A stretch of DNA of 64,000 nt. Origin: Embleya scabrispora. Its GTDB lineage: Bacteria; Actinomycetota; Actinomycetes; Streptomycetales; Streptomycetaceae. The DNA lies in assembly GCF_002024165.1 (NCBI RefSeq), contig NZ_MWQN01000002.1:1054001-1118000 (forward strand). The letters are read 5' to 3'. Numbering within the stretch: position 1 is the stretch's first letter; every line of letters starts with the position of its first letter. The notes under the pieces were generated by a model. The model saw only the letters and a list, made by a program, of their open reading frames with translations. It had not been told where the DNA came from and made no database searches. Positions 1 to 64,000 of the stretch are shown one piece after another. The position numbers and the translations under genes were made by a program.

Positions 1-377
1 ATCGAGCCCAGTACCACGTTGTGCAGCGCGAGCACCTCCGGGGTGGCGTGGCCGGCCACCCACGCCTCACAGATGGCGATCAGGTCGGCCCGTACGTCGG
101 TGGAGGAGCCCAGGCGTTCCTCGATCAGGTGCATGGAGTCGAACAGCGCCCGATCGAGCATGTCGCCGACGATCGCGATGAACAGTGCCTCCTTGCTGCC
201 GAAGTGGTTGTAGACGGTCACCTTCGCGACGCCGGCCTCGGCGGCGATGGTGTCCATGCCCACCCCGTAGCCGTCGCGCAGGAAGGCGTCGGTCGCCGCC
301 TTCAGGATCGCCGCGCGCTTGCGTGCCGCGCGGTCACCCGAGGGGATGCGCTTGGGGGTCTGCTCGGCTGCCCACAC
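1..377 (-). CDS. TetR-family transcriptional regulator (3' end outside window)
   Basis: The visible part is the N-terminal DNA-binding half of a TetR repressor. A helix-turn-helix with the typical TetR signature (VAKVTVYNHFGSKEALF) lies at about residues 47-63, followed by the start of the ligand-binding domain. The coding strand runs off the left edge, so the C-terminal part is missing. I chose the GTG at 377 because an AGAGGAG ribosome site sits about 7 bases upstream; no better in-frame start is visible. It diverges from the MFS exporter at 586, a classic arrangement in which the repressor controls itself and the pump. The inducer cannot be told from sequence. Confidence 0.88.
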   Translation of the reverse strand, partial: MWAAEQTPKRIPSGDRAARKRAAILKAATDAFLRDGYGVGMDTIAAEAGVAKVTVYNHFGSKEALFIAIVGDMLDRALFDSMHLIEERLGSSTDVRADLIAICEAWVAGHATPEVLALHNVVLGS

Positions 378-475
378 GGTCGACTCCTCTGCTTGTCGTT
401 GCGATCATGCGTTGCCGCGCGTGCGTTCGGCACGGCGCATGAGCGCTGGATCGTTACTCAGTCTAATCAATACTG

Positions 476-530
476 AACCGTACGGATCGGTTTGGATCAA
501 CTGAACTGCACTGTTGAGTTCATGTGAACT
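476..530. promoter_or_regulatory. Divergent promoter region with candidate TetR operators
   Basis: The 208-base gap between the divergent tetR and MFS genes is AT-richer than its surroundings. It holds two inverted repeats: AACCG/CGGTT around 476-492 and AGTTCA/TGAACT at 517-530. Either could bind the adjacent TetR protein. Assignment is by position and symmetry only. Confidence 0.45.
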
Positions 531-585
531 GGACTGTATGGTTTGGTTTATCGAGCGGCGTCGCACACCTGAAAGAGGGCGGCAG

Positions 586-2058
586 ATGAACCACGACACG
601 GCTACGAACCCGAAGGTGGCACCGGCGGCGCCCGCCACCCCGGCATCCACGGCAACCGCCGCCCCGGCAACCACCGTCGCCGCCCGAACCGGCGCCGCCT
701 TCGCGCTGCTGGCCGCCGTACAGGCCGTCCTCAACACCTCGGTCACCATCACCTCGGCCGCCGGCCCCGACATCGCCGCCGACCTCGGCCTCGGTGCCTC
801 CGGCCTGGTCTGGACCGGCGCCGCCTACACCCTCGCCTTCAGCGGCCTGCTCCTGCTCGGCGGCCGGATGGCCGACCGGTACGGCCGCCGCAACGCCTTC
901 CGGGCCGGCATCGCCCTGTTCGCCGCCGCCTCGCTGGCCGGCGCGCTCGTCCCCGGCGGAAGTTGGCTGATCACCATCCGGCTGCTCCAGGGCGCCGGTG
1001 CCGCGGTGGCCGCACCCGCCGCGATGGCCCTGGTCGGCGACGTGTTCCCGGTCGAGGCCGCCCGACGACGTGCGATGGCCGCGTGGGGCGGACTCTCCGG
1101 CGTCGGCGCCGCGTTGGGCATGCAACTCGCCGGCGCCACCGCCACCTGGGCCTCGTGGCGATGGTCCTTCGTCGCCCTCGCCCTGGTCGGCTTCATGGTC
1201 GCGGCCCTGGCCGGGCGATACCTGCCGGCGGGCCCGACGCCGACGCGCGGTCGGGTGGACGTACTCGGCGCGGCCCTCGTCACCGGCGGTGTCGCGCTGC
1301 TCAGCCTGGGCCTGGTGGCCGTCGGCACACACGGCTGGCTCACCTCCGCCGTACTGCTGCCGATCGGCGCCGGATTCGGGCTCCTGCTCGGCTTCGGCGT
1401 GGCCGAGAACCGGGTCGCCGCGCCGCTGATGCCGCTGCGCTTCCTGGCCTCGGGCCGTCGGGTCGGCGCGCTGGCCACCGGCATGCTCGCACCGATCGCC
1501 GGATCGTCGGCGGCGTTCCTGATGTCGCTCTACTTCCAGCGCGTGCTCGGCTGGTCCGCGCTGCGCTCGGCGCTGGGCTTCGTCCCGTACACCCTCGCGC
1601 TGATCGCGGTCAGCGCCACCAGTGTGCCGATCGTGGCCCGGCTCGGCGCCCGGCGGACCGCGTTCCTCGGACTGGTCACGATGGCGCTCGCGTTCCTGCT
1701 GTTCGGCCGGATCGACGCGGAATCCGCCTACGTCGGCGCGCCGTTGGTGGGCATGCTCGTCCTTCCCGTCGGGATCGGACTGACCGCCGCCGCAGCGGTG
1801 GTCGGCGCGACGCGGGGCGTGTCGGCCGGGGACGCCGCACTGGCCGGCGGCGCCTTCAACACCTCGATGCTGATGGGCCCGACCATCGGCATGGCCCTGT
1901 TCGCCTCGCTCGCCGACGCCCACACCGGCACCGGCCCGTCCCCGGAGCAGGCCGCCACCGACGGCTACGTCTTCGCCTTCCACGCCGCGGCAGCGCTGTT
2001 CGCGGTCGCCGCGGCGGCCGTGGCGGTCCTGCGGGGGATCCGGCCGGCGCGGGCCTGA
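586..2058 (+). CDS. MFS drug-efflux transporter (DHA2/EmrB-QacA type)
   Basis: This 490-residue integral membrane protein has about 14 hydrophobic segments and the MFS loop motif after TM2 (GGRMADRYGRRNAF). It belongs to the proton-coupled drug exporters of the EmrB/QacA group. An in-frame ATG at 514 exists, but 586 is preferred because it gives a normal N-terminus and follows a purine-rich stretch (GAAAGAGGGCGGCAG). The first 30 residues are an Ala/Pro/Thr-rich cytoplasmic tail. It is divergent from a TetR gene and is most likely derepressed by that regulator's ligand. The substrate is unknown. Confidence 0.9.
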   Translation: MNHDTATNPKVAPAAPATPASTATAAPATTVAARTGAAFALLAAVQAVLNTSVTITSAAGPDIAADLGLGASGLVWTGAAYTLAFSGLLLLGGRMADRYGRRNAFRAGIALFAAASLAGALVPGGSWLITIRLLQGAGAAVAAPAAMALVGDVFPVEAARRRAMAAWGGLSGVGAALGMQLAGATATWASWRWSFVALALVGFMVAALAGRYLPAGPTPTRGRVDVLGAALVTGGVALLSLGLVAVGTHGWLTSAVLLPIGAGFGLLLGFGVAENRVAAPLMPLRFLASGRRVGALATGMLAPIAGSSAAFLMSLYFQRVLGWSALRSALGFVPYTLALIAVSATSVPIVARLGARRTAFLGLVTMALAFLLFGRIDAESAYVGAPLVGMLVLPVGIGLTAAAAVVGATRGVSAGDAALAGGAFNTSMLMGPTIGMALFASLADAHTGTGPSPEQAATDGYVFAFHAAAALFAVAAAAVAVLRGIRPARA

Positions 2059-2203
2059 TCGGGCTCGCCCACCGCCCGACCACTCGTCACCCGGCCGACC
2101 GGCTGACCGGCTGACCAACCGACAGGCCACCGACCGGCCGATCGGCCACCGACCAACGGACCGACCGACCAACCACCCCCACCCATCAAGGAGTTCACCG
2201 ATC
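2059..2203. repeat. Low-complexity GACCGG/ACCGACC spacer
   Basis: The 145-base gap between the exporter and the SGNH hydrolase gene is built from short imperfect repeats of GACCGGCTG and ACCGACC, ending just before the AAGGAG ribosome site of the next gene. No ORF is evident. It looks like slippage-prone spacer and could also form weak hairpins. Confidence 0.6.
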
Positions 2204-3391
2204 ATGATCAGCATCGACACGACCGCCGCCACCCCCACCCCCACCACCGCTTCCGCTCCCGCCACCACCTGGGTCGCAGGCTTCCGCTCCGCCGTGCTCG
2301 GCCCGTACGAGGACATCCGGATCCAGCCGTCCCGCGCCTTCCGCGACCAGACACTCCGGCAGATCCTGCACATGGACGGCGGCGGCACGACATTGCGGGT
2401 GTTGCTGAGCAACGAATACGGCAGAGAGCCCCTGGTGATCGGAGCGGCGCGGGTCGGCTCGGCCGGCGCGGACGGCGTCGTGGATCCGGCCGCGGAGGCC
2501 GTACTGCGGTTCGACGGGGCGGCCGAGGTGACCATCCCGGTCGGCGTCCGGATCCAGAGCGACCCGGTCGAGTTCGCCACCGAACCCGGCACCGACCTGG
2601 CGCTGACCCTGTACTTCCCGAAGGACACCGGCCTGGCGACCTACGCACACACCCCTTCCCAGAACGCCTACCTGGTGGCCGGCAACGCCGTGGGGCGAGC
2701 CGCGTTCGACGACGCGGAGGAGGTCGACGGGCGGTACTACGTGGCCGGGGTCGACGTCCTGGCGCCCGAGGGCACCGCGATCGCGGTGGCGTTCGGGGAC
2801 TCCTGGTTCGGTGGCGGTGGCACCACCGTCGGGGCCAACCTGCGCTTCCCGAACCAGCTGAATCGGCGACTGGCCCGGGGCTGGGTGGTCAATCAGGGTC
2901 TCGGCGGCAACCGGCTGCTCACCGACGAGGTCGGGCTGCACGGGCTCGCGCGGTTCGAACGCGATGTGCTGTCCGTGCCGGGCGTCACCCACGTGCTCTT
3001 CCACTTCGGCCTCAACGACCTGGGCCTGCCGGGCATGTCCGGCAAGCCGCCGGCCCGCGCGGCGGACCTCATCGAGGGCTTCATCGCGCTGGCGGCGCAA
3101 GCTCGCGCGGCCGGGCTGACCTCCATCGGCGCCACGATGGGCCCGTACGGCGGCACCATCTACCCCGGCGTTGACAGCGCCCAGGGTCGCGTGGAACGCC
3201 GTCGGGTGAACGAGTGGATCCGTACCTCGGACGTCTTCGACGCGGTCGTCGACGTGGCCGCCGCGGTCCAGGACCCGAACGCCCCGGACTTCATCCGGGC
3301 CGACCTCGACAGCGGCGACCACCTGCACCTCAACGACGCGGGCGTGCGCGCGATGGCCGACGCCTACGACCTGGCATACGTACGGCTGTGA
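2204..3391 (+). CDS. SGNH/GDSL-family esterase
   Basis: A 395-residue SGNH hydrolase. The catalytic blocks are visible in order in the C-terminal half: GDS (block I, about residue 197), GxxGN-like GLGGNRLL (block II), GLND (block III, about residue 270) and D-x-HLN in GDHLHLND (block V, about residue 371), which supply Ser, Gly, Asn and Asp/His. The first 190 residues form a separate beta-rich region seen in longer actinobacterial members. No signal peptide is visible, so a cytoplasmic enzyme is likely. The ATG follows an AAGGAG site. Substrate (acetylated sugar, lipid ester) cannot be assigned. Confidence 0.88.
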   Translation: MISIDTTAATPTPTTASAPATTWVAGFRSAVLGPYEDIRIQPSRAFRDQTLRQILHMDGGGTTLRVLLSNEYGREPLVIGAARVGSAGADGVVDPAAEAVLRFDGAAEVTIPVGVRIQSDPVEFATEPGTDLALTLYFPKDTGLATYAHTPSQNAYLVAGNAVGRAAFDDAEEVDGRYYVAGVDVLAPEGTAIAVAFGDSWFGGGGTTVGANLRFPNQLNRRLARGWVVNQGLGGNRLLTDEVGLHGLARFERDVLSVPGVTHVLFHFGLNDLGLPGMSGKPPARAADLIEGFIALAAQARAAGLTSIGATMGPYGGTIYPGVDSAQGRVERRRVNEWIRTSDVFDAVVDVAAAVQDPNAPDFIRADLDSGDHLHLNDAGVRAMADAYDLAYVRL

Positions 3392-3455
3392 CGGCCGCGC
3401 ACCGAAGCGCGTCCGCCGTCGAACCCCCGTCACCCGTCACCCGCCACCCTCGGCC

Positions 3456-3499
3456 CGTCACCCGCCGCCCGGTCCCCGGACCGCGACCGGCGGGTGACG
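3456..3499 (+). terminator. Stem-loop terminator after the SGNH hydrolase
   Basis: An 11-bp perfect stem (CGTCACCCGCC with GGCGGGTGACG) encloses a second small stem (CGGTCC/GGACCG), about 65 bases after the stop codon. No U-tract follows, as is usual in actinomycetes. Confidence 0.65.
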
Positions 3500-3529
3500 C
3501 CGTTCCAGGGTGGTGTCGGAGTCGTCGGA

Positions 3530-3535
3530 TAGCGT
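3530..3535 (+). promoter_or_regulatory. Possible -10 element giving a leaderless transcript
   Basis: TAGCGT lies six bases before the ATG at 3542, and there is no Shine-Dalgarno sequence in between. This spacing would place transcription start at or next to the ATG, as in leaderless actinobacterial mRNAs. The -35 box is not recognisable. Confidence 0.4.
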
Positions 3536-3541
3536 GCTGCG

Positions 3542-4240
3542 ATGACGGATTTCGTGTTGGTCGCGGGGGCGTGGTTGGGGTCCTCCGCGTGGGACGAGGT
3601 GGTGCCGGAGCTGCGGGCCGCGGGGCACGGGGCGTATCCGTTGACCCTCTCCGGGCTGGCCGAGAAGCGGGGCGTCCCGGCCGGGCAGCGTACACACGTG
3701 CGGGACATCGTGGCCGAGGTCGAGGATCGCGACCTGCGCGATGTGGTCCTGGTCGGACACAGCTACTCGGGCATCCCGGTGGGGCAGGCCGCCGAGCGGA
3801 TCGGTGACCGGCTGCGCAGGATGGTTCTGGTCGATTCGAACGTCGCCGTCCACGGCGAGTCGTTCGCGTCCGGATCCTGGTCCGGCGAGGCGGCGATCAC
3901 CGCCGCGATCGTCGCCAACGGCGGCTTCTGGGCGGTGCCGGAGGCGGCGGAGTTCGCGGGACAGGGCCTCACCGACGAGCAGATCGCCCGGCTCGTGGCC
4001 GACGCGACGCCGCATCCCGGCGACACCCTGATCGAACGGGCCGAGTTGGCGGGGTCGTTGGGCGACCTCCCGACGACCTACCTCAAGTGCCTCCTCGACG
4101 GCCCGGAACCGAATGACGCCGTGGCGAAGCTGCTGACGAGCGAACGGTGGCGGCTGGTCGAGATGGACACGGGCCACTGGCCGATGTACTCCCAGCCGCA
4201 CGAACTGGCCCACATCCTCCTGGCGGAGGCCGGTCGATAG
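3542..4240 (+). CDS. Alpha/beta-fold hydrolase (small esterase, MES-like)
   Basis: A 232-residue single-domain alpha/beta hydrolase. The nucleophile elbow is GHSYSG at about residue 74. The catalytic His lies near the C-terminus in DTGHWPM, and the acid is probably the Asp in EMDTGH or an Asp upstream. Length and motif context resemble plant methyl-esterase-like proteins (salicylate/hydroxynitrile lyase relatives) common in Streptomyces. It starts without a ribosome site and may be leaderless. The next gene begins 16 bases after the stop with a good AAGGAG site, so the two are probably co-transcribed. Substrate unknown. Confidence 0.85.
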   Translation: MTDFVLVAGAWLGSSAWDEVVPELRAAGHGAYPLTLSGLAEKRGVPAGQRTHVRDIVAEVEDRDLRDVVLVGHSYSGIPVGQAAERIGDRLRRMVLVDSNVAVHGESFASGSWSGEAAITAAIVANGGFWAVPEAAEFAGQGLTDEQIARLVADATPHPGDTLIERAELAGSLGDLPTTYLKCLLDGPEPNDAVAKLLTSERWRLVEMDTGHWPMYSQPHELAHILLAEAGR

Positions 4241-4255
4241 CCGGAAGGAGTTCCC

Positions 4256-4875
4256 GTGTCCGTTCGACACACGCGTCATCCGACGCCGGCGATCACCCAG
4301 TACGCGAGCCCGGGCCTGATCGGCGCGATCGTCTACGCCGGCCATCCGCCGGGCGACGACGACGCCTGGGCGGTGAGCGGGGCGCCGGATCGGGCCGCCT
4401 ACGGATACTGGGCCGGGCGGTGGTGCGGGATGGCCTGTCTGCGGATGGCACTGTTCGCGCGGGACGGCCATGCGCCGCCGTTGTACGAGCTGATGGTCGG
4501 CTGCACGGCGCACGGCGGGTATGTGCGTCGGGAGGACGGCGGGGTCGACGGCCTCTACTACCGGCCGTTCGTCGAGTACGTGCGGGAGGCGCACGGGTTG
4601 CGGGCGGAGGTGTCACCGAGCTGGGGCCGGACCGGCTCGCCGACGAACTCGACCGGGGCCGCCTGGTGATGGCCTCCGTGCATCGGGAGATTCGCCGCCC
4701 CGAGCGACCGGCACCGGGACGTGGCGGACACCTCGTCCTGGTCACCGGTCGGCGGGACGACGCGGTCACCTTCCACAATCCGTCCGGACACACCCCGGAG
4801 GCGGTGTCCGCCGCGCTCGCGCCGCACCGCTTCGACGAGTTCGCCGCCCGGCGCGGCATCGTGCTGCACGTGTGA
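4256..4875 (+). pseudogene. C39-like cysteine peptidase family gene, frameshifted
   Basis: Two reading frames together make one protein of about 206 residues. Frame one starts at GTG 4256 after AAGGAG and carries the N-terminal half with the putative catalytic Cys in RWCGMACL. Near 4610 the family sequence continues in another frame (TELGPDRLADELDRGRLVM onward), with the expected His in GGHLVLV and the HNPSG motif, and ends at 4875. The junction fits loss of one base in GAGGTGTCACC. If real, the first frame stops at 4669 and makes a 137-residue truncated product lacking the His. A sequencing error is equally possible. The intact family is cytoplasmic, peptidase C39-like, of unknown substrate. 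Confidence 0.75.
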
Positions 4876-4965
4876 GGCGCGCGGCCGGGACCATGGTCCG
4901 GCAACTACGCTGGGGACAAACGTGCGTTACGTTCGTGACGTTCCGTTCGGTAAGGAGCATCGACC

Positions 4966-5400
4966 GTGATCCTGAGTGCGCTGACGTTCTCGCTCACACC
5001 GAAGCCGTGGGACACGATGTCGTGGGTGGAGGTGCCCGACGGACTCGAGTTCGTGCGCTACGAGATCACCACGATCCCCGCGCCCAGGCGTCCCGAGGTG
5101 GAGGCCACCCCGGACGAGGAGAACCGCTGGGCGCTGGCCGCGCGCGACTTCGAGAAGGAGTTGCTGGACGCCCAGTCCGACGTGCGTCGGGAGCACGGCA
5201 TACGCACGAAGCCGCGCTTCATGGCCGACACCGCCACGGTGCGCCTGTGGCGCTACTCGTGGTTCCCCAACCGCCGAGCCCGCTCCCGCCGCTCGTGGGA
5301 GCGCTGCGTGGCCCGCATGCGCGCGGCCGAGGAACGCTACCGCCCGACCCGCGAGGAAATCGAGGCTCGGGTGGCGGCGACCAAGGCCCGGGAGAATTAG
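4966..5400 (+). CDS. Conserved-looking hypothetical protein, charged
   Basis: A 144-residue soluble protein starting at GTG 4966 behind a strong AAGGAG site. The C-terminal half is rich in Arg, Glu and Trp and is predicted helical, possibly coiled (RSWERCVARMRAAEERY region). No signal peptide, membrane segment or recognised domain is visible. It stands alone between the frameshifted C39 gene and a secreted inhibitor gene. Function unknown. Confidence 0.7.
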   Translation: MILSALTFSLTPKPWDTMSWVEVPDGLEFVRYEITTIPAPRRPEVEATPDEENRWALAARDFEKELLDAQSDVRREHGIRTKPRFMADTATVRLWRYSWFPNRRARSRRSWERCVARMRAAEERYRPTREEIEARVAATKAREN

Positions 5401-5456
5401 CGGATCACCCTGCGCTGTCGCCGGAACCCCAAGCGGGTGTGGTCGTTGAGTCGGTC

Positions 5457-5879
5457 ATGACGCACATCAAACGGATTGTTGCCGGACTGGCGGGCGTGGT
5501 GGTGGTGCTGGGCGCGGTGTCGGCGCCTTCGGCCGGGGCGGCCGACGGATACGACCGCTGTCCCGTCGGGTTCTACTGCATGTTCTCGGGCCTCGACGGC
5601 ACCGGCGACATGATCCGGCTGAGCGGCAGCACACCGGATCTCGCGGCGCTCGGCATGGACGACCGCGCCAAGTCGGACTGGAACCGCACCCCGTCGACCA
5701 TCCACCTGTGGTCCGACGCGCACTATGGCGGGTGCACGGCCGTCACCTCGTCCGGTCCGACCGGCAAGGGCAACTTCTTCCCGAGCTTCCGCGACTTCTT
5801 CAGCTCGGTACAGTTCGACGGCCCGGGCGGCCCGGGCTGCGGTACGTCTCCCGACGGGGTCCCGGGCGACGAGGCGTGA
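5457..5879 (+). CDS. Secreted peptidase-inhibitor I36-like protein
   Basis: A 140-residue exported protein. An N-terminal signal peptide is clear (positive start, hydrophobic GLAGVVVVLG, cleavage near SAGA-A at about residue 30). The mature part begins with DRCPVGFYCMF, the Cys-rich, beta/gamma-crystallin-like start found in peptidase inhibitor family I36 (SMPI, a Streptomyces metalloproteinase inhibitor). Further Cys residues occur near YGGC and GPGC. No ribosome site is evident before the ATG at 5457. Role as an extracellular protease inhibitor is inferred from family only. Confidence 0.78.
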   Translation: MTHIKRIVAGLAGVVVVLGAVSAPSAGAADGYDRCPVGFYCMFSGLDGTGDMIRLSGSTPDLAALGMDDRAKSDWNRTPSTIHLWSDAHYGGCTAVTSSGPTGKGNFFPSFRDFFSSVQFDGPGGPGCGTSPDGVPGDEA

Positions 5880-5913
5880 CCGAGCCGCTCCCGTCACCGC
5901 GCCCGCCCGACCG

Positions 5914-6661
5914 TCACGGAGGGACGGTGGCCCCGCCGGTGAGGGGGAGCAGTTCGGGGCGGCCGGTGGCGTGGGCGGTGTACGCGTGCACGTCGGCCCA
6001 GCATGGGATGTGCTCGTCGAAGCCGCGTCCGCACGCGCAGTTCTGCGCACCGCGGGTCGCGAAGGCACAGATGAGCGTGGTGCGGTAGCAGGCCATCGCC
6101 GCCTCGCACCACTCCCACGGCACCGGCTCGCCGGGCTCGGCAAGGGAGACCGGATAGGTGCCGAGGTTGTAGCCGATGTTCGCGACGATCGGTTGCAGCG
6201 GGAGGAGGGTGTGGAACACACCCCGGTCGGTCACCGTGACGCCGCCCTCGGGGTCGACGAGTCCCAGTGACAGCGGGCCCGCCTCGGTGATGAACTCCGC
6301 GAATACAGCGGGCATTTCGTCGACGAGTGGATCGGGAGCGAGCGGTCCCGACCCGCTGCGATGCCCGGCGACGGGCCACGTGTGCGTGGCGGCGTCGTGC
6401 CTGCCCAGGTGGGGTCGGTACGCCGATCAGGTGGGCGAATCGCCGGTGGGGGTTGGCGAGGTCCCGGGCGATCGACGTACCCGGGACACTCCACGTGACG
6501 CGGCATCGGCCGTCCGCCGCCGCACGGGACGCCAGTCGCAGGTCGGCGAGGTCGACGCCCTTGGCGTAGCGGCGCATGACGTCGAACGCCGCGCTGAGGT
6601 CGACCACTTCGGTAGGCGCGAGAACATGGGTGTCGCTCGAACGCGGCTCAGCGCTGGACAT
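5914..6661 (-). pseudogene. Unrecognised gene with an apparent frameshift
   Basis: The first frame starts at ATG 6661 and runs well into a plausible protein (VLAPTEVVDLSAAFDVM..., ending near LIGVPT). From about 6411 the natural continuation (HLGRHDAATHTWPVAGH...) lies in a second frame that runs to a stop at 5914 and contains a Cys-rich segment (CAFATRGAQNCACGRG). The switch coincides with a run of four G (6411-6414 on the plus strand), where one extra base would explain it. Joined, the product is about 248 residues. I recognise no domain. It overlaps the anti-sigma gene end by 14 bases, suggesting an operon. Confidence 0.62.
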
Positions 6662-7241
6662 GGGTGGCGGCCCCTTGCGTCGAGATGGGTCGGGGGGAAG
6701 TGGCGGTGGTCCGGGCGGTGATGGATGCACTCGCGTTCCGGTGCCCGGGTGAGGAGCGGAGGAAGGCGACGCGGCTGAGCTTTCGGGGAGGGTGGGAGGC
6801 GCTGCCGTCGACACGGATCACCGTGTACTGATCGGCGAATGCCGGTACCAGTCGCAACCCCCGACCGGCCTCCTCCTCGTCCTCGTAGTCGCCGTCGGTC
6901 TCGTCGTCGGCCTTCGACCTCAACCGCGGCAATTCGTCAGGTGCTTCGTCTCCGACGTCGATGATCAGCCGGTCCTCGCGAAGCTCCCAGGCGAGGGTCA
7001 CCGACCCGTGGCCGACATGCCGGAGCACATTGGTCACCAGCTCCGACACGACCAGCAGGACCCCGTCGGTGACATCCGGATCCAGTCCCGCCCCGAGGCA
7101 GACCTTGGCTATGTGCCGACGGGCCCGCCGGGGTGCGTGGATCGAGAGCGGCAATGCGACGAGACGGTCCGGAGGCGCTTCGGGCGTGGGATCCGGCATT
7201 TGGCGCCCAGCCGGGCGCGTTCGTCCTCTTCGAGATGCCAT
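6648..7241 (-). CDS. Anti-sigma regulatory factor, HATPase (RsbW/SpoIIAB-like)
   Basis: A protein of up to 197 residues with a GHKL/HATPase_c domain: the N-box is in LLVVSELVTNVLRHV (about residues 63-77 from the longest start) and the G1 box in DVGDEAP. An acidic insertion (DETDGDYEDEEEAG) precedes a GRGL G2-type motif. Such proteins phosphorylate or bind anti-anti-sigma/sigma partners in actinomycetes. The start is uncertain: 7241 (ATG) gives the longest form, 7199 (ATG, MPDPTPE) a more usual N-terminus; neither has a good ribosome site. The C-terminal 40 residues are low-complexity. Confidence 0.78.
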   Translation of the reverse strand: MASRRGRTRPAGRQMPDPTPEAPPDRLVALPLSIHAPRRARRHIAKVCLGAGLDPDVTDGVLLVVSELVTNVLRHVGHGSVTLAWELREDRLIIDVGDEAPDELPRLRSKADDETDGDYEDEEEAGRGLRLVPAFADQYTVIRVDGSASHPPRKLSRVAFLRSSPGHRNASASITARTTATSPRPISTQGAATHVQR

Positions 7242-7312
7242 TCGGAGAGGCGGACATGGGCTTTACGGAATCGGCCTGTTCCCGGACGTGCGAGCACGCT
7301 ACGGGGTCGCCG

Positions 7313-8563
7313 TCAGTCGACCCTGCTCGCCTGCCGCGCCTCGGCCGCCGGTACCCGCGTCACGTCGGGGCGCCCTGCTCGACGGCCCAGTACCCGTTCG
7401 ACGACCACGGCGGAGAGGCAGAGAAGCGCCGCGAGCACGGAGAAGGCGGGGAAGATCACGCTGTCGCTCCAGACGGTCGCGCCGATGCCCACGAGGAGTG
7501 TGGGCGTGATGAGCGCGCCGTACGCGAGCAGGTAGAACATGGACATGACCGCCCCACGCCGCTCGGCGGGGATGTGTGCGGTCAGGTGGCGCAGGGAGCC
7601 GCCGAAGGCCAGTCCGTAGGCGCCGCCTTGGAGCGCGACGGTGACGATGATGACGACGGCGTTGCCGGTGGCGAAGCCGCCCACCCCGACCGGCATGAGC
7701 ACGGCGAGTGCCACGTCGCCGCCGAGTGCGACCGTGCGGGCCGGGAGGCGCGCGCTGACGACCTGGGCGAGGGCGGCGGTCAGGGTCACGGCCGCGATGA
7801 CGACGCCGCCGAAGAACGGACCGTCGACGTGCGCGGCGTGGGATGCGATCGAGGGTTCCAGCGAGAAGCAGACCCCGAGTACGGACCAGGCGGCACCGGC
7901 ACCGATCACGGCGAAGACGAAGCGCCCGCGGATCTCCTTGGGCACCTGCGGACGCGGAATCTCCAGCGGCGCGGCGCCGGCCGAGGGGTGCGGCTCACGC
8001 ATCGCCACCAGGAGGATGAACAGGACGACGGCGATGAGCGCGTCGGCAAGATACGGCAGGAGCAGGGGGTGGAAGTCGATCTGGGCGAGGGTCGCGGTGC
8101 CGAGCGCGGCGACGGCGATGCCGACGTTGAACGCGATGGCGGTGAGCGTCCCGGTCCGCGCCGCCCGCTCCGGGTCGACGTCCAGCAGGGCGGCTCCGCC
8201 GACGACGACGATGGCGCCGATGCCCACCCCGTTGAGCATCCGCGCCACGATGAGATACCCGGGTCCTGCGGCGAAGACGAAGACGGCGAGTCCGGCGAGC
8301 AGTAGGAGGACGGCGACCAGGAGCACGGGCCGACGTCCGTACCGGTCGGACAGAGCCCCCGAGACGAGGATCGCGACGACCGCCACGGTTCCGTACGCGG
8401 CGAAGACGACGGTGGTCATAAAGGGCGGATAGCCCCACTTCTCGGCGTACAGGGAGTAGAGCGGTGACGGGATGGCGGAAGTCGCCTGTCCGAGCGTGAG
8501 GAGGACGAGGAGGGTTGCATAACTCCACGGCTGGGGCCGGCGGTCAGGGGACGGTGCCCGCAC
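7313..8563 (-). CDS. MFS transporter (DHA1-like)
   Basis: A 416-residue transporter with 12 predicted membrane segments and the signature loop (SGALSDRYGRRPVLL) after TM2. The GTG at 8563 is chosen because AGGAG lies seven bases upstream; the reading frame continues upstream but without gene-like content. It is divergent from an ArsR-type regulator at 8648, with a 10-bp inverted repeat between them, so it is probably an efflux pump under that repressor. Substrate unknown. Confidence 0.88.
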   Translation of the reverse strand: MRAPSPDRRPQPWSYATLLVLLTLGQATSAIPSPLYSLYAEKWGYPPFMTTVVFAAYGTVAVVAILVSGALSDRYGRRPVLLVAVLLLLAGLAVFVFAAGPGYLIVARMLNGVGIGAIVVVGGAALLDVDPERAARTGTLTAIAFNVGIAVAALGTATLAQIDFHPLLLPYLADALIAVVLFILLVAMREPHPSAGAAPLEIPRPQVPKEIRGRFVFAVIGAGAAWSVLGVCFSLEPSIASHAAHVDGPFFGGVVIAAVTLTAALAQVVSARLPARTVALGGDVALAVLMPVGVGGFATGNAVVIIVTVALQGGAYGLAFGGSLRHLTAHIPAERRGAVMSMFYLLAYGALITPTLLVGIGATVWSDSVIFPAFSVLAALLCLSAVVVERVLGRRAGRPDVTRVPAAEARQASRVD

Positions 8564-8589
8564 GAGGACTCCTGGTAAGTTAGATGAGG

Positions 8590-8623
8590 ATCGTACTTCG
8601 GAGAGGCTAGGGAGAAGTACGAT
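8590..8623. promoter_or_regulatory. Perfect 10-bp inverted repeat, candidate ArsR operator
   Basis: ATCGTACTTC (8590-8599) and GAAGTACGAT (8614-8623) form a perfect inverted repeat with a 14-base spacer, centred between the divergent MFS and ArsR-type genes. Position and symmetry suggest it is the operator for both genes. Confidence 0.65.
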
Positions 8624-8647
8624 GATCGTCAAACTTGGAGTTGTCCG

Positions 8648-8974
8648 ATGCCGTCCTGGGAGACCCCACCGGACCGGTTGCCGCCCGTCGCGGGCATCCG
8701 GAAGCTGCTGCGCGCCCTCGCGGACCCGGTACGCCTGGAAATGGTCCGTCGTCTGGCGACGCATCCCGCTGCCGAGGCTCCGTGCTCGGACCTCTACGAG
8801 GACCTGAGCAAATCCACCGCGACCCACCACTTCAAGATCCTGGTGGAGGCGGGCATTCTCCACCCGGTCATGGTGGGTCCCTCTCGCGGCCACCGCCTGC
8901 GGCGTACCGCCCTTCAGGAAGCTGTACCGGGCCTGCTGGACGCGCTGATGGGGGCCCTGGCGCGCGAGAGTTGA
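8648..8974 (+). CDS. ArsR-family winged-helix regulator
   Basis: A 108-residue protein with a winged helix: recognition helix region LSKSTATHHFKILVEAGIL at about residues 57-75. No Cys-x-Cys metal site typical of metal sensors is seen (single Cys in PCSDL), so a small-molecule or redox ligand is as likely as a metal. It is divergent from the MFS gene and separated from it by a perfect inverted repeat. A GGAG site precedes the ATG. Confidence 0.85.
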   Translation: MPSWETPPDRLPPVAGIRKLLRALADPVRLEMVRRLATHPAAEAPCSDLYEDLSKSTATHHFKILVEAGILHPVMVGPSRGHRLRRTALQEAVPGLLDALMGALARES

Positions 8975-9145
8975 CGGGCTCGGGGGGTCGGGGTCGGGGA
9001 ACGGGTCCTGGGGGATCGGTGCGGGAGGCGACGGCGCCGGGGCCCGGCGAGGGGGATCCCCATGACACGGTCGGTTGTGCTGCGGCAGCCTGACGCCCTG
9101 TCTCGTCGTTCGGCGGACGAACCCTCCCGGAAGGAACCGTTCTTC

Positions 9146-9910
9146 ATGCCGTTGCGCGCCCGCTTCGCTGCCGCCTTCATATCGCCCCTCCTCGTGATGA
9201 CCGCCGCGTGCGGGGGGTCGGATGACGAGAAGGATGGTGCGAAGGCGCCGGAAACGGGCAGCACCGCAGGCGTGACCACCGGTGCCCCGGGCGGAAGTTC
9301 CGTGAGTGGCGGTGCGGTTGCCGCCGGCACCAAGGGTTACAAGCTCGTCGTCCCGGAGTCGATCGACGCCTACACGAAGTCGAGCACCGGCACCACGCCC
9401 GGCGCGACGGAGGCCGAGGACCTCGGGGTGAAGAACGCCCAAACGGTGTCCGGCGTCTACAACGCGCCCGACCCCGACCCCGACAATCGGGCGACGCTGG
9501 GCGGCGCCCGGCTGACCTTCTACGGCTTCCACGGCGAGATCGCCGACCCCGCCAAGACCCTCGACCGCTACTTGGCCACCGTCGGCGACAAAGGCATGAA
9601 GGGCAAGGGCAAGGCGCCGGGGACCGACATTCGGCCCGTCGAAGGCGCCAAGACCGTCAAGCCCGCCGGCTTCGAGGGCGCGCTGATGAAGTGCCAGGTC
9701 ATGCAGTACACCGGCGCCAAGGGCGACGGGACCGCGAAGCCCGGTGCGGATTTCCGCTTCCCGGTCTGCGCCTGGGCCGACTACGCAACTCTCGGCGGCG
9801 TCGACGTCGCCGTCCTGACGGAAATGACGACGGGCGGCGAGGGCGTCTCCCAGGACGAGGCAGCCACGTTGACCGCCAAGCTCTACGACCTGGCCCGCCA
9901 AAAGACCTGA
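9146..9910 (+). CDS. Lipoprotein, unknown function
   Basis: A 254-residue exported lipoprotein. The ATG at 9146 follows GGAAGGA; an upstream in-frame ATG at 9062 would bury the signal peptide. Signal: Arg-rich start, hydrophobic FISPLLVM, lipobox TAAC-G near residue 21. A Gly/Thr-rich linker follows, then a compact domain with two Cys (LMKCQ, PVCAW) that could pair. The pattern is common in Streptomyces cell-surface lipoproteins of unknown role. Confidence 0.8.
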   Translation: MPLRARFAAAFISPLLVMTAACGGSDDEKDGAKAPETGSTAGVTTGAPGGSSVSGGAVAAGTKGYKLVVPESIDAYTKSSTGTTPGATEAEDLGVKNAQTVSGVYNAPDPDPDNRATLGGARLTFYGFHGEIADPAKTLDRYLATVGDKGMKGKGKAPGTDIRPVEGAKTVKPAGFEGALMKCQVMQYTGAKGDGTAKPGADFRFPVCAWADYATLGGVDVAVLTEMTTGGEGVSQDEAATLTAKLYDLARQKT

Positions 9911-10031
9911 CCCACAGCGCGGTTCGGGCCCATGGCGCAGGCGAGGTATCGGCCCGGTGACCTCTTCGGCTCGGCGCAACGGCGGGGGCGGGGCGCGCGT
10001 TCGGCCACGAGGGGCACCCCGCCCATATGGC

Positions 10032-10748
10032 CTAAGCGGCTTCCGTTTCGTCCATGTTCAGTGTCCGGTCGACCGGCGGCGCGGCGGGAGTACAGCCCTT
10101 GCCGGCCCGGGCGAGAACGAGGTTCACCGGGTCGGCCCCATCCACCTGGATCTTCACCGGATACGGCTTGCCCTCGGCGAGCACGTGCACGGTCCGGGTG
10201 GTCTCGTCCCCCTGCCGCGCGGTCAACGCGATGACCCGCTTCCCGCCGATCTCCGAGATCTCGCCCATGGTGTAGGCGAGTTTCGCATCCCCGAAGACGG
10301 AACCCATGCCGTCGAGCTGGTCATCAGGGTCGGCCGTGGTCGTCACGTACTTGTCGGCGAGTCGGGCGGCCCCCTCGTCGATCTCGGCCTGAGTATTCTC
10401 GGACCGGCCCCCGATCGCGCGCCAGAACGCGACGTCGCCCTTCCGGTACGCCTTGCCCCCGACCACGATCACCTCGGCGGGGTGACCCAGGATGCTCTCG
10501 GTGCCCTGTAGGTCGCGACCCACGTGCACGCAGACGTCGTAGTCGGACCGGATCGAGTCGGCCACGGCATCGCCGGTGACCTTGAAGTCCTCGGCCTGCC
10601 ACAGCGCTTGCGCCTCGTTGACGAGGGCCCGGGGATCCTTGCCGACATTTGAGGACTTGCCACCGTCTCCGTCGCCATTGCACGAGGTGACCGAGACAAG
10701 CCCGAAGGCGACGGCGGACAGAGCCACCACGACACGACCGATACGCAC
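10032..10748 (-). CDS. Lipoprotein, LppX-like architecture
   Basis: A 238-residue lipoprotein starting at GTG 10748 with AAAGGAA upstream. Signal peptide with lipobox VTSC-N at about residue 22. The mature region (residues 35-215) contains repeated beta-strand/aromatic patterns (GKAYRKGDVAFWRAIGG) reminiscent of mycobacterial LppX/LprG-type or Streptomyces sigma-associated lipoproteins; this likeness is weak. It faces the preceding lipoprotein gene tail to tail. Confidence 0.75.
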   Translation of the reverse strand: MRIGRVVVALSAVAFGLVSVTSCNGDGDGGKSSNVGKDPRALVNEAQALWQAEDFKVTGDAVADSIRSDYDVCVHVGRDLQGTESILGHPAEVIVVGGKAYRKGDVAFWRAIGGRSENTQAEIDEGAARLADKYVTTTADPDDQLDGMGSVFGDAKLAYTMGEISEIGGKRVIALTARQGDETTRTVHVLAEGKPYPVKIQVDGADPVNLVLARAGKGCTPAAPPVDRTLNMDETEAA

Positions 10749-12690
10749 GGGAGTTCCTTTTTCCTGCCACGAGAAGACGAACACAACCAACACGTCAGTA
10801 TCGCGGGCATGCCTCCCGCGCCGACCGCCACCCCTCCCGCCCGGGGTGCGCGTGGGTTCAGGGACTGTGTTCCTGCTGAGGTTCGCGCTCGGGGTTGCGA
10901 CGATGGCCGCTCCGGGGGCGGTCCGAGTCGGTGGTGGGCCGCCGCCGGCGTTCGGGGCTCCGAGACTGGAACTTCCGGCGAGACGCATGCGCCGGCAGCT
11001 GGGCGGGTGGGAGGTCCGGCCGTGTTCTCTGCGGCGCCTTCCCGAGGGGGTCGGGTGTTTCCGGCGGGCGTTGTGCTTGTGCTTGCGGGTGGCCGGTGCG
11101 GGGTTCGTCCGAGTCGGTGATGGGCCGCCGCCAGCGTTCGGGGCTCCGAGACATCGGCCTCCCGACGAGACCGGCGCATTGCTCAGCGAAAACCGGCTGG
11201 CAACGGGGGGCAGGGAGGGCAGCCGGGTCGAGTCCTCCGGGCAGCCTCCGGAGTGGGCCGGGCGTTCCCGACTGGCGTTGCACCTTTGGCTGCGAGTGGC
11301 TGGTCCGGGGTTTGTCCGAGTCGGTGATGGGCCGCCGCCAGCGTTCGGGGCTCCGAGACATCGGCCTCCCGACGAGGCCGGCGTGTTGGTCGGCGAAAAC
11401 CGGCTGGCAGCGGGGGGCAGGGAGGGCAGCCGGGTCGAGTCCTCCGGGGAGGCTTCCCGAGTGGGTCGGGGCGTTTCGGGGGCGTTTGGAGGGGAGTTGG
11501 GGTTCGAAACCGGATCGCGATGGGTGGTTGTGGGCTTCGGGCTTCGGTGACCTGCGGATTTGTGGCCTCGGGGTGGAAAGCCGGGCGTCGAGTGCCGGTT
11601 TCGTGCGCTCGGGCCTCCTCAACACCGGTGTTGAAGACCGAAACTGCCCGATCGGGGCCGGCTTCGGACGCTGCGACCCCCCGAGACCGTCAAGAGACCA
11701 AAAATACCCAGCGGGAGCCGAAACCGGATCCCGAGGCACCCGAAATAGCCGCCGCCAGCGCTGACCTGCGGTTTTCTCTCACGCCGAGACTACGGCGCCC
11801 CGCGCGATCCGGGTTCGTGAACCTTAATCACCCACATGCCACTGCCTGCCGAAAGCACCCGCCCCACTCGGAAAGGCTGCCCGGAGGACTCGACCCGGCT
11901 GCCCTCCCTGCCCCCCGTTGCCAGCCGGTTTTCGCTGAGCAATGCGCCGGTCTCGTCGGGAGGCCGATGTCTCGGAGCCCCGAACGCTGGCGGCGGCCCA
12001 TCACCGACTCGGACAGACCCCGCACCGGCCGGCGCGCGGCCAAAGGTGCAACGCCAGTCGGGAACGCCCGGCCCACTCCGGAGGCTGCCCGGAGGACTCG
12101 ACCCGGCCGCCCTCCCTGCCCCCCGTTGCCAGCCGGTTTTCGCTGAGCAATGCGCCGGTCTCGTCGGGAGGCCGATGTCTCGGAGCCCCGAACGCTGGCG
12201 GCGGCCCATCACCGACTCGGACAGACCCCGCACCGGCCGGCGCGCGGCCAAAGGTGCAACGCCAGTCGGGAACGCCCGGCCCACTCCGGAGGCTGCCCGG
12301 AGGACTCGACCCGGCCGCCCTCCCTGCCCCCCGCTGCCAGCCGGTTTTCGCTGAGCAATGCGCCGGTCTCGTCGGGAGGCCGAAGTCTCGGAGCCCCGAA
12401 CGCTGGCGGCGGCCCATCACCGACTCGGACGAACCCCGCACCGGCCACCCGCAACCACAGACGCAACGCCGGCCGGAAGCACCCGACCCATTCGGGAAGG
12501 TCGCCCGAGGACCCGACTCGGCCGACCTGCCTCTCCGCTGCTGACGGCCGGCCGCGTTTCGCCGAGCAACGCACGCGACTTGCCGAAGGATCCGAGTCTC
12601 GGAGCCCGCACTCCGGCGGCGGCCACCCCTCTCGACCCGGACCAGCCCCGCGCCGATTGCCCGCGCCCGCCGGCGCGAATCTCGGCAGGT
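10749..12690. repeat. Head-to-head array of ~207-bp tandem repeats, no gene
   Basis: Three units in one direction (conserved core TCCGAGTCGGTGATGGGCC at about 10922, 11108, 11315) are followed by a 0.35 kb centre and at least four units in the opposite direction (core complement at about 11971, 12179, 12387, 12598). Core spacing is 207-208 bp between the best-conserved units (186 and 211 at the edges). Units in opposite arms are nearly identical over more than 140 bases, so the arms could fold into a very long cruciform. All six frames are open for long stretches, but these ORFs simply repeat the unit and have no start sites or domain content. I see no transposase or terminal target duplication. 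Confidence 0.85.
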
Positions 12691-12703
12691 GTCACTGAGT
12701 GAC
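12691..12703. promoter_or_regulatory. Palindrome upstream of the lanthipeptide synthetase gene
   Basis: GTCACTGAGTGAC has perfect 6-bp arms around a single base and lies 48 bases before the lanL start, at the edge of the repeat array. It could be an operator; no dedicated regulator gene is adjacent. Confidence 0.35.
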
Positions 12704-12750
12704 TCGGGTGAGTGGTCCCGGGGGATGTGCGGTGGCACTTTGGGCGGGTG

Positions 12751-15477
12751 ATGTCGAGCTATCAGTTGGCGGTTGCGCAGGTTTTGGCGGAGGCGGACGA
12801 TACCGGGGCTTGGCGGTTGTGGCCCGGGGATCCCTGGTGCATGGTGGCGCCGCCGAAGCACATTCGGCGGCGGCAGGGTTGGAAGTTGCACCTGTCGGCG
12901 ACGGCCCGGTCCGCGCCGCGGGTGTTGGAGAACGCGGCGCGGGTGTTGGTTGCGCACGGGTGTGCGTTCAAGTTCGCCGTGACGCCGAAGGCTGCCGCCG
13001 AGATGAACGCGGTGCGGGCGGTGCGGGCGATGTCCGGCAAGTTCATCACCGCGTATCCAGCCGATGACGAGCAACTGGTCCGGCTCGCCGCCGAGTTGCA
13101 TGCGGTGACCGAGGGGCTGCCGGGGCCGGCCATTCTCTCCGATCGGCGGTATCAGCCGGGCAGCCTGGTCCACTACCGGTTCGGCTGCTTCGCCCATCCC
13201 CGGGAGTTGAACGACGAGGGCTTCTACGAGGGCCGCCTCCAGGCACCCGACGGCACGTTCGTACCGGACCGACGCGAGCCCTGGTTCGCGCCGCCCGCCT
13301 GGGCCGTCGACCCGCTGGCCGAGCCCGCGCCGCCGGCCGGGTCCGCTCCACCCGGCGGCGAGCGCAAGCGCGGTGCCCCCGTCCTGCTCGCGGACCGCTA
13401 CCGGGTCCGGGCGGCGATCAACCACTCCAATCGGGGCGGCGTGTACCGGGCTCGGGACGAGCGCACCGGCGAGGACGTGCTGATCAAGGAGGCCCGCCCG
13501 CACGTGGCTTCCGGGCCGGACGGCCGTGACGCCCGGAACTGGCTTCGGCACGAGGCCGAGGTGCTCGAACGGCTCGCGCCCGGCGGTCCCGGCGGGATCG
13601 TGCCGGCGGTGCGCGAGGTATTCGAGCAGGGTGGGCACGTCTTCCTCGTCGAGGACCTGATCGACGGCGACACGCTCCAGCGGTGGACCACGGACCGGTT
13701 GGAGCGCCGGCACGGCGACGACGGCCGGATCCCGATCCCGGCCGCATGGGAACTGGCCCGCGAACTCGTCCGGTTGGTGGCACAGGTCCACGATGCGGCG
13801 CTGGTGCTACGGGACTTCAAGCCGAGCAACGTGATGATCACGCCGCAGGGGCGGCCCGTGCTCGTGGACTTGGAGGGCGCGGTGCCGCTCGACGGACGGG
13901 CGCCCGTGATCGGTACTCGTGGATTCAGTGCGCCCGAATACCTCGCCGTGAGCGGATCCGCGCCGCCGGCGCCCGGTACTTCGGCCGACTGCTTCAGCCT
14001 GGGCGCGACCCTGCTGCACGCCACGGCCGGGATCAGCCCGGTCCTCGCCGCGGAAGACGCGCCGGCGCGGTCGGCCGGCGAGCGGATCGCGGCGATCGTC
14101 GGCGCCGCGGCCCCCGGGATTCCGGCCCTTGACGCGTTGGCGCCGCTGGTCGTCGGGCTCACCGCCGACATCCCGGAGCGGTGGACGCTCGCGCAGGCCG
14201 CCGACTTCCTGCGGGCGGCGCCGGACCCCGACCCGGCCCGCCGACCCCCGAAGCCGCGGCCCGAGCGGCCTGCCCCGCCGCCCGCCCCGCATCGGCTCCT
14301 CGCGGACGGACTGGCCCACCTCGTCGAGACGATGAACCCGGATGCCGCCTACCTGTGGCCCGCCCCGCGCTCGCTGCCCGACGGCGACCCGTGCAACGTG
14401 CAACTGGGCGCGGCCGGCGTGCTTGCCGTCCTGGACCGGGCCGTCCGGTGCGGCCATCGGGACGCGGAACCGGCGCTGCGCACCGCCGCCGACTGGCTCG
14501 ACCGCCGCTTGGCCCGGCCGGAACGGGTCTTGCCGGGGCTGTACTTCGGGCGCTCGGGGTCGGCCTGGGCGCTGTACGAGGCGGCCCGGACCCTGGCGGA
14601 CGAACCGCTGGCGGCCCGCGCCGCGGCGTACGCCCTGGCCATCCCGCTGACCGGCCGGAACCCGGACGTGTGCCACGGTCTGGCGGGCGCCGGCACCGCC
14701 CAGTTGCACCTGTGGCACGCCACCGGGGACGTCCGGTTCGCCGAGCGGGCCGGGGAGTGCGCGGACGGGGTGTTGCGACTGTTGGCGGCGGCCGACGGCG
14801 GCGTGGACTGGCCGGTGGACGGCGACGTCCGCGCCGAGCTGGCCGGTTCGTCCCTGTACGGCTTCGGCCACGGCGTGGCGGGGAACGCCGCCTTCCTGCT
14901 GTCGGCGGCGCGCGACCTGGATCGGTCCGACCTGCTCGACATCGCGATCGGCGGCGGACACGCGCTGGCCGCGGTCGCGGATCGGCGCGGAGACGTCGCG
15001 CTGTGGCCGAAGGGCCCGGGGCGTACCGAGCGGCCGGGGCTGAACTTCTGGTGCAACGGCACATCCGGCGTGGGGACGTTCCTGGTCCGGTTGTGGCGGG
15101 TCACCCGCGAGGACCGCTGGCTCGACCTGGCCGAGGGTGCCGCGCGCGCGGTGTACGAGGAGCGGTGGCGGATGGGCCCCGGCTCGTGTCACGGCGTGGC
15201 CGGCAACGCCGAACTGCTGCTCGACCTGCACGAGGCCACCGGCGACGACCGCCACCACGCCCGGGCGCGCGAACTCGGCGACTGCATAGCGTTGCGCGCC
15301 GCCCGCAGGCACGGCCGGCTGCTCGTCCCGGACGACACGCTGCGCGACATGTACGCGTCGTACGGCGTCGGGATGGCCGGTGTGCTGGATTTCCTGCTCC
15401 GCCTGACGCACGGCGGACCACGCTCGTGGCTGGTCGACCGGCCGGCCACCGTACCGATTCCCGGAAAGGGGAGATGA
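12751..15477 (+). CDS. lanL: Class IV lanthipeptide synthetase (LanL)
   Basis: A 908-residue three-domain enzyme. Residues 1-200 are the phospho-Ser/Thr lyase-like domain (GWKLHLSATA, GKFITAYP, ILSDRRY). Residues about 215-500 are a Ser/Thr kinase-like domain with catalytic loop RDFKPSN (near 354) and VDLEG in place of DFG. Residues about 510-900 are a LanC-like cyclase that keeps the zinc ligands: Cys in FWCNGTSG (near 767) and Cys-His in SCHGVAGN (near 812). Retained zinc ligands separate it from class III LanKC enzymes. ATG 12751 is preferred over GTG 12712; the ribosome site is weak. The precursor gene follows three bases after the stop. Confidence 0.92.
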   Translation: MSSYQLAVAQVLAEADDTGAWRLWPGDPWCMVAPPKHIRRRQGWKLHLSATARSAPRVLENAARVLVAHGCAFKFAVTPKAAAEMNAVRAVRAMSGKFITAYPADDEQLVRLAAELHAVTEGLPGPAILSDRRYQPGSLVHYRFGCFAHPRELNDEGFYEGRLQAPDGTFVPDRREPWFAPPAWAVDPLAEPAPPAGSAPPGGERKRGAPVLLADRYRVRAAINHSNRGGVYRARDERTGEDVLIKEARPHVASGPDGRDARNWLRHEAEVLERLAPGGPGGIVPAVREVFEQGGHVFLVEDLIDGDTLQRWTTDRLERRHGDDGRIPIPAAWELARELVRLVAQVHDAALVLRDFKPSNVMITPQGRPVLVDLEGAVPLDGRAPVIGTRGFSAPEYLAVSGSAPPAPGTSADCFSLGATLLHATAGISPVLAAEDAPARSAGERIAAIVGAAAPGIPALDALAPLVVGLTADIPERWTLAQAADFLRAAPDPDPARRPPKPRPERPAPPPAPHRLLADGLAHLVETMNPDAAYLWPAPRSLPDGDPCNVQLGAAGVLAVLDRAVRCGHRDAEPALRTAADWLDRRLARPERVLPGLYFGRSGSAWALYEAARTLADEPLAARAAAYALAIPLTGRNPDVCHGLAGAGTAQLHLWHATGDVRFAERAGECADGVLRLLAAADGGVDWPVDGDVRAELAGSSLYGFGHGVAGNAAFLLSAARDLDRSDLLDIAIGGGHALAAVADRRGDVALWPKGPGRTERPGLNFWCNGTSGVGTFLVRLWRVTREDRWLDLAEGAARAVYEERWRMGPGSCHGVAGNAELLLDLHEATGDDRHHARARELGDCIALRAARRHGRLLVPDDTLRDMYASYGVGMAGVLDFLLRLTHGGPRSWLVDRPATVPIPGKGR

Positions 15478-15480
15478 AGG

Positions 15481-15609
15481 ATGGAGAACTTCGTTCTGGA
15501 GCTTCAGGAACTGCCCGCCACCGACGACCACCAGGACCTCGAACCCATGCGGTGTTGCGACACCTGCGGCCGCAGTTCCTGGGTCGTCGACGTCGAGGAC
15601 GTCGACTGA
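15481..15609 (+). CDS. lanA: Lanthipeptide precursor (LanA), 42 residues
   Basis: A 42-residue ORF beginning three bases after the lanL stop, with a GGGGAG site about eight bases before its ATG. The leader holds the LELQELP motif typical of class III/IV leaders, recognised by the kinase domain. The likely core is near RCCDTCGRSSW plus an acidic tail (VVDVEDVD). Cys25, Cys26 and Cys29 lie mostly before Ser32 and Ser33, so any rings to those serines must form in the less common Cys-before-Ser direction; Thr28 sits next to Cys29. No protease gene is adjacent. It is too short for routine gene callers. The assignment rests on position, size and motif. Confidence 0.82.
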   Translation: MENFVLELQELPATDDHQDLEPMRCCDTCGRSSWVVDVEDVD

Positions 15610-15644
15610 ACCGCTGAACCGCTGAACCGCTGAACCGCTGAACC
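15607..15644. repeat. 8-bp tandem repeat (CCGCTGAA x 4)
   Basis: Beginning at the lanA stop codon, the unit CCGCTGAA repeats four times without change. It supplies stop codons in several frames directly after the precursor. Confidence 0.8.
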
Positions 15645-15656
15645 ACGAGTAAGCCG

Positions 15657-15700
15657 CCGGGTTCCGTGCGGGTTGGCATTCCCACCCGCACGGGACCCGG
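15657..15700. terminator. Strong bidirectional hairpin between lanA and the MFS gene
   Basis: A 20-bp stem (CCGGGTTCCGTGCGGGTTGG with its near-complement ending CGGGACCCGG), 18 Watson-Crick pairs plus two G-U, with a four-base loop. It separates the convergent lanA and MFS genes. Confidence 0.8.
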
Positions 15701-15733
15701 TTCGCCGCGAACAGGCAGGTATGCGCCGCGTGT

Positions 15734-17116
15734 TCAGCTCGGGCCGGCGGTTGCGCGGGTCGAGGTGCCGGTGGAGTCGGCATCGGCTTCGGCGTCGGTG
15801 TCGGCGTTGGCGTCCGTGCCGGTCGGCGACGTCGTGGTCGGCCGGTCCCGCACCGAGACCAACACCAGCACGATCGACAGCGCCGAGCCCACGGTCAGTA
15901 CCGGCCACACTCCGTGTCCGAACCGGATGAACAACCACCCGCCCACGACCGGCCCGACCGCCGCGCCCAGGCTCCAGGCGAAGTGGAAGCCGGCGATGTA
16001 GTGGCTCTTGAGCCGCGCCGGCCCGGCCACCACCGGATAGGCCGTGGTCGCCGGACCGCCCAGGATCTCGCCGACGGACCAGATCAGCGTGCCGAGCAGG
16101 ATCACGGCCGGGCCGAGCGGCAGGCCGTACATGCCCACGCCGACGCCCACCAGGACCAGCGCCCAGGCCATGGTCAGCCGCTGCGACCACGCCTGCGCGT
16201 ACTTGGTCATCAACAATTCGAACGCGATGACGATGAAGCCGTTCAGCGACACGGCCAGGGTGTACCAGAAGATCGCCACGCCGCTGTCCTTGACGTCGAG
16301 CGGCAGCGTCGACAGGTACTGCACGTAGACGACCCCGAAGAAGAAGATCGCGGTCAGGTACAGCATGTAGCGGCGGTCACGGATCATGGCCCGATACCCA
16401 CCGCGCCCGACCCGTTCGCCCTCCTCGCCCTCCTCGCCCTCCTCACCCTCCCCGCCGGCCCCGGAGTTCGCCTCGCGGCCCGCCGCGCCCGGCTCGGCGG
16501 AGCGGGGCGGCAGCGTCACCCATGCGAGGGTCGCGTAGCACAGCGCGACCGCCGCCTCGACCCAGAAGACCAGGGCGTAGCTGTGGCCGGCCAGGTTGTA
16601 CAGCGCGAACCCGAACAGCGGCGCGACGGTGACCCCGAGGTTCAGCCCGAACCGGTACATCGCGAAGATCATCACCTGGCGGTTCGCCGGGGTGAGGTCG
16701 GAGAGCAGGGTGGCCGACGCCGGGCGGTACAGCTGCCCGGCCATGCTGACCAGCGCCACCGCGACCAGGATCAGCCCGAACGACGGCAGGTACAGGATGG
16801 CCGCCAGCGGCACGCTCGCGCCGACCATGCTCACCACGCTCGCGTTGCGCGCGCCGAGCCGGATCGACAGTGCGCCGCCGAGGAGCACGCCCACGATCGC
16901 GCCGCCGCCGTACACGCCCAGCGCGAACGCCGCCTGCCCGTCCGAGTAGTCCCGCGAGGTCAGGAACAACACCAGGAAAATGTTCAGGAAGGCCCCGAGG
17001 CGGTTGATGAACGCCCCGGTGAGCAGCGTCTTCGCCGGGAGCGAAGCCTGCCGGAAGGTGGCCACCACGGCCACCTCGTCGTTGTCGTGGCCCTTCTCGC
17101 GGGCGACCTCGACCAC
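15734..17116 (-). CDS. MFS transporter, last gene of the hydrazine operon
   Basis: A 460-residue transporter with about 12 membrane segments and a long Gly/Glu-rich cytoplasmic loop in the middle (GAGGEGEEGEEGEEGE). GTG 17116 lies five bases after the stop of the ATP-grasp gene, with no gene-like sequence upstream in this frame, so translation is probably coupled. Being the terminal gene of a biosynthetic operon, it most likely exports the product. The tail is Thr/Ala/Asp-rich low complexity. Confidence 0.85.
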   Translation of the reverse strand: MVEVAREKGHDNDEVAVVATFRQASLPAKTLLTGAFINRLGAFLNIFLVLFLTSRDYSDGQAAFALGVYGGGAIVGVLLGGALSIRLGARNASVVSMVGASVPLAAILYLPSFGLILVAVALVSMAGQLYRPASATLLSDLTPANRQVMIFAMYRFGLNLGVTVAPLFGFALYNLAGHSYALVFWVEAAVALCYATLAWVTLPPRSAEPGAAGREANSGAGGEGEEGEEGEEGERVGRGGYRAMIRDRRYMLYLTAIFFFGVVYVQYLSTLPLDVKDSGVAIFWYTLAVSLNGFIVIAFELLMTKYAQAWSQRLTMAWALVLVGVGVGMYGLPLGPAVILLGTLIWSVGEILGGPATTAYPVVAGPARLKSHYIAGFHFAWSLGAAVGPVVGGWLFIRFGHGVWPVLTVGSALSIVLVLVSVRDRPTTTSPTGTDANADTDAEADADSTGTSTRATAGPS

Positions 17117-17121
17117 GTCGG

Positions 17122-18456
17122 TCAGCCGACGACGACGCGGATGGCGGCGCGCACACGTTGCTCCAGGGCGTCGAGCCCGTCGGGCGTCGGGGCGTCGATG
17201 AAGAACGTGACGGACCGGTCGTCGGAGTCGGCGAGCGGGGTCAGCGACGCGCCACGCTCGCGCAGCACCAGTACGGCGCGCAGCGTCGGTTCCTCGCCCG
17301 GCGCGCCGGGCTTGATGTCGGGCCACACGCCGCTGGCGCCGATCCATTCCGGCCGCACGTCCGGCCAGTCGAGGACGACATCCTCCAACGTGCCGGGCCG
17401 GTGCTCCAGGTAGACCTGCCGCGTGTAGCGGTGCGGCTGCGGGTAGTTCGCCGGTTCGCCGAGCGCGACGCGCAGGATCTCCGGCTCCAGCGGTCGCCCG
17501 GTGGCCAGTTGATACAGCGTCAGCAGTCCGTCGCCGGGGGTGCGCGCCGCCACCTCGATCAGGCGCGGGCGACCGTCGTCGCCGACCCGCCACTCGGAGT
17601 GCGCGATGCCGTGCTCGAACGCGAGCGCCGCCACCAGTTGCCGATTGGCCGTCACAAGCGCCTCGCGCACGTCCTCGCGCACGCTCGGCACGCTGTGCGC
17701 CATCTCCACGAAGGTGTGCGCGTGGCTGTCGGTGGTGACCTTGTCGGTCACCGACGCGAAGACCACCTCGCCGTCCTGGATCAGGCTCTCCACGGAGAAC
17801 TCCGGGCCCGACACCTTCTCCTCGACGAGGACCACCTCGTGATCGGGGTACGTCGCCAGTTTCGCGCGCAATCCCGCCACGTCCGCCACCGTCTCGACGC
17901 CCGAGCTGGACGCGCGGGAGGCGGGTTTGACCACGGCGGGGAAACGCACCGCGCCGAGGTCGACCCGCTCGCGCTCACCGGCTGGAATGGTCAGCGACGC
18001 CGGGCCCAGGTCCGGGGCGTACCAGCGCTGGAGGTACTTGCTGCGGCAGGCGCGGCTGGCGCGCAGCCCGGGCGAGCGTACGCCGAGCCCGTCGGCGAGC
18101 AGGCCGGTCGGCTCGGCGAGGTAGTCGCCCACCGCGTAGGCGCCGACGATCGTGTACGCCTCGCGCCAGGCCGAGGTGCGCGCGATCGCGCCCGCGACGA
18201 ACGCGCCCTGCACGGTGAAGTCGCCGGTGACGTAGGCGATCTCGGTGATCTGCGCGGCGGGGTTGGAGGTGTCGGCCATGGCCTCCGTCGCTTGCGCGCG
18301 GTAGGACTCCGCGGTGATGACCAGGATCTTGAGCCCACGCCCGGAGAGTTCGGTCAGGTAGAGCGGATTGCGGCGGATCACGGGAAAGGAGCCGGTCAGG
18401 ATGAACGCCTGGGGCCGGTCGGCCGAATCCCGCGACTCGAACGGTGCCTGGGTCAT
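17122..18456 (-). CDS. ATP-grasp carboxylate-amine ligase
   Basis: A 444-residue ATP-grasp enzyme of the biotin-carboxylase-like/L-amino-acid ligase group. The central ATP-binding part is visible: FPAVVKPASRASSSGVE (about residues 170-186), VLVEEKVSGPEFSVE (about 210-224) and the Mg-binding RLIEVAARTPGDG (about 295-307). Such enzymes join a carboxylate to an amine through an acyl-phosphate. Start ATG 18456 follows AGGAGG. In this operon it could form an amide, dipeptide or hydrazide bond on the product or a precursor; the substrates are not predictable. Confidence 0.85.
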   Translation of the reverse strand: MTQAPFESRDSADRPQAFILTGSFPVIRRNPLYLTELSGRGLKILVITAESYRAQATEAMADTSNPAAQITEIAYVTGDFTVQGAFVAGAIARTSAWREAYTIVGAYAVGDYLAEPTGLLADGLGVRSPGLRASRACRSKYLQRWYAPDLGPASLTIPAGERERVDLGAVRFPAVVKPASRASSSGVETVADVAGLRAKLATYPDHEVVLVEEKVSGPEFSVESLIQDGEVVFASVTDKVTTDSHAHTFVEMAHSVPSVREDVREALVTANRQLVAALAFEHGIAHSEWRVGDDGRPRLIEVAARTPGDGLLTLYQLATGRPLEPEILRVALGEPANYPQPHRYTRQVYLEHRPGTLEDVVLDWPDVRPEWIGASGVWPDIKPGAPGEEPTLRAVLVLRERGASLTPLADSDDRSVTFFIDAPTPDGLDALEQRVRAAIRVVVG

Positions 18457-18469
18457 GGTTCCGTGTCCT

Positions 18470-18720
18470 CCTGGATCGGGCGGTTCCGGTGGTCCGGGTG
18501 GTTCCGGTGGATCGGGTGGTTCGGGTACTCGGGGTGGTTCGGGTGCTCCGAATGGTTCGGGTACTCGGAGTACTCCGGGTGCTCCGGGTGCTCCGGGTGG
18601 TTAGGGTGCTCCGGGTGGTTAGGGTGCTCCGGGTGCTCCGGGTGCTCCGGGTGCTCCGGGTGCTCCGGGTGCTCCGGGTGCTCCGGGTGCTCCGGGTGGT
18701 TAGGGTGCTCGGGCGGTCCG
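18470..18720. repeat. 9-bp minisatellite (GGGTGCTCC family)
   Basis: Between the ATP-grasp and LYS9-like genes lies an array of 9-bp units, mostly GGGTGCTCC with variants GGGTGGTTA, GGGTACTCG and GGTGGTTCC, purest at about 18580-18712. It is open in all frames as simple peptide repeats (HPE/HPN in one frame), but has no independent start signal. It probably represents slippage-generated intergenic DNA inside the operon; it may also alter expression of the two distal genes. Confidence 0.85.
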
Positions 18721-18760
18721 GGTCGACTTGCGCCGCTTGGGCCGTGACGACGACCGGTGT

Positions 18761-19921
18761 TCAGCCCGTCCGGTGCCGCTCGGCGAAGCGCCAGTCGACG
18801 CCGTTCGCGCGTAGGAACTCCAGCCACCGGCGGGCATCCTCGGCACCCTGGGCGGCCTGGCGCAGGCCCGCCGGCACCCGCCCGGCGAGGATTTCGGTGA
18901 TCCCGTACGCCAGCGGCAGGGACACACACCGCGCCATCGCGCTCTCCTCGGCGTCGCCGACCGTGTCCAGCACGTATTCGCCGTGCCAGCCCGCGCCGTT
19001 CGTGCCCTCGATGTCGAGCGCGACGGCGAGTACGACCCGGTCCCGGTCGGCGTCGGTGGTCGGATACCGGGCGGCGAGTTCGTCGGCGAGCGCGGCGATG
19101 CGGTCGCCGTCGCCGGTGCGCACGGTGGCGAACACGTCCTCCCACGCCCGCAGCCAGCCGTCCAGGCGAAGCGTGCCCCGGACGAACACGCGCGCCCGCC
19201 AGTCGGCCGGGAACGCGTACTGGGTGAGGTAGGGCAGGCTGTCGCGGTTGGGGTAGGCCTCGAACGTCTCGCCGTCGAGCACGAGCGGACGCGTCGCCGT
19301 CCACGGGAGGTCGACCACCTGCTCGGCGCCGCCGTCGAGGTAGCGGGCCGGCGCGCGCAGCGCGTTCAACACCCCGCGCGGCGCCCAGCTGAACCGGTAG
19401 CGGAACTCGTTGGACTCGGCCGGGACTCCGCCGCAGTACGAGGTGAACTCGACCGTCGCCGGGCCGTCGCCGACGACCTCGCGGCCCCTGGCCACCAGCA
19501 GGTCGGCGAACAGGTGGTCGATGCCCGGGTCCAGGCCCGCCTCGGTCAGCACGACCAGACCGGCCTTCGTCGCGGCCGCCGCCTCGGACACGATCTCATC
19601 GGACACGTAACTGCTGCACGCGAAGTGGGCGCTGCGCTCGATACACAGCCGCAGCAGCGCCGGGTGTTCGCTCGCGGGCAACATCGACACGACGATGTCG
19701 CCGGGACGCAACTCCCCGGCCAGTCGGTCGAGATCGTAGGTGTGCGCGGCGGCGCGACCGGTCAGGCCCAGCCGAGCCAGGCACCGCTCGGCCTTGGCGT
19801 CGGTACGGCCCCAGACCAGCAGCCGCTCGGCCCGGTCGGCCACCACACGCAGTCCGCTGCCGGTGGACAGGCCGGTGCCGATCCAGTGCACGGTTCCGCC
19901 GGCGGGTGTCGCCTCAGACAT
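18761..19921 (-). CDS. Saccharopine dehydrogenase, L-glutamate-forming (LYS9 type)
   Basis: A 386-residue enzyme closely matching the yeast LYS9 pattern: Rossmann start, DIVVSMLP, the CSSYVSDEI segment, EAGLDPGIDH, SYCGGVPA and FSWAPRGVL, YPNRDS and RGTLR in the expected order. LYS9 reversibly joins 2-aminoadipate 6-semialdehyde and glutamate to saccharopine with NADPH. The first ATG is 19921, overlapping the upstream LYS1-like gene by eight bases. In this operon the semialdehyde is the expected by-product of hydrazinoacetate formation, so this enzyme probably captures it. It is unusual in bacteria to see it paired with LYS1 inside a biosynthetic cluster. Confidence 0.92.
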   Translation of the reverse strand: MSEATPAGGTVHWIGTGLSTGSGLRVVADRAERLLVWGRTDAKAERCLARLGLTGRAAAHTYDLDRLAGELRPGDIVVSMLPASEHPALLRLCIERSAHFACSSYVSDEIVSEAAAATKAGLVVLTEAGLDPGIDHLFADLLVARGREVVGDGPATVEFTSYCGGVPAESNEFRYRFSWAPRGVLNALRAPARYLDGGAEQVVDLPWTATRPLVLDGETFEAYPNRDSLPYLTQYAFPADWRARVFVRGTLRLDGWLRAWEDVFATVRTGDGDRIAALADELAARYPTTDADRDRVVLAVALDIEGTNGAGWHGEYVLDTVGDAEESAMARCVSLPLAYGITEILAGRVPAGLRQAAQGAEDARRWLEFLRANGVDWRFAERHRTG

Positions 19922-20999
19922 GGACGTTCTCCGTTTCCAGGCCGTTCGCCTCGCATGCCTCGCGGAAGACCCGCAGGCAGCGCTGCCAGGGTTGCCCCGG
20001 TTCTCCCAGGGTCAGTAGATGGGGTGTCAGTTCGGCGGAGAAGGCGGTACTGGCCTCGCCGGGAAGCAGCGACGGCAGGTTGTCGATGGCGATCACGCCC
20101 AGCGGGTCGCCGACATCGGCCACCATACGGACCGGCTCGCGCCAATCGGTGATGTCGTCGTAGACGGGCAACACATTGTTCCCGGAGGTGACATCGCAGG
20201 TGACGTCCGCGATCAGGGACAGTCGCCGGGGCCGGGACCGGAGCGACGCGAGGGTGACGAACGGCGGGGTCGGCGTGTTCACCAGCACGGCGTTGACGAG
20301 GATGTCGTGATCGAGCAGCGCCGCGTGATCCAGGGACCGGGTCTCGGCGACGTCCCAGCAGGTCGGCTCGATGCCGGCGACCGCCAGCGCGTCGCGCGCG
20401 CCGCGCCCGCACCGGCCCAGCGCCCCGACGACCAGTACGCTCGGCTGCGCGCCGCTCGACGTCTCGCGCAACACCCGGTCGAGGTCCGCCTTCGGGCGTG
20501 GTCGCAACGGCGGATCCAGCCGGCCCCGATGGCGGAGCACCGCGAGCGCCGCGCCCACGTATCCGGCCCAATAGCCGAAGGCGGCCAACCGCCGCCCGTC
20601 CGCGTCGGTGAGGTATTCCAGGTCGAGCAGCGCACCGGCGCCCGCCGTGAAGCGCCGCAGCAGCGCCTCGGCGTCACGCTGGCCCTTGTACGCGTGGCCG
20701 AAGAACACATGCCGATGCCGCAAAGTCGGCGGCTCGTCCGGCAGTTCCTTCAGGCCCACGACGAACTCCGCAGCCGGGGCGGCCCGCCAGCTCCCGGCCT
20801 CGGCGGCCACGCAGCCGGCGTCCAGGTAGTCCCCGATCGGGAACACCCGCTGCGGCGAGTGCTCGACGGTGACCGTGAAGCCGTGCGCGACAAGCCGCGC
20901 GGCGTCGACCGGCACGATCGGCGCGCGCCGCTCGCTCTCGCGCGTCTCGTGCCGCAGCGTGATCCCGATGTCGGTCGTGCGCGGGCGGGGATCGGCCAT
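19914..20999 (-). CDS. Saccharopine dehydrogenase, L-lysine-forming (LYS1 type)
   Basis: A 361-residue protein with an AlaDH/PNT-type N-terminal domain and the LYS1 landmarks: RHETRESERRAP, EHSPQRVFP, the catalytic Lys in VGLKELP and His in FFGHAYKGQ, LLDLEYL and FGYWAGYVGAA, then ADVTCDV and DNLP near the end. LYS1 oxidatively splits saccharopine to lysine and 2-oxoglutarate with NAD. ATG 20999 follows GGAGGA. Together with the LYS9-type gene it forms a complete route from 2-aminoadipate 6-semialdehyde back to lysine. Confidence 0.93.
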   Translation of the reverse strand: MADPRPRTTDIGITLRHETRESERRAPIVPVDAARLVAHGFTVTVEHSPQRVFPIGDYLDAGCVAAEAGSWRAAPAAEFVVGLKELPDEPPTLRHRHVFFGHAYKGQRDAEALLRRFTAGAGALLDLEYLTDADGRRLAAFGYWAGYVGAALAVLRHRGRLDPPLRPRPKADLDRVLRETSSGAQPSVLVVGALGRCGRGARDALAVAGIEPTCWDVAETRSLDHAALLDHDILVNAVLVNTPTPPFVTLASLRSRPRRLSLIADVTCDVTSGNNVLPVYDDITDWREPVRMVADVGDPLGVIAIDNLPSLLPGEASTAFSAELTPHLLTLGEPGQPWQRCLRVFREACEANGLETENVHV

Positions 21000-21055
21000 G
21001 TGCTGTCCTCCGGGTGCGGGTTGCCTGTTCGTGGTCGAGCGGGGTCGGGGTCGGC

Positions 21056-23395
21056 TCAGATGACCAGGTCGGCCAGGTCGTCGGTCCCGCCCGGGGACGA
21101 AGGGCCGCCGGATCCGGTGTCGGGTTCGGTCGGTGGATCGCCGGCGGATATGCGCTTGAGCAGCGGCTGTTCGAGGAAGTACGCGAAGGAGGCGTAGCCG
21201 CGCCAGACCCTGCGCCACTGCTCGGCCACCGCCGCCTCGCCCGCGGTGCGCCGCACCCGGTCCAGGAATCCGACGATGATGTCGGCGGCCTGTTTGGCGT
21301 GGCCGGCGGAGAAGTTGTCGATGGTCAGGTGGGCCTGTTCGTAGCAGTCGTCGATGCCGTGCCGGCGCAACTTCTGGATCTCGTGCAGCCGCATCTCGCC
21401 GGAGCCGAACATCTCGATCGCCAGGTTGTAGCCCAGGATCTCGTTGTGGAATCGATCGGGGAACAGGCACATGCACAACTGCTGGATCGCGAAGCCGTAG
21501 AGGTCGTCGGGGAGTTCGTTTTGCTCGATGAACGCCTCGTCGCGGATGTGCGGAAGTTCGATGCCCGCGCTGGCCAATACCCGGTGGGTCAGCGTGATGT
21601 GGTTCTTGCGCAGGTCGCCGTTGCCCATCTCGTCGGCGTAGATCCTGAACAGCATGGCGTCGGTCTCGCGCTCGTCGTGCCCGAGATTGCCGAGGCGGTG
21701 CAGCCACGCGCCGTCGATGAGGTAGGTGAGGTAGTAGGTGGACTGCCGGAACAACACCTCGTCGCGGTCCGGGATCTCCCGCAGCGGTTCGTAGGGGTCG
21801 ACCAGCTTCTCCCAGTAGACCCGCTCGGCCCGCTCGTACAGTGCCCGCGGGCTGTAGTCGAACCAGGTCGCGTCGGTGTACCGGCCGCCGGCGCCGTGGA
21901 CGAACAGGATCTCCGCGTCCCGGAAGCACCGTTCGGCCCGCTCGGCGGCGATCGGCAGCGTGTTGGCGAAATTCTCGATGTTGACCAGGCGGTGGAACAG
22001 CTCGCGGTGGTCGAGGGGTTCGGCCTCGGCGATGACCACGTCGGCCGGGTCGCTGCGCATGATCGCGGTGCGTCGGCGCTCGGCCGCGGCGTCGCCGGCG
22101 GTCTCGGCGGAGATCTCGACGGCCGGCCGTTCGCCCGCCTGTACGCGCACCGCCCAGGCCCGGAACGTGGCCGCCTCGTGCTCGTCGAAGATCCCGAACA
22201 TCGGCCCGCCGAAGCGCATCGCGTCCAGGAGTCGGCAGTCGCCGTTGCCCGGCCCGCGCAGGTATGCGGACTCGCGCAGGTCGGTCAGGAATTCCGCGAG
22301 GTCGATCCGGGCGGCGCCGAAGACGTCGGTCAACGCCTTGCCGCCGACCCGGGTGCCGCCGTGTTGGCGGCCGGCGAGCGGGGCGTGGCGCGCGATGATC
22401 GCGGCGACCCGCGACTCCAGGGTGCGGCCGGCGTGCCAGGCCGCGTGCTCGGCGAGCATCGCGACGTGCTCCCGCTCCAGCTCCAGGGTCAGCCGCACGG
22501 CCGTGTACAGCCGGCGGCGCGCGGCCGGTCCGGCCAGGGCCAGGTGTTCGGCCAGCACTTCGCGCAGGGCCGGCTCCGGCAGCAGCGGTGCCTTCTCGGT
22601 GAGCAGGTCGTCCACGCCGAGCGCGAGGAAGGCGTAGTGCACGCCCGAGACCTCGGGCAGGAAGTTGGCCGGCAGCCGAGACAGGGCCAGGTAGAAGGCG
22701 GCGTGCAGGGCGGTGAGCGGGCGGATGCGGGCCCGATCCGCGAAGTCGGCCGCGGCGAACTCGGGCAGGAGCACACCCGCGTCCTCCAGCGCGCGCCGGC
22801 GCGACCGGGCCTGGCCGCGTTCCGGGTTGCCGCCGCCGCGCAGCGTCAGATGGTGCGCGAAGAGGCGGTTGACCACGACGGACGGCTGGGTCGCGGGCTG
22901 GGAGAGCGTGTCCAGCCAGCAGCCGGCCGCCAGCGCCAGCGGCGCACGCCCGCGCAGGGCTTCCGCGTACGCCTCCGGACCCGTTCGGGTCAGCGCCGCC
23001 AGGGCCTCGGCGGACTCGGCCCGGGCGGACCGCACTTCGGCGGCGATCGCCTCGGCGAGCATGCCGGCCTCGGCGTCGAGCGCGGCCTCGGCGCCGAACG
23101 CGGCTTCGGCCGAGGCATCGTCGACGCCGTCCCTCGCATCCGCCCCCCGGCCGCCCGCATCGCCCAGGAACGCATCCAGCACATACCGGGCGACCAGAAG
23201 CGTCGACTCGGACTCCTGGTCGCGCAGCAGCACGCGGAACAGCTCGACCGGCTCCGCGCGCACCGCCGCCCGGGCCTCGTTCCGGGCGGCGCGGCCGAAG
23301 ACGAAGGGCCGGTGCGGCAGCGCGTCGACGGTGTCGGGCAGGACGAAGGGCACGAAGGCGCGGTCGGGGCCCGGCGCTCGCGGTGCGGTGGTCAT
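21056..23395 (-). CDS. Heme-oxygenase-like diiron oxidase, large
   Basis: A 779-residue protein. The C-terminal 320 residues match the iron-containing redox enzyme (HDO) family: DEMGNGDLRKNHITL supplies an E...H pair, EILGYNLAIEMFG a Glu, and LRRHGIDDCYEQAHLTIDNFSAGHA the later His/Asp/His ligands. Family members include SznF, BesC and UndA, which use O2 at a diiron centre for N-oxygenation, cleavage or desaturation. The N-terminal 400 residues are Ala/Glu-rich helical sequence without a recognised domain, much longer than usual. In the operon it is a good candidate to oxidise the hydrazine (to hydrazone, diazo or other) or the thiazoline. Confidence 0.87.
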   Translation of the reverse strand: MTTAPRAPGPDRAFVPFVLPDTVDALPHRPFVFGRAARNEARAAVRAEPVELFRVLLRDQESESTLLVARYVLDAFLGDAGGRGADARDGVDDASAEAAFGAEAALDAEAGMLAEAIAAEVRSARAESAEALAALTRTGPEAYAEALRGRAPLALAAGCWLDTLSQPATQPSVVVNRLFAHHLTLRGGGNPERGQARSRRRALEDAGVLLPEFAAADFADRARIRPLTALHAAFYLALSRLPANFLPEVSGVHYAFLALGVDDLLTEKAPLLPEPALREVLAEHLALAGPAARRRLYTAVRLTLELEREHVAMLAEHAAWHAGRTLESRVAAIIARHAPLAGRQHGGTRVGGKALTDVFGAARIDLAEFLTDLRESAYLRGPGNGDCRLLDAMRFGGPMFGIFDEHEAATFRAWAVRVQAGERPAVEISAETAGDAAAERRRTAIMRSDPADVVIAEAEPLDHRELFHRLVNIENFANTLPIAAERAERCFRDAEILFVHGAGGRYTDATWFDYSPRALYERAERVYWEKLVDPYEPLREIPDRDEVLFRQSTYYLTYLIDGAWLHRLGNLGHDERETDAMLFRIYADEMGNGDLRKNHITLTHRVLASAGIELPHIRDEAFIEQNELPDDLYGFAIQQLCMCLFPDRFHNEILGYNLAIEMFGSGEMRLHEIQKLRRHGIDDCYEQAHLTIDNFSAGHAKQAADIIVGFLDRVRRTAGEAAVAEQWRRVWRGYASFAYFLEQPLLKRISAGDPPTEPDTGSGGPSSPGGTDDLADLVI

Positions 23396-23438
23396 CCTGA
23401 GCCTCCAGCTCGGGCGTTCGGTGGTGTCTCGGCCGCGT

Positions 23439-24356
23439 TCATACGCCGGCCCGGCGCAGCAGCACCCCGATCCGTTGCCCGGGGACGCCGGCGGCCAACA
23501 GGTAGTGCCGGCCCGGTTGTACGTGTCCGGCCTCGGCCCGGTCGACCAGGTTGATCAGCGGGTCGGCGGCGAAGCAGTGGCCCACCCGGGTGATGTTGTC
23601 CAGATGGAGCTGGGCCGGGGTGAAACCGGCCTGCCGTTCCTTCATCACGATCACGGGCTTGAAGATGTTCGCGTGCATCAGGCCCGCGATGTCACCCGGC
23701 TTCATGCCCAGGGGGGTGAGCAGGCGCTCGTTCACGGTGCGGGCCAGGTCCGCGCTGATCTCGTTGGAGTGCGCCAGCCTCCTGCGGTCCTCGGCGCTAG
23801 CGCAGGCGAGGATCTCGTAGCCGCCCTCGATCTCGCCGTCGGCCGTCACCAGGCAACTCGCCGCCCCGTCGCTGAACAGTGCGTAGCTCGCCATGCGGTC
23901 GTCCTCGTGCGCGGCGCTGTCGGTGGTGACCACCAGTACCCGTCGGTGCCGGCCGGCGCGGACGAACGCGGTCGCGGTGTCGATCGCGGCCAGCAGGTTG
24001 ACGCAGCGGTTCATGTTCTGCCCGTAGAAGGGCACGTCGCCCAGGCCGGCTTCGGCGAGGAACGTCTCCATGAACGCGCCGTGCCCTTCCGAGGGTCCGG
24101 GCACGCGGGTGGAGCACAGTACGACGGCGTCGGCGTCGCTCGCGCCGGCGCGCAGCGTGGCCGCGGCGCTCTCCGCGGCCAGCTCCGCGAGGCCCCGCTC
24201 GGTCCGGCGTACGCTGCCCCAGCCCCACAGGTCGGGCGCCGGCGCCATTTTGAACTCCGCGGCGCGCGCGGGCAGATTGCCGATGCTCGTGTGCGCGACC
24301 TCGAACTCGCCCAGGACATAGCGGGGTTGATGCAGATAGGCGGTCACTTCGCTCAC
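23439..24356 (-). CDS. KAS III-like protein with altered catalytic triad
   Basis: A 305-residue thiolase-fold protein of the FabH/KAS III group. The nucleophile Cys is in NRCVNLLAAID (about residue 115), the His in LMHANIF (about residue 232). Where FabH has Asn in GNTSAAS, this protein has His in VGHCFAADP, giving Cys-His-His. KAS III proteins with a changed third residue (CerJ, ChlB6) are O-/N-acyltransferases rather than decarboxylating condensers, so acyl transfer from the operon's ACP is more likely than chain extension. GTG 24356 overlaps the preceding stop (GTGA). Confidence 0.82.
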   Translation of the reverse strand: MSEVTAYLHQPRYVLGEFEVAHTSIGNLPARAAEFKMAPAPDLWGWGSVRRTERGLAELAAESAAATLRAGASDADAVVLCSTRVPGPSEGHGAFMETFLAEAGLGDVPFYGQNMNRCVNLLAAIDTATAFVRAGRHRRVLVVTTDSAAHEDDRMASYALFSDGAASCLVTADGEIEGGYEILACASAEDRRRLAHSNEISADLARTVNERLLTPLGMKPGDIAGLMHANIFKPVIVMKERQAGFTPAQLHLDNITRVGHCFAADPLINLVDRAEAGHVQPGRHYLLAAGVPGQRIGVLLRRAGV

Positions 24357-25216
24357 GCGTCCTCCTCCGCCGCACCGGTCGGCGCGGACATCAGCGTGTT
24401 CGCCTCGGCGTAGGGCACGGCCTCGGCGACGAAGCCGAACGTCCCGTGTTCGTGCACCTCGCGCGCGGCGCGCAGGAAACCGCCCAGCGCGGCCCGGGCG
24501 AACGCCGAGCCCAGGCTGATCCGCCGGGCGCCCAGCTTCTCCAACTCCGGGACGGACAGCGCCGGTCCCACTCCCGCGAGCACGTTGACAGGCCGGTCGA
24601 GCACCGAGCACACGGTGCGGATGGCCTCGACGTCGGGCAGGCACGGCGCGTACAACACGTCGGCGCCCGCCGCCTCGTACGCCCGCAGCCGGGCGAGGGT
24701 GTCCGCGAAGTCGCGGCGGCCGTGCAGGAAGTTCTCCGCCCGTGCGGTCAGCGTGAACGGGAACGGCAGCGCCCGGGCCGCCGCCACGGCGGCCGCCACC
24801 CGCTCCACGGCCGGCTCGATCGCCAGGATCGGGTCGTCCGGATCGCCGGTGGCGTCCTCGATGGAGGCGCCCACCAGGCCCGCCTCGGCGGCGAGGCGGA
24901 TCGTCTCGGCGATCTCCTCGCCCGAATCGCCGTAGCAGCTCTCCAGGTCGGCGCTGACCGGGTTCGGCGTCGCCGCCACGATCGCGCGCGCGTTGTCCAG
25001 CGCCCGACCACGGTCCAGCAGGTTCACGCCGTCGGAGTGGCCCAGTGCGAAGGCCAGTCCCGCGCTCGTGGTCGCCAGCGCGGTGAAGCCGAGCCCCGTC
25101 AACAGGCGGGCGCTGCCCGCGTCCCACGCGTTCGCCACCACGAACGCTCCCGCGCTCTCGTGCGCCTCCTTGAAGGCGAGGCCCCTGCGGTACTGGTCAG
25201 CCGGGTCGAGCAGCAT
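24353..25216 (-). CDS. Isocitrate lyase/PEP mutase superfamily protein
   Basis: A 287-residue TIM-barrel enzyme of the PEP mutase/isocitrate lyase superfamily (NAWDAGSARLL, SADLESCYGD, ASIEDATGD, TARAENFL, RISLGSAF). The metal-binding Asp/Glu residues are present, but the loop that defines phosphonate-forming mutases (EDKXXXXXNS) is not, so a C-C lyase, hydrolase or decarboxylase acting on a 2-oxo or hydroxy acid is more likely. ATG 25216 has a GGAAGGA site and is preferred over an ATG at 25240. Its role in the pathway is unknown. Confidence 0.83.
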   Translation of the reverse strand: MLLDPADQYRRGLAFKEAHESAGAFVVANAWDAGSARLLTGLGFTALATTSAGLAFALGHSDGVNLLDRGRALDNARAIVAATPNPVSADLESCYGDSGEEIAETIRLAAEAGLVGASIEDATGDPDDPILAIEPAVERVAAAVAAARALPFPFTLTARAENFLHGRRDFADTLARLRAYEAAGADVLYAPCLPDVEAIRTVCSVLDRPVNVLAGVGPALSVPELEKLGARRISLGSAFARAALGGFLRAAREVHEHGTFGFVAEAVPYAEANTLMSAPTGAAEEDA

Positions 25217-25286
25217 TGCCGTTCCTTCCGATGCGTTCACGCGCCGGCGTGTCGACGCGCTCGTGTCCTGGTGTGCGGGTGGAGTC

Positions 25287-26081
25287 TCAGATCACTTCGA
25301 CGTGCTGGTCGGCCCGAACCGCGTTCAGCAGCAGGTCGATCACCGCCGAGGGCCCCTTGTCGCGGAAGTGGAAGTGGCCGCCGTCGACCCAGTGGCACTC
25401 GGGTGGGTGCACACACTCCTCTTCCCACAACGCGACCTTGTCGGGGGACAGGTAGGGGTCGTCGCGCCCGGCGATCACCGTGACGCCCACCGGCAGCGGG
25501 GCTGCGGCCGTGTACTCGTATCCGGCGGCCATCCGGAAGTCGGCGATCACGCCGGGCAGCAGCAGATCCAGAACCTCGTCCTGGGCCAGCACCTCCGGGG
25601 GCAGCCCCTCGAAGAACTCCAGTGCCTCGGCGAATTCGCGGCCCTCCAGGGCGGCAAGCCGACACACCCGCTCCGAGGGCGCGAGCGAGGGGGCCGAGAC
25701 CCCGGAGACGAACAACCGGCGCAGCGTGGGTACATCGCGCAACCGACGCGCGGTCTCGAACGCGACGAGGCTGCCCAGGCTGTGCCCGAACAGGTACACC
25801 GGCCGGGTGGCGTCGGCGCCCGGCGTGCCGGCCCGAGCCCGGATCGCCGAGGCCGCGCCGTCCGCGAATTGCGCCAGCGTCGGTCGGGCCTCGCGGGCCC
25901 GGTGGGCGCGGCCGGGCGGGCACACGGCGACCAGTTCGGCCTCGTCGCCCAACTCCGCCTGCCAGGTCAGGAACGACCGCGCGTCGCCGCCGGCGTGCGC
26001 GAAGCAGTACACGAGCGGGATGTGTGCGGCGGCATGGTCGCGCGAGACGAACCAGCCGTCGCCGGTCACGGACACACTCAC
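25287..26081 (-). CDS. Type II thioesterase
   Basis: A 264-residue alpha/beta hydrolase of the NRPS/PKS TE II group: CFAHAGGDARSF near the start, nucleophile GHSLGS (about residue 103), Asp in AGRDDPY and His in DGGHFHF. TE II enzymes remove wrong groups from carrier domains or release intermediates. No integrated TE domain occurs in the NRPS, so it could also release product. GTG 26081 overlaps the upstream stop (GTGA). Confidence 0.9.
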   Translation of the reverse strand: MSVSVTGDGWFVSRDHAAAHIPLVYCFAHAGGDARSFLTWQAELGDEAELVAVCPPGRAHRAREARPTLAQFADGAASAIRARAGTPGADATRPVYLFGHSLGSLVAFETARRLRDVPTLRRLFVSGVSAPSLAPSERVCRLAALEGREFAEALEFFEGLPPEVLAQDEVLDLLLPGVIADFRMAAGYEYTAAAPLPVGVTVIAGRDDPYLSPDKVALWEEECVHPPECHWVDGGHFHFRDKGPSAVIDLLLNAVRADQHVEVI

Positions 26082-27175
26082 GCGATCACCTCCGCCGACG
26101 TGGACCCGCCGGGCGTCGCGGGCGCGCGCAGCGAGAACGAGTGGGTGCGGTTCAGCGCCGGATCGCCCGGCCGCACGTGCAGTTCGCCGAGGTCCGGCCG
26201 CAACACCACCGCCGCCACGGTGCGTTCCCGGCGGATGTCGCCGTTGCCCTCGACCCGGATCGGCGCCCGCGACAGCAGCGCGAAGTGTGCCTCGACGCCT
26301 GCGTCGGGCGGCAACTCGCCCACCCGGGTCCGGCAGGCGTCCAGCCGCTGCCGGGAGAAGTTGCGGGCGAAGACGTTGAGTTCGTCGGAGGCGAGGAAGT
26401 CCGGGTGCAGGAAGTGGTTGGTGTGCATGCTCGTCGAGGACACGTTCACCCGCTGCTCGTCGTCCAGGATCTCCACCCACGCCGTCTTGCGGGCATCGCA
26501 CAACACCAGGTTGCGCGAACTCGCGAGCTTGAGCGTGCGCAGGATCCGCACCGCCTCGTCCACGTCGGCGGCGCTGTCCAACAGATGACGGATGGCCAGG
26601 TACGGCGGCAGTCCCGGCCGCCATCGGCCGCCGAGCACGAGATTGAGCCCGACCGCCAGGCCGTCGCTGTTGATCCCCAGATAGCCCAGGAGGCCACCGA
26701 AGCCGAGCACCAGGACCCGGCGGGGCGAGCCGGTCCGCGCGATGTCCAGGACACAGATCTGGTCGTCCAGGTCGCCGTTGAGATCGACCGTCTGCGCCAG
26801 CACCGGACCGGCCGCGCCGGCGACGGCGTACGTCGTACAGTCGCCCATGGTCGGGATGCGCTGGTATCCCATCACCTCGCGCCGGATCTGCAGCAGCAGC
26901 GCCTCGTCGGCATCCAGCCCCGCGCCCTCGGCGAGCCCGCGCAACTCCTCGGCCAGCAGCGGCGTCCGGGCCTCGATCTCGACCCGGTACGCGTCCAGCA
27001 CGGGCCGCAGCGTCGCCCACGACACCCGGTTCGTCCCGACCCGGTTGAGCCGGGCCATTCCGTCGTCGAGGAAGGCCCGCAGGCTCTCGGCGCGCTCGGC
27101 GCCGTGCCGCCGCCCGCACGCGAAGGCGTCGCCCCGGGCCCGCACCACCGGCACCGCGAGGGTGTCGGCGGTCAT
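26078..27175 (-). CDS. C45 peptidase/isopenicillin-type acyltransferase homolog
   Basis: A 365-residue Ntn-hydrolase of the acyl-CoA:6-aminopenicillanate acyltransferase family (peptidase C45). Self-cleavage is expected at the Cys of TMGDCTTYAV (about residue 118), making that Cys the N-terminal nucleophile; MHTNHFL and NVFARNFSR match later family positions. Known members exchange acyl groups on amines. Here it may acylate or deacylate the product or a self-protected intermediate. It overlaps its neighbours by four bases on both sides. Confidence 0.83.
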   Translation of the reverse strand: MTADTLAVPVVRARGDAFACGRRHGAERAESLRAFLDDGMARLNRVGTNRVSWATLRPVLDAYRVEIEARTPLLAEELRGLAEGAGLDADEALLLQIRREVMGYQRIPTMGDCTTYAVAGAAGPVLAQTVDLNGDLDDQICVLDIARTGSPRRVLVLGFGGLLGYLGINSDGLAVGLNLVLGGRWRPGLPPYLAIRHLLDSAADVDEAVRILRTLKLASSRNLVLCDARKTAWVEILDDEQRVNVSSTSMHTNHFLHPDFLASDELNVFARNFSRQRLDACRTRVGELPPDAGVEAHFALLSRAPIRVEGNGDIRRERTVAAVVLRPDLGELHVRPGDPALNRTHSFSLRAPATPGGSTSAEVIA

Positions 27176-27786
27176 GCCTGCCCCGTCGGCCTGGTCACCT
27201 TGGGCCCGGCGAGCAACTGCTCGCGCACCGAGGGCCATTCGCCGCGCAGCACGCTGTAGTAGATCGCGTCGCGCCGCCGTCCGCCGGGCATCGGGTTGAA
27301 GCTGCGCAGCACCCCCTCCTCGGTGGCGCCGATGTTGCGCAGTCCCGCGCGCGCCTGGAGGTTGAGCACGTCGGTCTTGAACTCCACCCGTTCGGCGTTC
27401 AGTTGTTCGAACGCGTGCTCCAGCATGAGGAACTTCGCCCAGCGGTTGACGCCCTTGCCCCGGAACTCGGCGCCCAGCCACGACCAGCCGATCTCCAGCC
27501 GCCCGTCCGGTTCGGCGATGCTGCAAAAGCTCATGCTGCCCGCCGTGCGGTCCACCGATTTGTCGATCACGTTGTAGACGACCCGGCGACCGGCGGCCTG
27601 ATCGGCCAGCGCCGCGTCGAAGAACGCGTCGAACTCGGCGTCGGTGGCGATGACCAGCACGAAGTAGCGCCAGATCTCGGGGTCCATCGCCTGTTTGCGG
27701 AACGCCTCGCGGTCCTCGGGGACGATCGGGCGCAGCAGGACGTGCTCGTTCTCCAGTGTCGTCGAAGCGGTCTGCACCCACGTCAT
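27172..27786 (-). CDS. GNAT N-acetyltransferase (RimJ/RimL-like)
   Basis: A 204-residue GNAT protein with the usual order: LLRPIVPEDREAF, EIGWSWLGAEFRGKGVN (acetyl-CoA loop RGKGVN near residue 111) and ARAGLRNIGATEEGVLR. It transfers an acetyl group to an amine. In a hydrazine pathway, N-acetylation for self-protection or tailoring is plausible but unproven. The stop overlaps the next start (ATGA); ATG 27786 lies directly after the ACP stop codon at 27788-27790 with no gap for a separate promoter. Confidence 0.88.
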   Translation of the reverse strand: MTWVQTASTTLENEHVLLRPIVPEDREAFRKQAMDPEIWRYFVLVIATDAEFDAFFDAALADQAAGRRVVYNVIDKSVDRTAGSMSFCSIAEPDGRLEIGWSWLGAEFRGKGVNRWAKFLMLEHAFEQLNAERVEFKTDVLNLQARAGLRNIGATEEGVLRSFNPMPGGRRRDAIYYSVLRGEWPSVREQLLAGPKVTRPTGQA

Positions 27787-27787
27787 C

Positions 27788-28051
27788 TCAAGCCGCCTTT
27801 CCGGCGTGGCGCGACAGCGCCTCGGTCACGTCGCGCAGCGTGCTCATGGCCGCGACGTCGGGTTCGGTGAAACAGGACAGGTCCACCCCGGCATCGTCGC
27901 AGGCGGCCATCAGGAACAAGACCTTGTTCAGCGAAGTCAATCCGTACGTGCCGACCATGTCCTGGTCCGGGTCGATGTCCTGGGGGGCGACGTCGGACTC
28001 CAACACCCGGGCCAGGTTCGTCCTGGCCACGGTCTCAATCTCGGACTGCAT
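27788..28051 (-). CDS. Free-standing acyl/peptidyl carrier protein
   Basis: An 87-residue carrier protein with the phosphopantetheine Ser in YGLTSLNKV (about residue 40) and four-helix spacing. ATG 28051 lies 17 bases inside the end of the upstream acyl-AMP ligase gene, so the two are probably translated together and the ligase is the likely loader. It may pass its acyl group to the KAS III-like transferase or to the NRPS. Confidence 0.85.
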   Translation of the reverse strand: MQSEIETVARTNLARVLESDVAPQDIDPDQDMVGTYGLTSLNKVLFLMAACDDAGVDLSCFTEPDVAAMSTLRDVTEALSRHAGKAA

Positions 28052-29579
28052 GGATGCCTCCCTCGGTGTCGTGGATCCGGGAACGGTAGGCGTCGAGAAT
28101 GCGCCCACGCCTGGGCTTGAGCTGGGAGGTGAGCAGTCCGTTCCCGACACTGAACCGGGGATCGGCCACCACCACCGCGCGGATCTGCTCGTCGGGGCCG
28201 AACGCGGCGTTGGTGTGGGCCAGTTGCTCGGCGACGGCGCGCTCCAGGTCGGGCCCGCTCGCATCCGCCGCCGGGGAGACCACGGCGACCAGCCGGGTCT
28301 GCGTCGGGCAGAACACCACACACTCCTCGATCGCGGGACCGGCCTTCATCCGCTCCTCCAGCGGCCGCACGACGATCTTGCGGCCGTTGTCCAACACGAT
28401 CACGTCGTCGGCGCGCCCGTGCACGTACAGGAATCCGTCCTCGTCCAGCCGGCCGATGTCGTTGGTGCGCACGGTGCCGTCGGGGGCGAACACCCGCTCG
28501 GACACCCCGGGCGGCGCCTGCTCGTAGCCCGTGCACACCGGGTGCTCGGCGCGTACGTGGATCACCCCTTCGGCGTCCAGGATCACCTGTTTCCCCGGCA
28601 GGACACGCCCGACACTGCCCCGCCGATGCGCGCCGGGGTGGTTCTTGGTGACGATGCACGTCTCGTTGAGGCCGTAGCCCTCGAAGATCGGCAGTCCCGC
28701 GTCCTCGAAGAAGGCCAGCGTGCCGGTGGAGGCCGGCGCCGAACCGGTCCACAGATAGCGGATGCGGTCGCCGAACAACCGCCGCGCGCCGTCGCGGCGC
28801 GCCGTCGCCTCGCCCGTGTCCGCGCCGCGCATCCGCGCCTCGATGTGCTTGCGGGCCGTCTCGAAGAACCCCGGCACACCCATCACCACCGTCGGCCGGA
28901 TCGCGCGCAGCGCCGGGAACGCGGCCTCGTAGGTGCAGATCGTGACGTCGTGGCCCCAACGCAGCGCCGAATACGTCCAGTAGCGCTGCTGGAGCACCGA
29001 CAGCGGCAGGAACACGAGCAGGTTGTCCTCGCCGCCGTGCGCGAACATCTCCTGGACCGAGCGCAGATCGTCGTCGATGCTGCCGACGGACGCGGTGAGC
29101 GTCTTGGGTTCGCCCGTGCTGCCCGAGGTGAGCTTCAGCGACAACACGTCGTCGGGCGTATAGACGACCGGTGCCAACACCCGACCGTCGTCCGGTAGGG
29201 CCGCCGCGACCTCGATCTCGGCGAGCGCCCTGCTGCCGGGGGCCTGGGGTGGCCCGTCGGTGAACAGCACGCCCAGCCGGTAGCGTTCGCGCAGCCCGGT
29301 GTCGGTGTCGAACTTGGCCGGGTCGAAGCCCACCGTCACCGCGCCCAGGCGGATCGCCGCGAGATCGAGCAGCACCCAGGCGAGGCCGTTCGGGGCCAGG
29401 ATGCCGATCCGGTCGCCCCGCTCGATGCCCAGGTCGCGCAACCACAGCGCGAGGCGCCCGGCGCGCGTGTGCAGGTCGGTCAGTTCCATCGTCCGGGTCC
29501 CGCCGAGCCGGAAGAAGGAGATGTGCCCGCCGGGGGAGGGGGCTTGGGCGGCGATGTGGTTGATCACCGAATCGCTCAC
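28035..29579 (-). CDS. Stand-alone acyl-AMP ligase (adenylation enzyme)
   Basis: A 514-residue ANL enzyme with LKLTSGSTGEPKTL (P-loop-like A3, about residue 140), YGLNETC (A5), TNDIGRLDEDGFLYVHGRADD (A7/A8) and the catalytic Lys in SQLKPRRG (about residue 485). It resembles long-chain acyl-CoA/AMP ligases more than amino-acid A domains, lacking the conserved Asp235 context. It probably activates a carboxylic acid and loads the small ACP encoded next. The acid could be a fatty acid or hydrazinoacetate; sequence does not decide. GTG 29579 overlaps the NRPS stop. Confidence 0.88.
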   Translation of the reverse strand: MSDSVINHIAAQAPSPGGHISFFRLGGTRTMELTDLHTRAGRLALWLRDLGIERGDRIGILAPNGLAWVLLDLAAIRLGAVTVGFDPAKFDTDTGLRERYRLGVLFTDGPPQAPGSRALAEIEVAAALPDDGRVLAPVVYTPDDVLSLKLTSGSTGEPKTLTASVGSIDDDLRSVQEMFAHGGEDNLLVFLPLSVLQQRYWTYSALRWGHDVTICTYEAAFPALRAIRPTVVMGVPGFFETARKHIEARMRGADTGEATARRDGARRLFGDRIRYLWTGSAPASTGTLAFFEDAGLPIFEGYGLNETCIVTKNHPGAHRRGSVGRVLPGKQVILDAEGVIHVRAEHPVCTGYEQAPPGVSERVFAPDGTVRTNDIGRLDEDGFLYVHGRADDVIVLDNGRKIVVRPLEERMKAGPAIEECVVFCPTQTRLVAVVSPAADASGPDLERAVAEQLAHTNAAFGPDEQIRAVVVADPRFSVGNGLLTSQLKPRRGRILDAYRSRIHDTEGGIHAVRD

Positions 29580-32500
29580 GGCGTGTTCGCCCCCGCCCCG
29601 GCGCGCTCGGCCAGACCGCGTTCGACGTGCGCGGCCATCGTGCGGATCGTGTCCACCTCCGGCAGGCGGTCCAGCGTGATGGTCAGACCGAACCGTTTGC
29701 GCACCCCGGCGAGGATGCGCGCGGCCACCAGCGAGTCGCCGCCCAGGTCGTAGAGAGGGCGGGTGACGTCCAGGTCGACGTCCGCGACGCGCAGCGGTTT
29801 GGCCCACAACCCCGCGACCACCAGCTCCAGTTCCGAATCGGCGGCCGTGGGCCCGGCCGTCGCCGGTGCGACCGCCTCGGCGGCGGCCGCGAGCCCGGCA
29901 CGGTCCACCTTGCCGTTGCGGGTCAACGGCAGCGCGGCGTGCCAGTACACGGCGGCCGGGATCATGTACTGCGGCAGATGTTCGCGCAGCGCGGCGCGAA
30001 CCGCCTCCACGTCCGGGCGTTCGTCGCCGGCCGGGACCAGATGGGCGACCAGCCGATCGCCGCGCGCGCCCGACTGCCGGGAGACCACCGCGCGTTCCAC
30101 GGCGGGCAACGCGACCAGTCGGGTCTCCACCTCTCCGGCCTCGATGCGGTAGCCGTTCACCTTGATCTGGAAGTCGCCCCGGCCGAGGATGTCGATCTCG
30201 CCGTCCGGCAGGTAGCGACCCAAGTCTCCCGTCCGGTACCGGCGTTCGCCCCGTTCGGGGTCGAGGACGAAGCGCTCGGCGGTCAACTCCGGGTCGCCCC
30301 AGTAGCCTCGCGCCAGGCCCACCCCGGCGGCCCAGATCTCGCCAGTGACCCCGTCGGGCACATCGCACCCGAACTCGTCCAGCACGTACGCCCGGTTGTT
30401 CGCGTTGGGCCGACCGTAGGGGATGCTGCGCGAGCCGTCCTCGTCCGCGCCGATCGGGTGCGACACGTTCCAGATCGTGGTCTCCGTCGGCCCGCCCAGC
30501 GAAACGAGTCGCGCGTCCGGCACGAGCTTGCGCAGGTCCTGTGGCAGCGTCGGCGGAATACGGTCGCCGCTCATCATCACCAGGCGCAGCGTGTCCAGCG
30601 CGTCCGTGCCCTCCGCCGCCTGATCGCGCAGCAGCGACACGATCGCCGGCACCGAGTTCCACACGCTCACGCGCGCCTCGCCGCACAACGACAACCAGTG
30701 CGCGGGATCGGCCGCTCGGTCCGCGTCCGGCAACACCACGGCCGCCCCGGAGCACAGGGCGCCGAAGACGTCGTAGACGGACAGGTCGAAATTGAAGGCG
30801 CTGATCCCGAAGAAGCGGTCCGCCGGCCCGATGCCGAAGCGCGCGTTGCAGTCGGCGACCACGTTGGCCACGCTCCCGCGAGCGACCATGACCCCCTTGG
30901 GCTCGCCGGTGGTCCCCGACGTGTACAACACGTACGCCAGATGGTCGTCGTTCGCGGCGCCGGGCACCGGACGCGGATCGGGCACCGGTCCCGGCGGCAG
31001 CGGCCGGCCGGCGTCGAGCACCAGGACCTCGCGTCCCGTCTCGGCGCCCGCCTCCGCGGCGTTGGTCAACACCACCCGTGCCCGGCCGTTGTCCAGCATG
31101 TACGCGCGCCGCGCGGGCGGGAGCGCGGCGTCGACGGGCAGGTACGCGGCCCCGGCGAGCAGCGTCGCGAGAATGCCGACGACCTGCTCGGGCCCACGAC
31201 CCATCACCAGCCCGACCAACTCGTCCGGGCCCACGTCGTGGGCGCGCAACCAGGCGGCGGCGTGCGCCGCGTGCCCGTACACCTGCGCGTAGCTCAGCGA
31301 GGCGCCCGAGGTCAGTACGGCCGGCGCGTCGGGCGCACGCTCCACGTGCGACAGGAACGCGTCGATCAGCATGCCCGGCGCGGGCGGCGGCGCCGCCGTC
31401 GCGTTGGCCGCCCGGCGGCGCTCGCGCTGCGCCTCCGGCAGCAGGTCGAATGTCCGCGCCGACCACGATTCCTCGACGAGCAGCGCCTCCAGGAGGTGCT
31501 GGTAGCCCGCGACCAGATCCGGCACCAGACCGTCCGGGAACAGTTCGTCGACGCTGTCGAACTGCACGACCACGCCGCCGTGTTGCTCGAACGTGGAGAC
31601 ATCGAGCCACACCTGCGGGGTCTGACTGGAGGTGTACACCTCCGGTCCGAACAGCTCCAGGGCCGAGCCGTCGACGTCCGCGTGCGCGTAGCCGAGCGCG
31701 CTGTTGAACGTGTACGGCATCGGCCCGCGCGCCGCGCCGTCGCCGCGTCGGGCGGCCTCGCGCAACACCTCGATGCCGGTGAAGTGCCGGTTGTCCAACC
31801 CTCGGCGCAGCCCGGCCTGCAACGCCCGGGCCCGCTCGACGAAGGGCAGGCGCCGGTCCACCTCGACCTCGACGAGCATCGTCTCGCAGAAATTGCCGAC
31901 CGCCTCGAAGATGCGCGGGTGGATCGGCGGACGGTTCGCCACCGTGGTGTTGATCGTGAACCGCGAACCGGCGCCCCAGGCCGCGAGGGTGTCGGCGTAC
32001 ACCGCGAACAGCACGGCGGAGGGGGTGAGTCCGGCCGCCGCCGCCCGGGCCCTGAGCGCGGTCCACCGCGGCTCGGTCAGCCGGGCGAAGCGCGCCGAGA
32101 AGCGTGGCGCCACGATCGAGGAGGGACTGGTACGCAGGGGCAGGTCGGGGGCGGGCGCGAGGTCGTCGAGCCGGTCCATCCAGTACGCGCGGGCCCGCTT
32201 CGCCGGGGCCCGGGTACGCGCGGCCTCGATCGCGGCCACGTAGGCCTCGAAGGACGCCTCCTCCGCCGGGGCTTCGGCGGTGTCCCCGGTCGAGTCGCCG
32301 CTCGCGTCGTAGGCCCGGCGCCAGTCGCGGAAGAACAGGAACATGCCGATCGCGTCCATGACCAGGCCGTCGTGGTCGACGTGCAGCACCATCCGGTCGT
32401 CCGCCAACACGGTGACGTCGACCGCCACGAGCGGCGCGCGGTCGGCCGGCAGCACCCGGTGCGAGCGCGACGCGCGTTCGGTGCGCAGGTGTTCGTGCCG

Positions 32501-32929
32501 CGTCGCCTCGGACGCGTCGCGCAGGTCCATGCGCCCGACGCGCACCTCGACCTCGGCCTCCCGCACCTGTCGGCCGTCGGGGGTGAAGCGGGTGCGCAAC
32601 GCGTCGTGGCGTGCCACCACCGCCCGCAGCGCGGCCTCCAGGCGGTCGAGGTCCCAGGCGCCCTCGATCTCGTGGTAGACGTGACTGGCCACGTTGCCCA
32701 TCTCGACGTGCTCGCCCCGACCGACCAGATAGCTGCGTTGCAGGTCGGTCATCGCGAAGCCGTCCGGGGGATCCAGATGGGCGACGAGGGCCGCCTTGTG
32801 CTCCTTGATCAGGCGCAGCAGCTCGGGATCCATGCGTTCCCGGGGACCCTGCAGGCGCAGATCGGCTCCGGCGGCCGAGATGGTCAGCCCCCTGGCCTCG
32901 ATCTCGTGGAGAACCCCGAGGTGGTTCAC
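29576..32929 (-). CDS. NRPS: TubC docking - heterocyclization - A(Cys) - PCP
   Basis: A 1117-residue single-module synthetase. Residues 1-55 are a TubC-like docking domain. The condensation domain (about 60-480) is of the Cy type: DGLVMDAIG matches DxxxxDxxS except for the final Gly, and SQTPQVWLD and PYTFNSALG are Cy-specific. The A domain (about 519-990) has LYTSGTTGEPKG near 670. Its pocket reads D-L-Y (in DLSVY), N (VWNS), M-S (VMMSGD), L-I-W (TTIW), the cysteine code DLYNMSLIW. PCP Ser is in GGDSL (about 1061). There is no TE. It should form a thiazoline from cysteine and an upstream carrier-bound acyl group. GTG 32929 overlaps the previous gene by four bases. Confidence 0.93.
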   Translation of the reverse strand: MNHLGVLHEIEARGLTISAAGADLRLQGPRERMDPELLRLIKEHKAALVAHLDPPDGFAMTDLQRSYLVGRGEHVEMGNVASHVYHEIEGAWDLDRLEAALRAVVARHDALRTRFTPDGRQVREAEVEVRVGRMDLRDASEATRHEHLRTERASRSHRVLPADRAPLVAVDVTVLADDRMVLHVDHDGLVMDAIGMFLFFRDWRRAYDASGDSTGDTAEAPAEEASFEAYVAAIEAARTRAPAKRARAYWMDRLDDLAPAPDLPLRTSPSSIVAPRFSARFARLTEPRWTALRARAAAAGLTPSAVLFAVYADTLAAWGAGSRFTINTTVANRPPIHPRIFEAVGNFCETMLVEVEVDRRLPFVERARALQAGLRRGLDNRHFTGIEVLREAARRGDGAARGPMPYTFNSALGYAHADVDGSALELFGPEVYTSSQTPQVWLDVSTFEQHGGVVVQFDSVDELFPDGLVPDLVAGYQHLLEALLVEESWSARTFDLLPEAQRERRRAANATAAPPPAPGMLIDAFLSHVERAPDAPAVLTSGASLSYAQVYGHAAHAAAWLRAHDVGPDELVGLVMGRGPEQVVGILATLLAGAAYLPVDAALPPARRAYMLDNGRARVVLTNAAEAGAETGREVLVLDAGRPLPPGPVPDPRPVPGAANDDHLAYVLYTSGTTGEPKGVMVARGSVANVVADCNARFGIGPADRFFGISAFNFDLSVYDVFGALCSGAAVVLPDADRAADPAHWLSLCGEARVSVWNSVPAIVSLLRDQAAEGTDALDTLRLVMMSGDRIPPTLPQDLRKLVPDARLVSLGGPTETTIWNVSHPIGADEDGSRSIPYGRPNANNRAYVLDEFGCDVPDGVTGEIWAAGVGLARGYWGDPELTAERFVLDPERGERRYRTGDLGRYLPDGEIDILGRGDFQIKVNGYRIEAGEVETRLVALPAVERAVVSRQSGARGDRLVAHLVPAGDERPDVEAVRAALREHLPQYMIPAAVYWHAALPLTRNGKVDRAGLAAAAEAVAPATAGPTAADSELELVVAGLWAKPLRVADVDLDVTRPLYDLGGDSLVAARILAGVRKRFGLTITLDRLPEVDTIRTMAAHVERGLAERAGAGANTP

Positions 32930-35229
32930 GCCGGCACCCCCGCGCGTGCGGCGACCTCGTCCGGGTCCAGGCCCTCGGCGATCAGCGCGCTCAGTTCGGT
33001 GACCGTGCGGGCGCCGAGCAGTTCCTCGATCGGGACGTCGGCGTCGACCTGCTCGGTGAGTCGGTACTGCAGGGCGATCGCCTGGAGCGACGCCATGCCC
33101 AGCTGGATCAGCGAGCGGTCGTGCACGGGCTCGTCGGCGGGCAGTCGCAGGAGATCGCGCACCAGCGCGCTGAACCACGGGAGCAGCGGCGGTTCCGGTC
33201 GGTCGGCGGCCGGGGCCGAGGGTCGCGCGTCGGCCGTTCCGGGGACGGCGAAGAACTCCCGGCCGGCCAGGTCGACGACGGTCCCGGCGGGCACCAGGTC
33301 GATCCGGGCGGGCCAGCGGGTGGGCGCGGGGATGCCGAGCGCGGCCGAGAGGCGGTCCGCGAACCGGGGCATCACCGGGGCGCCGCACGTGGCGAGCAGC
33401 CGGGCGGCGGCCAGTTCGAGGGCGATCGCCGTGCGCGCCTCGTCCTTGAAGTCCGCCACGTCGGCGGCGGGAGCCTGGAGACGGACGAAGGCGGTGACGT
33501 CCGTGACGATGCCGTCGAGCAGTTCGGCCGCGCGGTTGAGCGAGAAGCCGTCCTGCCCCAGGGCCCCGGTCAGCGCCGAGCGGCGCGCCTCCAGGCGGGC
33601 CAGGAAGGCCGCGTGTTCGGGCCGCCACACACCGGCGTCGGGCGCCACGCCCGCATACCGTTCGGCGACGCGCTCGCCCAGGTCGTTCAGCCACGTCTGC
33701 CAGGTGCCGACCAGGGTGTCGCGGACGAAGCTCTCGTACGCGTCGGGGGAGAAGCTGGTGCGCCGGCCCTCGGGGCGGGTCAGCGCGAGGTAGAAGCGGA
33801 TCGAGTCGACCGTGCGCGGGTTCAGCACGTCCTTGCCCCAGATCGCGTGGCCGCGGCTGGTGGAGAACTTGCTGTCCTCCAGCAGGTAGAACTCGTTGAT
33901 GTTGTAGTCGATGTCCGGCTGCCAGCGCGGATGCGCGACCCGGTACAGCGCCGGGATGAACATGGGGTGGAAGAAGCTGCCGTCCGAGCCCAGGAAGTGC
34001 ACGATCTTCCAGTCGGGCGAGGGGGCGTCCGCGTCCCAGTCGCGGCCCAGGCCGCGCCCGAGTTCCCCGATGCCGTAGAGGATGCTGAAGGCGTAGTCCA
34101 GCCAGGACCAGATCACCTGGCCCGGCACATCGGTCTCGGCGGGGGTGATGCCCCACTCGGCCACGTGCGTGACCGGGATGTGCAACTGCTCGCGGCGCGA
34201 GAGGCGTTCGGCCAGTTCCTTGACCGCCGCCGGAACCCGGCCGAGCCGGTGGTGGTCGGTGACGACCTTCCCGAACTCGTGCAGCGGGAAGGTGTAGCGC
34301 ACCAGCGCCCGCTCGTGCGGAGGCGCGTCGCACGCCGCCGAGCGCGGCTCGATCAGGTCGGTGCACACGTTGGGTTCCAGGCACGTCTCGCAGATGTTGC
34401 CACCGCTGTCGCCGTCGCACGTGGGGCAGCGGCCGGAGACTCCCGACTCGTACAGGTATTCGCCGGTGTCGGCGGCGAACAGCGCGGCACTCTCGCGCGG
34501 CGCCACGGTTCCCGACGCGGTCAGCCGGGAGAAGAACGCCCGCAGCGCGGCCGGATAGGCGTCGTCGCGGCTGGTCGCGGTGTACTGGTGGACGTCGATG
34601 TCCATCAGCTTCAGCGTGGCGAGGATCTCGGCGCTGTAGTGCGCGGCCGTCTGAGCCGGGGTGCGACCCTCCCGACGGGCGGCGGCCACCACGTAGTTCT
34701 GGTAGTCGTCGCTGCCGGTGATGTGCCAGGCGTCGGCGCCGAGCATGCGCTGATGGCGGACGAACACGTCGGCGCCGAAGAACGGCCCCGACAGGTGCCC
34801 CAGATGCAGGTCCCCGTTGGGCGTGGGCGCGGAGGAGAAGACGAACACGGGACGCGTGCCGAACCCGCGGTGCCCGGTGTCGTGGGCGGCGTTCATCGCC
34901 CGGTCGCCGTCGCGCCAGTACAGGCTGACGAACAGCAGGTCGGTGTCCCCCGTGTTCTCCACGGAGTGGGTCTCGAACGGTTCGAACTGCACCACGGTGG
35001 ACGCGGACACCGGATGGCGTTCGGCGTCCACGGTCAACTCCCCGGTGCCGGAGACGAACACCCATGTCTCCGTCTCGTCGTGCTGGTGCGCCTCCGAGCG
35101 CGCGCCGGGGGCGACACCGACCCAGGTCGCGCCGACACCCAGCCGCGTCGCGGAACCCGCCTCCACGGCGGCCACGGCGACGCCGTCGGCGGCGTGGGGG
35201 GCGTCGGGGCGGTAGGTGCTGATCTTCAC
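32926..35229 (-). CDS. Hydrazine synthetase: cupin - MetRS-like - carrier domain fusion
   Basis: A 767-residue fusion. Residues 1-95 are a cupin (HQHDETETWVF, the metal-binding His/Glu set). Residues about 115-640 are a methionyl-tRNA-synthetase-like catalytic core with HLGH (near 141), Cys-rich zinc knuckle CPTCDGDSGG..CETC, and KFSTSRG (near 451). The first two parts are those of Spb40-type enzymes, which couple N6-hydroxylysine with glycine through an N-N bond. The C-terminal 85 residues add a carrier domain with LGMASLQAI (Ser near 711). That extra domain would let the glycine-derived unit be held or handed to the NRPS encoded next. GTG 35229 follows AAGGAG. Confidence 0.93.
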   Translation of the reverse strand: MKISTYRPDAPHAADGVAVAAVEAGSATRLGVGATWVGVAPGARSEAHQHDETETWVFVSGTGELTVDAERHPVSASTVVQFEPFETHSVENTGDTDLLFVSLYWRDGDRAMNAAHDTGHRGFGTRPVFVFSSAPTPNGDLHLGHLSGPFFGADVFVRHQRMLGADAWHITGSDDYQNYVVAAARREGRTPAQTAAHYSAEILATLKLMDIDVHQYTATSRDDAYPAALRAFFSRLTASGTVAPRESAALFAADTGEYLYESGVSGRCPTCDGDSGGNICETCLEPNVCTDLIEPRSAACDAPPHERALVRYTFPLHEFGKVVTDHHRLGRVPAAVKELAERLSRREQLHIPVTHVAEWGITPAETDVPGQVIWSWLDYAFSILYGIGELGRGLGRDWDADAPSPDWKIVHFLGSDGSFFHPMFIPALYRVAHPRWQPDIDYNINEFYLLEDSKFSTSRGHAIWGKDVLNPRTVDSIRFYLALTRPEGRRTSFSPDAYESFVRDTLVGTWQTWLNDLGERVAERYAGVAPDAGVWRPEHAAFLARLEARRSALTGALGQDGFSLNRAAELLDGIVTDVTAFVRLQAPAADVADFKDEARTAIALELAAARLLATCGAPVMPRFADRLSAALGIPAPTRWPARIDLVPAGTVVDLAGREFFAVPGTADARPSAPAADRPEPPLLPWFSALVRDLLRLPADEPVHDRSLIQLGMASLQAIALQYRLTEQVDADVPIEELLGARTVTELSALIAEGLDPDEVAARAGVPA

Positions 35230-35248
35230 GACGGCTCCTTCACTTCGG

Positions 35249-36343
35249 TCACGCGTGCGGAGGAATCGAGGACAGGTCCAGCAGATCCGCGGCCTCCGCC
35301 GCGATCGCCGGGGCGAGCCGATATCCGGACCCGTTGGCGGCGCCCGCGAAGACGACGCGTCCGTCGCCCAACGCCCGCACCTGCGGTTCGCCGGTGGGGC
35401 TGTACGCGTCGCAGAACACCCGTCCCGAGACGCGGTGTTCGGCCAGCGCGGGGGCGTGCCGGCGCAGACTCGCGCGCGCCTGGTCGACGTCGTCGGCGGA
35501 CAGGCCGCCGGCCAGGTCGTCGGGATCGACGTCCCAGGTCGTACAGGTGTAGCTGAACAGCCAATGTCCCGAGGCGTGCAGCGGCAGCAGGAACGCGTCC
35601 TCGTCGTGGAAGACGACGGCCCGGTCGGTGCGGGCCGGGACCCGCTCGACATGCAGGGCGACGATCTTCTTGACGCGGGCGCCCAACGGGGCCAGCAGCG
35701 CGCGCCAGGCGGGTTCGGCGAGCCAGGGTCCCGGGGCCAGTACGACCCGATCCGCGGTCACCGTCTCGCCGGTGCCGAGGGTGAGTTCGACCCCGTCCGG
35801 GCCCGGGTCCGCGGAGCCGACGGCGCGCATCGTGTCCACGTGCACACCCTCGCGCAGGGTCACCCGGGGCCGTAGTTCCCGGGCGAGGCCGTGGACCAGC
35901 GCGTAGACGTCGGCGTACTGGGCGCCGCGACAGTCCCAGACCCGCGCGGAATCGGGAAGTCGCAGATCGGTAGGGCCGGTTCGACCATCGGGAGAGTCGA
36001 CGGGGGTCAACTCGGCGCTGTCGAGGTAGATCTCGCGCACGCGCGCGGCGTTCGCGGGGGAGGCGACCACCGACATCGGAACCGCGTGAATCGGCAGCCT
36101 GGGCGCGGAGTCCTTGAGTTCGGCGTAGTACCGCTGGCTGTACGCCGTCATGCGCCGAACCCGCTCCGTCGCGCCGCGCGGACAGTGCAACCCGGCCGAC
36201 CGGCGGCTCGCTCCGGTACCGACGGTGTCCCGGTCCAGCAGCAGGACGGACGCCTGCGGCGCGCGGGCGACGATCTCCCGGGCGACCAGGCAGCCGACGA
36301 TTCCGGCGCCGACGACCGCCACATCGGTGTGTTCCCGGCTCAC
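35249..36343 (-). CDS. FAD-dependent amine oxidase (DAO family) of the hydrazine set
   Basis: A 364-residue flavoenzyme of the DAO/glycine-oxidase family. The FAD-binding VVGAGIVG is at residues 9-16 and the C-terminal FAD/active-site region is DGRVVFAGAANGSGYRLAP. In s56-p1 biosynthesis the equivalent enzyme (Spb39) oxidises N6-(carboxymethylamino)lysine, freeing hydrazinoacetate and 2-aminoadipate 6-semialdehyde. The same step is inferred here from gene context. GTG 36343 overlaps the lysine hydroxylase stop (GTGA). Confidence 0.88.
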   Translation of the reverse strand: MSREHTDVAVVGAGIVGCLVAREIVARAPQASVLLLDRDTVGTGASRRSAGLHCPRGATERVRRMTAYSQRYYAELKDSAPRLPIHAVPMSVVASPANAARVREIYLDSAELTPVDSPDGRTGPTDLRLPDSARVWDCRGAQYADVYALVHGLARELRPRVTLREGVHVDTMRAVGSADPGPDGVELTLGTGETVTADRVVLAPGPWLAEPAWRALLAPLGARVKKIVALHVERVPARTDRAVVFHDEDAFLLPLHASGHWLFSYTCTTWDVDPDDLAGGLSADDVDQARASLRRHAPALAEHRVSGRVFCDAYSPTGEPQVRALGDGRVVFAGAANGSGYRLAPAIAAEAADLLDLSSIPPHA

Positions 36344-37692
36344 AGAGCGTCCAGATCGTCGACGGGCGGTTTGGCGGACCACTCCACGAACGACGGCAAT
36401 TGTTCGTCGGAGCCCACCCCGAGAAGCCGGTCGAGGATGCGCCGGCTGCGCCAGGCGGTCAGGCTCAGATTGGGATCCGCCAGTCCGCGCTGACCGCGTG
36501 CCGCGTTCTGCATGAAAATGAGGCGGTCGCGGGGGCCGTCCCATTGCACGGCGAAATCCCGGTCGATGCGATACTCGTCGCCCTCGCGCTCCAGGCGGCT
36601 TTCGATCGGCGCGAGGAATTCGGTCGACGCCGGACGAAAACCGGTGGCCCACACGATGGTGTCCACATCCACGTACTCGACCACACCCGGCCGGTCGTTG
36701 TGGCCCATCTCGATGGTCCACCCGCCGGACTCGTTCCCGCTCACCTCGGTGACCGCACGATTGGGCAGCAGCGCCAGCAGATCCTGCGTGCCCTCGATGA
36801 AGCGGTGCTCGTAGCAGCGCTGGTAGATCTCCCGCAACGTCGACTCGGAGATGCCGTCGCTGCTCAGCACATGACGCCTGTTGAGCGACTCGCGAACCGC
36901 CCGGTCCACCCCGGCGAAATACTCCGAATAGCTCGGCGTGTAGTACTCGTTGGTGAAGGGCGAGTCGTCGATGGGGAAGTAGTTCCCGCGCCGCGAGATC
37001 CAGGTCACGCGCCGGGGTAATTTCCTCGGCGCCCGTGATATCAGATCCAGAAACGCCTCGGCTCCGGACTGGCCGCCCCCGACCACGGCGACCCGCTTGC
37101 CGGCGAGTCCGGGGCGTGTTCCGTCGATGAAGTCGCTGACGTGGAACTGGGTGTCGCCGAGTTTGTCCCGGGCATGCTCGGGAACCCATGACGTGGTACC
37201 GACACCGACGCAGATGTTCTCCGCCGTCACGGTGCGCCGGCCGGTGTGCACGACGAACGCGGCACGCGCGTCGTCGAACTCCACGGCATCCACTTTCTCG
37301 CCGAAGACGATGTTCTCGTTGCGTCGGCTCGCCCACTCCAGATAGTTCCGGAATTCCCGGCGGGGAACCGCGTCGTATTGGGCGTTGATGAAGTGGTAGA
37401 TCTTGCCCTGCTCGTGCAGATACGAGAGGAAGGAGAACCCGTTGGTCGGGTCGGAGAGGATGACGAGATCCTTGAGCAGCGACACCTGTAAGGACGCGCC
37501 GGGTATCTGCTGATTGTCGTGCCAGCCGAACCGCTCCTTCTGGTCGAGAAAGAGGTTCGGCGTCTCCGCGCGCCCGTGCAGCAGTGACGCCAGGCTCAGG
37601 TTGGCAGGACCGACCCCGATGCCGACACAGCGGTACTGCGCCGACTGGGGTTCGATGTTTCCCGAAACACGGTTTTCGACTGGTTTCCGCAC
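36340..37692 (-). CDS. L-lysine N6-monooxygenase (IucD/SidA family)
   Basis: A 450-residue flavin N-hydroxylase. FAD motif GIGVGPANLS is at about residues 24-33, the substrate region LLKDLVILSDPTNGFSFLSYL at about 75-95, the NADPH motif VVGGGQSGAEAF near 203 and ATGFRP near the C-terminus. It converts lysine to N6-hydroxylysine with NADPH and O2. Siderophore enzymes share this family, but no siderophore synthetase is present; the adjacent cupin-MetRS and DAO genes point to hydrazine formation. It is the first gene of the operon. The start is GTG 37692; the ribosome site is poor. Confidence 0.92.
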   Translation of the reverse strand: MRKPVENRVSGNIEPQSAQYRCVGIGVGPANLSLASLLHGRAETPNLFLDQKERFGWHDNQQIPGASLQVSLLKDLVILSDPTNGFSFLSYLHEQGKIYHFINAQYDAVPRREFRNYLEWASRRNENIVFGEKVDAVEFDDARAAFVVHTGRRTVTAENICVGVGTTSWVPEHARDKLGDTQFHVSDFIDGTRPGLAGKRVAVVGGGQSGAEAFLDLISRAPRKLPRRVTWISRRGNYFPIDDSPFTNEYYTPSYSEYFAGVDRAVRESLNRRHVLSSDGISESTLREIYQRCYEHRFIEGTQDLLALLPNRAVTEVSGNESGGWTIEMGHNDRPGVVEYVDVDTIVWATGFRPASTEFLAPIESRLEREGDEYRIDRDFAVQWDGPRDRLIFMQNAARGQRGLADPNLSLTAWRSRRILDRLLGVGSDEQLPSFVEWSAKPPVDDLDAL

Positions 37693-39026
37693 GGCTCGAC
37701 GACACTCCCAGCACTCGCGCAGGACTGGTCATCCGGCGAAATCCCCGTTGGACGCGCGTAACACGCGTGGCGACCGGGGGACAGCACCGGGCGTCGGGAA
37801 CGGCACGCACGGAGCTTCACGACGGATGCTTCTCGGAGGGTGGACGCCGGACACCGCGGTGGTCGAACGATGGTCCGCGGCGCGCGTCGGGCGGGAACAA
37901 GTGGTCGGGTGGTGCGCGCACGAGATTCCCTGCCCGCCTGTTCTCGAATTTCGAGAATCGGCGGTCGGGACGCGGAGACCGGGCCCCGGCCCGTCCGGTC
38001 GAGTCGATGCCGATGTCGACCGGTGGAGGGGGCGTCGGCTTCGCGGGGAAGCTTCGGAATGGCTAGGACTCAGCTATTCATTTCTATTCAACCGAAGGTT
38101 CGGGTCAGCAAATTTTCCCGTGCGACTTCGCGCGGACTGATGACCGGGATTGACTGTATAGCAGGCCGGTCGGATTGGCTAGTGTGCCGCGGTGGGCCCG
38201 ACGGAAGATCCATTGCCTGTCGATCAAGGAAAACGCGAAGATCGTATTCCGTTTCCCCAATCTGTGACAACTGCCGAGATGGCATTGATCGGGTCGTCTG
38301 CCCTGGATATCGGCAGGCGCATGTGCAGGTCGGGTCATGGGCGGGCGAATGTGATCATCGCCGCCCGACAAGATCGATGCGCGCATTTCGGCGACGGCAT
38401 ATCGTCGCGGTTCCCGAGGAAGAGGAACCTCCGATTTCCGGATCGTCCGGATGCCGGCACGGCCGGGGCGGACCTCGAAGTGCGGTCCGGGCACTCGTCG
38501 AGCCGGCGCTGCCGCCGTCGCGCTCGGTGTGCGTGGATCAGGTGCGTGCGACCGCCGTGGCGGTGTGCCGCGCGGCGTGCTCCGGGCGTGGCCTGCTCAT
38601 CACGCGGGCGAGGTATCGGCCCAGGGACAACAGCGCCCAGAGCGGTATCCCGAGGAGCGTGAGGGCGAGGAACAGGCCGCCGATGAGGAACATGAATCGG
38701 AAGTATGCCGGACGAGATGGGGCACGTCACCCTCTTCGGGCCGACCAGCCGGGTTCCGCCCGGGGCCGAGGCCGTCCCGGGCCCCGACGGATCGTCCGGA
38801 GGAGCGATTTCCGGCCTGCCGGCAGGTCCCGCCCGCCGGCCGCCGGGCCCGTCGCCGCCGACCGGGAACCGGGTCCGGGCGCACTCGGACAAGTGTCCGG
38901 AATTCGGCTGCCGTCCCCAGGAATTCCCGCCAATGATGAGATCTGTCGGCGGGTATCCGGGCCTTCCCGCCCGTGATCGACACGCCGACCCACCCCTCAC
39001 CGAAAGCACACGGAAGGGAGATTGCG
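37693..39026. other. 1.3 kb spacer between two biosynthetic loci
   Basis: No convincing large gene. The part at about 38060-38290 is markedly AT-richer than its surroundings and probably holds promoters for the leftward hydrazine operon and perhaps for rightward transcripts, but no clean -35/-10 pair was identified. Six-frame ORFs here have atypical composition and no starts with ribosome sites. One short membrane-protein candidate (38538-38693, minus) is listed separately. The last 30 bases carry the GGAAGGGAG site of the 39027 precursor. Confidence 0.6.
38538..38693 (-). CDS. Possible 51-residue single-pass membrane protein
   Basis: A short ORF, ATG 38693 to TGA at 38538, encodes 51 residues starting with a clean hydrophobic helix (MFLIGGLFLALTLLGIPLWA) followed by a basic tail (GRYLARVMSRPRPEH). 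Third-position GC is high, as in neighbouring genes. There is no ribosome site and no homolog that I recognise. It could be a real small membrane protein or chance. Confidence 0.4.
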   Translation of the reverse strand: MFLIGGLFLALTLLGIPLWALLSLGRYLARVMSRPRPEHAARHTATAVART

Positions 39027-39179
39027 ATGGAATTGCGCGGCGGTACGGAACTCCGCATCGAATCGGCCGACGAGGACGAATCGTTCGACATTCTCGTGGG
39101 TGACCTGGAGTTCGAACTCGTGGACGACCGGCTCCGTCCTCCGACGAGCTGTACCCACTACGGGTACTGCCCGGCCTGA
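39027..39179 (+). CDS. RiPP precursor peptide, 50 residues
   Basis: A 50-residue ORF with a GGAAGGGAG site just upstream of ATG 39027. Residues 1-35 form an acidic leader (ESADEDESFDILVGDLEFELVDDRL), rich in alternating hydrophobic residues. The last 14 residues, RPPTSCTHYGYCPA, look like a core: two Thr, one Ser, two Cys, His and two Tyr. The next genes encode a LanM-like dehydratase homolog and two JmjC/cupin-like proteins, which supports a modified peptide. No double-Gly or other standard cleavage site is obvious; processing may occur near DRL-RPP. Confidence 0.78.
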   Translation: MELRGGTELRIESADEDESFDILVGDLEFELVDDRLRPPTSCTHYGYCPA

Positions 39180-39330
39180 GAGGCTGAGCCCGCACGTCGG
39201 ATGCCGTGCCCGAGGGTGCGGCATCCGGCGTGTTCCGGCGCATCGGACGCCCGGGTTCCTACCGGCCGGCGGGAGCCCAGCCGGAGTCCGGCCCGAGCCC
39301 AGCCAGCCGGACCCCAGCCCAGCCCAGCCC

Positions 39331-39449
39331 GAGTCCCGCCCGGGCCCGAGTCCCGCCCGGGCCCGAGTCCCGCCCGGGCCCGAGTCCCGCCCGGGCCCGA
39401 GTCCCGCCCGGGCCCGAGTCCCGCCCGGGCCCGAGTCCCGCCCGGGCCC
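39331..39449. repeat. 17-bp tandem repeat x 7 between precursor and enzymes
   Basis: GAGTCCCGCCCGGGCCC is repeated seven times without a change, preceded by an imperfect AGCCCAGCC stretch from about 39288. Each unit holds the palindrome GGGCCC and CCCGGG, so the RNA can fold into many alternative GC-rich hairpins. It lies in the 0.3 kb gap between the precursor stop and the ribosome site of the DUF4135 gene. Confidence 0.9.
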
Positions 39450-39476
39450 CGCCCCGTCACGGAAGGACGATTCGTC

Positions 39477-41408
39477 TTGGCCACCACGATGCCGGTTCCC
39501 GTGCTCGACCGGCTGATCCGGCAGGTACGGGAGGGCGGCGCCCAGGAGGTGTTCCCGCCCGTCGTCACCGACGGACCGGCCGAAACCCTGGCGCCCGACG
39601 GCGCGTTGGGCGGTGTGCGGGACGCCGAACAGGTGGCCGCGCTGCTCGCCGAGGACCGGTTCGCCCCGTTCCGGCGCGCGATGGAGCGACTCGACGCCTG
39701 GAGCGTCCGCGCCGCCGCCGGCATCGACGCCGACCTCCTGGCACCCGGCGTGCTCGACCCGGTCGCCTCCGCACTGTTCGCCCCCACACTGGGCGCGATC
39801 TTCACCGCGTGCCACCACTCCCCGGCGCGGGTGGCCGAGCGCCTGGCGGATCTGCGCGTCACCCAACTCCTCGGCGCACTCGACCTGTTCCTCGTTCGCA
39901 TGGCCACCGACCTGGACGCGGCGCACCGACCCCGGGACCCGCGCCTCGCCGGCCCCGTCGTCGAACTGCGCGCACACGGCGCGGAAACCCACAACGGCGG
40001 ACTGCGGGTGCTACGACTGGCGTTCGCGGGCGGCGGCGCGCTCGCGTACAAACCGCGCCCGGCGAACGGGGAAGCCCTGTTCCTGGCCGACGGCACGACC
40101 GGAGACGACCGGCAACCCGCACAATCGGGCGGCCTGTTCGAGCGGATCAACGCACTGCCGGAAGCCGCCGGACCGGTACGACTGCCGACACTGGCCACCT
40201 GGACCGGCAGCGGTCCCGGCGCGCGCGGCTACAGCTGGCACGAGTGGATCGAACCACCGGCCGAACGGGGCCCCGTCCGTGTCGACGGCTCGACCACGAT
40301 GACCGGCACGGTCCTCACCCCCGAACAGGCGCGCCGCTTCTGGCATCGGGTCGGCAACCTCGCGGCGACCTGTACCGCGTTCGGCGTCTCCGACCTGATC
40401 GGCGGCAACGTCCTGGCCGGGGCGCGCCCGCATCGGGCGCACGACGAGCCCATGCTGTACCCGGTGGACCTGGAGTGCTACTTCACCGGATCGACCGGAC
40501 TGCGCGCCACCGGCCTCCTGGGTCCGGCCCCGTCCCCCACCGAGGAGGCCGCCGACGACGACTTCGAATACCCGCCCGGCCTGGAGGACACCGCCGACTG
40601 GCGGGCCCTCGAGGGCGGCGCGCTGGTCTGGCGACGCGCGGCCGACGGGACGCTCCGACTGCTGCCCATGGACCGCCCGCCGACCCGCACGGTGGTTCCC
40701 TCCGCCGTCGCGGACACCGAGGGCGGATTCGGCCGCGCACCCCACCTCCTGTCGATGCTGCGCGGCATGTTCGACGCCTGGACGCTGCTGTGCCGGCACC
40801 GCGAGGCGGTGCGGCGCGAAGTGGAACCGCGAGCGCGCGAGGCGTACATCCGCATCGTGCCGCGCCCGACCGCCGACTACGCGCGGGCCATCGACGCCCG
40901 ACTGCGCGGCACCACCGCGGAACGCCATCCGGACGGCGAACCCTTCAGCGTCGACGAGAAGGCGCAGCTGAGCCGCTGGGACGTGCCCTACTACTTCTGC
41001 GCGGCGGTCCCGCCCGAGGGCGACCCGGCCGGCCCCGGCGCACCGCTCCTCGCCCTGGCCCCGGCGCCGGAACCCTTCCTGGCCAAGCCCGTTCCGTTCG
41101 CGGAGAGCCCCGAGGCGGAGGTTCCCGAATTCCCCTCGGCCGGACTGCACCGCTACGCCGACCCCACCCTGGCCGCGCTCGGCCCGGCCCTGCGCGACGC
41201 GGTGGTCGGAGTGATCGAGCAACTGCCGGACTCCCGAACCCTGGTGGACCCCGCACTGGGCGTGGCGCTGCGCTGGTCCGAGGGCGGCACCGACGGCCGG
41301 GTCGACTTCGACTGGCCGAGGGCGGGCCGGCGGATCGGCTACGAATGGGCCGGCGGCACACTGCGCATCCACCTGGCGAAGCTCGACACCCCGGGGGAGG
41401 CGTCGTGA
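39477..41408 (+). CDS. Cyclase-less LanM-like protein (DUF4135 dehydratase homolog)
   Basis: A 643-residue protein matching the N-terminal dehydratase part of LanM (DUF4135): GGGALAYKPRP (ATP-binding Lys), GNLAATCTAFGVSDLIGGNVLA, YPVDLECYF, and IRIVPRPTADY (phosphate-elimination Arg/Thr region). The LanM motif D-x-H-x-E-N reads D-L-I-G-G-N, so Asp and Asn are kept but His and Glu are lost. The LanC cyclase domain is absent. It may phosphorylate or dehydrate the precursor without ring closure, or act differently. TTG 39477 is chosen because GGAAGGA lies nine bases upstream; ATG 39489 is an alternative. Confidence 0.85.
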   Translation: MATTMPVPVLDRLIRQVREGGAQEVFPPVVTDGPAETLAPDGALGGVRDAEQVAALLAEDRFAPFRRAMERLDAWSVRAAAGIDADLLAPGVLDPVASALFAPTLGAIFTACHHSPARVAERLADLRVTQLLGALDLFLVRMATDLDAAHRPRDPRLAGPVVELRAHGAETHNGGLRVLRLAFAGGGALAYKPRPANGEALFLADGTTGDDRQPAQSGGLFERINALPEAAGPVRLPTLATWTGSGPGARGYSWHEWIEPPAERGPVRVDGSTTMTGTVLTPEQARRFWHRVGNLAATCTAFGVSDLIGGNVLAGARPHRAHDEPMLYPVDLECYFTGSTGLRATGLLGPAPSPTEEAADDDFEYPPGLEDTADWRALEGGALVWRRAADGTLRLLPMDRPPTRTVVPSAVADTEGGFGRAPHLLSMLRGMFDAWTLLCRHREAVRREVEPRAREAYIRIVPRPTADYARAIDARLRGTTAERHPDGEPFSVDEKAQLSRWDVPYYFCAAVPPEGDPAGPGAPLLALAPAPEPFLAKPVPFAESPEAEVPEFPSAGLHRYADPTLAALGPALRDAVVGVIEQLPDSRTLVDPALGVALRWSEGGTDGRVDFDWPRAGRRIGYEWAGGTLRIHLAKLDTPGEAS

Positions 41409-42685
41409 GCGGCACGGCGACCGGAACGACCGGGCTGCCGGACCCCGTCGGCGTGTCGTCCGACGACCGGAGCGGAGCCGACTGGCGGGACGTCTGCGCC
41501 CGCGCCTGGGACCGCGAGCCGGCGCGCGTAGCGCATGTCGTGCCCCCGATCGACGCGGTCACGGCGTTCCGCACCGCGACCGCGATGAGCGGCCCGTTCC
41601 GCGCCGGAGCGCGCCCCCGATCGGTGTCGGCCGTGCGCTTCTTCACCGTCGACGGCCGACTGGCCGCCCCCGGCGCCCTGTTGCCCACCGAGGACGACGA
41701 CGACCTCGATCGTTACGCGGACCGGCTCGACGACGAACTCGACGGCAAGGGCTGGCTGCTGACGATCCGGCACCCCTTCGTGCTGGACTTCCCCCGCTGG
41801 GCGCGGGCCCGGGACACGCTGGCCGGGCTGTGGTCCAGGATCGGGTGGCCCGCCCTCCCGCTCACCTCGGAACTGTGTTTCGGCCACGACTTCCGCACCC
41901 CACCACCCGCGCCCGGGACGGACGTGCTGACCTGGGTGCTCGCCGGCACCCACCGGCGCGACGCCGGCGCGGGCGAAGTGCTGTACCACCCGGCGGCGGC
42001 CGTGGAGCCGGACGGAGGCGAGGAGTTCACCGATCGGGCCGCCATCCTACGGATCACCGTGCCCACCGATCCGACCACCGCGCTTCCGGCCGTGCGCGGC
42101 GTGCTCCAGGATCTGGTTCGCCGGGATCCGGTGGCCGCCCAACCGATGCCGTACCTGCCCTACCCGCCGCCGGAGAACGCGGACGGTTCGACGCCGCCGA
42201 TCGCCGAGTTCGCCGAGGTCGCGCAGGTGCTCGGCCGGGTCGCGGGCGACCCGGACGGGGAGTTGACCCGCACGGTGCGCCGCCGCTGGGCCGCCCGCCG
42301 CACGGCGGCCGGCCTCGAACCGGTGCCCGAACCCCGCTCCGCCGGCGCCGCCGGCCCCGGTGGCGCACCGGCCATCGACGCCCGCTCCCGAATCCGGCTC
42401 GTCGCCGAGGTCCTGCGCGTACCCGAGGGCCCCTCGGCCGAAGTATGGGCCGTCAACGGCCTGTTGCTGCCGGTACGGGGCGCACTGGCACCGCGTGTCC
42501 TGGCCGCCCTCGACCGGCGGCGCACGAGCGACCTCGCCGAGGTGTGCGCCGACGTGGGGGTGACCGGGCACACCACCCGCGAGGAGGGCGTCCTGACCCT
42601 GCTGCGCGTGCTGTACCGGGTGCGCGCCATCGAAGCGGTGGCCGAGGCGAACTCGACGGAAACGACGGCGGGGGAACGACCATGA
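41405..42685 (+). CDS. JmjC/cupin-like protein lacking the metal site
   Basis: A 426-residue protein that aligns by eye over its length with the next gene product: DWRDVCARAWDREPARV, EDDDDLDRYADRLDDEL, WPALPLTSELCFGHDF and GEVLYHPAAAVEP occupy the places of the active paralog's motifs. The HxD (APGTD here) and distal His (AAAVEP here) are missing, so iron binding is not expected. The C-terminal part resembles the winged-helix end of cupin-type (ROX-like) oxygenases. It is probably a pseudo-oxygenase or peptide-binding partner. GTG 41405 overlaps the upstream stop. Confidence 0.75.
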   Translation: MSGTATGTTGLPDPVGVSSDDRSGADWRDVCARAWDREPARVAHVVPPIDAVTAFRTATAMSGPFRAGARPRSVSAVRFFTVDGRLAAPGALLPTEDDDDLDRYADRLDDELDGKGWLLTIRHPFVLDFPRWARARDTLAGLWSRIGWPALPLTSELCFGHDFRTPPPAPGTDVLTWVLAGTHRRDAGAGEVLYHPAAAVEPDGGEEFTDRAAILRITVPTDPTTALPAVRGVLQDLVRRDPVAAQPMPYLPYPPPENADGSTPPIAEFAEVAQVLGRVAGDPDGELTRTVRRRWAARRTAAGLEPVPEPRSAGAAGPGGAPAIDARSRIRLVAEVLRVPEGPSAEVWAVNGLLLPVRGALAPRVLAALDRRRTSDLAEVCADVGVTGHTTREEGVLTLLRVLYRVRAIEAVAEANSTETTAGERP

Positions 42686-43986
42686 CCGACCGCACCGGTG
42701 GTGTCGACGTCATCGACGGCCTCGACTGGGACCTGATCGCCGACCGCTACTGGGACCGCCGTCCGGTCCTGATCCGCCTCCCGGGCGGCCCGTCGGCCCA
42801 CCCCTTCCGCCCGGACGACGTGTTCCGCTCCGCCGTGGCCGCCACCGTCGCCAACGCCGCCGGGGAAATCCCCAAACACGTGCGTTTCGCCGTCGACCGC
42901 GACCTCAAGTCCCGCCCCGACGGCTGGCTGCCGCTCGCCGAGGACGACTCGCTCGACGGCTACGCCACACGCCTGGCCGAACGCCTCGACGGCCGCCGGT
43001 ACTCGCTGACCGTGCAGGCGTTCCACGCCTTCCACCACCCGCTGTGGCGCCGCGAACGGACCTTCTACGACGGTGCCTTCCGCCGCTTCGGACTGCCGCT
43101 GAGCAGCGCCATCACCACCATGTTCCACGGCAACTACGAGCACACCCAGATCGGCGCGCACAAGGACCGGTTCGCGTCGTTCATGTTCGCCCTCCAGGGC
43201 CGCAAGGTGATGCGCTTCTGGCCGGAGCAGCCGTGGACGGAGGCGGTCACCTCGGTGCTGGACTACGAGCGCCACCTGCCGGGTTCGTTCGCCGTCGAGG
43301 TGCACGCGGGCGAGATGTTGTACTGGCCGTCGAGCCACTACCACGTCGGGGAAAGCGCGCTCGACGACACACCCGCGACCAGTGTCAACGTCGGCCTGCC
43401 GCGCGAGTTCACCCGCGCCGCGTTCGAGGTGGCGGAGTATCTGACCGATCCCACCCCCGAGTCCATGCTCAGCGAGGAGATGGAGACGGCCGGACTGCCG
43501 CCGCTGGCGGGTCCGGCCTGGGCGCCGCCCGAGGACGCCGAAGGGTCGTCGCCGGTGGGCCGGTTGCCCGCCGCGCTCGACCAGGCGGTGGACTTCTTCC
43601 GCTCCGGCGCGAACGAGGAGGCGGCCCGCGAGTGGGTGGCGACGTTGTCGCTGCGCCGCTGGACGGCCGGCGGCTTCTTCCCCGCGCCGCCGCCCGCGCC
43701 GCACCGGTCGCTGATCGACGCGGTCGCCGTCGGGCTGCCCGCCGACGAGCCGGTGCGGTGGCAGGACATCGGCGCGGTACGGATCGTCGCCGCCTGCGGG
43801 CACACCACGCGCACCCGCCTGTCCGCCGAAGCCCTGGCCCGCCTGCTCGCCGCCCTGCGCACACCCGATCGCGCCCTGCGGGTCGGCTCACTGCTCGACG
43901 AACTGCCGCCGCCCGCGCGGGAGGACGGCAGACGCCTCCTGGAGGACCTGGCCGGCTTCCACGCGCTGTCCGTCACGGGGGATTGA
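42682..43986 (+). CDS. JmjC/cupin-family 2-oxoglutarate Fe(II) oxygenase
   Basis: A 434-residue cupin-superfamily (JmjC, ROX-like) protein. The iron facial triad is visible: His and Asp in GAHKDRF (about residue 159-161) and a distal His in SSHYHVGES (about 218). Flanking VMRFW and GEMLYWP match double-stranded beta-helix strands. The C-terminus (about 300-434) fits a winged helix. Relatives hydroxylate ribosomal proteins or RiPP precursors. It likely hydroxylates the 50-residue peptide. ATG 42682 overlaps the upstream stop. Its 3' end overlaps the convergent histidine kinase gene by 14 bases. Confidence 0.83.
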   Translation: MTDRTGGVDVIDGLDWDLIADRYWDRRPVLIRLPGGPSAHPFRPDDVFRSAVAATVANAAGEIPKHVRFAVDRDLKSRPDGWLPLAEDDSLDGYATRLAERLDGRRYSLTVQAFHAFHHPLWRRERTFYDGAFRRFGLPLSSAITTMFHGNYEHTQIGAHKDRFASFMFALQGRKVMRFWPEQPWTEAVTSVLDYERHLPGSFAVEVHAGEMLYWPSSHYHVGESALDDTPATSVNVGLPREFTRAAFEVAEYLTDPTPESMLSEEMETAGLPPLAGPAWAPPEDAEGSSPVGRLPAALDQAVDFFRSGANEEAAREWVATLSLRRWTAGGFFPAPPPAPHRSLIDAVAVGLPADEPVRWQDIGAVRIVAACGHTTRTRLSAEALARLLAALRTPDRALRVGSLLDELPPPAREDGRRLLEDLAGFHALSVTGD

Positions 43987-45445
43987 GCCCACGGCTCGAC
44001 CCGCCCTTCCCACCGACCCGGTCGGCCTCCGTCCCCGCCTCCGCCAAGGCGGGCAACCGCACCTCGACGACCGTCCCCCCGCCGGGCGCCGGGCCGATCG
44101 TGATCGTGCCGTGGTGCATCTCCACGATCGCCGCGACGATGGACAACCCCAGACCACTGCCGCCCTGGGTGCGACTGCGGCTCTTGTCGGCCCGGTGGAA
44201 ACGGTCGAAGACGTGCGGCAGATCCGCGGCCGGGATCCCCGGGCCCCGGTCGCGGACGGTCAGCACCGCCTCGCCGCCGAAGGCCCGCAGTTCGACCTCG
44301 GCCGGGGTATGCACGGGCGTATGCATCCGGACGTTGCCGAGCAGGTTGGCCACCAACTGCCGCAGCCGGTCCTCGTCGCCGAGCACGCTCACCCGGTCCT
44401 CGGCCGGTCGGCCGGCGCAGGTCAGCGGGCGGTCGGGCTCGACCGCGGCGGCGTCGCGGCAGGAGTCGGCGACCACCCGGGTCAGGTCGACCGGCTCCAG
44501 GTCGGTGTCCTGTTCCTCGTCCAGGCGCGCGAGCAGGAGCAACGCCTCGACCAAGCCGTTCATCCGGCGTATCTCGGCGCGCATCCGGCTCACCGCGTCG
44601 TCCACCGCGGCCCGATCGGGCAGTGCGCCGCGCTGGTACAACTCGGCGTATCCGCCGATGGACTGCAGCGGATTGCGCAATTCGTGCGAGGCGTCGGCGA
44701 CGAATCGGCGCAACCGCTCCCGGGAGGCATCCCGGGCGGCCAGCGCGGCCTGGATCCCGTCGAGCATGCGGTCGAGCGCGATGGCCAGTCGCCCGACCTC
44801 GGTGCGCGGGCCGATCAGCGGATCGCGGACCCGCTGTGCGTAGTCGCCGGCGGCGATCGTGTCCGCGACCCGGGCGGCGCGTTCCAACGGCCGCAACTCC
44901 CGGCGCACGAACAGCGCGGCGAGCAGGGCCAGCGTCGGCAGCGCGATGCCGACGGTGGCCAGCACGACGTAGAGCGCGTGGTCGGCGGCCGCCTCGGTCT
45001 CGCGCACGCTCAGCGCGATCAGGGCGGTGCGTCCGTCGGTCAACTCCTGGACCCGCACCCGGAAACTCTCCCGCGAACCCGGTTGAGCCGACCCGGTGGT
45101 GAACGTGGCGCCGCTCGCGGGCAGCGGACCGGTCAACCGCGGTCCAGGGCCCTGGGGTTGCCGGTGCACGACGGCGAGCGCGACGTACAGGCCGCCCGGG
45201 TACTCCAGCCAGACGCCCGGATCCAGGCTCATCGGCGCGTTGCTGCGCTCGCGGGTGTCCAGCGCGCGCAACGCGGCGGCGGTGGTGTCCAGTTGCTCGT
45301 CCAGGCGGTCGAACAGCGAGTCGCGGAGCACCCCCACGGTCACCGCGGCGCAGGTGTTCAGCACGACCGTGCACACCACGATGATCACCACCACCAGGCG
45401 GCGGTGCAGCGGTTGGGTGCGGATCCCGGCGCGCAGCCTCAGCAC
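43973..45445 (-). CDS. Sensor histidine kinase
   Basis: A 490-residue two-TM sensor kinase: TM1 near residues 18-40, an extracytoplasmic region of about 110 residues, TM2 near 158-178, HAMP, the phospho-acceptor His in DASHELRNPL (about 251), then HATPase boxes N (NLLGNVRMHT), G1 (DRGPGIP) and G2 (GSGLGLSI). It pairs with the OmpR-type regulator whose stop it overlaps. The signal is unknown. Together with the divergent MMPL gene it may regulate export or cell-envelope lipids. Confidence 0.92.
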   Translation of the reverse strand: MLRLRAGIRTQPLHRRLVVVIIVVCTVVLNTCAAVTVGVLRDSLFDRLDEQLDTTAAALRALDTRERSNAPMSLDPGVWLEYPGGLYVALAVVHRQPQGPGPRLTGPLPASGATFTTGSAQPGSRESFRVRVQELTDGRTALIALSVRETEAAADHALYVVLATVGIALPTLALLAALFVRRELRPLERAARVADTIAAGDYAQRVRDPLIGPRTEVGRLAIALDRMLDGIQAALAARDASRERLRRFVADASHELRNPLQSIGGYAELYQRGALPDRAAVDDAVSRMRAEIRRMNGLVEALLLLARLDEEQDTDLEPVDLTRVVADSCRDAAAVEPDRPLTCAGRPAEDRVSVLGDEDRLRQLVANLLGNVRMHTPVHTPAEVELRAFGGEAVLTVRDRGPGIPAADLPHVFDRFHRADKSRSRTQGGSGLGLSIVAAIVEMHHGTITIGPAPGGGTVVEVRLPALAEAGTEADRVGGKGGSSRGLNPP

Positions 45446-46173
45446 GGCGGCGTGCGCAGGCAGTAGCCGACGCCGCGCCGGGTGTGGATCAGCGGTGGAC
45501 TCTGCCCGTCGTCGATCTTGCGGCGCAGGTAGCTGATGTAGGTGGCCACCACGGTGTCGTCGCCGTTGAAGTCGTAGGACCAGACGTGTTCCAGGAGCCG
45601 GGCCCGGGTCAGCACCCGGTCGGGGTGCAGCATCAGGTAGCGCAACAGGCGGAATTCGGTGGGGGACAGGTCGATGTGCCGGCCGGCGCGGCGCACCTGG
45701 TGGGCGGCGGAGTCGAGTTCGAGGTCGGCCACGCGCAGCACGTCGCCGCCGGGTTCGGCCCGGCGGGTGCGGCGCAGGACCGCCTCGATGCGCGCGGTGA
45801 CCTCGTCCAGTCCGAAGGGTTTGGTGATGTAGTCGTCACCGCCGGCGGTCAGCCCACGCACCACGTCCTTGCGGGTGTCACGTGCGGTGAGGAAGACCAC
45901 GGCCACGGGCAGGCCGTCGGCACGCAGGCGGCGCAACACCTCGAAGCCGTCGCCGTCGGGCAGCATGATGTCGAGCAGGACCAGTTCCGGCAGGAAGTCC
46001 CGGGCCACGGTGAGCGCTTGCCGTCCGGTGCCGGCGGTGCGCACGTCGTAGCCGACGAAGCGCAGGAACCGGGTGACGGTGTCCACGATCGCGGGCTCGT
46101 CGTCGACGACCAGGAGGCGACCGCGTTCGGTCGACGGCGCGGACGAACCGGCCGATGGCTCCGCAGCGTTCAT
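45439..46173 (-). CDS. OmpR-family response regulator
   Basis: A 244-residue regulator with receiver domain (DDEPAIVD; phospho-Asp in LLDIMLPDGDG; Lys in TKPFGLDE) and a C-terminal winged helix (LSPTEFRLLRYLMLHPDRVLTRARLLEHVW, RGVGYCLR). Start at ATG 46173; its stop overlaps the kinase start by seven bases. It is divergent from the MMPL transporter gene at 46470, a likely target. Confidence 0.93.
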   Translation of the reverse strand: MNAAEPSAGSSAPSTERGRLLVVDDEPAIVDTVTRFLRFVGYDVRTAGTGRQALTVARDFLPELVLLDIMLPDGDGFEVLRRLRADGLPVAVVFLTARDTRKDVVRGLTAGGDDYITKPFGLDEVTARIEAVLRRTRRAEPGGDVLRVADLELDSAAHQVRRAGRHIDLSPTEFRLLRYLMLHPDRVLTRARLLEHVWSYDFNGDDTVVATYISYLRRKIDDGQSPPLIHTRRGVGYCLRTPPC

Positions 46174-46469
46174 CTGGTTCCTTCTCGATGCGCGTTTCGC
46201 CGGATGGGCGGACGGGTGGGCGGGGTCGGCGAGCGGGCCGACGGGGCGGATGCCGTCCCGACATTACGGCGGCCGGCCGGGGACGCGGGCGGGCCCCGGT
46301 CCGCTATCAGCGTGGCCCACGAACCGGCGTGCATTCCATGGGAGTCGTGTGTGAATGGGGCCATTCGCGGCCCGGTACGCGGGGGTCGCGAGGCGGTCGG
46401 CTCCTAGCGTGGACCGGGTCGGGCCGACCCGACCCCCATCCCCGTGCCGTATCCGTCCGGGAGTTCGTG

Positions 46470-48692
46470 ATGTCCTCGCTGTTGTATCGCCTCGGCCGCT
46501 TCGCCTATCGCCGCCGCCGGCTCGTCATCGCCGCCTGGGTACTGATCCTGGCGGCCTCGGCGGTGGCCGCGCTCACCCTGATGAAACCCTTCGCGTCGCG
46601 CAACGACATCCCGGGCACGGAGTCGCAGCGCTCCCTCGACGTATTGCGGGACCGCTTCCCGAGCGCCGACGGCGCCGAGGGCCGGATCGTCTTCCGCACG
46701 CCGAACGGCGACCGCATCGACGCCGGCCCGGCCCGCGCCGCGGTCCTGGCGGCGACCGAACAGGCCGCGGCCGTACGCGGGGTGGCCGCCGCCGAGGCCC
46801 CCTACGCGGCCGGTGCGGTCTCCGCCGACCACGGCACCGCGGTCACCGCGCTGACCTTCGCGGCGAAGCGGCCGGAGGACGTGCCGGCGTCGGTGCGCGA
46901 CGCGGTGGCGGAGGTCGCCGAGCGGGCGCGGGGCGCGGGGTTGACGGTGGAACTGGGCGGCGAGGCGTTCGTCGAGGAGACCGCGCCGTTCGGTGTCGCC
47001 GAGTTGGCCGGGCTGTTCGTCACGCTGGGCGTGTTGGTGTTCGTCTTCCGCTCGTTGCGCGCCGCCGTGGTGCCGCTGGTGACCGCGCTCGTCGGGGTCG
47101 CGGTGGGGGTGCTGTTGGTGCTCGCGGGCGGGCATTTCGCGACCATGGACACCAGTTCGCTGACCCTGGCGTTGATGCTGGGACTGGCGGTGGGGGTCGA
47201 CTACGCGCTGTTCATCGTCTCCCGGCACCGTGATCAGGTCCGGGCGGGGATGGAGCCGGCGGAGTCGGTGGGGCGCGCGGTGGGTACGGCCGGGACGGCG
47301 GTGGTCTTCGCCGGTGCCACCGTGGTGATCGCGCTGGCCGCGCTCGCCGTGGTGCGCATCCCGTTCCTGACCGTGATGGGGGTGGCGGCGGCGGTCACCG
47401 TCGTGGTGTCGGTACTGGTCGCGCTGACCCTGCTGCCGGCGCTGCTCGGGGTGCTGGGCGCGCGGGTGGCGTCCAGTGCGATCCCGGCGCTGCGGCGGGC
47501 GGCGGATCGGGCCGACGGGGCCGGCCGGGCCGGGAGGCGGGCGGCGCCGGGCGCGCGATGGGTGGGCGTGGTGACCCGCTCGCGGTGGGTGGTGCTGCCG
47601 CTGGGCGTGGCCGGCCTGGCGCTGTGCGCGCTGCCCGCCCTCGACCTGCGACTGGGACTGCCGAAGGACCGCAGCGACACCACCGCCGTGCGGGCGCAGC
47701 GGCTGATCGACGCGGGCTTCGGACCCGGGTACACGGCCGCGCTGGTGGTGGTCGTCCAGGGTTCGCCGGCGAGCGCGATGCCGGCGGCCGAGATGCTCGC
47801 CGCGAAGGTGGCCACGCTCGCCGACGTCGCCTCGGTGGCGAAGCCGGTACCGGACGCGAGCGGCGGGACGGTGATGGTCGGCGTGGTGCCGGCCGCGGGG
47901 CCCGACTCGACCCGCACCCGGGACCTGCTCGACGACATCCGACACGCGCGCGACCCGATCGCCGGCGGCACCCGGACCCGGATCGACGTGACCGGCAATA
48001 CGGCGGTGGATCTGGACGTGGCGGGCAGGCTCGCCGCCGCACTGCCCGTGTACTGCCTGGTGGTGATGGGCCTGGCCGTGCTGCTGCTCACGGTGGTGTT
48101 CCGGTCGGTGGTGGTACCGGTGAAGGCGGCGCTGGGCTTCCTGCTGTCGGTGCTCGGCGCGCTCGGCGCGGTGGTCGCGGTCTTCCAGTGGGGCTGGGCG
48201 TCCGCGCTCGTGGGCTTGGCCGGCACCGGGCCGATCGTGAGCTTCCTGCCGATCCTGCTGATCGGCATCCTGTTCGGCCTGGCCATGGACTACGAGGTGT
48301 TCCTGGTCTCGCGGATGCGCGAGGAGTACACCCGCGGCCGGCCCGCGCTCGACGCGCTGCGCGTGGGCTACGGGCACAGCGCCAAGGTGGTCGCCGCCGC
48401 CGCGTTGATCATGGTGTCGGTGTTCGGGTCGTTCGTGTTGTCCGCCAACGTGGTGGTCAAGGGGATGGGGTTCGCGCTGGCCGCCGGCGTGTCGTTCGAC
48501 GCGTTCGTGGTCCGGATGACGCTGGTGCCGGCCGTACTGGCGGTGCTCGGCGCTCGGGCCTGGTGGTTGCCCCGGGCCCTCGGCCGTTTCCTGCCGGACG
48601 TGGACCTGGAAGGCGCCGGACTGGCGCGCCGACTCGACGGCCCCGGCGGCGGGGCCGGGGCGGTACCGACCGAGCGGGCGCACACGTCCTGA
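46470..48692 (+). CDS. MMPL-family RND transporter
   Basis: A 740-residue RND protein with two repeats, each one TM plus an extracytoplasmic loop plus five TM. Typical segments are present: VGVDYALFIVSRHRDQ in the first half, and GLAMDYEVFLVSRMREEYTRG in the second (paired Asp-Tyr). Family members in actinobacteria export lipids and antimicrobials. ATG 46470 follows CGGGAG. It sits divergent to a two-component system that probably controls it. Confidence 0.93.
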   Translation: MSSLLYRLGRFAYRRRRLVIAAWVLILAASAVAALTLMKPFASRNDIPGTESQRSLDVLRDRFPSADGAEGRIVFRTPNGDRIDAGPARAAVLAATEQAAAVRGVAAAEAPYAAGAVSADHGTAVTALTFAAKRPEDVPASVRDAVAEVAERARGAGLTVELGGEAFVEETAPFGVAELAGLFVTLGVLVFVFRSLRAAVVPLVTALVGVAVGVLLVLAGGHFATMDTSSLTLALMLGLAVGVDYALFIVSRHRDQVRAGMEPAESVGRAVGTAGTAVVFAGATVVIALAALAVVRIPFLTVMGVAAAVTVVVSVLVALTLLPALLGVLGARVASSAIPALRRAADRADGAGRAGRRAAPGARWVGVVTRSRWVVLPLGVAGLALCALPALDLRLGLPKDRSDTTAVRAQRLIDAGFGPGYTAALVVVVQGSPASAMPAAEMLAAKVATLADVASVAKPVPDASGGTVMVGVVPAAGPDSTRTRDLLDDIRHARDPIAGGTRTRIDVTGNTAVDLDVAGRLAAALPVYCLVVMGLAVLLLTVVFRSVVVPVKAALGFLLSVLGALGAVVAVFQWGWASALVGLAGTGPIVSFLPILLIGILFGLAMDYEVFLVSRMREEYTRGRPALDALRVGYGHSAKVVAAAALIMVSVFGSFVLSANVVVKGMGFALAAGVSFDAFVVRMTLVPAVLAVLGARAWWLPRALGRFLPDVDLEGAGLARRLDGPGGGAGAVPTERAHTS

Positions 48693-48812
48693 ACGAGACC
48701 CGACGACCCCCGTGGTACGGGCCGGGGTTCCCCATCCGGGTGCGCTGTGGGGGTACCCGAGGCGGGTGGTACGCCCGAGGGGTCGTCCCGACGCCGGATG
48801 GGAACACATGAT

Positions 48813-48828
48813 GGGAACACACGTTCGA
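48813..48828. promoter_or_regulatory. LexA (SOS)-box-like palindrome
   Basis: GGGAACACACGTTCGA matches the actinobacterial SOS box (TCGAACNNNNGTTCGA) at 10 of 12 arm positions, 23 bases upstream of the start at 48852. Candidate only. Confidence 0.4.
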
Positions 48829-48851
48829 ATTCGGGTTCGATCGGGGCTACC

Positions 48852-49250
48852 ATGATCGGCATGACCGAGCCACCGGACGTCGACGCGCTGGAGGCGTCGT
48901 TCTCCGGTGGCCGAGCGACCCTGGGGCAACGCGTCGACGCCACCCGCGCACAGGTGGCCCGCACCGCCGAGCCGCCGCGCCGCGCTCAACCCGGACCGCC
49001 GCCACCGGCGGAGGGCACGTGGGTGTGGGTCCGGCAGCCGGAGGACCGCGGCGTACTGCTGTGTCGTGTGGTGCGCTGGGAGCGCACGGCGTCCGGCGCC
49101 TGGGCGCTGCGCGTCGACCTGCCGATCTGGGCCGGATTCCGGGTCCCGGGCGGGTACGAGGTCGACGGGTCGCACCACCTGCAGATCGCGCCGACGCATG
49201 CGCTGATCGAGATCCCGGGCCAGGACTACAGCCGCATCCCGCGCCTGTAG
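48852..49250 (+). CDS. Hypothetical protein, possible SOS target
   Basis: A 132-residue soluble protein. The first 50 residues are Ala/Arg/Pro-rich; the rest (GTWVWVRQPEDRGVLLCRVVRWERT...IEIPGQDYSRI) has alternating aromatic and hydrophobic residues of a small beta-barrel, SH3-like perhaps. ATG 48852 or 48861 can start it; no strong ribosome site. A LexA-like box precedes it. Function unknown. Confidence 0.65.
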   Translation: MIGMTEPPDVDALEASFSGGRATLGQRVDATRAQVARTAEPPRRAQPGPPPPAEGTWVWVRQPEDRGVLLCRVVRWERTASGAWALRVDLPIWAGFRVPGGYEVDGSHHLQIAPTHALIEIPGQDYSRIPRL

Positions 49251-49325
49251 CGCGGATCGGTGTCGCGGTGAGCGCGCCGTGCGCCCGTAGCGCGGATCCG
49301 CGTCGCGGTGATCGCGCCGTGCGTC
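49246..49325. repeat. Two imperfect 40-bp direct repeats
   Basis: The unit TGTAGCGCGGATCGGTGTCG and the following 20 bases recurs immediately with about five changes. The first copy includes the stop codon of the preceding gene, which hints at a local duplication. Confidence 0.7.
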
Positions 49326-49370
49326 GGCGGTCGGTGCCGAGGGCCGGGATGCCCGCCGCACCGACCGCCG
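49325..49370. terminator. Hairpin between convergent genes
   Basis: A 13-bp perfect stem, CGGCGGTCGGTGC with GCACCGACCGCCG, with a 20-base loop, lies between the hypothetical gene and the ECF sigma gene, which converge here. Confidence 0.75.
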
Positions 49371-49383
49371 TGGGGCGATCCGG

Positions 49384-50280
49384 TCAGCCCGTGAGCACGC
49401 TCGGGTCGATCCCGGCCAGCCGCTCCGGGTCGGTGAGGATGTCCAGCGAGGTGATCCGCCCGTCCTCGATCGTGAACGCCATCACCGACAGCGGCGTGCC
49501 GTCGGAGGCCAGCGAGACCACGCCCGGTGTGCCGTTGATCAGCGCCGGAAGCGCGATCTCGGCGAAGCGGGCGAAGGTGATCGCCTGCGACGCGACCTCG
49601 GCCGCACCGCGCCGGACCAGGCTCGGCCGCAGCGTGCCGCCGTCGGAGCGGGCCACCACCTCGGGGTGGAGCACGGCGACCAGGGCCTCGAAGTCGCCGC
49701 CGCGCGAGGCGGCGAGGAACGCGTCGACCACCGCGCGCCGCCGACCCGGGTCGGGCTCCGGCGCGGGCGAGACGCCCTGGACCCGGCGCCGGGCCCGACT
49801 GGCGAGCTGCCGGGTGGAGGCGAGCGTACGGTCCAGGACCGGGGCGATCTCGTCGAAGGGCACGCCGAACATGTCGTGCAGGACGAAGGCCAGCCGCTCG
49901 TCGGGGGCCAACGTGTCCAGCACCACGAGAAGCGCGATGCCGACCGAGTCGGCCAGCAGGATCTCCTGCTCGGGATCCAGGCCGTCGGGACCGCTGACGA
50001 TCGGATCGGGCAGCCGCACGAACCCGTCGTCGTCCTGCAGCGGATCCTCCCGGCGCGCCGTCCGCGACCGCAACATGTCCAGGCACACCCGGCCGACCAC
50101 CGTGGTCAGCCAGCCGCCCAGGTTCCGCACCTCGGAGATGTCGGACCGACTCAACCGCAACCAGGCGTCCTGCACCGCGTCGTCGGCCTCGCCGAGCGAG
50201 CCCAGCATCCGGTAGGCCACCGCGCGCAGATGCGGCCGGCTCTCCTCGAACCGCAGCGCCAGGAAATCTTCTTCGCTCAC
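49384..50280 (-). CDS. ECF41-type RNA polymerase sigma factor (SigJ-like)
   Basis: A 298-residue ECF sigma with a C-terminal SnoaL-like domain, the hallmark of group ECF41. Region 2 (YRMLGSLGEADDAVQDAWLRL, about 23-43), region 4 (HDMFGVPFDEIAPVLDRTLASTRQLASRAR, about 140-170) and the extension from about 185 to 298 are visible. The extension controls activity in place of an anti-sigma factor. It is divergent from an AhpD-type gene, its usual partner. GTG 50280. Confidence 0.92.
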   Translation of the reverse strand: MSEEDFLALRFEESRPHLRAVAYRMLGSLGEADDAVQDAWLRLSRSDISEVRNLGGWLTTVVGRVCLDMLRSRTARREDPLQDDDGFVRLPDPIVSGPDGLDPEQEILLADSVGIALLVVLDTLAPDERLAFVLHDMFGVPFDEIAPVLDRTLASTRQLASRARRRVQGVSPAPEPDPGRRRAVVDAFLAASRGGDFEALVAVLHPEVVARSDGGTLRPSLVRRGAAEVASQAITFARFAEIALPALINGTPGVVSLASDGTPLSVMAFTIEDGRITSLDILTDPERLAGIDPSVLTG

Positions 50281-50281
50281 C

Positions 50282-50308
50282 TGTCACATCTCCATCGCCC
50301 GTTTCGTC
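50282..50308 (+). promoter_or_regulatory. ECF41 promoter upstream of the AhpD-like gene
   Basis: TGTCACA, 16 bases, then CGTC: exactly the ECF41 consensus. It faces the AhpD-like gene 75 bases downstream. Confidence 0.8.
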
Positions 50309-50382
50309 AGTGCAGTGAAGGACGATAACCGGCCGGTACACCAACGAACCGACCGCCCACGATCGAGAGAGAAGAAGACATC

Positions 50383-50844
50383 ATGAGCGCTCGGATGAAG
50401 AACCCCGCCATGGTCCTGCCCGACGCGATGAAGGGCATCCAGGCCATCTACAAGGCGATGTACTCCGGCGGCGTGTCGCAGGAGATCCTGGAACTGGTCC
50501 ACCTGCGCGCCAGCCAGATCAACGGGTGCAGCGCCTGTGTGTTCGCCGGCGTCACCAGCGCCAAGAAGGCGGGCGCCACCGACGAGCGGCTGCACGCCGT
50601 CGCGGCCTGGCGCGAGGCCCCGTTCTTCTCCGACGCCGAGCGCGCCGCACTGGCCCTGACCGAGGCCTCCACCCGGCTCGCCGACCACAGCGGCCAGGCC
50701 ATACCGGACGCGTTGTGGGACGAGGTCGCCGACCACTTCGACGAGCGGCAGCTGTCCGCGATCATCCTGATGATCTCGATCACCAACTTCTTCAACCGGA
50801 TCAACACCACGATCGAGGAGCCGGCCGGCGCCTCCTGGGGCTGA
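50383..50844 (+). CDS. AhpD/carboxymuconolactone decarboxylase-like protein
   Basis: A 153-residue protein with the AhpD core: ELVHLRASQINGCSACV with CxxC (Cys-Ser-Ala-Cys, about residues 47-50). These proteins act as peroxidase-linked reductases or decarboxylases and are the standard target of ECF41 sigma factors. A TGTCACA-N16-CGTC promoter precedes it. Start ATG 50383. Confidence 0.92.
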   Translation: MSARMKNPAMVLPDAMKGIQAIYKAMYSGGVSQEILELVHLRASQINGCSACVFAGVTSAKKAGATDERLHAVAAWREAPFFSDAERAALALTEASTRLADHSGQAIPDALWDEVADHFDERQLSAIILMISITNFFNRINTTIEEPAGASWG

Positions 50845-50889
50845 GCCGCCGCGCGGGGCGGTACCCGGGATCCCGCGACGGTCCCGGGA

Positions 50890-50924
50890 CCGACACCACG
50901 CGCGGAGGGCGTGCGTGGTGTCGG
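50890..50924. terminator. Hairpin after the AhpD-like gene
   Basis: A 12-bp perfect stem, CCGACACCACGC with GCGTGGTGTCGG, with an 11-base loop, about 45 bases after the stop, between convergent genes. Confidence 0.75.
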
Positions 50925-51035
50925 CCGAACGGGGGCCGAAGGCGTGCGGTGGACACACCTTCGGCGGTCGCATCTTCGGCGGGTGGCCCGGGACATGCGG
51001 TGCCCGGGACATGCGGTGCCCGGGGCGCGCGGGGT

Positions 51036-51815
51036 TCAGGAGCGGACGGGCAGGAACGCGTCGAGGATCGGGAGCAGCAACCCGGTGCGCCCGGGCACGC
51101 CCATGTGCGTGGTGTCCGGCAGGACCGCGAGCCGCGACGAGGGAATCAACTCGTGCATGAACGCGGCGTGTTCCACCCGGATGAAGTCGGTGTCACCGAT
51201 CACCAGCAGGGTGGGCGCGGCGATCGCGCGCAACTCGTCGTCGGTCCACTCGGTGAAGCCGTGCGCGACGGGCTGGAGCTTGGCCAGGGTGGCCTCGAAG
51301 GCGGTCGGGTCGGGGGCGACCCGGGCGTACGCCTCGACCATCGCCTTGAAGTCGGCCTCGGTCGGCAGGCGCGGCGAGGTCTGCTCGGGGGCGGAGATCT
51401 CCGGGAAGTAGCCGTCGTGCCGGCAGTGCGTGGCCAACAGGGCCAGCCGGTTCACCCGTTCCGGCGCGCGCACCGCGGCACGCAGCGCCGTCAGGCCGCC
51501 GAGGCTGTAGCCGAGCAGGTCGGCCCGATCGACGCCGAGATGGTCGAGCAGCGCGATCACGTCGTCGGCGAACACCTCCAGCGACATCTCGCGGTCGCTG
51601 TCGGCGGTGTGCCCGTGCCCCTGCAACTCGACGCCGATCACCCGACGGTTCGCGGCGAGCGCGGGCAACAGCGCGCCGAAGGACAGGTCGATGGTCTGCG
51701 CCCCACCGTGGAGCAGAACCAACGGGGGTACGGCTCCCTCGACGCCGTGCTCCTCGTAGTACATGTCGATCCCGTTGACCGGCGCATAGCCGGCGGTACG
51801 TGCACTGATCGTCAT
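51036..51815 (-). CDS. Alpha/beta hydrolase
   Basis: A 259-residue alpha/beta hydrolase: LLHGGAQT oxyanion region, nucleophile GYSLGG (about residue 99), Asp in IGDTDFI and His in PDTTHMG. The ATG at 51815 follows AGGAGAGC; a longer form from 51893 is unlikely. Function (haloperoxidase-like or esterase) is not specified. Confidence 0.86.
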   Translation of the reverse strand: MTISARTAGYAPVNGIDMYYEEHGVEGAVPPLVLLHGGAQTIDLSFGALLPALAANRRVIGVELQGHGHTADSDREMSLEVFADDVIALLDHLGVDRADLLGYSLGGLTALRAAVRAPERVNRLALLATHCRHDGYFPEISAPEQTSPRLPTEADFKAMVEAYARVAPDPTAFEATLAKLQPVAHGFTEWTDDELRAIAAPTLLVIGDTDFIRVEHAAFMHELIPSSRLAVLPDTTHMGVPGRTGLLLPILDAFLPVRS

Positions 51816-51998
51816 CCCACTGCTCTCCTGGCCCTCGTCCGAGTGAATACGCGACGTCACACTCATTGGACCGCCCGGGCCGGCAAAACTCATCGCGGGC
51901 GCGCGGACGCGGGCCGCTCCGGCCGAGGTGTCGGGTTTTGAGGCGGACTTGGGGGTGTTCTCAGGTTGTCTTCATCCGCGGGATCGAGAGTCTCGGGT

Positions 51999-52970
51999 AT
52001 GACGGAAGACAATGCGGGGAGTGCGGAGTCCACCGGGATCGAGACGCGGGCGCCGGGCCGGCGGCGGGTGCGGCGGACCTTGTCGGTGCCGGTGGTGGCG
52101 GCCGTGGTTGCCGGCCTGATCGGCGGGTTGTCCGGGGTGGTCGTGGTGCGCCACTTCGAAAACTCCGACCACTCGCCGCCGGCGGCGGTCGGCGGGGCGC
52201 CGGTACGGAACGCGTCGGCCGGCGGAGGCGCGGGTTCGGTGTCGGCGGTGGCGGCGGCCGTCCGGTCGAGCGTGGTCGAGTTGCGGGTGACCTCGCGGCG
52301 CGGCTCGGTGACGGGTTCGGGGCTGGTCCTGGACACCGCCGGCCGGATCCTGACCAACGATCACGTGGTGGCCGGGGTGGGTTCCGGCGGCCTGACCGTG
52401 GTCTTCGCCGACGGTCGCACCGCCGCCGGCAGCGTGTCGGCGAGCGACGCCGCCCACGATCTCGCGGTGGTCCGGGTGAGCGGCGTCGGCGGGCTCACCC
52501 CGGCCGTGCTCGGCGATTCGGCGTCGCTGCAAGTGGGGGACGAGGTGGTCGCGTTCGGGTCGCCCCTCGGCCTGGGCGGCACGGTCACCTCCGGTGTGGT
52601 CGGCGCGCTGAACCGGCCCATCACGACATCCGGGGAGAGTGCGGTCGTGCCCGACGACGCGAGCGGCGCGCGTACCTCGCCCATCGCGGCGACCGACGCG
52701 AACACGGTGACCTACCCGGCGATCCAGACCGACGTCGCGTTCGGCTCGGGTAGTTCGGGCGGCCCGCTCGTCGACCTGTCCGGCCGCGTCGTGGGCATCG
52801 ACTCGGCCATCTACGACACCACTTCCCAGGACGGCAACGACCTGCCCTGGGGCGGGAGCGGCGGCGGAAGCGGGAGCGCCGAGGCCGACGCCGGCAGCGT
52901 CGGCATCACCTTCGCGATCCCGATCGACGTGGCCAAGGCCTTCCTGAACACCCTGGGCTCCGACGCCTGA
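51999..52970 (+). CDS. HtrA/DegP-type membrane serine protease without PDZ
   Basis: A 323-residue protein: cytoplasmic Arg-rich start, one TM (about 30-52), then a trypsin-like protease domain with His in LTNDHVVAG, Asp in AAHDLAVV and Ser in GSGSSGGPLV. A Gly/Ser-rich insertion (WGGSGGGSGS) lies near the C-terminus and no PDZ domain follows, so it is shorter than DegP. It is probably an extracytoplasmic quality-control or signalling protease. Upstream sequence lacks a good ribosome site. Confidence 0.88.
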   Translation: MTEDNAGSAESTGIETRAPGRRRVRRTLSVPVVAAVVAGLIGGLSGVVVVRHFENSDHSPPAAVGGAPVRNASAGGGAGSVSAVAAAVRSSVVELRVTSRRGSVTGSGLVLDTAGRILTNDHVVAGVGSGGLTVVFADGRTAAGSVSASDAAHDLAVVRVSGVGGLTPAVLGDSASLQVGDEVVAFGSPLGLGGTVTSGVVGALNRPITTSGESAVVPDDASGARTSPIAATDANTVTYPAIQTDVAFGSGSSGGPLVDLSGRVVGIDSAIYDTTSQDGNDLPWGGSGGGSGSAEADAGSVGITFAIPIDVAKAFLNTLGSDA

Positions 52971-52991
52971 CCCCGCCCCGGTCGATCGTGC

Positions 52992-53213
52992 CTACCCGCG
53001 CGGGTCGGGCACCGGGTGCCGGACCCGGATGTTCGGCTCGACGTACACCGCGTGTTCGTTCGCGCTGCCGCAGTGCACCGACACCAGCGCGCCGGCCACC
53101 TGCACGTCGCCGTCGATGTCGGTCACGACCCGGCGGCCTGCCGCAACCACCGGGCGGCGGGTATGTGCCGATGAGGGGGCAGGGGGAACCCGCTCCGAGC
53201 GGGCCGCGTCCAT
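52992..53213 (-). CDS. Possible small hypothetical protein
   Basis: An ORF of up to 73 residues. The C-terminal 44 residues (from a GTG at about 53128: DIDGDVQVAGALVSVHCGSANEHAVYVEPNIRV) have regular protein character with a Cys and two His, while the upstream part is low-complexity and overlaps the spacer before the next lipoprotein gene. It may be a real small protein starting at the internal GTG. Uncertain. Confidence 0.35.
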   Translation of the reverse strand: MDAARSERVPPAPSSAHTRRPVVAAGRRVVTDIDGDVQVAGALVSVHCGSANEHAVYVEPNIRVRHPVPDPRG

Positions 53214-53248
53214 TCGCCGGATGTGCCGACGGAAGGGGAGTCCGGGCG

Positions 53249-53896
53249 ATGGGTGGACGGCGGGGCGCCGTGGGGACGGCGTGGATGCGCAGGGCGGTGG
53301 TAGCGGTGGTGGCGGCCGTCGCGGCGACGGTGACGGCGACGGCGTGCAGCGATTCGGGTGGGCGCGGGTATCGGCGGCCCGCTCCGGACCGGGCGCCCTC
53401 CGCGCTGCCGTGGACCGGGGAGGGGGCTCGGCTGACCCTGGCGACGGTACGCACCCGGGTCGCGGTGTTCCGGCTGCGGGTGCCGACCGATCGCTGGGTG
53501 CAGGGCGATTCGGCGGCGGTGTCCGGCTCGTTCTGCCCGGGTGCGCGGGTCGTGGTCAATCGGGGCACGGCCGGCCCGGACCTGGTGATCCAGTCCTTCG
53601 GCACGACCTGCGACCCGCGCACCATGCCGGGGTGGGAGGGTCTGAGCCCGAGGGACCTCTACCGCACCGAGTCCGACATCCCGACGGACCGCCCGGTCGA
53701 AACCGTGACCACGCCGCTCGGCCGAGCCGTGATGTTCGCCGGCACGGGCGGCGGACCGACGGCCGTCGTCTTCCTGGCCTCCCCACTCCTGCCCGACCAC
53801 CCGACCCTGGTCATCCGTACCGGGGGCCAACCCCGACTCTTCGCCACGACCCAACTCGCCGACCTCCTCCGCAGCGGCCTGCTCCCGGCCGAGTAG
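53249..53896 (+). CDS. Lipoprotein, unknown function
   Basis: A 215-residue lipoprotein. ATG 53249 follows GGGGAG; the signal has Arg residues, an Ala/Val core and lipobox TATAC-S near residue 33. An internal ATG at 53285 is an alternative start. The mature part has two Cys (GSFCPGAR and GTTCDPR) likely to pair. No domain recognised. Confidence 0.75.
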   Translation: MGGRRGAVGTAWMRRAVVAVVAAVAATVTATACSDSGGRGYRRPAPDRAPSALPWTGEGARLTLATVRTRVAVFRLRVPTDRWVQGDSAAVSGSFCPGARVVVNRGTAGPDLVIQSFGTTCDPRTMPGWEGLSPRDLYRTESDIPTDRPVETVTTPLGRAVMFAGTGGGPTAVVFLASPLLPDHPTLVIRTGGQPRLFATTQLADLLRSGLLPAE

Positions 53897-54141
53897 ACCC
53901 GAACCGCTACGTCCACCCGCCCGCCACGGCCCGCCCGCCGTCCCGGTCGATCACCCGGACGGGCCAACCCCGCCCCGCCCGTCTCGACGGCCGACCGCGC
54001 GCCGATGACCTCGCACTCCGTGTCCCCACACGCGGATCGGGACCGCCCGACCCGGCTCGCGGCGGGCCCGGCCCGGATGCGCGCGCGACCGCCCCCGGAT
54101 TGCATGGTGAAGCCGATGAATCCCAGCACACGGGAGCGGAA

Positions 54142-54345
54142 ATGCATGTGATGCGAGCGGTCGAAGGTCCGGACAACGTCGTGTGGCACGCGATGGAGGG
54201 CGAGGACACCGCGCTGTGCGGCGAGACCCTTCCGAACTTTCGTGAAGTGCACGGCAGTCGCCGGCGGGAGACGTTCTGTGTGGCGTGCATGATCGAGATC
54301 GAACAGATCGCGGCGCCGGGCGCGACACCGACCTCCCGACACTGA
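54142..54345 (+). CDS. Small Cys-rich protein, zinc-ribbon-like
   Basis: A 67-residue protein with one Cys in ALCGET, then a CVAC pair in ETFCVACMIE and conserved His/Trp (VWHAME). The Cys spacing suggests a small metal-binding fold seen in many short Streptomyces proteins of unknown role. ATG 54142 after GGGAGCGG. Confidence 0.7.
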   Translation: MHVMRAVEGPDNVVWHAMEGEDTALCGETLPNFREVHGSRRRETFCVACMIEIEQIAAPGATPTSRH

Positions 54346-54390
54346 ACCCCTTACCGGTCCGTCCCACCGGTCTCGGTCTTTCCCACCCCG

Positions 54391-54440
54391 CGGCCCCGAC
54401 CTCACCCGCCCGCTCCTTCGGGCGAACGAGGTCGGGGCCG
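54391..54440. terminator. 13-bp stem terminator between convergent genes
   Basis: CGGCCCCGACCTC pairs perfectly with GAGGTCGGGGCCG and encloses a second small stem (GCCCG/CGGGC). It ends 15 bases from the stop codon of the MEDS/HATPase gene. Confidence 0.8.
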
Positions 54441-54455
54441 TCGCGCGTCGTGCGA

Positions 54456-55379
54456 TCAGTCCCACACCCGCAGGCGCAGCCGCACGGTGGTGCCGGTTTC
54501 GGCCGAGCGAATCTGGACCAGGTCGCAGATCTGGTTGGCTATCCACAGCCCGCGGCCGCCGTCCTGATCGGCGGTGGGCCGGTGTCGGCCGGCGAGCGGG
54601 TCGGTGATCCGGCCGGCGTCGTGGACGTCGCAGAGCAGGTGGGCCCCCTCGGTCCACAGCACGATCGTGCCGGCCGCACCGCCGTGCACGACGCTGTTGC
54701 CGGTGATCTCACCGATCGCGAGCAGCGCGTGGTCGACCCGGGTCCGGGTCGCGTCGGGCAACATCCGGCGGACCAGCGTCCGTACACCCGCCAGTTCGCC
54801 CGCCCGGAAGGCCAGGCGTTCGGCGTGCCTCGGAGCGGCCGGCAGCGGCGGGCCGCGCAGAGTCGCCGCGTACGCGTCGGCGTCCGGGGGCGAGTGCCGC
54901 CCATCGGTGGCGCCGGCCGGCGACAGGGGGTGGGTGCGATGCGCCTCGGCGATCACCTCGGGGTGCAGGCCGGAGACGTCGTACGGACACAGCAGCCGCC
55001 ATGGTTCGTCGGCGAAGGCCAGGTCGAGCAACACCTCGTTGTGACCGCACTCGACCAGTTCGGCGGCGTCGCGGCCGACCCAGATCGGCTCGCCGATGCC
55101 GCGCCGACCCCGCGGGCCCTGCTCCGCGGTCCACTCCCGCCAGATCGGGATGATCCGCGCCGGATTGCGGCCGACCCGCTCCATGTCGATCCAGGTCACC
55201 GGGTCGGCGTCGGCGCCCAGTTCCTTGCGCAGCGCGTCGGCGCGCGGTTCGATCACCGCGACGGCGACCGCCTCGTCCGCGCGCAACCCCGCACGCACGA
55301 AGGCCGCCGTGCGCTCGACGAAGTCGTCCAATCCCGCGTACAGCAGCGCCTCGTGGCGAAACCTCGGGGCCGCGTCCAT
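54456..55379 (-). CDS. MEDS-HATPase anti-sigma-type regulator
   Basis: A 307-residue protein with an N-terminal MEDS (sensor) domain (HEALLYAGLDDFVERTAAFVRAGL, about 9-32, and VTWIDMERVGRNPARIIPIW) and a C-terminal HATPase_c domain (LLAIGEITGNSVVHGG, VHDAGRITDP, GGRGLWIANQICD). Such fusions are common in Streptomyces as RsbW-like kinases sensing small ligands. ATG 55379 follows AAGGTGA. Confidence 0.85.
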   Translation of the reverse strand: MDAAPRFRHEALLYAGLDDFVERTAAFVRAGLRADEAVAVAVIEPRADALRKELGADADPVTWIDMERVGRNPARIIPIWREWTAEQGPRGRRGIGEPIWVGRDAAELVECGHNEVLLDLAFADEPWRLLCPYDVSGLHPEVIAEAHRTHPLSPAGATDGRHSPPDADAYAATLRGPPLPAAPRHAERLAFRAGELAGVRTLVRRMLPDATRTRVDHALLAIGEITGNSVVHGGAAGTIVLWTEGAHLLCDVHDAGRITDPLAGRHRPTADQDGGRGLWIANQICDLVQIRSAETGTTVRLRLRVWD

Positions 55380-55577
55380 TCGGTCGTCACCTTCTCCACC
55401 GCCGGGCGGGGAGTCGTTCCCGACCGGCCGGTTCCAGTGAACCTACCCGATGACCGCAAATGCGCCGAAGCCCCCCCGGGCGACCGCGCAGCCGGGCGCC
55501 ACCGCACGTGACCGGCCGGTTACCCCGAACGGGCGGTCGGAGGAGTCGGGGCGCGGCCGGCCGGACAGAGGCGAACA

Positions 55578-56153
55578 ATGAGCTTCCGCACCGCTCCCGG
55601 CGCGCACGGCACGGCCCTCGTGTACGGGCCCGGGGACCTCGCCCGCTGTCTGGACCTCTACGCCGACCCGCGCTGCCCGTTCTGCCGACGCATGGAGGTG
55701 GGGCTCGGGCCGGTGTTTCGGCGACTGGCGGACGAGGGCCGGTTCGTACTGCGGTACCACTTCGCCACCTTTCTCGACGGGCGGCTCGGCGGCGAGGGTT
55801 CGCATCGGGCGGTGAACGCCCTGCGCGGCGCGGCGGACGTCGGCCAGGGAGCGTTCCTGGACTACCTGCACGTGCTGTACACACGGCAGCCGGACGAGTC
55901 GACGGACACCTTCGCCGACCCGGACTTCCTGCTGGACGCCGCCGGCGAGGTGCCGGCGCTGCGCGGCGCCGACTTCGACCACGTCGTGCGCGGGTTCACC
56001 CATCGGGCCTGGGTGGACCGGGTACAGGCGGACTTCGCCGATTCCGGGGTGACCGGTACCCCGACCGTGCTGCGCGACGGCACCCCGCTGACCGTCCTGG
56101 ACGCCTCGGGCAAGGCACTGCGTCCGAAGGTGTTCCTGGCCCAACTGCACTGA
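55578..56153 (+). CDS. DsbA-family thioredoxin-fold protein
   Basis: A 191-residue thioredoxin-fold protein with CPFC (about residues 33-36) and cis-Pro in GVTGTPTVLRDG (about 158-169), with the helical insertion of DsbA/FrnE relatives. There is no signal peptide, so it acts in the cytoplasm or is an oxidoreductase of thiol metabolism. ATG 55578. Confidence 0.87.
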   Translation: MSFRTAPGAHGTALVYGPGDLARCLDLYADPRCPFCRRMEVGLGPVFRRLADEGRFVLRYHFATFLDGRLGGEGSHRAVNALRGAADVGQGAFLDYLHVLYTRQPDESTDTFADPDFLLDAAGEVPALRGADFDHVVRGFTHRAWVDRVQADFADSGVTGTPTVLRDGTPLTVLDASGKALRPKVFLAQLH

Positions 56154-56175
56154 CCGCGCCCGGCCTTCGACCGGC

Positions 56176-56215
56176 CCTCGTGGGCGCGGCCTCCGTAGAG
56201 GGCGCGCCCACGAGG
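56176..56215. terminator. 13-bp stem terminator
   Basis: CCTCGTGGGCGCG pairs perfectly with CGCGCCCACGAGG with a 14-base loop, 22 bases after the DsbA-like stop and 18 before the convergent MFS stop. Confidence 0.8.
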
Positions 56216-56233
56216 TTTCGGTGGTGCGGGAGG

Positions 56234-57670
56234 TCAGACGCCGATCGGGACCTTCGGGGCCGGGGCCTCCGTCGCCGTCTCCGCGCGGGCACGCGGGATC
56301 AGCGCGGCGGTGACCGAGCCGACGCCGGCGAGGGCGACGCCGACCCACAGCGCCGGGACGAGGCCGTCGACGAAGCTCCGGGGCGAGGCGAAGCCGCCGT
56401 TGGAGCTGAAGACCGAGGCGAGCACCGCCACGCCGAGGACGCCGCCGAGTTCGCGCAGCGCGTTGTTGGCGCCGGAGGCGACACCCTGCTGATCCGTACG
56501 GACCACGGACATCAGCAGGCCCGCGGTGGGGATGAAGTACAGCGACATCCCCAGCCCGCTCAGGATCAGGGCCGGAATCTGCTCCGCGTAGGTGACGTCG
56601 GTCGACGCGGTGAGCGCGAACCAGGCCAGACCCGCCGCGCTCAGGGCGAGGCCCGCGACGACCAGCGGCCGGCCGCCGATCCGGGCGGACAGCGGGCCGG
56701 CGAGCGGGGCGATGACCACGGGCATCATCGTCCACGGCAGGATTCGCAGACCCGCGTCGAGCGGCGAGTAGCCCTGGACGCCCTGGAGGTACTGGGTGAG
56801 CAGGAAGATCGAGCCGAAGACGCCGGCGAACATGAGCAGCCCGGAGAAGGTCAGAGCGGTGAAGGCGCGGTTGCGGAACATCGCCATGGGCAGCATGGGC
56901 TGCGCGGCGCGGCGCTCGTAGCCGACGAAGGCGGCGATCAGGGCGGCGCCGACGGCGATCGGGGCGATGACGCCGACACTGGACCAGCCGTGGCCCTCAC
57001 CGCGGACCAGTCCGAAGACGAGGCCGAGCAGGCCGAGGCTGACGAGGACGGTGCCGACGAGGTCGAGGCGGCTGTTGGGGCCGTGGCTCTCGTCCACCTT
57101 GCGCAGCGTGAGCGGGACCAGGATCAGGCCGAGCGGGACGTTCAGCCAGAAGATCCACTGCCAGGAGCCGTGTTCGACGACGGCGCCGCCGACCAGCGGG
57201 CCCAGGGCCACCGCGAGCCCGTTGATGCCGCCCCACAGGCCCAGGGCCATCGGGCGCTTCTCGGGGGCGACCGCGCGGGTCAGGATGGTCAGGCTGAGTG
57301 GGAGGATCGCGGCGGCCCCGGCGCCCTGGAGGGCGCGGGCGACGATCAGCGTCTCGGAGTTCGGGGCGATCGCGGCGATCGCGGAGGCGACGGTGAAGAT
57401 CCCGATGCCGGTCGCGAAGATCCGGCGGCGGCCGAACCGGTCGCCCAGCGCGGCGCCCAGCATGAGCAGCACCGCGAAGCTGAGGGTGTAGGCGTTCACG
57501 GTCCATTCGAGCTCGGATATCCCGGCGTCGAGGTCCTCGCGGATGGACGGCAGCGCGGTGGTGACGACGAGGTTGTCGAGCGAGGCCATGAAGAGGGCGA
57601 AGCTCGAGGCGAGGAAGGTCCACAGGACGGTGCGCGATCCGTTCGCGGGTCGCGCCTGCTGCTGGCTCAT
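56234..57670 (-). CDS. MFS drug exporter (EmrB/QacA family)
   Basis: A 478-residue, 14-TM exporter with ALGDRFGRRRIF after TM2 and the drug-antiporter motif region RALQGAGAAAILPLSL. It lies downstream of a TetR gene on the same strand, with repeated GATGACTAACT motifs between them, so the regulator probably represses it. ATG 57670. Confidence 0.92.
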   Translation of the reverse strand: MSQQQARPANGSRTVLWTFLASSFALFMASLDNLVVTTALPSIREDLDAGISELEWTVNAYTLSFAVLLMLGAALGDRFGRRRIFATGIGIFTVASAIAAIAPNSETLIVARALQGAGAAAILPLSLTILTRAVAPEKRPMALGLWGGINGLAVALGPLVGGAVVEHGSWQWIFWLNVPLGLILVPLTLRKVDESHGPNSRLDLVGTVLVSLGLLGLVFGLVRGEGHGWSSVGVIAPIAVGAALIAAFVGYERRAAQPMLPMAMFRNRAFTALTFSGLLMFAGVFGSIFLLTQYLQGVQGYSPLDAGLRILPWTMMPVVIAPLAGPLSARIGGRPLVVAGLALSAAGLAWFALTASTDVTYAEQIPALILSGLGMSLYFIPTAGLLMSVVRTDQQGVASGANNALRELGGVLGVAVLASVFSSNGGFASPRSFVDGLVPALWVGVALAGVGSVTAALIPRARAETATEAPAPKVPIGV

Positions 57671-57730
57671 GGGATCCCTTGGGTCGAGGTCCGGATGTAG
57701 TGATCGATGACTAACTTTGACGCGCCGGAT

Positions 57731-57750
57731 TAGTTATTGATGACTAACTA
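57731..57750. promoter_or_regulatory. Candidate TetR operator before the MFS gene
   Basis: TAGTTA/TAACTA inverted repeat with an eight-base spacer, plus a direct repeat of GATGACTAACT at about 57705 and 57739. The region is AT-rich and holds the exporter promoter. Confidence 0.55.
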
Positions 57751-57820
57751 TTGCGGGCAGGGCTCTGCCCTCCGGCGGCCGGGTGGGCGGGGAAGGGCCC
57801 GCGAGTGACGCGGGCCGAAT

Positions 57821-58450
57821 TCAGTCGGAGGGAGTGGGCGCGGGCGACTCGCCGAGCCGCTCGGAGTCCTCGCACGGGTCGCAGCGGAGCTGCTTGCCCT
57901 CCGCGGAGAGGATGTCGTCGAAGTACCGTCCGCGGGGCAGGTCGAGCGAGGCGATGACGTTGCAGAGCATGCCGCGCGCGAAGAAGTTGGTGAGTTCTTC
58001 GCCGCCGATCCCGGTGACCTCGCGCGCGAACGTGTCCAGCCGGATCCAGAACCCGCGGATGTCGGACCGCAGTTCGGCGTCCTCGGCCGCGGCGTAGGCC
58101 TGCAACTGGATGCGCAGCAGATCGGTGTCGGTGTCGAGGAAGTCGTGGTAGGCGTGCGCCATCGCATGCATCGCCGGGTAGCCGGTGAGGCCTTCGGTGG
58201 CGCGGCGGAAGCGCTCCTCGACCCGGTCGAAGGCGTACTCCACGGTGGCGAGGAAGAGCGCCTTCTTGTCGTCGAACAGGCGGAACAGGTACGGCTGCGA
58301 GACGCCGACGCGCCTCGCGATCGCCGCGGTGGAGGTGCCGTTCAGGCCGCCCTTGGCGAACTCGGTGACGGCGGCACGGATCACCGCGGCACGACGCTCG
58401 TCGGCGCTCATCCGAACGGTGCCGGCCGTGCGGCTGGTAGGGGCTGCCAT
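57821..58450 (-). CDS. TetR-family regulator
   Basis: A 209-residue TetR repressor: HTH in TSTAAIARRVGVSQPYLFRLFDDKKALFL (about residues 37-65) and a variable ligand domain ending in a Cys-containing segment (LRCDPCEDSERLGE). The ATG at 58450 is chosen; a longer ORF start at 58519 lies beyond the operator-like palindrome. It probably controls itself and the MFS gene downstream. Confidence 0.9.
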   Translation of the reverse strand: MAAPTSRTAGTVRMSADERRAAVIRAAVTEFAKGGLNGTSTAAIARRVGVSQPYLFRLFDDKKALFLATVEYAFDRVEERFRRATEGLTGYPAMHAMAHAYHDFLDTDTDLLRIQLQAYAAAEDAELRSDIRGFWIRLDTFAREVTGIGGEELTNFFARGMLCNVIASLDLPRGRYFDDILSAEGKQLRCDPCEDSERLGESPAPTPSD

Positions 58451-58459
58451 GCAAAGTAA

Positions 58460-58475
58460 GTTATTACTCAATAAC
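58460..58475. promoter_or_regulatory. GTTATT-N4-AATAAC palindrome upstream of tetR
   Basis: GTTATTACTCAATAAC has perfect 6-bp arms just before the TetR start, and resembles the AT-rich motif before the MFS gene (AGTTATTGATGACTAACT). Likely autoregulatory operator. Confidence 0.6.
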
Positions 58476-58486
58476 CACACCGTCAA

Positions 58487-58517
58487 GCCCCACCCCCGTC
58501 TCTTGGAGGGTGGGGGC
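58487..58517 (-). terminator. Hairpin after the acyl-CoA synthetase gene
   Basis: GCCCCACCC pairs with GGGTGGGG(GC), a 9-bp GC-rich stem 16 bases after the stop codon at 58533. Confidence 0.5.
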
Positions 58518-58532
58518 AAGGCCGGTGGTGCG

Positions 58533-60089
58533 TCAGAGCGCGGGGCGGGCGTCGGCGAGCTCGCGAAGGGACTTCTTCAGGACCTTGTCGAGGGTGCCCA
58601 GGGGGAAGGCGTCGACGAAGTACACCGCGCGAGGCACCTTGTAGTCGGACAAGCGCTCGCGGCAGGCGGCCAGGATCCGCTTTTCCAGGGTGCCCTCCTC
58701 CGGGGCGTCCGGCTTGCGGATCACGAAGGCCACCACGACCTCGCTGAGGAAGTCGTGGTGTTTGCCGACCACGGCGACCGATCCGACGCCGGGGATCGCG
58801 CCGATCACGTCCTCGACCTCGCGGGCCGAGACGTTTTCGCCGCCGACCTTGAGCAGGTCCTTGTCCCGCTCGCGGTAGAACACGTTGCCGCCGGCGCCCA
58901 GCAGGACCATGTCGCCGGTGCGGAACCAGTCGCCGACGAACGCGGCCTCGGTGGCCTGCGGATCGCCGTGGTACTCCAGGAACAGCTGTACGCCGCGTTG
59001 TCCGCGCAGCCACAGCTCGCCCACCTCGCCCTCGGCGCACTCCCGGCCGGTCTCGGGGTCGACCACGGCGCAGGAGTACCCGGGTGCGGGGCGGCCCATC
59101 GAGCGGGCGGGCAGGTGCTCGGTGGGTTTGCCGGTGATCGCGTGGGTGACCGTCTCGGTCATCCCGAACGCGGCGTACACGCGCAGTCCGAGCATCGTGT
59201 CCAGGGCCGGGGCGACCTGGCCGAACACGCCCACTCGCAGGGCGGTTTCCGGGCGGTTCGGGGCGGCGAGTACGCCGAAGCAGAACGGCATCAGCGACAT
59301 GTGGGTGATCCCGTGTCGGGTGACCACGTCCCAGAACCGGCTGGTGGACCACTTGGGCGTCAGGACGGCGGTCGCGCCCGCGCCGAGCACCGAGAAGAAC
59401 GACCAGCTCTGCGCGTTGACATGGAAGAAGGGCAGGTGGATCAGGTAGCGGTCGTCGGGGCCCAGGTCGATGCTGCGCGGACCCGAGCGGCTCGCCCAGA
59501 TCGCGTTGGCGTGCGTGTGTACGACGGCCTTGGGGCGGCTGGTGGTGCCGGAGGTGAACATGATCCCGAACGGGAGCAGCGGTTCGATCGGCCGTCCGGT
59601 CCAGGTCGCGGCGTCGTCGTACAGGTCGGCGAAGGGGAGCGGGTCCGGGGCGGTGCCGTCGATGACCGCTACCCATTCCAACGCGGCGCCGGACTGTGCC
59701 AGCGGGGCGGCCAGGTGGGGTTGGGTGACGGCGGCGACGCAGTCGGCGCGCTCGACGAAGTAGGCGATCTCGGCGGGGGTGGCCCGGGTGTTCGTGGTCA
59801 CCGCCACCGCGCCGACGGTTGCGCAGGCCAGCCAGGCCAGCACCATTTCGGGGCAGTTCTCGCTGTGGACCAGGACCTTGGCGCCGCGACCGATGCCGCG
59901 CCCGGTCAGGCCGGCGGCCAATCGTTCGGTGTCGCGCAGCAGTTCGGCGTAGGTCCAGGTGCGTCCGGTGCCCTCGGCCGGTTCCCAGACCAGGGCCGGA
60001 TGTTCGGGGCGGTGCTCGGCCCAGTGCCGGAGCAGCCAGGGGATGTCCTGTCCGTGCACCTGGAATCCGTCGATCGTGCCGCCCGCCAT
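58533..60089 (-). CDS. AMP-dependent acyl-CoA synthetase
   Basis: A 518-residue ANL ligase: MFTSGTTSRPKAVVHTH (about 168-184), FGMTET, WFRTGDMVLLGAGGNVFYRERDKDLLKVGGENVS, and the catalytic Lys near LDKVLKK at the C-terminus. It resembles medium/long-chain or crotonobetaine-type CoA ligases. ATG 60089 has a GAGGGG site; longer ORF starts are unlikely. It is monocistronic; a TTGAC/GTCAA palindrome lies about 65 bases upstream. Confidence 0.9.
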   Translation of the reverse strand: MAGGTIDGFQVHGQDIPWLLRHWAEHRPEHPALVWEPAEGTGRTWTYAELLRDTERLAAGLTGRGIGRGAKVLVHSENCPEMVLAWLACATVGAVAVTTNTRATPAEIAYFVERADCVAAVTQPHLAAPLAQSGAALEWVAVIDGTAPDPLPFADLYDDAATWTGRPIEPLLPFGIMFTSGTTSRPKAVVHTHANAIWASRSGPRSIDLGPDDRYLIHLPFFHVNAQSWSFFSVLGAGATAVLTPKWSTSRFWDVVTRHGITHMSLMPFCFGVLAAPNRPETALRVGVFGQVAPALDTMLGLRVYAAFGMTETVTHAITGKPTEHLPARSMGRPAPGYSCAVVDPETGRECAEGEVGELWLRGQRGVQLFLEYHGDPQATEAAFVGDWFRTGDMVLLGAGGNVFYRERDKDLLKVGGENVSAREVEDVIGAIPGVGSVAVVGKHHDFLSEVVVAFVIRKPDAPEEGTLEKRILAACRERLSDYKVPRAVYFVDAFPLGTLDKVLKKSLRELADARPAL

Positions 60090-60654
60090 GGGAATCCCCT
60101 CGTGCTCGTCGTCCGCGCGATCCGCGTCGGCACGGGAACGATAGGCAAGGGTTTTTGACGACGTCAAGGATATTGCGAAAACAGGTTCTCGTACGGATCG
60201 TGTGCGGCCGCTTCGTTCGGGCGGATGTACCGACTCTCCTTCGCCCCGACGCGGATCCGCGAAGTCGTCCACTGGGCCGCGTCACGCCGCCGGCGTTCGG
60301 GGCGTGCGCGCCGTCGCGTGCGCCACGATCGGCGGCCGATCCGTCGCGGCACCCGGCGCCGGCGACCACACCGCGCGGATCCGGGACCCGGACGTCGGGC
60401 GCCTCTGGGCCGCATCCTGACTCCCGGCGCCGTCCCGTAGCGTCGATGGGCGCGGGGGCCGCAGTGGGTGGGGCCGGTGGGTGCCGCCGGACGGCGGTGG
60501 CGGCGGCGATACTCTACATAGGTGTAGAAAGCACATGGATGCAGAAGGCTCGAGGCTCGGATGTGGAACGGTGGCGCGGCACCATTTCGCCACCACTTCG
60601 CCGCCGCCTCGGCACCGGTTCGGCACGACCCGCGGCACGACTTCCGGAGGCGAT
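60090..60654. other. Intergenic region with operators, no gene seen
   Basis: A 565-base divergent promoter region. It holds TTGAC-N3-GTCAA at 60155-60167 (near the acyl-CoA synthetase) and TCTACA-N4-TGTAGA at 60513-60528 (near the BlaI-like gene). The remaining 300 bases have long open frames of poor composition and no ribosome sites; I find no convincing gene. Confidence 0.6.
60513..60528. promoter_or_regulatory. BlaI-type operator (TCTACA-N4-TGTAGA)
   Basis: Perfect 6-bp arms containing the TACA/TGTA core recognised by BlaI/MecI/CopY proteins, about 130 bases before the blaI-like gene. The same palindrome recurs at 62298-62315. Confidence 0.75.
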
Positions 60655-61065
60655 ATGACGGTCCGTCCAAATCCCGGCAAACCGTCGGCGCGTGGGGTGC
60701 GGCGCGGGCCGGGGGAGCTGGAGTCGGAGGTGCTGGCGCTGCTGTGGGTCGCGCGCGGACCGCGGACCGCGGCCTGGGTCCAGACCGAACTGGCCGGTGA
60801 CCTCGCCTACACCACGGTGGTGACCATCCTGTCCCGCCTGCACGACAAGGGACTGCTCGCCCGGGCCCGCGCCGGACGGGCGTACGCCTACACCCCCGTC
60901 ACCGACGAGGCCGGCATCGTGGCCCGCCGCATGCGCGCGCTCCTCGACCACGAGGCCGACCGCCAGGCGGTGCTGGCCAGCTTCGTCTCCGAGCTCTCGG
61001 CCGCCGACGAGTCGATCCTGCGCGCGCTGCTCGGTGCCGCCGGACCGGCCGAGAGCCGGGGTTGA
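60655..61065 (+). CDS. BlaI/MecI/CopY-family repressor
   Basis: A 136-residue winged-helix repressor: ELESEVLALLWVARGPRTAAWVQTEL and AYTTVVTILSRLHDKGLLARARAGRAYAYTP (about 50-80) are the family DNA-binding elements, followed by dimerisation helices. ATG 60655 has CGGAGG. An M56 peptidase gene follows at once, the usual BlaI-BlaR1-like arrangement in actinomycetes. Target sites are visible on both sides of the pair. Confidence 0.93.
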   Translation: MTVRPNPGKPSARGVRRGPGELESEVLALLWVARGPRTAAWVQTELAGDLAYTTVVTILSRLHDKGLLARARAGRAYAYTPVTDEAGIVARRMRALLDHEADRQAVLASFVSELSAADESILRALLGAAGPAESRG

Positions 61066-61067
61066 GC

Positions 61068-61997
61068 ATGCCGCTCGCGCTCTACCTGCCGCTGCTGCTG
61101 CCGCTCACCGCGTTTCCGGTGGCCCGACTGGCCGGCGACCACCTGCACCCGCGCACCGCCACCCGCCTGCTCACCGTCGTGTCGGTGGTCCTGTCCGTGT
61201 GCAGCACCCTGTGCCTGGCGCTGCTGGTCGTGGTCGGCACCGCCCAACTGCCCGGCAATCCGCTGCCCGACGGCTGGTCGGACGCGGAGGTACGCGACGC
61301 GATCCCGCACGTCAGCCTGTTCGGGATCCTGGCCATTCCCACCTTCCTGGCCATCGTGATCGCCGTCGCCGTCACCCACCGACGCGACCGGGTCGAGCAT
61401 CGTCTCGCGCTGGACGCCGTCGCGGGAGCGCCCGCCGGCGGCGAACTGACGGTGCTGCCCGACCCGACGCCCTACGCCTACGCCCTGCGCGGGCCGCCCG
61501 ACCGCATCGTGGTCTCCACCGGCATGCTGCTCCCGCTCGACGACGAGGAACGCCGCGCGCTGATCGCCCACGAACGGGCCCACCTGAAAGGCCGCCACCA
61601 CCTCGCGCTCGCCGCCACCCGACTCGCGGCCTGCGCCCATCCGTTGCTGCGCCCGATCCACACCACCGTCGCCTACACGGTCGAACGCTGGGCCGACGAG
61701 GACGCCGCCGAAGCCCTCGGCGACCGGCGCACGATAGCCCGCGCGGTGGGCAAGGCGGCGCTGGCCGCGAAGGGCCGCCCGCCGTTCGGCGCACCCGCGT
61801 TCGCCGCGCCGGGGCCGGTACCGCGTCGGGTCGCCGCCCTGCTCGGTCCACCGCTGCCGACCGCGTGGCCCACTCCCCGCTCCCGGGCGGGCGTCGCGGC
61901 CCTGGTCGCCGCGACGGGCACCACGGTGTCCGTACTGGCCTCGCTCAACGCCGCGGTCGCACTGGTCCTGCTGCTGATCGCCGCGACGCCGCTGTAG
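61068..61997 (+). CDS. M56-family membrane metallopeptidase
   Basis: A 309-residue protein with three or four TM segments and the zinc motif HERAH in LIAHERAHLKGRHH (about residues 170-180). In BlaR1-like systems such a peptidase cuts the BlaI repressor; here no extracellular sensor domain follows, as in short actinobacterial members. ATG 61068 (TTG 61062 is possible) lies two bases after the blaI-like stop. Confidence 0.9.
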   Translation: MPLALYLPLLLPLTAFPVARLAGDHLHPRTATRLLTVVSVVLSVCSTLCLALLVVVGTAQLPGNPLPDGWSDAEVRDAIPHVSLFGILAIPTFLAIVIAVAVTHRRDRVEHRLALDAVAGAPAGGELTVLPDPTPYAYALRGPPDRIVVSTGMLLPLDDEERRALIAHERAHLKGRHHLALAATRLAACAHPLLRPIHTTVAYTVERWADEDAAEALGDRRTIARAVGKAALAAKGRPPFGAPAFAAPGPVPRRVAALLGPPLPTAWPTPRSRAGVAALVAATGTTVSVLASLNAAVALVLLLIAATPL

Positions 61998-62012
61998 GTC
62001 CGCAACCGCGCG

Positions 62013-62267
62013 CTACTCGTGGGCCACGCGCTCGCGGGTGGCCGCGGAGGCGCGGTACATCCGGCGCCGCTGCCCGTCGACCGTCCGGTGCTCGGACACG
62101 AGCGTGCCGTCGCCCTCCATGCGGCGCAACATCGCGTACAACCGCTCGGCGGTGACCTCGAACCCCTGCCGCCGCAATTCGTCGAGCAGCCGCGGGCCGC
62201 AAAACTCCCGCTCGACCGCGACGCGAACGATCTGCCGCCACATGGCGCCCCGCTGAGCCCTACCCAT
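62013..62267 (-). CDS. PadR-like winged-helix protein
   Basis: An 84-residue protein with FCGPRLLDELRRQGFEVTAERLYAMLRRMEGDGTLVSEHRTVDGQRRRMYRAS, the winged-helix pattern of PadR regulators, but without the long C-terminal helix. ATG 62267 follows GGAAGGGGG. A BlaI-type palindrome lies about 30 bases upstream, so it is probably in the BlaI regulon. It converges with the M56 gene. Confidence 0.82.
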   Translation of the reverse strand: MGRAQRGAMWRQIVRVAVEREFCGPRLLDELRRQGFEVTAERLYAMLRRMEGDGTLVSEHRTVDGQRRRMYRASAATRERVAHE

Positions 62268-62297
62268 CGCGCCCGAGCCCCCTTCCGTCACCACAAC

Positions 62298-62315
62298 TTC
62301 TACAACGATGTAGAA
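62298..62315. promoter_or_regulatory. Second BlaI-type operator (TTCTACA-N4-TGTAGAA)
   Basis: Perfect 7-bp arms with the same core and spacing as the site at 60513, placed in front of the PadR-like gene. This links that gene to the BlaI-like repressor. Confidence 0.78.
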
Positions 62316-62436
62316 ACCATACAGCTCGTCTCCCGATCCCCACCGCACCGGTCGCCGAATGCACGGCCGCTTCGGGCCGAGACACGCGGGGTGGGAAAGG
62401 TGAGTCGGAGCGGGGCGGGTAACGGAGAATGTCGGG

Positions 62437-62877
62437 GTGCTTCCAGATGACGATTACCTGTTGAAGATCGGCCGACTGACCTATTCCGTGACGCTCGTCG
62501 AGGGGCTTGTGCTGTCCGAACTTTCCCGCCTGACCGGCCTGCCGCCCGGCTTGCGGGCGCGCAAGTTGGCCGGGCGTTCGGCCGGGGCGATCGGCAAGGC
62601 GCTCCAGGATCCGGGCAACATCGGCCACGTCACCGAACCCGCCGTGCGCGAGTGGTTGCGGGTGGCGGGCGAGGAACTCGCGGCGGTGGCCCGGCTGAGC
62701 CAAGCGCTGCTGCACGCGCGCCCCGCCGAGGCCGGCGAGGAACCGCGCCTGCATCGGTGGCCGGTCGAGGCGGGGGAGAGCTTCGACATCACCCACGAGT
62801 GGCTGGACACCGCGCAGTCGACCGTCGACGACGCGATCCGCCAGGTCGACCGCTCCCGCGTACCGAGTCGGGTCTGA
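62437..62877 (+). CDS. Hypothetical helical protein
   Basis: A 146-residue soluble protein starting at GTG 62437 with GGAGA upstream. It is mostly helical (LLKIGRLTYSVTLVEGLVLSELSRL near the start) with no membrane segment or signal. The early region resembles short actinobacterial proteins of unknown function. Function unknown. Confidence 0.68.
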   Translation: MLPDDDYLLKIGRLTYSVTLVEGLVLSELSRLTGLPPGLRARKLAGRSAGAIGKALQDPGNIGHVTEPAVREWLRVAGEELAAVARLSQALLHARPAEAGEEPRLHRWPVEAGESFDITHEWLDTAQSTVDDAIRQVDRSRVPSRV

Positions 62878-63206
62878 CCCGACGACCGCTCCCCGACTTC
62901 CCGGCCGGCGGACCCGGCCCCGAGCCACCCGCCGGCCCTTGAGCGCGACCCCACGCCACCACCCACGCGGCGCCCCGGGGCCCGTTTCCGATCGCCGCCC
63001 CGACTCGCGCGATGCGCGGCGCGGGTGGGGCCGGGTGCCTTCGGCTCGGGGGCGCGGGGGTGGCGGGGGTGGAGGCCGGCGCGGCTTTGCGGTGGCCGAC
63101 GGCCGCAGGTTACGCCGCCCCGGGGCCCGCTTCCGATCGCCGTCCCGACATGCGCGGCGCGGGGGGCCGGGTGCCTCCGGCCCGGGTGTGGGGGTGTGGC
63201 GCCGGT
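62878..63206. repeat. Intergenic region with an imperfect ~75-bp direct repeat
   Basis: The sequence CGCCCCGGGGCCCGTTTCCG and the following 55 bases (about 62970-63050) recurs at about 63115-63190 with roughly 10 changes. The gap separates two genes that end here from opposite sides. No gene or clear terminator is seen beyond GC-rich stems inside the repeats. Confidence 0.7.
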
Positions 63207-64000
63207 TCAGGCCGCCACCGGTGCCGCCGATCCCGCCAGCCGTTCGGTCGCGCGAGCGATACGCGCCGACGCGAGCCCGTCCCCGTACGGGCTGTCCGTC
63301 TCGGCCAACCGAGCCAGCCGCTTCCCGGAGTCGGCCAGCCACGACCGCGCCGTGTCGCCCAACTCCGGACCGGGCCGGACCAGCACCGCGAAGCCCGCGT
63401 CGATCGCCTCCGGACGCTCGGTGGAGCGACGCACCACCAGCAGCGGCCGGCCCAGCACCGTGCACTCCTCCTGGATGCCGCCCGAGTCGGAGACCAGCAG
63501 CGCGGCATGCCGGGCCAGCGCCAGGAACTCGCCGTAGCCCACCGGCTCGACGGCGGTGATCCGGCCGAGCAGCGCGGCCAGGCCGAACCGGTCGACGGCG
63601 GCGCGGGTACGCGGATGCATCGGGAACAGCACCGGCGTGCCGGCCCGGGCGATGGCGTCGAGCTCGGTCAGCACGGCCCGCAGCGCCTCGGCGGTGTCGG
63701 TGTTCTCGGGGCGGTGCACGGTGGCCAGGACGTAGCCGTCGGGCCGCAGACCGTACCCGGCCAGCAGCGCGGCCCGCGCGGCCCGCGCGGGAAGTCGGCG
63801 CCGGACCACCTCGACCACGGTGTTGCCGGTGATCTCGATGCGGCTCTCGTCGACCGACTCGGCGCGCAGGTTGGCCGCGTTGGTGGCGGTGGCGGCGCAC
63901 AGGACGTCGGCGACGTGGTCGACCATGACCCGGTTGTGCTCCTCGGGCATCGCCCGGTCGAAGCTGCGCAGCCCGGCCTCGACGTGGACGAGCGGGATGT
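63207..64000 (-). CDS. wecB: UDP-N-acetylglucosamine 2-epimerase, partial
   Basis: The C-terminal 264 residues of a non-hydrolysing UDP-GlcNAc 2-epimerase: HVEAGLRSFDRAMPEEHNR (start of the visible part), ITGNTVVE, LATVHRPENTD, FPMHPRTR, LLVSDSGGIQEE and RRSTERPEA are all family motifs. It interconverts UDP-GlcNAc and UDP-ManNAc for wall teichoic acid or polysaccharide synthesis. The N-terminus lies beyond the right edge. Confidence 0.93.
   Translation of the reverse strand, partial: IPLVHVEAGLRSFDRAMPEEHNRVMVDHVADVLCAATATNAANLRAESVDESRIEITGNTVVEVVRRRLPARAARAALLAGYGLRPDGYVLATVHRPENTDTAEALRAVLTELDAIARAGTPVLFPMHPRTRAAVDRFGLAALLGRITAVEPVGYGEFLALARHAALLVSDSGGIQEECTVLGRPLLVVRRSTERPEAIDAGFAVLVRPGPELGDTARSWLADSGKRLARLAETDSPYGDGLASARIARATERLAGSAAPVAA

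What the first reader, a model, noticed from the sequence alone, without database searches (positions are those of the whole stretch)
18761..20999. LYS1 and LYS9 pair as a lysine-recycling loop for hydrazine synthesis
Hydrazinoacetate formation by the Spb-type route discards 2-aminoadipate 6-semialdehyde. The operon encodes both enzymes needed to turn it back to lysine: LYS9 type (semialdehyde + glutamate to saccharopine) and LYS1 type (saccharopine to lysine + 2-oxoglutarate). Their catalytic motifs are intact and very close to the fungal patterns. Lysine would then act only as a carrier and the net amino donor would be glutamate. I do not know of a described cluster with this cycle.
Basis: inference. 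Interest (0 to 1): 0.87.

Follow-up and report, generated by a model that had tools for sequence, protein, structure and literature searches.

The report
Lysine-regenerating enzyme pair in azaserine-type cluster
Two adjacent genes in an Embleya antibiotic-type gene cluster encode the two enzymes that can turn the spent by-product of hydrazine synthesis back into lysine; the same pair is already reported in the azaserine and triacsin clusters, so what is new here is support for the recycling role rather than the genes themselves.

Summary
The two genes exist where stated and are intact: a LYS1-type enzyme (19914-20999, -) and a LYS9-type enzyme (18761-19921, -). They lie inside a 16-gene, co-oriented operon that matches the published azaserine (azs) cluster gene for gene, except that azsF and azsG are missing. 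The pair is therefore AzsH/AzsI, the homologues of Tri23/Tri24 of triacsin. The claim that no described cluster carries them is wrong. Published authors suggested lysine supply, and report that disrupting tri23/tri24 did not affect triacsin. I found no open paper that spells out recycling of 2-aminoadipate 6-semialdehyde (AASA).

My tests favour recycling: saccharopine-specific residues are conserved; cofactor signatures match the fungal lysine-making direction (LYS9 NADP-type, LYS1 NAD-type); the host genome has no other recognisable AASA source; the pair sits beside 12 of 20 hydrazinoacetate-type cupin-MetRS genes and 0 of 17 distant ones; and the only LYS9 relative found outside the family, in a class-wide sample, is also in such a cluster.

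The pair is facultative, so it is probably an efficiency or clean-up module. Direct biochemistry is missing.

The parts
18761..19921 (-). LYS9-type saccharopine reductase/dehydrogenase (AzsI/Tri24 homologue), 386 aa
   Evidence: Pfam PF03435 + PF16653; phmmer to 1e5l/1e5q saccharopine reductase E=4e-39; signature residues kept; NADP-type 'GRT'
19914..20999 (-). LYS1-type saccharopine dehydrogenase (AzsH/Tri23 homologue), 361 aa; only copy in the genome
   Evidence: phmmer to yeast Lys1 (2qrj, 3ugk) E=7e-69; active-site residues kept; NAD-type 'WD'; single match in own genome
36340..37692 (-). Lysine N6-hydroxylase (AzsL/Tri26/Spb38 type)
   Evidence: PF13434 E=2e-93
35249..36343 (-). FAD oxidase (AzsM/Tri27/Spb39 type), expected to release AASA + hydrazinoacetate
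   Evidence: PF01266; gene order as in azs; reaction from literature on Spb39 (PMC13274452)
32926..35229 (-). Cupin / MetRS-like / carrier protein (AzsN type), N-N bond former
   Evidence: PF07883 + PF09334 + PF00550
29576..32929 (-). NRPS, condensation/cyclisation-A-carrier (AzsO type)
   Evidence: translation and synteny; the domain order Cy-A-CP is the published one for AzsO, not scanned here
28035..29579 (-). AMP-binding ligase (AzsP type)
   Evidence: PF00501
27788..28036 (-). Carrier protein (AzsQ type)
   Evidence: position and synteny; 99% to E. hyalina
27172..27786 (-). N-acyltransferase (AzsS type)
   Evidence: PF13302
26078..27175 (-). AAT/C45-type peptidase (AzsT type)
   Evidence: PF03417
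25287..26081 (-). Thioesterase (AzsB type)
   Evidence: PF00975
24353..25240 (-). Isocitrate-lyase/PEP-mutase-like (AzsC type)
   Evidence: PF13714
23439..24356 (-). 3-oxoacyl-ACP synthase III-like (AzsD type)
   Evidence: PF08545
21056..23395 (-). Haem-oxygenase-like diiron enzyme (AzsE type)
   Evidence: PF14518 E=6e-16
17122..18456 (-). ATP-grasp ligase (AzsJ type), follows the pair
   Evidence: PF13535; synteny
15734..17116 (-). MFS transporter (AzsK type)
   Evidence: PF07690; synteny

Best explanation
This is an azaserine-type hydrazinoacetate cluster that carries its own lysine-recovery pair. Lysine is N6-hydroxylated (AzsL type), joined to glycine (AzsN type) and cleaved by the FAD oxidase (AzsM type) to hydrazinoacetate and AASA; these steps are known for the homologues. 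The LYS9-type enzyme then reductively joins AASA with glutamate (NADPH) to give saccharopine, and the LYS1-type enzyme oxidises saccharopine (NAD+) to lysine + 2-oxoglutarate; these steps are inferred here from family, residues and context. Net effect: lysine acts as a carrier, glutamate supplies the second nitrogen of the hydrazine, and a reactive aldehyde that could trap the hydrazine as a hydrazone is removed (the trapping role is inference). The module raises efficiency and is not essential.
For: Yeast Lys1 residues recalled as catalytic or binding (R18, K77, E78, H96, E122, R131, D319) are kept in 17/17 cluster and 43/43 standalone copies, D319 in 42/43. The 21 saccharopine-reductase signature positions checked are all kept by the window protein. 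NADP-type 'RT' in 16/16 cluster LYS9 copies and NAD-type 'WD' in 17/17 cluster LYS1 copies: the fungal lysine-making split. Pair within about 13 kb of 12/20 HAA-type cupin-MetRS loci versus 0/17 distant cupin-MetRS loci; Fisher p=7e-5, chance expectation 0.01. The only LYS9 relative outside the family in a class-wide sample (384 genomes) lies in a HAA cluster. No homocitrate synthase, alpha-aminoadipate reductase or lysine 6-aminotransferase above cut-off in the genome, so the pathway itself is the evident AASA source. Same operon, overlapping reading frames. dN/dS 0.16-0.36 against other Embleya.
Against: Disruption of tri23/tri24 is reported not to affect triacsin production (PMC10445470). 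7 of 20 HAA-type loci lack the pair and one has LYS9 only. One cluster LYS9 (G203) is split into two frames. The pair is also common in Streptomyces outside such clusters. No enzyme assay exists. Residues cannot fix the direction, because both reactions are reversible.
Confidence: 0.62

Rival explanations
1. Net lysine supply: the pair makes extra lysine from saccharopine, as the azs authors suggested.
For: Published suggestion (PMC10445470); LYS1 family chemistry forms lysine.
Against: No alpha-aminoadipate-pathway enzyme or lysine 6-aminotransferase above cut-off in the genome to feed AASA/saccharopine, so without the hydrazine pathway there is nothing to convert; supply then collapses into recycling.
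Confidence: 0.12
2. Facultative passenger: a catabolic lysine/saccharopine pair picked up by the cluster, with little or no role in the product.
For: tri23/tri24 disruption without effect (PMC10445470); absent in 7/20 loci; homologous pairs occur outside clusters, sometimes beside an ornithine-cyclodeaminase-like and a FAD oxidase gene; cluster copies do not form one clade.
Against: Co-location 12/20 against 0.01 expected, same strand and close spacing in each fetched locus, purifying selection, the outside-family relative also in a HAA cluster.
Confidence: 0.15
3. The LYS9-type enzyme cleaves the hydrazine adduct itself (PyrL-like), not AASA/saccharopine.
For: PyrL, a saccharopine-dehydrogenase-like protein, was suggested to cleave the glutamate adduct in pyrazomycin synthesis (PMC8664883); the adduct resembles saccharopine.
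Against: The FAD oxidase for that step is present in the same operon. A PyrL-like neighbour of a distant cupin-MetRS (L137:6286-7503) has lost Y100, E122, D126, D130, H131, W174, N223, R243, G244, while the window protein keeps all 21 positions checked. It would not explain LYS1.
Confidence: 0.06
4. Reverse (catabolic) direction: the pair drains lysine to AASA.
For: Both reactions are reversible; related pairs outside clusters may serve lysine/pipecolate turnover.
Against: Would compete with the cluster for its own precursor; cofactor signatures match the lysine-forming fungal enzymes.
Confidence: 0.05

Closest known systems
Azaserine (azs/aza) cluster of Streptomyces fragilis: AzsH/AzsI
   Same: Same gene set (B-E, H-Q, S, T types) and the same two saccharopine-dehydrogenase genes next to ATP-grasp and MFS genes (PMC10445470).
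   Different: Window lacks azsF (acyl-CoA dehydrogenase) and azsG (P450); gene order differs, with the pair at the downstream end.
Triacsin (tri) cluster: Tri23/Tri24
   Same: Homologues of AzsH/AzsI, 57% and 68% identical to them (PMC10445470).
   Different: Polyketide triazene pathway, not an NRPS; disruption reported without effect. tri sequences not compared directly here.
Fungal alpha-aminoadipate pathway Lys9 + Lys1
   Same: Same two-step chemistry, conserved residues and the NADP/NAD split.
   Different: In fungi AASA comes from aminoadipate for net synthesis; here it would come from the hydrazine pathway. The bacterial LYS9 is shorter (386 versus 450 aa).
Pyrazomycin PyrL
   Same: Saccharopine-dehydrogenase-like gene beside a cupin-MetRS system (PMC8664883).
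   Different: The PyrL-like neighbour examined (L137) is only distantly related and lacks many reductase residues.

Membership tests
LYS1 (saccharopine dehydrogenase, lysine-forming) | Active-site residues R18, K77, E78, H96, E122, R131, D319 (yeast numbering, set recalled from the yeast enzyme literature) | tested here: met
   H320 is Asn in all bacterial copies and K13 is Arg in nearly all
LYS1 (saccharopine dehydrogenase, lysine-forming) | NAD-binding Asp after the Rossmann beta-2 strand | tested here: met
   'WD' in the window and 17/17 cluster copies
LYS1 (saccharopine dehydrogenase, lysine-forming) | Activity with saccharopine + NAD+ | not testable with these tools
   Needs an enzyme assay
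LYS9 (saccharopine reductase) | Saccharopine-reductase core motifs (S-Y, GLDPG-DH, CGG, FSW, YPNRDS, RGTLR) | tested here: met
LYS9 (saccharopine reductase) | Activity with AASA + glutamate + NADPH | not testable with these tools
   Needs an enzyme assay
Carboxyspermidine dehydrogenase | Sequence similarity to the carboxyspermidine dehydrogenase structures 4rl6/4ina | tested here: not met
   No match at E<=0.001 to 4rl6/4ina in the PDB sequence search; matches are saccharopine reductases and one lysine-6-dehydrogenase
Azaserine-type (azs) cluster | HAA genes plus carrier, ligase, acyltransferase, Cy-type NRPS, KASIII, TE, HDO | tested here: met
Azaserine-type (azs) cluster | azsF acyl-CoA dehydrogenase (hydrazine to hydrazone) | tested here: not met
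   Absent from the window; best genome match 36% identity elsewhere
Azaserine-type (azs) cluster | azsG P450 | tested here: not met
   No tblastn match in the window; rest of genome not searched

The most novel reading that the evidence does not exclude
Hydrazine-forming clusters in actinomycetes run lysine as a true catalytic carrier: a built-in saccharopine shuttle regenerates lysine, so glutamate is the net donor of the distal hydrazine nitrogen and the aldehyde that would trap the product is removed.
Probability: 0.5. Interest if true: 0.6.

Novelty: new member of a known kind. Interest (0 to 1): 0.42.

Why it matters
If true, it explains why two primary-metabolism-like genes recur in azaserine, triacsin and related clusters, changes the nitrogen accounting of hydrazine biosynthesis (glutamate instead of lysine as net donor), and gives a simple module for raising titres of diazo and hydrazine products in engineered hosts. 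It also turns an annotation usually passed over as lysine supply into a testable claim.

Tried and rejected
LYS9 as carboxyspermidine dehydrogenase: no match to those structures. LYS9 as PyrL-like adduct cleaver: signature residues argue against. Recent decay of the pair: dN/dS 0.16-0.36 and identity like the core genes. Single origin of cluster pairs: the LYS1 tree needs 4 and the LYS9 tree 3 label changes, so neither one recruitment nor several is shown. The triacsin cluster paper and the Angewandte azaserine paper are not held, so a recycling proposal there cannot be excluded. The promoter/terminator scan gave nothing above chance.

Full report
Observation. Both genes are present at the stated place. 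The LYS1-type gene runs from 19914 to 20999 and the LYS9-type gene from 18761 to 19921, both on the minus strand, overlapping by 8 bases. The LYS1-type protein matches yeast Lys1 structures (E=7e-69). The LYS9-type protein carries both saccharopine dehydrogenase Pfam domains and matches fungal saccharopine reductase (E=4e-39).

Setting. The pair lies in a 16-gene, same-strand run (37692 down to 15734) in which the genes overlap or lie within 60 bases of each other, except one 304-base gap after LYS9. The run corresponds to azsL-M-N-O-P-Q-S-T-B-C-D-E-H-I-J-K of the published azaserine cluster (PMC10445470). The genome is an Embleya: the cupin-MetRS is 97% identical to that of E. hyalina. It has one LYS1 gene.

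Prior knowledge. PMC10445470 lists AzsH and AzsI as saccharopine dehydrogenases, 57% and 68% identical to Tri23 and Tri24. It says they probably supply lysine, and that disruption of tri23 and tri24 did not influence triacsin production. Full-text searches found only two open papers that mention saccharopine together with N-N bonds, and in the passages read neither proposes recycling of AASA. The triacsin cluster paper and one azaserine paper are not held. So the pair is known; the explicit cycle was not found but may have been proposed.

Enzyme identity. Against yeast Lys1, the residues I recalled from the enzyme literature as catalytic or binding are conserved in 17 cluster and 43 standalone bacterial copies. 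Exceptions are D319 (Glu in one standalone copy), H320 (Asn in all bacterial copies) and K13 (Arg in nearly all). Against M. grisea reductase, yeast Lys9 and human AASS, the SY, GLDPG-DH, CGG, FSW, YPNRDS and RGTLR motifs are kept in nearly every bacterial copy. LYS9 copies carry the NADP-type Arg (16/16 cluster) and LYS1 copies the NAD-type Asp (17/17 cluster). That is the fungal arrangement for making lysine. A PyrL-like protein next to a distant cupin-MetRS has lost 9 of the 21 positions checked, while the window protein keeps all 21.

Association. In 394 genomes of the family, 20 cupin-MetRS loci are of the hydrazinoacetate type (55% identity or more to the window). Twelve have LYS1 and LYS9 within about 13 kb, one has LYS9 only, seven have neither. 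Of 17 more distant loci with a cupin domain, none has the pair nearby. Fisher p=7e-5; the random expectation is 0.01 loci. Related genomes are not independent, so the p-value is optimistic. In 384 genomes across the class, the only LYS9 relative outside the family sits in a hydrazinoacetate cluster with LYS1. Many Streptomyces carry the pair elsewhere, often in one conserved neighbourhood, sometimes next to an ornithine-cyclodeaminase-like and a FAD oxidase gene. The cluster copies do not form a single clade.

Source of AASA. The genome has no homocitrate synthase, alpha-aminoadipate reductase or lysine 6-aminotransferase above the curated cut-offs. The only evident source of AASA is the cluster's own FAD-oxidase step, known for Spb39 (PMC13274452). 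This makes net lysine supply unlikely and recycling likely.

Conclusion. The recycling loop is the best explanation (confidence 0.62), with a probable second benefit: AASA is an aldehyde that could capture the hydrazine product (inference). It is facultative, and no catalytic turnover has been shown. The finding is a supported interpretation of already catalogued genes in a new cluster member, not a new system.

Noticed in passing
window 15734-37692: The cluster lacks azsF (acyl-CoA dehydrogenase, hydrazine-to-hydrazone step) and azsG (P450), which lie between the HDO and LYS1 genes in other azs clusters. The same lack is seen in E. hyalina, E. scabrispora, S. sporangiiformans and, on its fragment, Amycolatopsis rhizosphaerae, so this subtype may make a different product or use the HDO for that step.
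   Followed up: partly
L125:13476-14660 (G353:C3): A hydrazinoacetate-type cluster with a LYS9 gene but no LYS1 gene nearby.
   Followed up: no
L137:6286-7503: PyrL-like saccharopine-dehydrogenase-family gene next to a lysine hydroxylase and a distant cupin-MetRS, with many reductase signature residues changed.
   Followed up: partly
L145:9933-13110 and L148:9931-13234: LYS1/LYS9 beside a FAD (DAO) oxidase and an ornithine-cyclodeaminase-like gene, suggesting a lysine/pipecolate pathway outside hydrazine clusters.
   Followed up: partly
G203:C4:2713158-2714286 (L127:5158-6286): LYS9 in a hydrazinoacetate cluster is split into two frames: sequencing error or decay.
   Followed up: no
window 18457-18760: 304-base gap between LYS9 and the ATP-grasp gene, the only long gap in the operon.
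   Followed up: no
window 12712-15477 and 39201-41408: A RamC/LanC-like kinase-cyclase gene and a DUF4135 (lanthionine synthetase-like) gene flank the cluster.
   Followed up: no

Follow-up and report, generated by a model that had tools for sequence, protein, structure and literature searches.

The closest described systems are the azaserine (azs/aza) clusters of S. fragilis and G. harbinensis (PMC10445470), which have 16 gene families in common with the window, the 64,000-nucleotide stretch of Embleya scabrispora DNA analysed here. As in the window, a carrier-tailed hydrazine synthetase is encoded directly upstream of a docking-Cy-A-CP protein whose Cy domain carries a Thr-to-Asn change. The architecture of the window pair is known, namely that of AzsN/AzsO; the carrier-to-Cy hand-over of AzsN/AzsO has been demonstrated in vitro, and the AzsO Cy domain takes the acyl group from AzsN alone and not from AzsQ (PMC10445470). 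The N-nitroglycine (NNG) cluster of S. noursei/S. yunnanensis (PMC13274452) likewise combines the hydrazinoacetic acid trio, including a carrier-tailed synthetase, with an NRPS and a diiron oxidase, but it also has two P450s, one of them essential, and none was found in the window cluster. The triacsin (tri) and dob clusters share hydrazinoacetic acid synthesis and the S/P/Q/T loading logic. Unlike the window, they have a dehydrogenase (Tri22/DobM) and a PKS and lack this kind of Cy NRPS, and their hydrazine synthetase is without the extra carrier of AzsN. The ring-forming Cy modules EpoB, BmdB, HMWP2 and PchE resemble the window NRPS in their DxxxxD motif and SQTPQVWLD-type motif with catalytic Asp, BmdB also in a Cys-type code and EpoB in a docking domain. 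The window NRPS differs from them in having Asn for the dyad Thr, and its donor is a hydrazine acid carried by a tRNA-synthetase-like protein.

Pfam and homology placed 16 azs homologues in one block of the window in the order L M N O P Q S T B C D E H I J K, consisting of the N-O pair and 14 genes around it (Table 1; letters follow the azs genes). Q had no match in Pfam and E none in NCBIfam. The hydrazinoacetic acid machinery expected in the original prediction was supported. That prediction had recognised neither the azaserine pathway nor the absence of a dehydrogenase and a P450.

Table 1. Features of the azs-type block, with positions in the window, strand and supporting evidence.
Feature	Position	Strand	Evidence
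L, lysine N6-hydroxylase (AzsL/Tri26/Spb38 type)	36340..37692	-	Pfam PF13434 1.8e-93; place and homology in azs clusters
M, FAD oxidase (AzsM type), predicted release of hydrazinoacetic acid	35249..36358, start approximate	-	Pfam DAO 4.8e-32; synteny
N, hydrazine synthetase, cupin + MetRS-like + C-terminal carrier (AzsN type), GTG start	32926..35229	-	Pfam; homologues adjoining O
Carrier of N, residues 686-750, phosphopantetheine Ser in LGMASL	32980..33174	-	PF00550 3.2e-7; 24 homologue tails compared
O, NRPS docking-Cy-A-PCP (AzsO type), GTG start	29576..32929	-	Pfam; alignment
O docking domain, TubC-type beta-hairpin	32765..32929	-	PF18563 2.2e-4, below cut-off; AlphaFold and Foldseek
O Cy domain; D187/D192, N409 replacing Thr, D443 retained	31415..32764	-	Alignments
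Asn409 codon of O (Thr in most ring-forming Cy domains)	31703..31705	-	Alignment to EpoB, HMWP2, Irp2, PchE, BmdB
Asp443 codon of O (catalytic Asp; Asn in 14/14 azs-type clusters)	31601..31603	-	Alignments
O A domain, code DLYNMSLIWK	29909..31348	-	Pfam; code read by alignment
O PCP, LGGDSL	29624..29818	-	PF00550 2.5e-13
P, AMP-ligase (AzsP/Tri29 type), loads succinyl-hydrazinoacetate by homology	28035..29579	-	PF00501 7.4e-41; GTGA start overlap
Q, free carrier protein (AzsQ/Tri30 type)	27788..28054, start approximate	-	Same place as homologues in related loci
S, GNAT succinyltransferase (AzsS/Tri31 type)	27172..27786	-	PF13302 6.8e-20
T, C45 hydrolase (AzsT/DobA type), desuccinylase by homology	26078..27184, start approximate	-	PF03417; NF040521 1.8e-67
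B, thioesterase (AzsB type)	25287..26081, start approximate	-	PF00975 4.8e-33
C, isocitrate lyase/PEP mutase family (AzsC)	24353..25240	-	PF13714 3.4e-70
D, KAS-III-like acyl transfer enzyme (AzsD/Tri13), predicted loader of N carrier	23439..24362, start approximate	-	PF08545 3.1e-9; homology
E, haem-oxygenase-like diiron oxidase (AzsE/NngH type), sole late oxidase of cluster	21056..23395	-	PF14518 5.8e-16
H, AlaDH/saccharopine-type dehydrogenase (AzsH), lysine supply	19914..21029, start approximate	-	PF05222
I, saccharopine dehydrogenase (AzsI)	18761..19921	-	PF16653 2.7e-35
J, ATP-grasp ligase (AzsJ)	17122..18456	-	PF13535 2.7e-16
K, MFS transporter (AzsK)	15734..17128, start approximate	-	PF07690 3e-35

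The stop of N and the start of O share four nucleotides (GTGA). Pfam identified Cupin_2, tRNA-synt_1g and PP-binding domains in N, and Condensation, AMP-binding, AMP-binding_C and PP-binding domains in O, where TubC_N scored below threshold (21.7 bits against a cut-off of 26 bits). AlphaFold modelled residues 1-59 of O as helix-strand-strand-helix-helix (pLDDT 86), and the top PDB matches of this model in Foldseek were the EpoB docking-cyclization bidomain, the AerJ beta-hairpin docking domain and rhabdopeptide docking domains (best match E 1.7e-3, probability 1.00). A predicted TubC/beta-hairpin docking domain at the O N-terminus, sub-threshold by sequence, is therefore supported by its fold. 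N has 97% identity to its counterpart in Embleya hyalina and the N-O pair is retained in nine other clusters of the window lineage, so the pairing is more than chance. The original prediction of a carrier-tailed hydrazine enzyme followed by a TubC docking-Cy-A-PCP gene was borne out, with the domains seen by Pfam and the docking by fold, although its range (29576-35229) spans two genes rather than one. Its direct hand-over from carrier to docking domain agrees with what was demonstrated for AzsN/AzsO, and the window pair very probably represents that step of an azs-type pathway. By homology, however, the carrier of N would be filled by D, the KAS-III-like AzsD homologue, and not by N's own enzyme.

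We compared ten clusters of the window lineage (the window and nine others) with 14 azs-type clusters, the latter defined by an N/N dyad, gene order and the presence of F and G; the S. fragilis AzsO sequence lay outside this comparison, and its published residue spacings of 221 and 33 were not matched together by any compared sequence. At E <= 1e-8, neither the window nor any stretch retrieved for the nine other members had a match to azsF, the gene of the acyl-CoA dehydrogenase that turns the hydrazine into a hydrazone, or to azsG, the gene of a cytochrome P450; E is directly followed by H or J in 10/10 lineage clusters. In contrast, azsG was present in 14/14 azs-type clusters and azsF in 13/13 with a stretch fetched, one of them only partly. 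The lineage also differs from azs/aza in a permuted gene order and in that azsU was not found. The best azsF matches in the 7/7 lineage genomes searched had 35-45% identity (35% in the window genome), whereas a true orthologue from an azs-type genome reached 67%. Fixed differences between the ten window-type and 14 azs-type O proteins were limited to 12 of 1117 positions, including N443D (the catalytic Asp), F445S (the +2 position, site of a helper Gln in some Cy domains) and W719Y (in the A-domain pocket); calculated post hoc, the dyad difference has a chance probability of 0.04 and the code difference one of 0.035. In the N tree the window lineage was supported at 100/99 and joined at 100/97 to a further cluster lacking F and G (G041). 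G041 has the same code, yet Asn at 443, so retention of D443 and absence of F and G are not strictly linked; the O phylogeny did not resolve the placement of G041, S. meliloti or the outgroups. Gene content, domains, residues and lineage are established in the window itself, and by sequence comparison its cluster is a distinct lineage of the azs-type pathway without AzsF and AzsG. No report of such a variant was found in the main texts searched, which came mostly from open-access journals. Published genome mining for diazo clusters demanded an acyl-CoA dehydrogenase (Pfam02770) nearby, so the lineage clusters would lie mostly outside the mined set.

Our main reading, to which we give a probability of about 0.5, is that a hydrazinoacetyl group is coupled to cysteine as an amide or thiazoline, with E the sole late oxidase; a serine ester or azaserine is a close rival. 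Lysine and glycine would be converted to hydrazinoacetic acid by L, N and M, succinylated by S and loaded on Q by P, and T would strip off the succinyl group. The acyl group, probably delivered as hydrazinoacetyl, would be moved by D to the N carrier, which the O docking domain would capture. The O A domain would charge the PCP with cysteine and the Cy domain would acylate it; with cysteine, the side-chain thioester would shift to the amine, and the product would therefore be hydrazinoacetyl-cysteine. Thiazoline closure would follow if D443 and N409 are still able to cyclodehydrate, and finally B would release the product and E would oxidise the hydrazine nitrogen. The roles of S, P, Q, T, D and B and the N-to-O hand-over have been demonstrated by others for homologues. 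We infer that no enzyme acting in trans stands in for F; counter to the main reading, a generic acyl-CoA dehydrogenase elsewhere in the genome, or E, could take its place.

The cysteine code DLYNMSLIW of the original prediction was confirmed by alignment (D715, L716, Y719, N758, M786, S787, L811, I819, W820 and K1007), is one residue from the BmdB code and fits the Cys-activating signature DLYN[LM]SLIWK; DLYNMSLIWK is among the listed signatures for Cys that is activated and ring-modified (PMC12283262). As evidence of substrate, however, a Cys code is weak, because antiSMASH also called AzsO Cys though it uses Ser (PMC10445470). The code reads DLYNMSL[IV]W in 10/10 lineage clusters and DLWNMSL[IV]W in 14/14 azs-type clusters. 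Trp as well as Tyr occurs at position 239 of Cys codes (PMC12283262), so this difference fails to separate Cys from Ser and was rejected as a clean switch. On balance we slightly favour Cys over Ser as the amino acid of O; the building block may thus join an amino acid other than that of azaserine, and the product could be new.

The predicted SQTPQVWLD motif was present in O and ends at D443, and DxxxxDxxG corresponds to D187-D192-G195. Aligned to EpoB, HMWP2, Irp2, PchE and BmdB, Asn409 is the homologue of the catalytic Thr, a change that the original prediction had missed. The Thr inside SQTPQV was rejected as the dyad residue after alignment to solved Cy domains. Both N409 and D443 are conserved in 10/10 lineage members. 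O therefore has the DxxxxD and catalytic Asp of ring-forming Cy domains without the dyad Thr, and shares with the ester-forming AzsO the Thr-to-Asn change in the FTS motif but not the Asp-to-Asn change in PQVxLD (AzsO N447). Gly for Ser in DxxxxDxxS, expected by the original prediction to alter cyclization, is a private change (Ser in 8/10 lineage members, Ala in E. hyalina) that explains nothing and was rejected as functional. An AlphaFold model of docking and Cy domains (510 aa, 7 rows) was discarded at pLDDT 46, so these active-site readings are sequence-based.

The strongest rival, somewhat less probable than the cysteine reading, is that the cluster makes azaserine itself or an O-acyl-serine/threonine relative. 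In that case O would activate Ser (or Thr), its Cy domain with the T-to-N change would form an ester and E, alone or with a housekeeping dehydrogenase, would oxidise the hydrazine to a diazo group. The azaserine authors proposed that Thr-to-Asn marks Cy domains that form esters rather than rings, and they counted as azaserine-type some AzsO homologues that retain the Asp (PMC10445470), so loss of the Asp is not strictly defining. E is conserved with ligand-like residues (E589, H599, E661, H689, D693 and H699 invariant in 25 rows), and the NNG study proposed hydroxylation of the terminal nitrogen by the diiron oxidase, giving a nitrosamine that collapses to the diazo (PMC13274452); the hydrazone-to-diazo oxidase of azaserine was not identified in PMC10445470, PMC13061610 or PMC13274452. 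The window genome also has many acyl-CoA dehydrogenases (22 matches at E <= 1e-20). Against this rival stand D443 and the DLYN code, both present throughout the lineage, and the result that azsF and azsG were found in none of its ten clusters.

Within the cysteine reading, a Cy domain that only condenses, giving a linear N-hydrazinoacetyl-cysteine amide later oxidised or conjugated (e.g., by the ATP-grasp ligase J), is an unlikely branch. It would fit the replacement of the dyad Thr by Asn409 and the presence of J in 10/10 lineage members. D443 is kept, however, and in other Cy domains cyclodehydration is severely affected when residues of the dyad or helper residues are mutated; moreover, the deposited sequence of the ring-forming PchE shows Ala where the Thr would stand, so the Thr may be dispensable. 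Because N409 is the Thr-to-Asn mark of ester-forming AzsO, the originally predicted thiazoline is not to be assumed and its formation is doubtful, one of several outcomes. The missing dehydrogenase and P450 happen to favour the hydrazinomethyl wording of the original prediction. A full cysteine counterpart of the azaserine route, in which a hydrazine-state acyl group yields a 2-(hydrazinomethyl)thiazoline and E alone oxidises the nitrogen (to nitrosamine, diazo or nitramine) without hydrazone dehydrogenase or P450, is likewise improbable. A decaying or non-functional azs remnant, suggested by the two missing genes and, in the window and E. hyalina, by Gly/Ala in DxxxxDxxS and Ala beside the N carrier Ser (LGMASL for LGMESL), is very unlikely, as all 16 reading frames are open, O keeps at least 66% identity among all lineage members, Amycolatopsis included, and catalytic and carrier residues are retained.

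The lineage, with E but without F and G, offers a ready-made natural comparison for E acting alone. Its N409/D443 pairing combines the Asn of ester-forming Cy domains (N/N) with the Asp of ring-forming ones (T/D), a natural intermediate that makes the role of each dyad residue testable. If the full cysteine counterpart of the azaserine route is true, the cluster would make a diazo- or nitroso-methyl thiazoline class of natural products.

By Pfam and the positions of homologues, the window genes between 37692 and 15734 are homologues of azaserine genes and run, from high to low coordinates, in the order L M N O P Q S T B C D E H I J K, with letters taken from Table 1 of PMC10445470. The stop of the hydrazine synthetase gene N is overlapped by the start of the NRPS gene O as GTGA, and the stop of O is overlapped in the same manner by the next gene. 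The docking domain of O scored under the Pfam cut-off; its model was confident (pLDDT 86), with structural matches to the EpoB, AerJ and rhabdopeptide docking domains. The A-domain code and motifs of O were the same on rereading as in the original prediction.

Features of the window at and around the N-O gene pair
Feature	Position	Strand	Basis
N: cupin, methionyl-tRNA-synthetase-like, C-terminal carrier (767 aa)	32926-35229	-	Pfam
O: NRPS, docking-Cy-A-PCP (1117 aa)	29576-32929	-	Pfam
LanKC-like class III lanthipeptide synthetase (RamC_N, kinase, LanC-like), adjoining the cluster	12712-15477	+	
9-bp repeat in the I-J intergenic gap, about 26 copies	18488-18723		
Three-gene run, first a DUF4135 protein, last a weak cupin match	39201-43986	+	

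In the azaserine route, as set out in the parts of PMC10445470 drawn on here, AzsS succinylates hydrazinoacetic acid (HAA), AzsP loads AzsQ, AzsT desuccinylates, AzsF oxidises to the hydrazone, AzsD then moves the group to the C-terminal carrier of AzsN, and the Cy domain of AzsO joins the acyl group to the serine hydroxyl. The group on AzsQ is not accepted by AzsO, and every carrier-tailed AzsN homologue is encoded just upstream of azsO according to the same authors (PMC10445470). Because of this strong AzsN/AzsO precedent, the direct hand-over from the carrier of N to O that had been predicted is right, and the N-O architecture is one already known from azaserine biosynthesis.

Ring-forming Cy domains have a putative dyad of Thr and Asp (PMC9547227). 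When aligned to EpoB, HMWP2, Irp2, PchE and BmdB, the window O carries Asn409 at the dyad Thr position and Asp443 as the Asp of the PQVWLD motif. The Thr of SQTPQV was ruled out as the dyad residue, as the dyad Thr position aligns to Asn409. AzsO has Asn at both dyad positions (N414 and N447), and its authors proposed that the Thr-to-Asn change may mark Cy domains that form esters; the thiazoline product of the original prediction is therefore not safe. In AzsO, restoring the canonical residue at either Asn abolished ester formation with no ring gained (PMC10445470), and PchE has Ala at the dyad Thr position in the alignment above; both caution against over-reading Asn409.

The comparison took in 24 O proteins, drawn from actinobacterial clusters that carry HAA genes, and two singletons; stretches were fetched for 8 of the 15 plasmid matches listed. 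All 10 window-type proteins (window and related loci L005-L010, L065, L066, L088) displayed an Asn/Asp dyad and the code DLYNMSL[IV]WK, and all 14 azs-type proteins (L029-L033, L067, L072, L091, L092, L094, L097, L098, L100, L103) displayed Asn/Asn and DLWNMSL[IV]WK, with near copies among the 24 (L067/L100, L032/L033, window/L005), so that these counts are not independent events. Both singletons were Asn/Asn and fit neither type, with the code DLYNMSLIWK in G041, a genome with a sister cluster, and DLFNMSLVWK in Sinorhizobium meliloti pSmeSM11b. An O-like row from L055 was an ordinary C-A module and was left out of the counts and tree. Only 12 of 1117 positions were fixed differences between the two types, among them 443 and 445, in the active-site strand of the Cy domain, and position 719 of the pocket; the random chance of hitting the dyad was 0.04 and the code 0.035 (post hoc, relatedness ignored). 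This is better read as a change in chemistry or in substrate than as drift.

BmdB, which activates Cys, has the code DLYNLSLIW. Among the codes given in PMC12283262, DLYNMSLIWK stands for Cys-activating domains whose residues are ring-modified, and Cys codes with Trp at the position of its Tyr are also present. AzsO was called as Cys by antiSMASH and its actual substrate is Ser (PMC10445470). We favour Cys as the amino acid activated by O at slightly better than even odds (about 0.55). If the amino acid is Cys, acylation of its side chain would be followed by an S-to-N shift, and an amide or thiazoline would therefore be expected and not a thio-azaserine.

The 10 window-type rows formed one group in the hydrazine synthetase tree (100/99) that joined G041 (100/97), with a separate group of azs-type rows and 11 of 15 synthetases without a carrier tail (99/99). 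The NRPS tree grouped the 10 window-type (84/97) and 14 azs-type proteins (82/82), with an unresolved base and long branches. Its outgroups (L068, L069, L071) had no HAA genes within the stretch fetched (35 kb for L068 and L069). L068 and L069 come from giant Streptomyces plasmids; they are AzsO-like NRPSs of 53-55% identity, and their Cy dyads are Asp/Thr and Thr/Asp.

Queries from L052 for azsF and azsG (by Pfam, acyl-CoA dehydrogenase and P450) gave no match at E <= 1e-8 in the window or the fetched stretches of the other nine window-type clusters. The gene directly after the diiron oxidase gene E is H in eight window-type clusters (L088 match partial) and J in L062 and L063, leaving no room for azsF/azsG between. 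Among azs-type clusters azsG was present in 14/14 and azsF in 13/14 (L033 copy cut at the edge; L032 stretch ends before azsF). The G041 cluster had neither gene in the fetched stretches, and the S. meliloti cluster had azsF with no azsG match. The best azsF match was 35% identical in the window's genome and 35-45% in all seven window-type genomes searched; two azs-type orthologues share 67%, and an azs-type genome also carries a 46% paralogue. A generic enzyme elsewhere may supply the azsF step in trans.

E retained Glu589, His599, Glu661, His689, Asp693 and His699 in 25/25 aligned rows, a Glu/His/Glu/His/Asp/His pattern like that of SznF (E215, H225, E281, H311, D315, H318; PMC11705231) but with a different last spacing. 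The diiron oxidase is proposed to hydroxylate the terminal nitrogen to give a nitrosamine, which can collapse to a diazo group (PMC13274452). The window-lineage E would have to act on the hydrazine, or carry out both oxidations.

The I-J gap measures 0.3 kb in the window; E. hyalina and E. scabrispora have one of about 0.14 kb. DUF4135 is a LanM-type domain. The azs-like cluster of S. meliloti SM11 pSmeSM11b (L070, L104; L M N O P Q S T D E F, no P450 match) lies on a conjugative rhizobial plasmid adjoining two further NRPS genes, MbtH and a phosphopantetheinyl transferase, and several Sinorhizobium plasmids carry similar pairs of NRPS and class I tRNA ligase. Between P and Q the G041 cluster (L034, L055) carries two additional NRPS genes of C-A-PCP type, of which the second includes a thioesterase, and its hydrazine unit may become part of a longer peptide. 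Two azs-type clusters on linear plasmids (L067, S. lavendulae pSA3239; L072, Streptomyces sp. NBC_00158) lie immediately beside genes for a serine-tRNA ligase, a VlmB-like protein and a flavin reductase; by the annotated names these look like a valanimycin-type set.

The neighbourhood filter of PMC13061610 required Pfam02770, and by its design would miss the window lineage unless the neighbourhood held some other gene of that family. Some AzsO homologues retain the Asp according to PMC10445470, and these may be the window lineage. We therefore class the window lineage as a variant within the already known azs pathway type and not as a new kind of pathway.

What the first reader, a model, noticed from the sequence alone, without database searches (positions are those of the whole stretch)
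32926..37692. Hydrazine-forming trio whose cupin-MetRS enzyme carries its own carrier domain
The first three operon genes match the lysine N6-hydroxylase, DAO oxidase and cupin-MetRS fusion that make hydrazinoacetate in s56-p1-type pathways (established for Spb38/39/40). Here the cupin-MetRS protein ends in an extra carrier domain (LGMASLQAI, about residue 711). As far as I know the described enzymes release a free product, so a tethered version would link N-N bond formation directly to assembly-line chemistry. The carrier may hold the glycine unit, the coupled intermediate, or later the hydrazinoacetyl group.
Basis: partly seen in the sequence, partly recalled or inferred. Interest (0 to 1): 0.9.

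Follow-up and report, generated by a model that had tools for sequence, protein, structure and literature searches.

The report
Azaserine-type hydrazine enzyme with carrier domain

Summary
Confirmed: lysine N6-hydroxylase (36340-37692), DAO oxidase (35249-36343) and a 767-aa cupin-MetRS protein (32926-35229), all on the minus strand. Its C-terminus is a real carrier domain (PF00550 above cut-off; modelled helical bundle with Ser714 at a helix start). This is not new: it is the AzsN/AzaE architecture of azaserine clusters (Shikai 2023). There, in-vitro work shows that the carrier receives a finished 2-hydrazineylideneacetyl group late, from AzsQ through AzsD, and passes it to the Cy-type NRPS AzsO. 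N-N bond formation itself is not tethered. The window holds nearly the whole azs set (L M N O P Q S T B C D E H I J K), in an Embleya genome. In all seven the amino-acid pocket differs from that of the nine azsF/G-containing fused clusters checked. Their AzsO proteins keep the Cy aspartate (engineering Asp there abolished ester synthesis in S. fragilis AzsO) and differ at one adenylation-code residue. The product is probably not plain azaserine; its identity is not determined.

The parts
36340..37692 (-). azsL-like lysine N6-hydroxylase (450 aa)
   Evidence: PF13434 313.8 bits; 65-96% identical in relatives
35249..36343 (-). azsM-like FAD-dependent DAO oxidase (364 aa)
   Evidence: PF01266 full length, 112.5 bits; start overlaps the azsL stop
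32926..35229 (-). azsN-like cupin-MetRS-carrier hydrazine synthetase (767 aa)
   Evidence: Pfam domains; closest solved structure is the PyrN MetRS-like domain, 9l8v
34921..35124 (-). cupin domain, residues 36-103, with H48/H50/E54/H88
   Evidence: PF07883 50.6 bits; residues correspond to PyrN H50/H52/E56/H90
33697..34842 (-). MetRS-like catalytic domain, residues 130-511; changed pocket SSAP / SWLDYAFSI / GSDGSFFH
   Evidence: PF09334 192.4 bits; pocket comparison
32980..33174 (-). C-terminal carrier domain, residues 686-750; phosphopantetheine serine 714 (33088-33090)
   Evidence: PF00550 30.9 bits; model; carrier folds in PDB
29576..32929 (-). azsO-like NRPS: TubC-like docking, Cy, A, CP (1117 aa with the GTG start that overlaps the azsN stop)
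   Evidence: Pfam (TubC_N 21.7 bits, below its 26-bit cut-off); GTGA overlap; DHDGLVMD, FN, LD motifs
28035..29567 (-). azsP-like AMP-binding ligase
   Evidence: PF00501 140.7 bits
27788..28051 (-). azsQ-like free carrier protein (87 aa)
   Evidence: position and conservation in relatives; weak PF00550 16.7 bits, below cut-off
27172..27786 (-). azsS-like GNAT, expected to succinylate the hydrazine acid
   Evidence: PF13302 72.6 bits
26078..27175 (-). azsT-like C45 hydrolase
   Evidence: NF040521 228 bits, above cut-off
25287..26075 (-). azsB-like thioesterase
   Evidence: PF00975 115.9 bits
24353..25216 (-). azsC-like isocitrate lyase/PEP mutase family protein
   Evidence: PF13714 236.9 bits
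23439..24248 (-). azsD-like KAS III family acyl transferase between carriers
   Evidence: PF08545/PF08541
21056..23353 (-). azsE-like haem-oxygenase-fold iron redox enzyme (765 aa)
   Evidence: PF14518 59.3 bits
19914..20999 (-). azsH-like saccharopine dehydrogenase (AlaDh/PNT fold)
   Evidence: PF05222 75.5 bits; about 57 bp after azsE, no azsF or azsG between
18761..19846 (-). azsI-like saccharopine dehydrogenase
   Evidence: PF16653 123.5 bits
17122..18456 (-). azsJ-like ATP-grasp protein
   Evidence: PF13535 60.1 bits
15734..17116 (-). azsK-like MFS transporter
   Evidence: PF07690 122.3 bits

Best explanation
The protein is an AzsN/AzaE-type bifunctional enzyme in an azaserine-like (azs) cluster. 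Early step: the hydroxylase makes N6-hydroxylysine, the MetRS-like domain adenylates a small amino acid and esterifies it onto the hydroxylamine, the zinc cupin rearranges the ester to an N-N bonded adduct that is released, and the DAO oxidase cuts the lysine side off to give a free hydrazino acid. Late step: the GNAT succinylates that acid, the AMP ligase loads it on the free carrier AzsQ, the C45 hydrolase removes the succinyl group, and the KAS III-like AzsD moves the acyl group onto the C-terminal carrier of AzsN. The Cy domain of AzsO then couples it to the amino acid on AzsO, and the thioesterase releases the product. The carrier is therefore a late acyl donor docked to AzsO, not a tether for N-N bond formation. 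Shown here: gene content, domain architecture, motifs, variant traits. Taken from published work on S. fragilis: the reactions. Inferred: that they run the same way here; and, because azsF and azsG are absent and the MetRS pocket, Cy aspartate and A-domain code differ, that the final product is a relative of azaserine rather than azaserine.
For: The window encodes homologues of azsL, M, N, O, P, Q, S, T, B, C, D, E, H, I, J and K in one run. Published azs content and reactions. azsN lies directly upstream of azsO with a 4-base GTGA overlap, as Shikai et al. report for all carrier-bearing AzsN homologues. AzsO has a TubC-like docking domain, the DxxxxD motif and the Thr-to-Asn change that mark the ester-forming Cy domain. 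All 15 relatives with a fused carrier that were examined have azsO next to azsN. The carriers of window-type and azsF/G-type proteins form one group apart from the AzsQ and AzsO carriers (95/86). The closest solved structure is PyrN (9l8v). Variant traits.
Against: No biochemistry exists for this branch. AzsF, needed to make the hydrazone in S. fragilis, has no orthologue in this genome (best match 39%), so the group on the carrier may not be the same. In S. fragilis AzsO the N447D change abolished ester formation, yet this AzsO naturally has Asp there, so ester formation is uncertain. Reference S. fragilis and G. harbinensis sequences were not in the collections, so identity to AzsN itself was not measured.
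Confidence: 0.85

Rival explanations
1. One reading: the fused carrier tethers glycine, the lysine adduct or another intermediate during N-N bond formation, so the coupling runs on the assembly line.
For: The carrier is in the same polypeptide as the MetRS-like domain, and stand-alone aminoacyl-tRNA synthetase homologues that charge carrier proteins are known (seryl-type, mentioned in PMC2922099).
Against: About half of the close homologues lack the carrier yet keep the same catalytic domains (10 fused and 9 unfused loci plus one fragment in 395 Streptomycetaceae genomes). The carrier goes with azsO, not with N-N chemistry. In-vitro work puts the late HDA group on it, from AzsD. PyrN cupin and MetRS domains work as separate pieces without any carrier.
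Confidence: 0.05
2. The cluster makes azaserine itself: azsF and azsG functions are supplied by unlinked genes, or AzsE alone oxidises the hydrazine to the diazo group.
For: Every other step of the published pathway has a homologue, including AzsE, in all seven azsF/G-less clusters. The genome has 38 acyl-CoA dehydrogenase-like and 24 P450-like matches to the queries. The enzyme that makes the diazo group in azaserine was not identified in the papers read.
Against: The best unlinked matches are generic (39% and 32%). The loss is shared by three genera, and pocket, Cy and A-domain residues changed too, which a simple relocation would not predict.
Confidence: 0.25
3. The azsF/G-less branch uses an amino acid other than glycine, giving an alpha-substituted hydrazino or diazo acyl group (thrazarine, which Shikai et al. 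expect to derive from threonine, is one candidate).
For: Differences from all carrier-bearing and carrier-free relatives concentrate in the amino-acid pocket: among columns conserved in both groups, 10 of 33 pocket columns differ against 5 of 146 elsewhere in the domain (p = 2e-5). Pocket residues equivalent to E. coli MetRS 252, 256, 260 and 297 are S, Y, I, G here and V, M, F, N in nearly all the others. MetRS-like domains are the specificity gatekeepers of the family.
Against: The direction of the specificity change cannot be read from sequence; residues typical of the glutamate enzyme PyrN are absent; the test regions were drawn after the difference was first noticed; the branch is one clade, so the changes are not independent of ancestry.
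Confidence: 0.4

Closest known systems
AzsN / AzaE / Aza12 of azaserine clusters (Streptomyces fragilis, Glycomyces harbinensis)
   Same: Cupin, MetRS-like and C-terminal carrier domains in that order; directly upstream of a Cy-A-CP NRPS; same surrounding gene set
   Different: Here no azsF or azsG, a different gene order (L-T block first), a changed MetRS amino-acid pocket, Asp retained in the Cy domain, Tyr instead of Trp at one A-domain code position (compared with azsF/G-containing clusters fetched here)
Spb40 (s56-p1) and Tri28 (triacsin)
   Same: Cupin-MetRS hydrazine synthetase next to a lysine N6-hydroxylase and a DAO oxidase
   Different: No carrier domain, according to the literature; different downstream assembly
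PyrN (pyrazomycin), solved as 9l8v
   Same: MetRS-like domain fold and chemistry; closest solved structure
   Different: Glutamate-specific (arginines align with W376 and H421 of the window protein); no carrier domain
Unfused cupin-MetRS in triacsin- or dob-like clusters (e.g. Actinomadura sp. J1-007, L009/L071)
   Same: Same P, Q, S, T neighbours
   Different: Carrier and azsO absent, azsF present, pocket as in azsF/G-containing clusters

Membership tests
Cupin/MetRS-like hydrazine synthetase (Spb40/Tri28/PyrN) | Fused cupin and MetRS-like domains with cupin zinc/catalytic residues and intact ATP-site motifs | tested here: met
   residues H48, H50, E54, H88, K454
Cupin/MetRS-like hydrazine synthetase (Spb40/Tri28/PyrN) | Adjacent lysine N6-hydroxylase (and a DAO oxidase in hydrazinoacetate pathways) | tested here: met
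Cupin/MetRS-like hydrazine synthetase (Spb40/Tri28/PyrN) | Couples N6-hydroxylysine to an amino acid, ATP-dependent | not testable with these tools
   needs enzyme assay
AzsN subtype | C-terminal phosphopantetheine carrier domain | tested here: met
   PF00550 above cut-off; one group with other AzsN-type carriers; model and fold
AzsN subtype | Encoded just upstream of a Cy-A-CP NRPS with DxxxxD and the Thr-to-Asn change | tested here: met
Azaserine (azs) cluster | Minimal-set genes L, M, N, S, T, Q, O, B, E present | tested here: met
Azaserine (azs) cluster | azsF acyl-CoA dehydrogenase present | tested here: not met
   no PF02770 match inside the window; best match in the genome 39% identical
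Azaserine (azs) cluster | azsG P450 present | tested here: not met
   no PF00067 match inside the window; best match in the genome 32% identical
Azaserine (azs) cluster | MetRS pocket as in azsF/G-containing clusters (presumed glycine type) | tested here: not met
Azaserine (azs) cluster | Product is azaserine | not testable with these tools
   needs expression and mass spectrometry

The most novel reading that the evidence does not exclude
The window belongs to a distinct branch of azs-like clusters (seven found, three genera) that dispensed with the dehydrogenase AzsF and the P450 AzsG and re-shaped the amino-acid pocket of its carrier-fused hydrazine synthetase. It would use an amino acid other than glycine and make an unknown hydrazine, hydrazone or diazo acyl conjugate, with the haem-oxygenase-fold iron enzyme AzsE as the only dedicated oxidase left for the N-N group.
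Probability: 0.4. Interest if true: 0.6.

Novelty: new variant of a known kind. Interest (0 to 1): 0.42.

Why it matters
The carrier fusion itself is already explained. The azsF/G-less branch matters because the diazo-forming oxidase of azaserine was still unidentified in the papers read: if this branch makes a diazo product, AzsE becomes the prime candidate by elimination, and if it makes something else, it points to an uncharted N-N natural product. The recent genome mining of this pathway (PMC13061610) required Pfam02770, the acyl-CoA dehydrogenase domain, and so would leave out clusters like this one.

Tried and rejected
Looked for azsF and azsG elsewhere in the window and the genome by family and by protein: only generic matches. 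Looked for a conserved substitute oxidoreductase beside the seven clusters: only a transporter-like ORF (four clusters) and a large ORF of unassigned family (three clusters) recur, no dehydrogenase. Considered glutamate as the activated amino acid: rejected, because the arginines that align there in glutamate-specific PyrN are Trp and His here. Considered the A-domain Tyr as proof of cysteine activation: not safe, because the solved 6lta (FmoA3) protein, serine-type from memory, also has Tyr there. The full-length AlphaFold model is of moderate quality (pLDDT 67, ten sequences), so pocket geometry was not read from it. The supplements of Shikai et al. (Fig. S1, S2) could not be read, so it is unknown whether this branch is among their ~50 clusters; their remark that Asp is retained in some AzsO homologues suggests that it may be.

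Full report
CHECK OF THE OBSERVATION. The three genes are present on the minus strand. 36340-37692 is a lysine/ornithine hydroxylase (PF13434, 313.8 bits). The oxidase is 35249-36343, PF01266 over its full length. 32926-35229 is a 767-residue protein with Cupin_2, tRNA-synt_1g, Anticodon_3 and PP-binding matches, all above Pfam's cut-offs. The carrier serine is Ser714. A carrier-only model is confident (pLDDT 88.9) and Foldseek's nearest structures are carrier proteins, including FmoA3 and the PCP of carboxylic acid reductase, though with weak E-values for so small a domain. The closest solved relative of the catalytic part is the PyrN C-terminal domain, 9l8v.

IT IS ALREADY KNOWN. Shikai et al. 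2023 (PMC10445470) describe AzsN of Streptomyces fragilis: cupin, MetRS-like and an extra carrier domain absent from Spb40. In vitro, AzsD moves the 2-hydrazineylideneacetyl group from AzsQ to the AzsN carrier, and AzsO uses the group only from AzsN. The review PMC11705231 repeats that the azaserine enzymes carry an additional C-terminal carrier domain.

THE CLUSTER. The window holds homologues of azsL, M, N, O, P, Q, S, T, B, C, D, E, H, I, J and K on one strand from 37692 to 15734. azsN and azsO overlap by GTGA. AzsO begins with a TubC-like docking stretch (21.7 bits, below cut-off) followed by Cy, A and CP domains. The genome is an Embleya by its nearest relatives (97% to E. hyalina, 81% to E. 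scabrispora; same genus). It has one copy of azsN.

WHAT IS DIFFERENT HERE. In two named relatives (S. blattellae, S. sp. yr375) and seven further Streptomycetaceae clusters with a fused carrier, the order is E-F-G-H, where F is an acyl-CoA dehydrogenase and G a P450. In the window, E. hyalina, E. scabrispora, S. sporangiiformans, S. cf386, S. MMG1121 and Amycolatopsis rhizosphaerae, E is followed directly by H or J (about 57 bases between E and H in the window). The genomes checked hold only generic acyl-CoA dehydrogenases (39-47%); for P450s only the window's genome was checked (32%). The azsF/G-containing clusters are called canonical from their match to the published gene order; the reference strains themselves were not in the collections.

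The cupin-MetRS parts of the seven form one clade (100/100), while the fused proteins as a whole do not (p-AU 3e-8). Their carriers nevertheless group together, apart from the AzsQ and AzsO carriers (95/86). A single origin of the carrier with later losses is one reading; repeated transfer is another.

The seven share a changed amino-acid pocket: SSAP, SWLDYAFSI (SWIDYAFSI in Amycolatopsis) and G(S/A)DGSFFH instead of STPP, VWPEM(S/A)YGF and GYDNSFYH in nearly all the others. Among MetRS-domain columns conserved in both groups, 10 of 33 pocket-region columns differ against 5 of 146 elsewhere (p = 2e-5); with only the ten classical E. coli MetRS methionine-site positions (from general knowledge, mapped through the alignments) it is 5 of 10 against 10 of 169 (p = 4e-4). 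The regions were drawn after the difference was first seen, and the branch is one clade, so these p-values describe concentration, not independent events. The glutamate enzyme PyrN is arginine where the window has W376 and H421, so glutamate is unlikely.

AzsO of the seven has Asn in place of the Cy Thr, as in the literature AzsO, but keeps Asp in the second position (LD), whereas the nine azsF/G clusters have Asn (LN). In S. fragilis AzsO, N447D abolished ester synthesis. The A-domain code has Tyr where the azsF/G clusters have Trp; this fits cysteine codes from memory, but FmoA3 (6lta) also has Tyr, so the amino acid is open.

PREVALENCE. In 395 Streptomycetaceae genomes 19 have a close homologue; ten loci reach into the carrier, nine stop before it and one is a fragment. 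In 395 genomes of the class 7 have one, and the five new ones are unfused.

MOST LIKELY WORKING. Shown: gene content, motifs, domain architecture, phylogeny. From published work on relatives: hydroxylation, adenylation, cupin rearrangement, oxidative cleavage, succinylation, loading, desuccinylation, transfer by AzsD, condensation by AzsO, release by AzsB. Inferred: that the same sequence runs here without the AzsF step, that the carrier holds a late acyl group, and that the product differs from azaserine. A search of the paper library found no description of this branch, but supplements could not be read.

VERDICT. The flagged feature is real and known. The surrounding cluster is a variant worth testing. 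Interest 0.42.

Noticed in passing
window 39201-43986 (+): Divergent operon next to azsL with a DUF4135 (LanM-type dehydratase) protein, an unassigned protein and a protein with weak Cupin_8/JmjC matches; the first ORF opens with a proline- and arginine-rich repetitive stretch. Looks like a separate lanthipeptide-type locus.
   Followed up: no
window 12841-15477 (+): RamC/LanKC-type protein (RamC_N, kinase, LANC_like) convergent with azsK; in E. hyalina the homologous stretch (L063 6474-7697) matches in several pieces and is truncated, as if degraded.
   Followed up: partly
window 17122-18456 (-): The azsJ-like ATP-grasp protein is kept in all seven azsF/G-less clusters although the literature calls it dispensable in azs clusters; it has a weak L-amino-acid ligase C-terminal match, so the final product might be a dipeptide.
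   Followed up: no
L065 6315-7355, L066 5156-6334, L067 9039-10313, L008 3523-4443: A transporter-like ORF is conserved beside the azsF/G-less clusters of Streptomyces and Amycolatopsis but was not found beside the Embleya ones.
   Followed up: no
window 21056-23353 (-): AzsE keeps many invariant His/Glu/Asp residues in its C-terminal haem-oxygenase-fold domain in both cluster types, so it is probably an active iron enzyme in the branch without azsG.
   Followed up: partly
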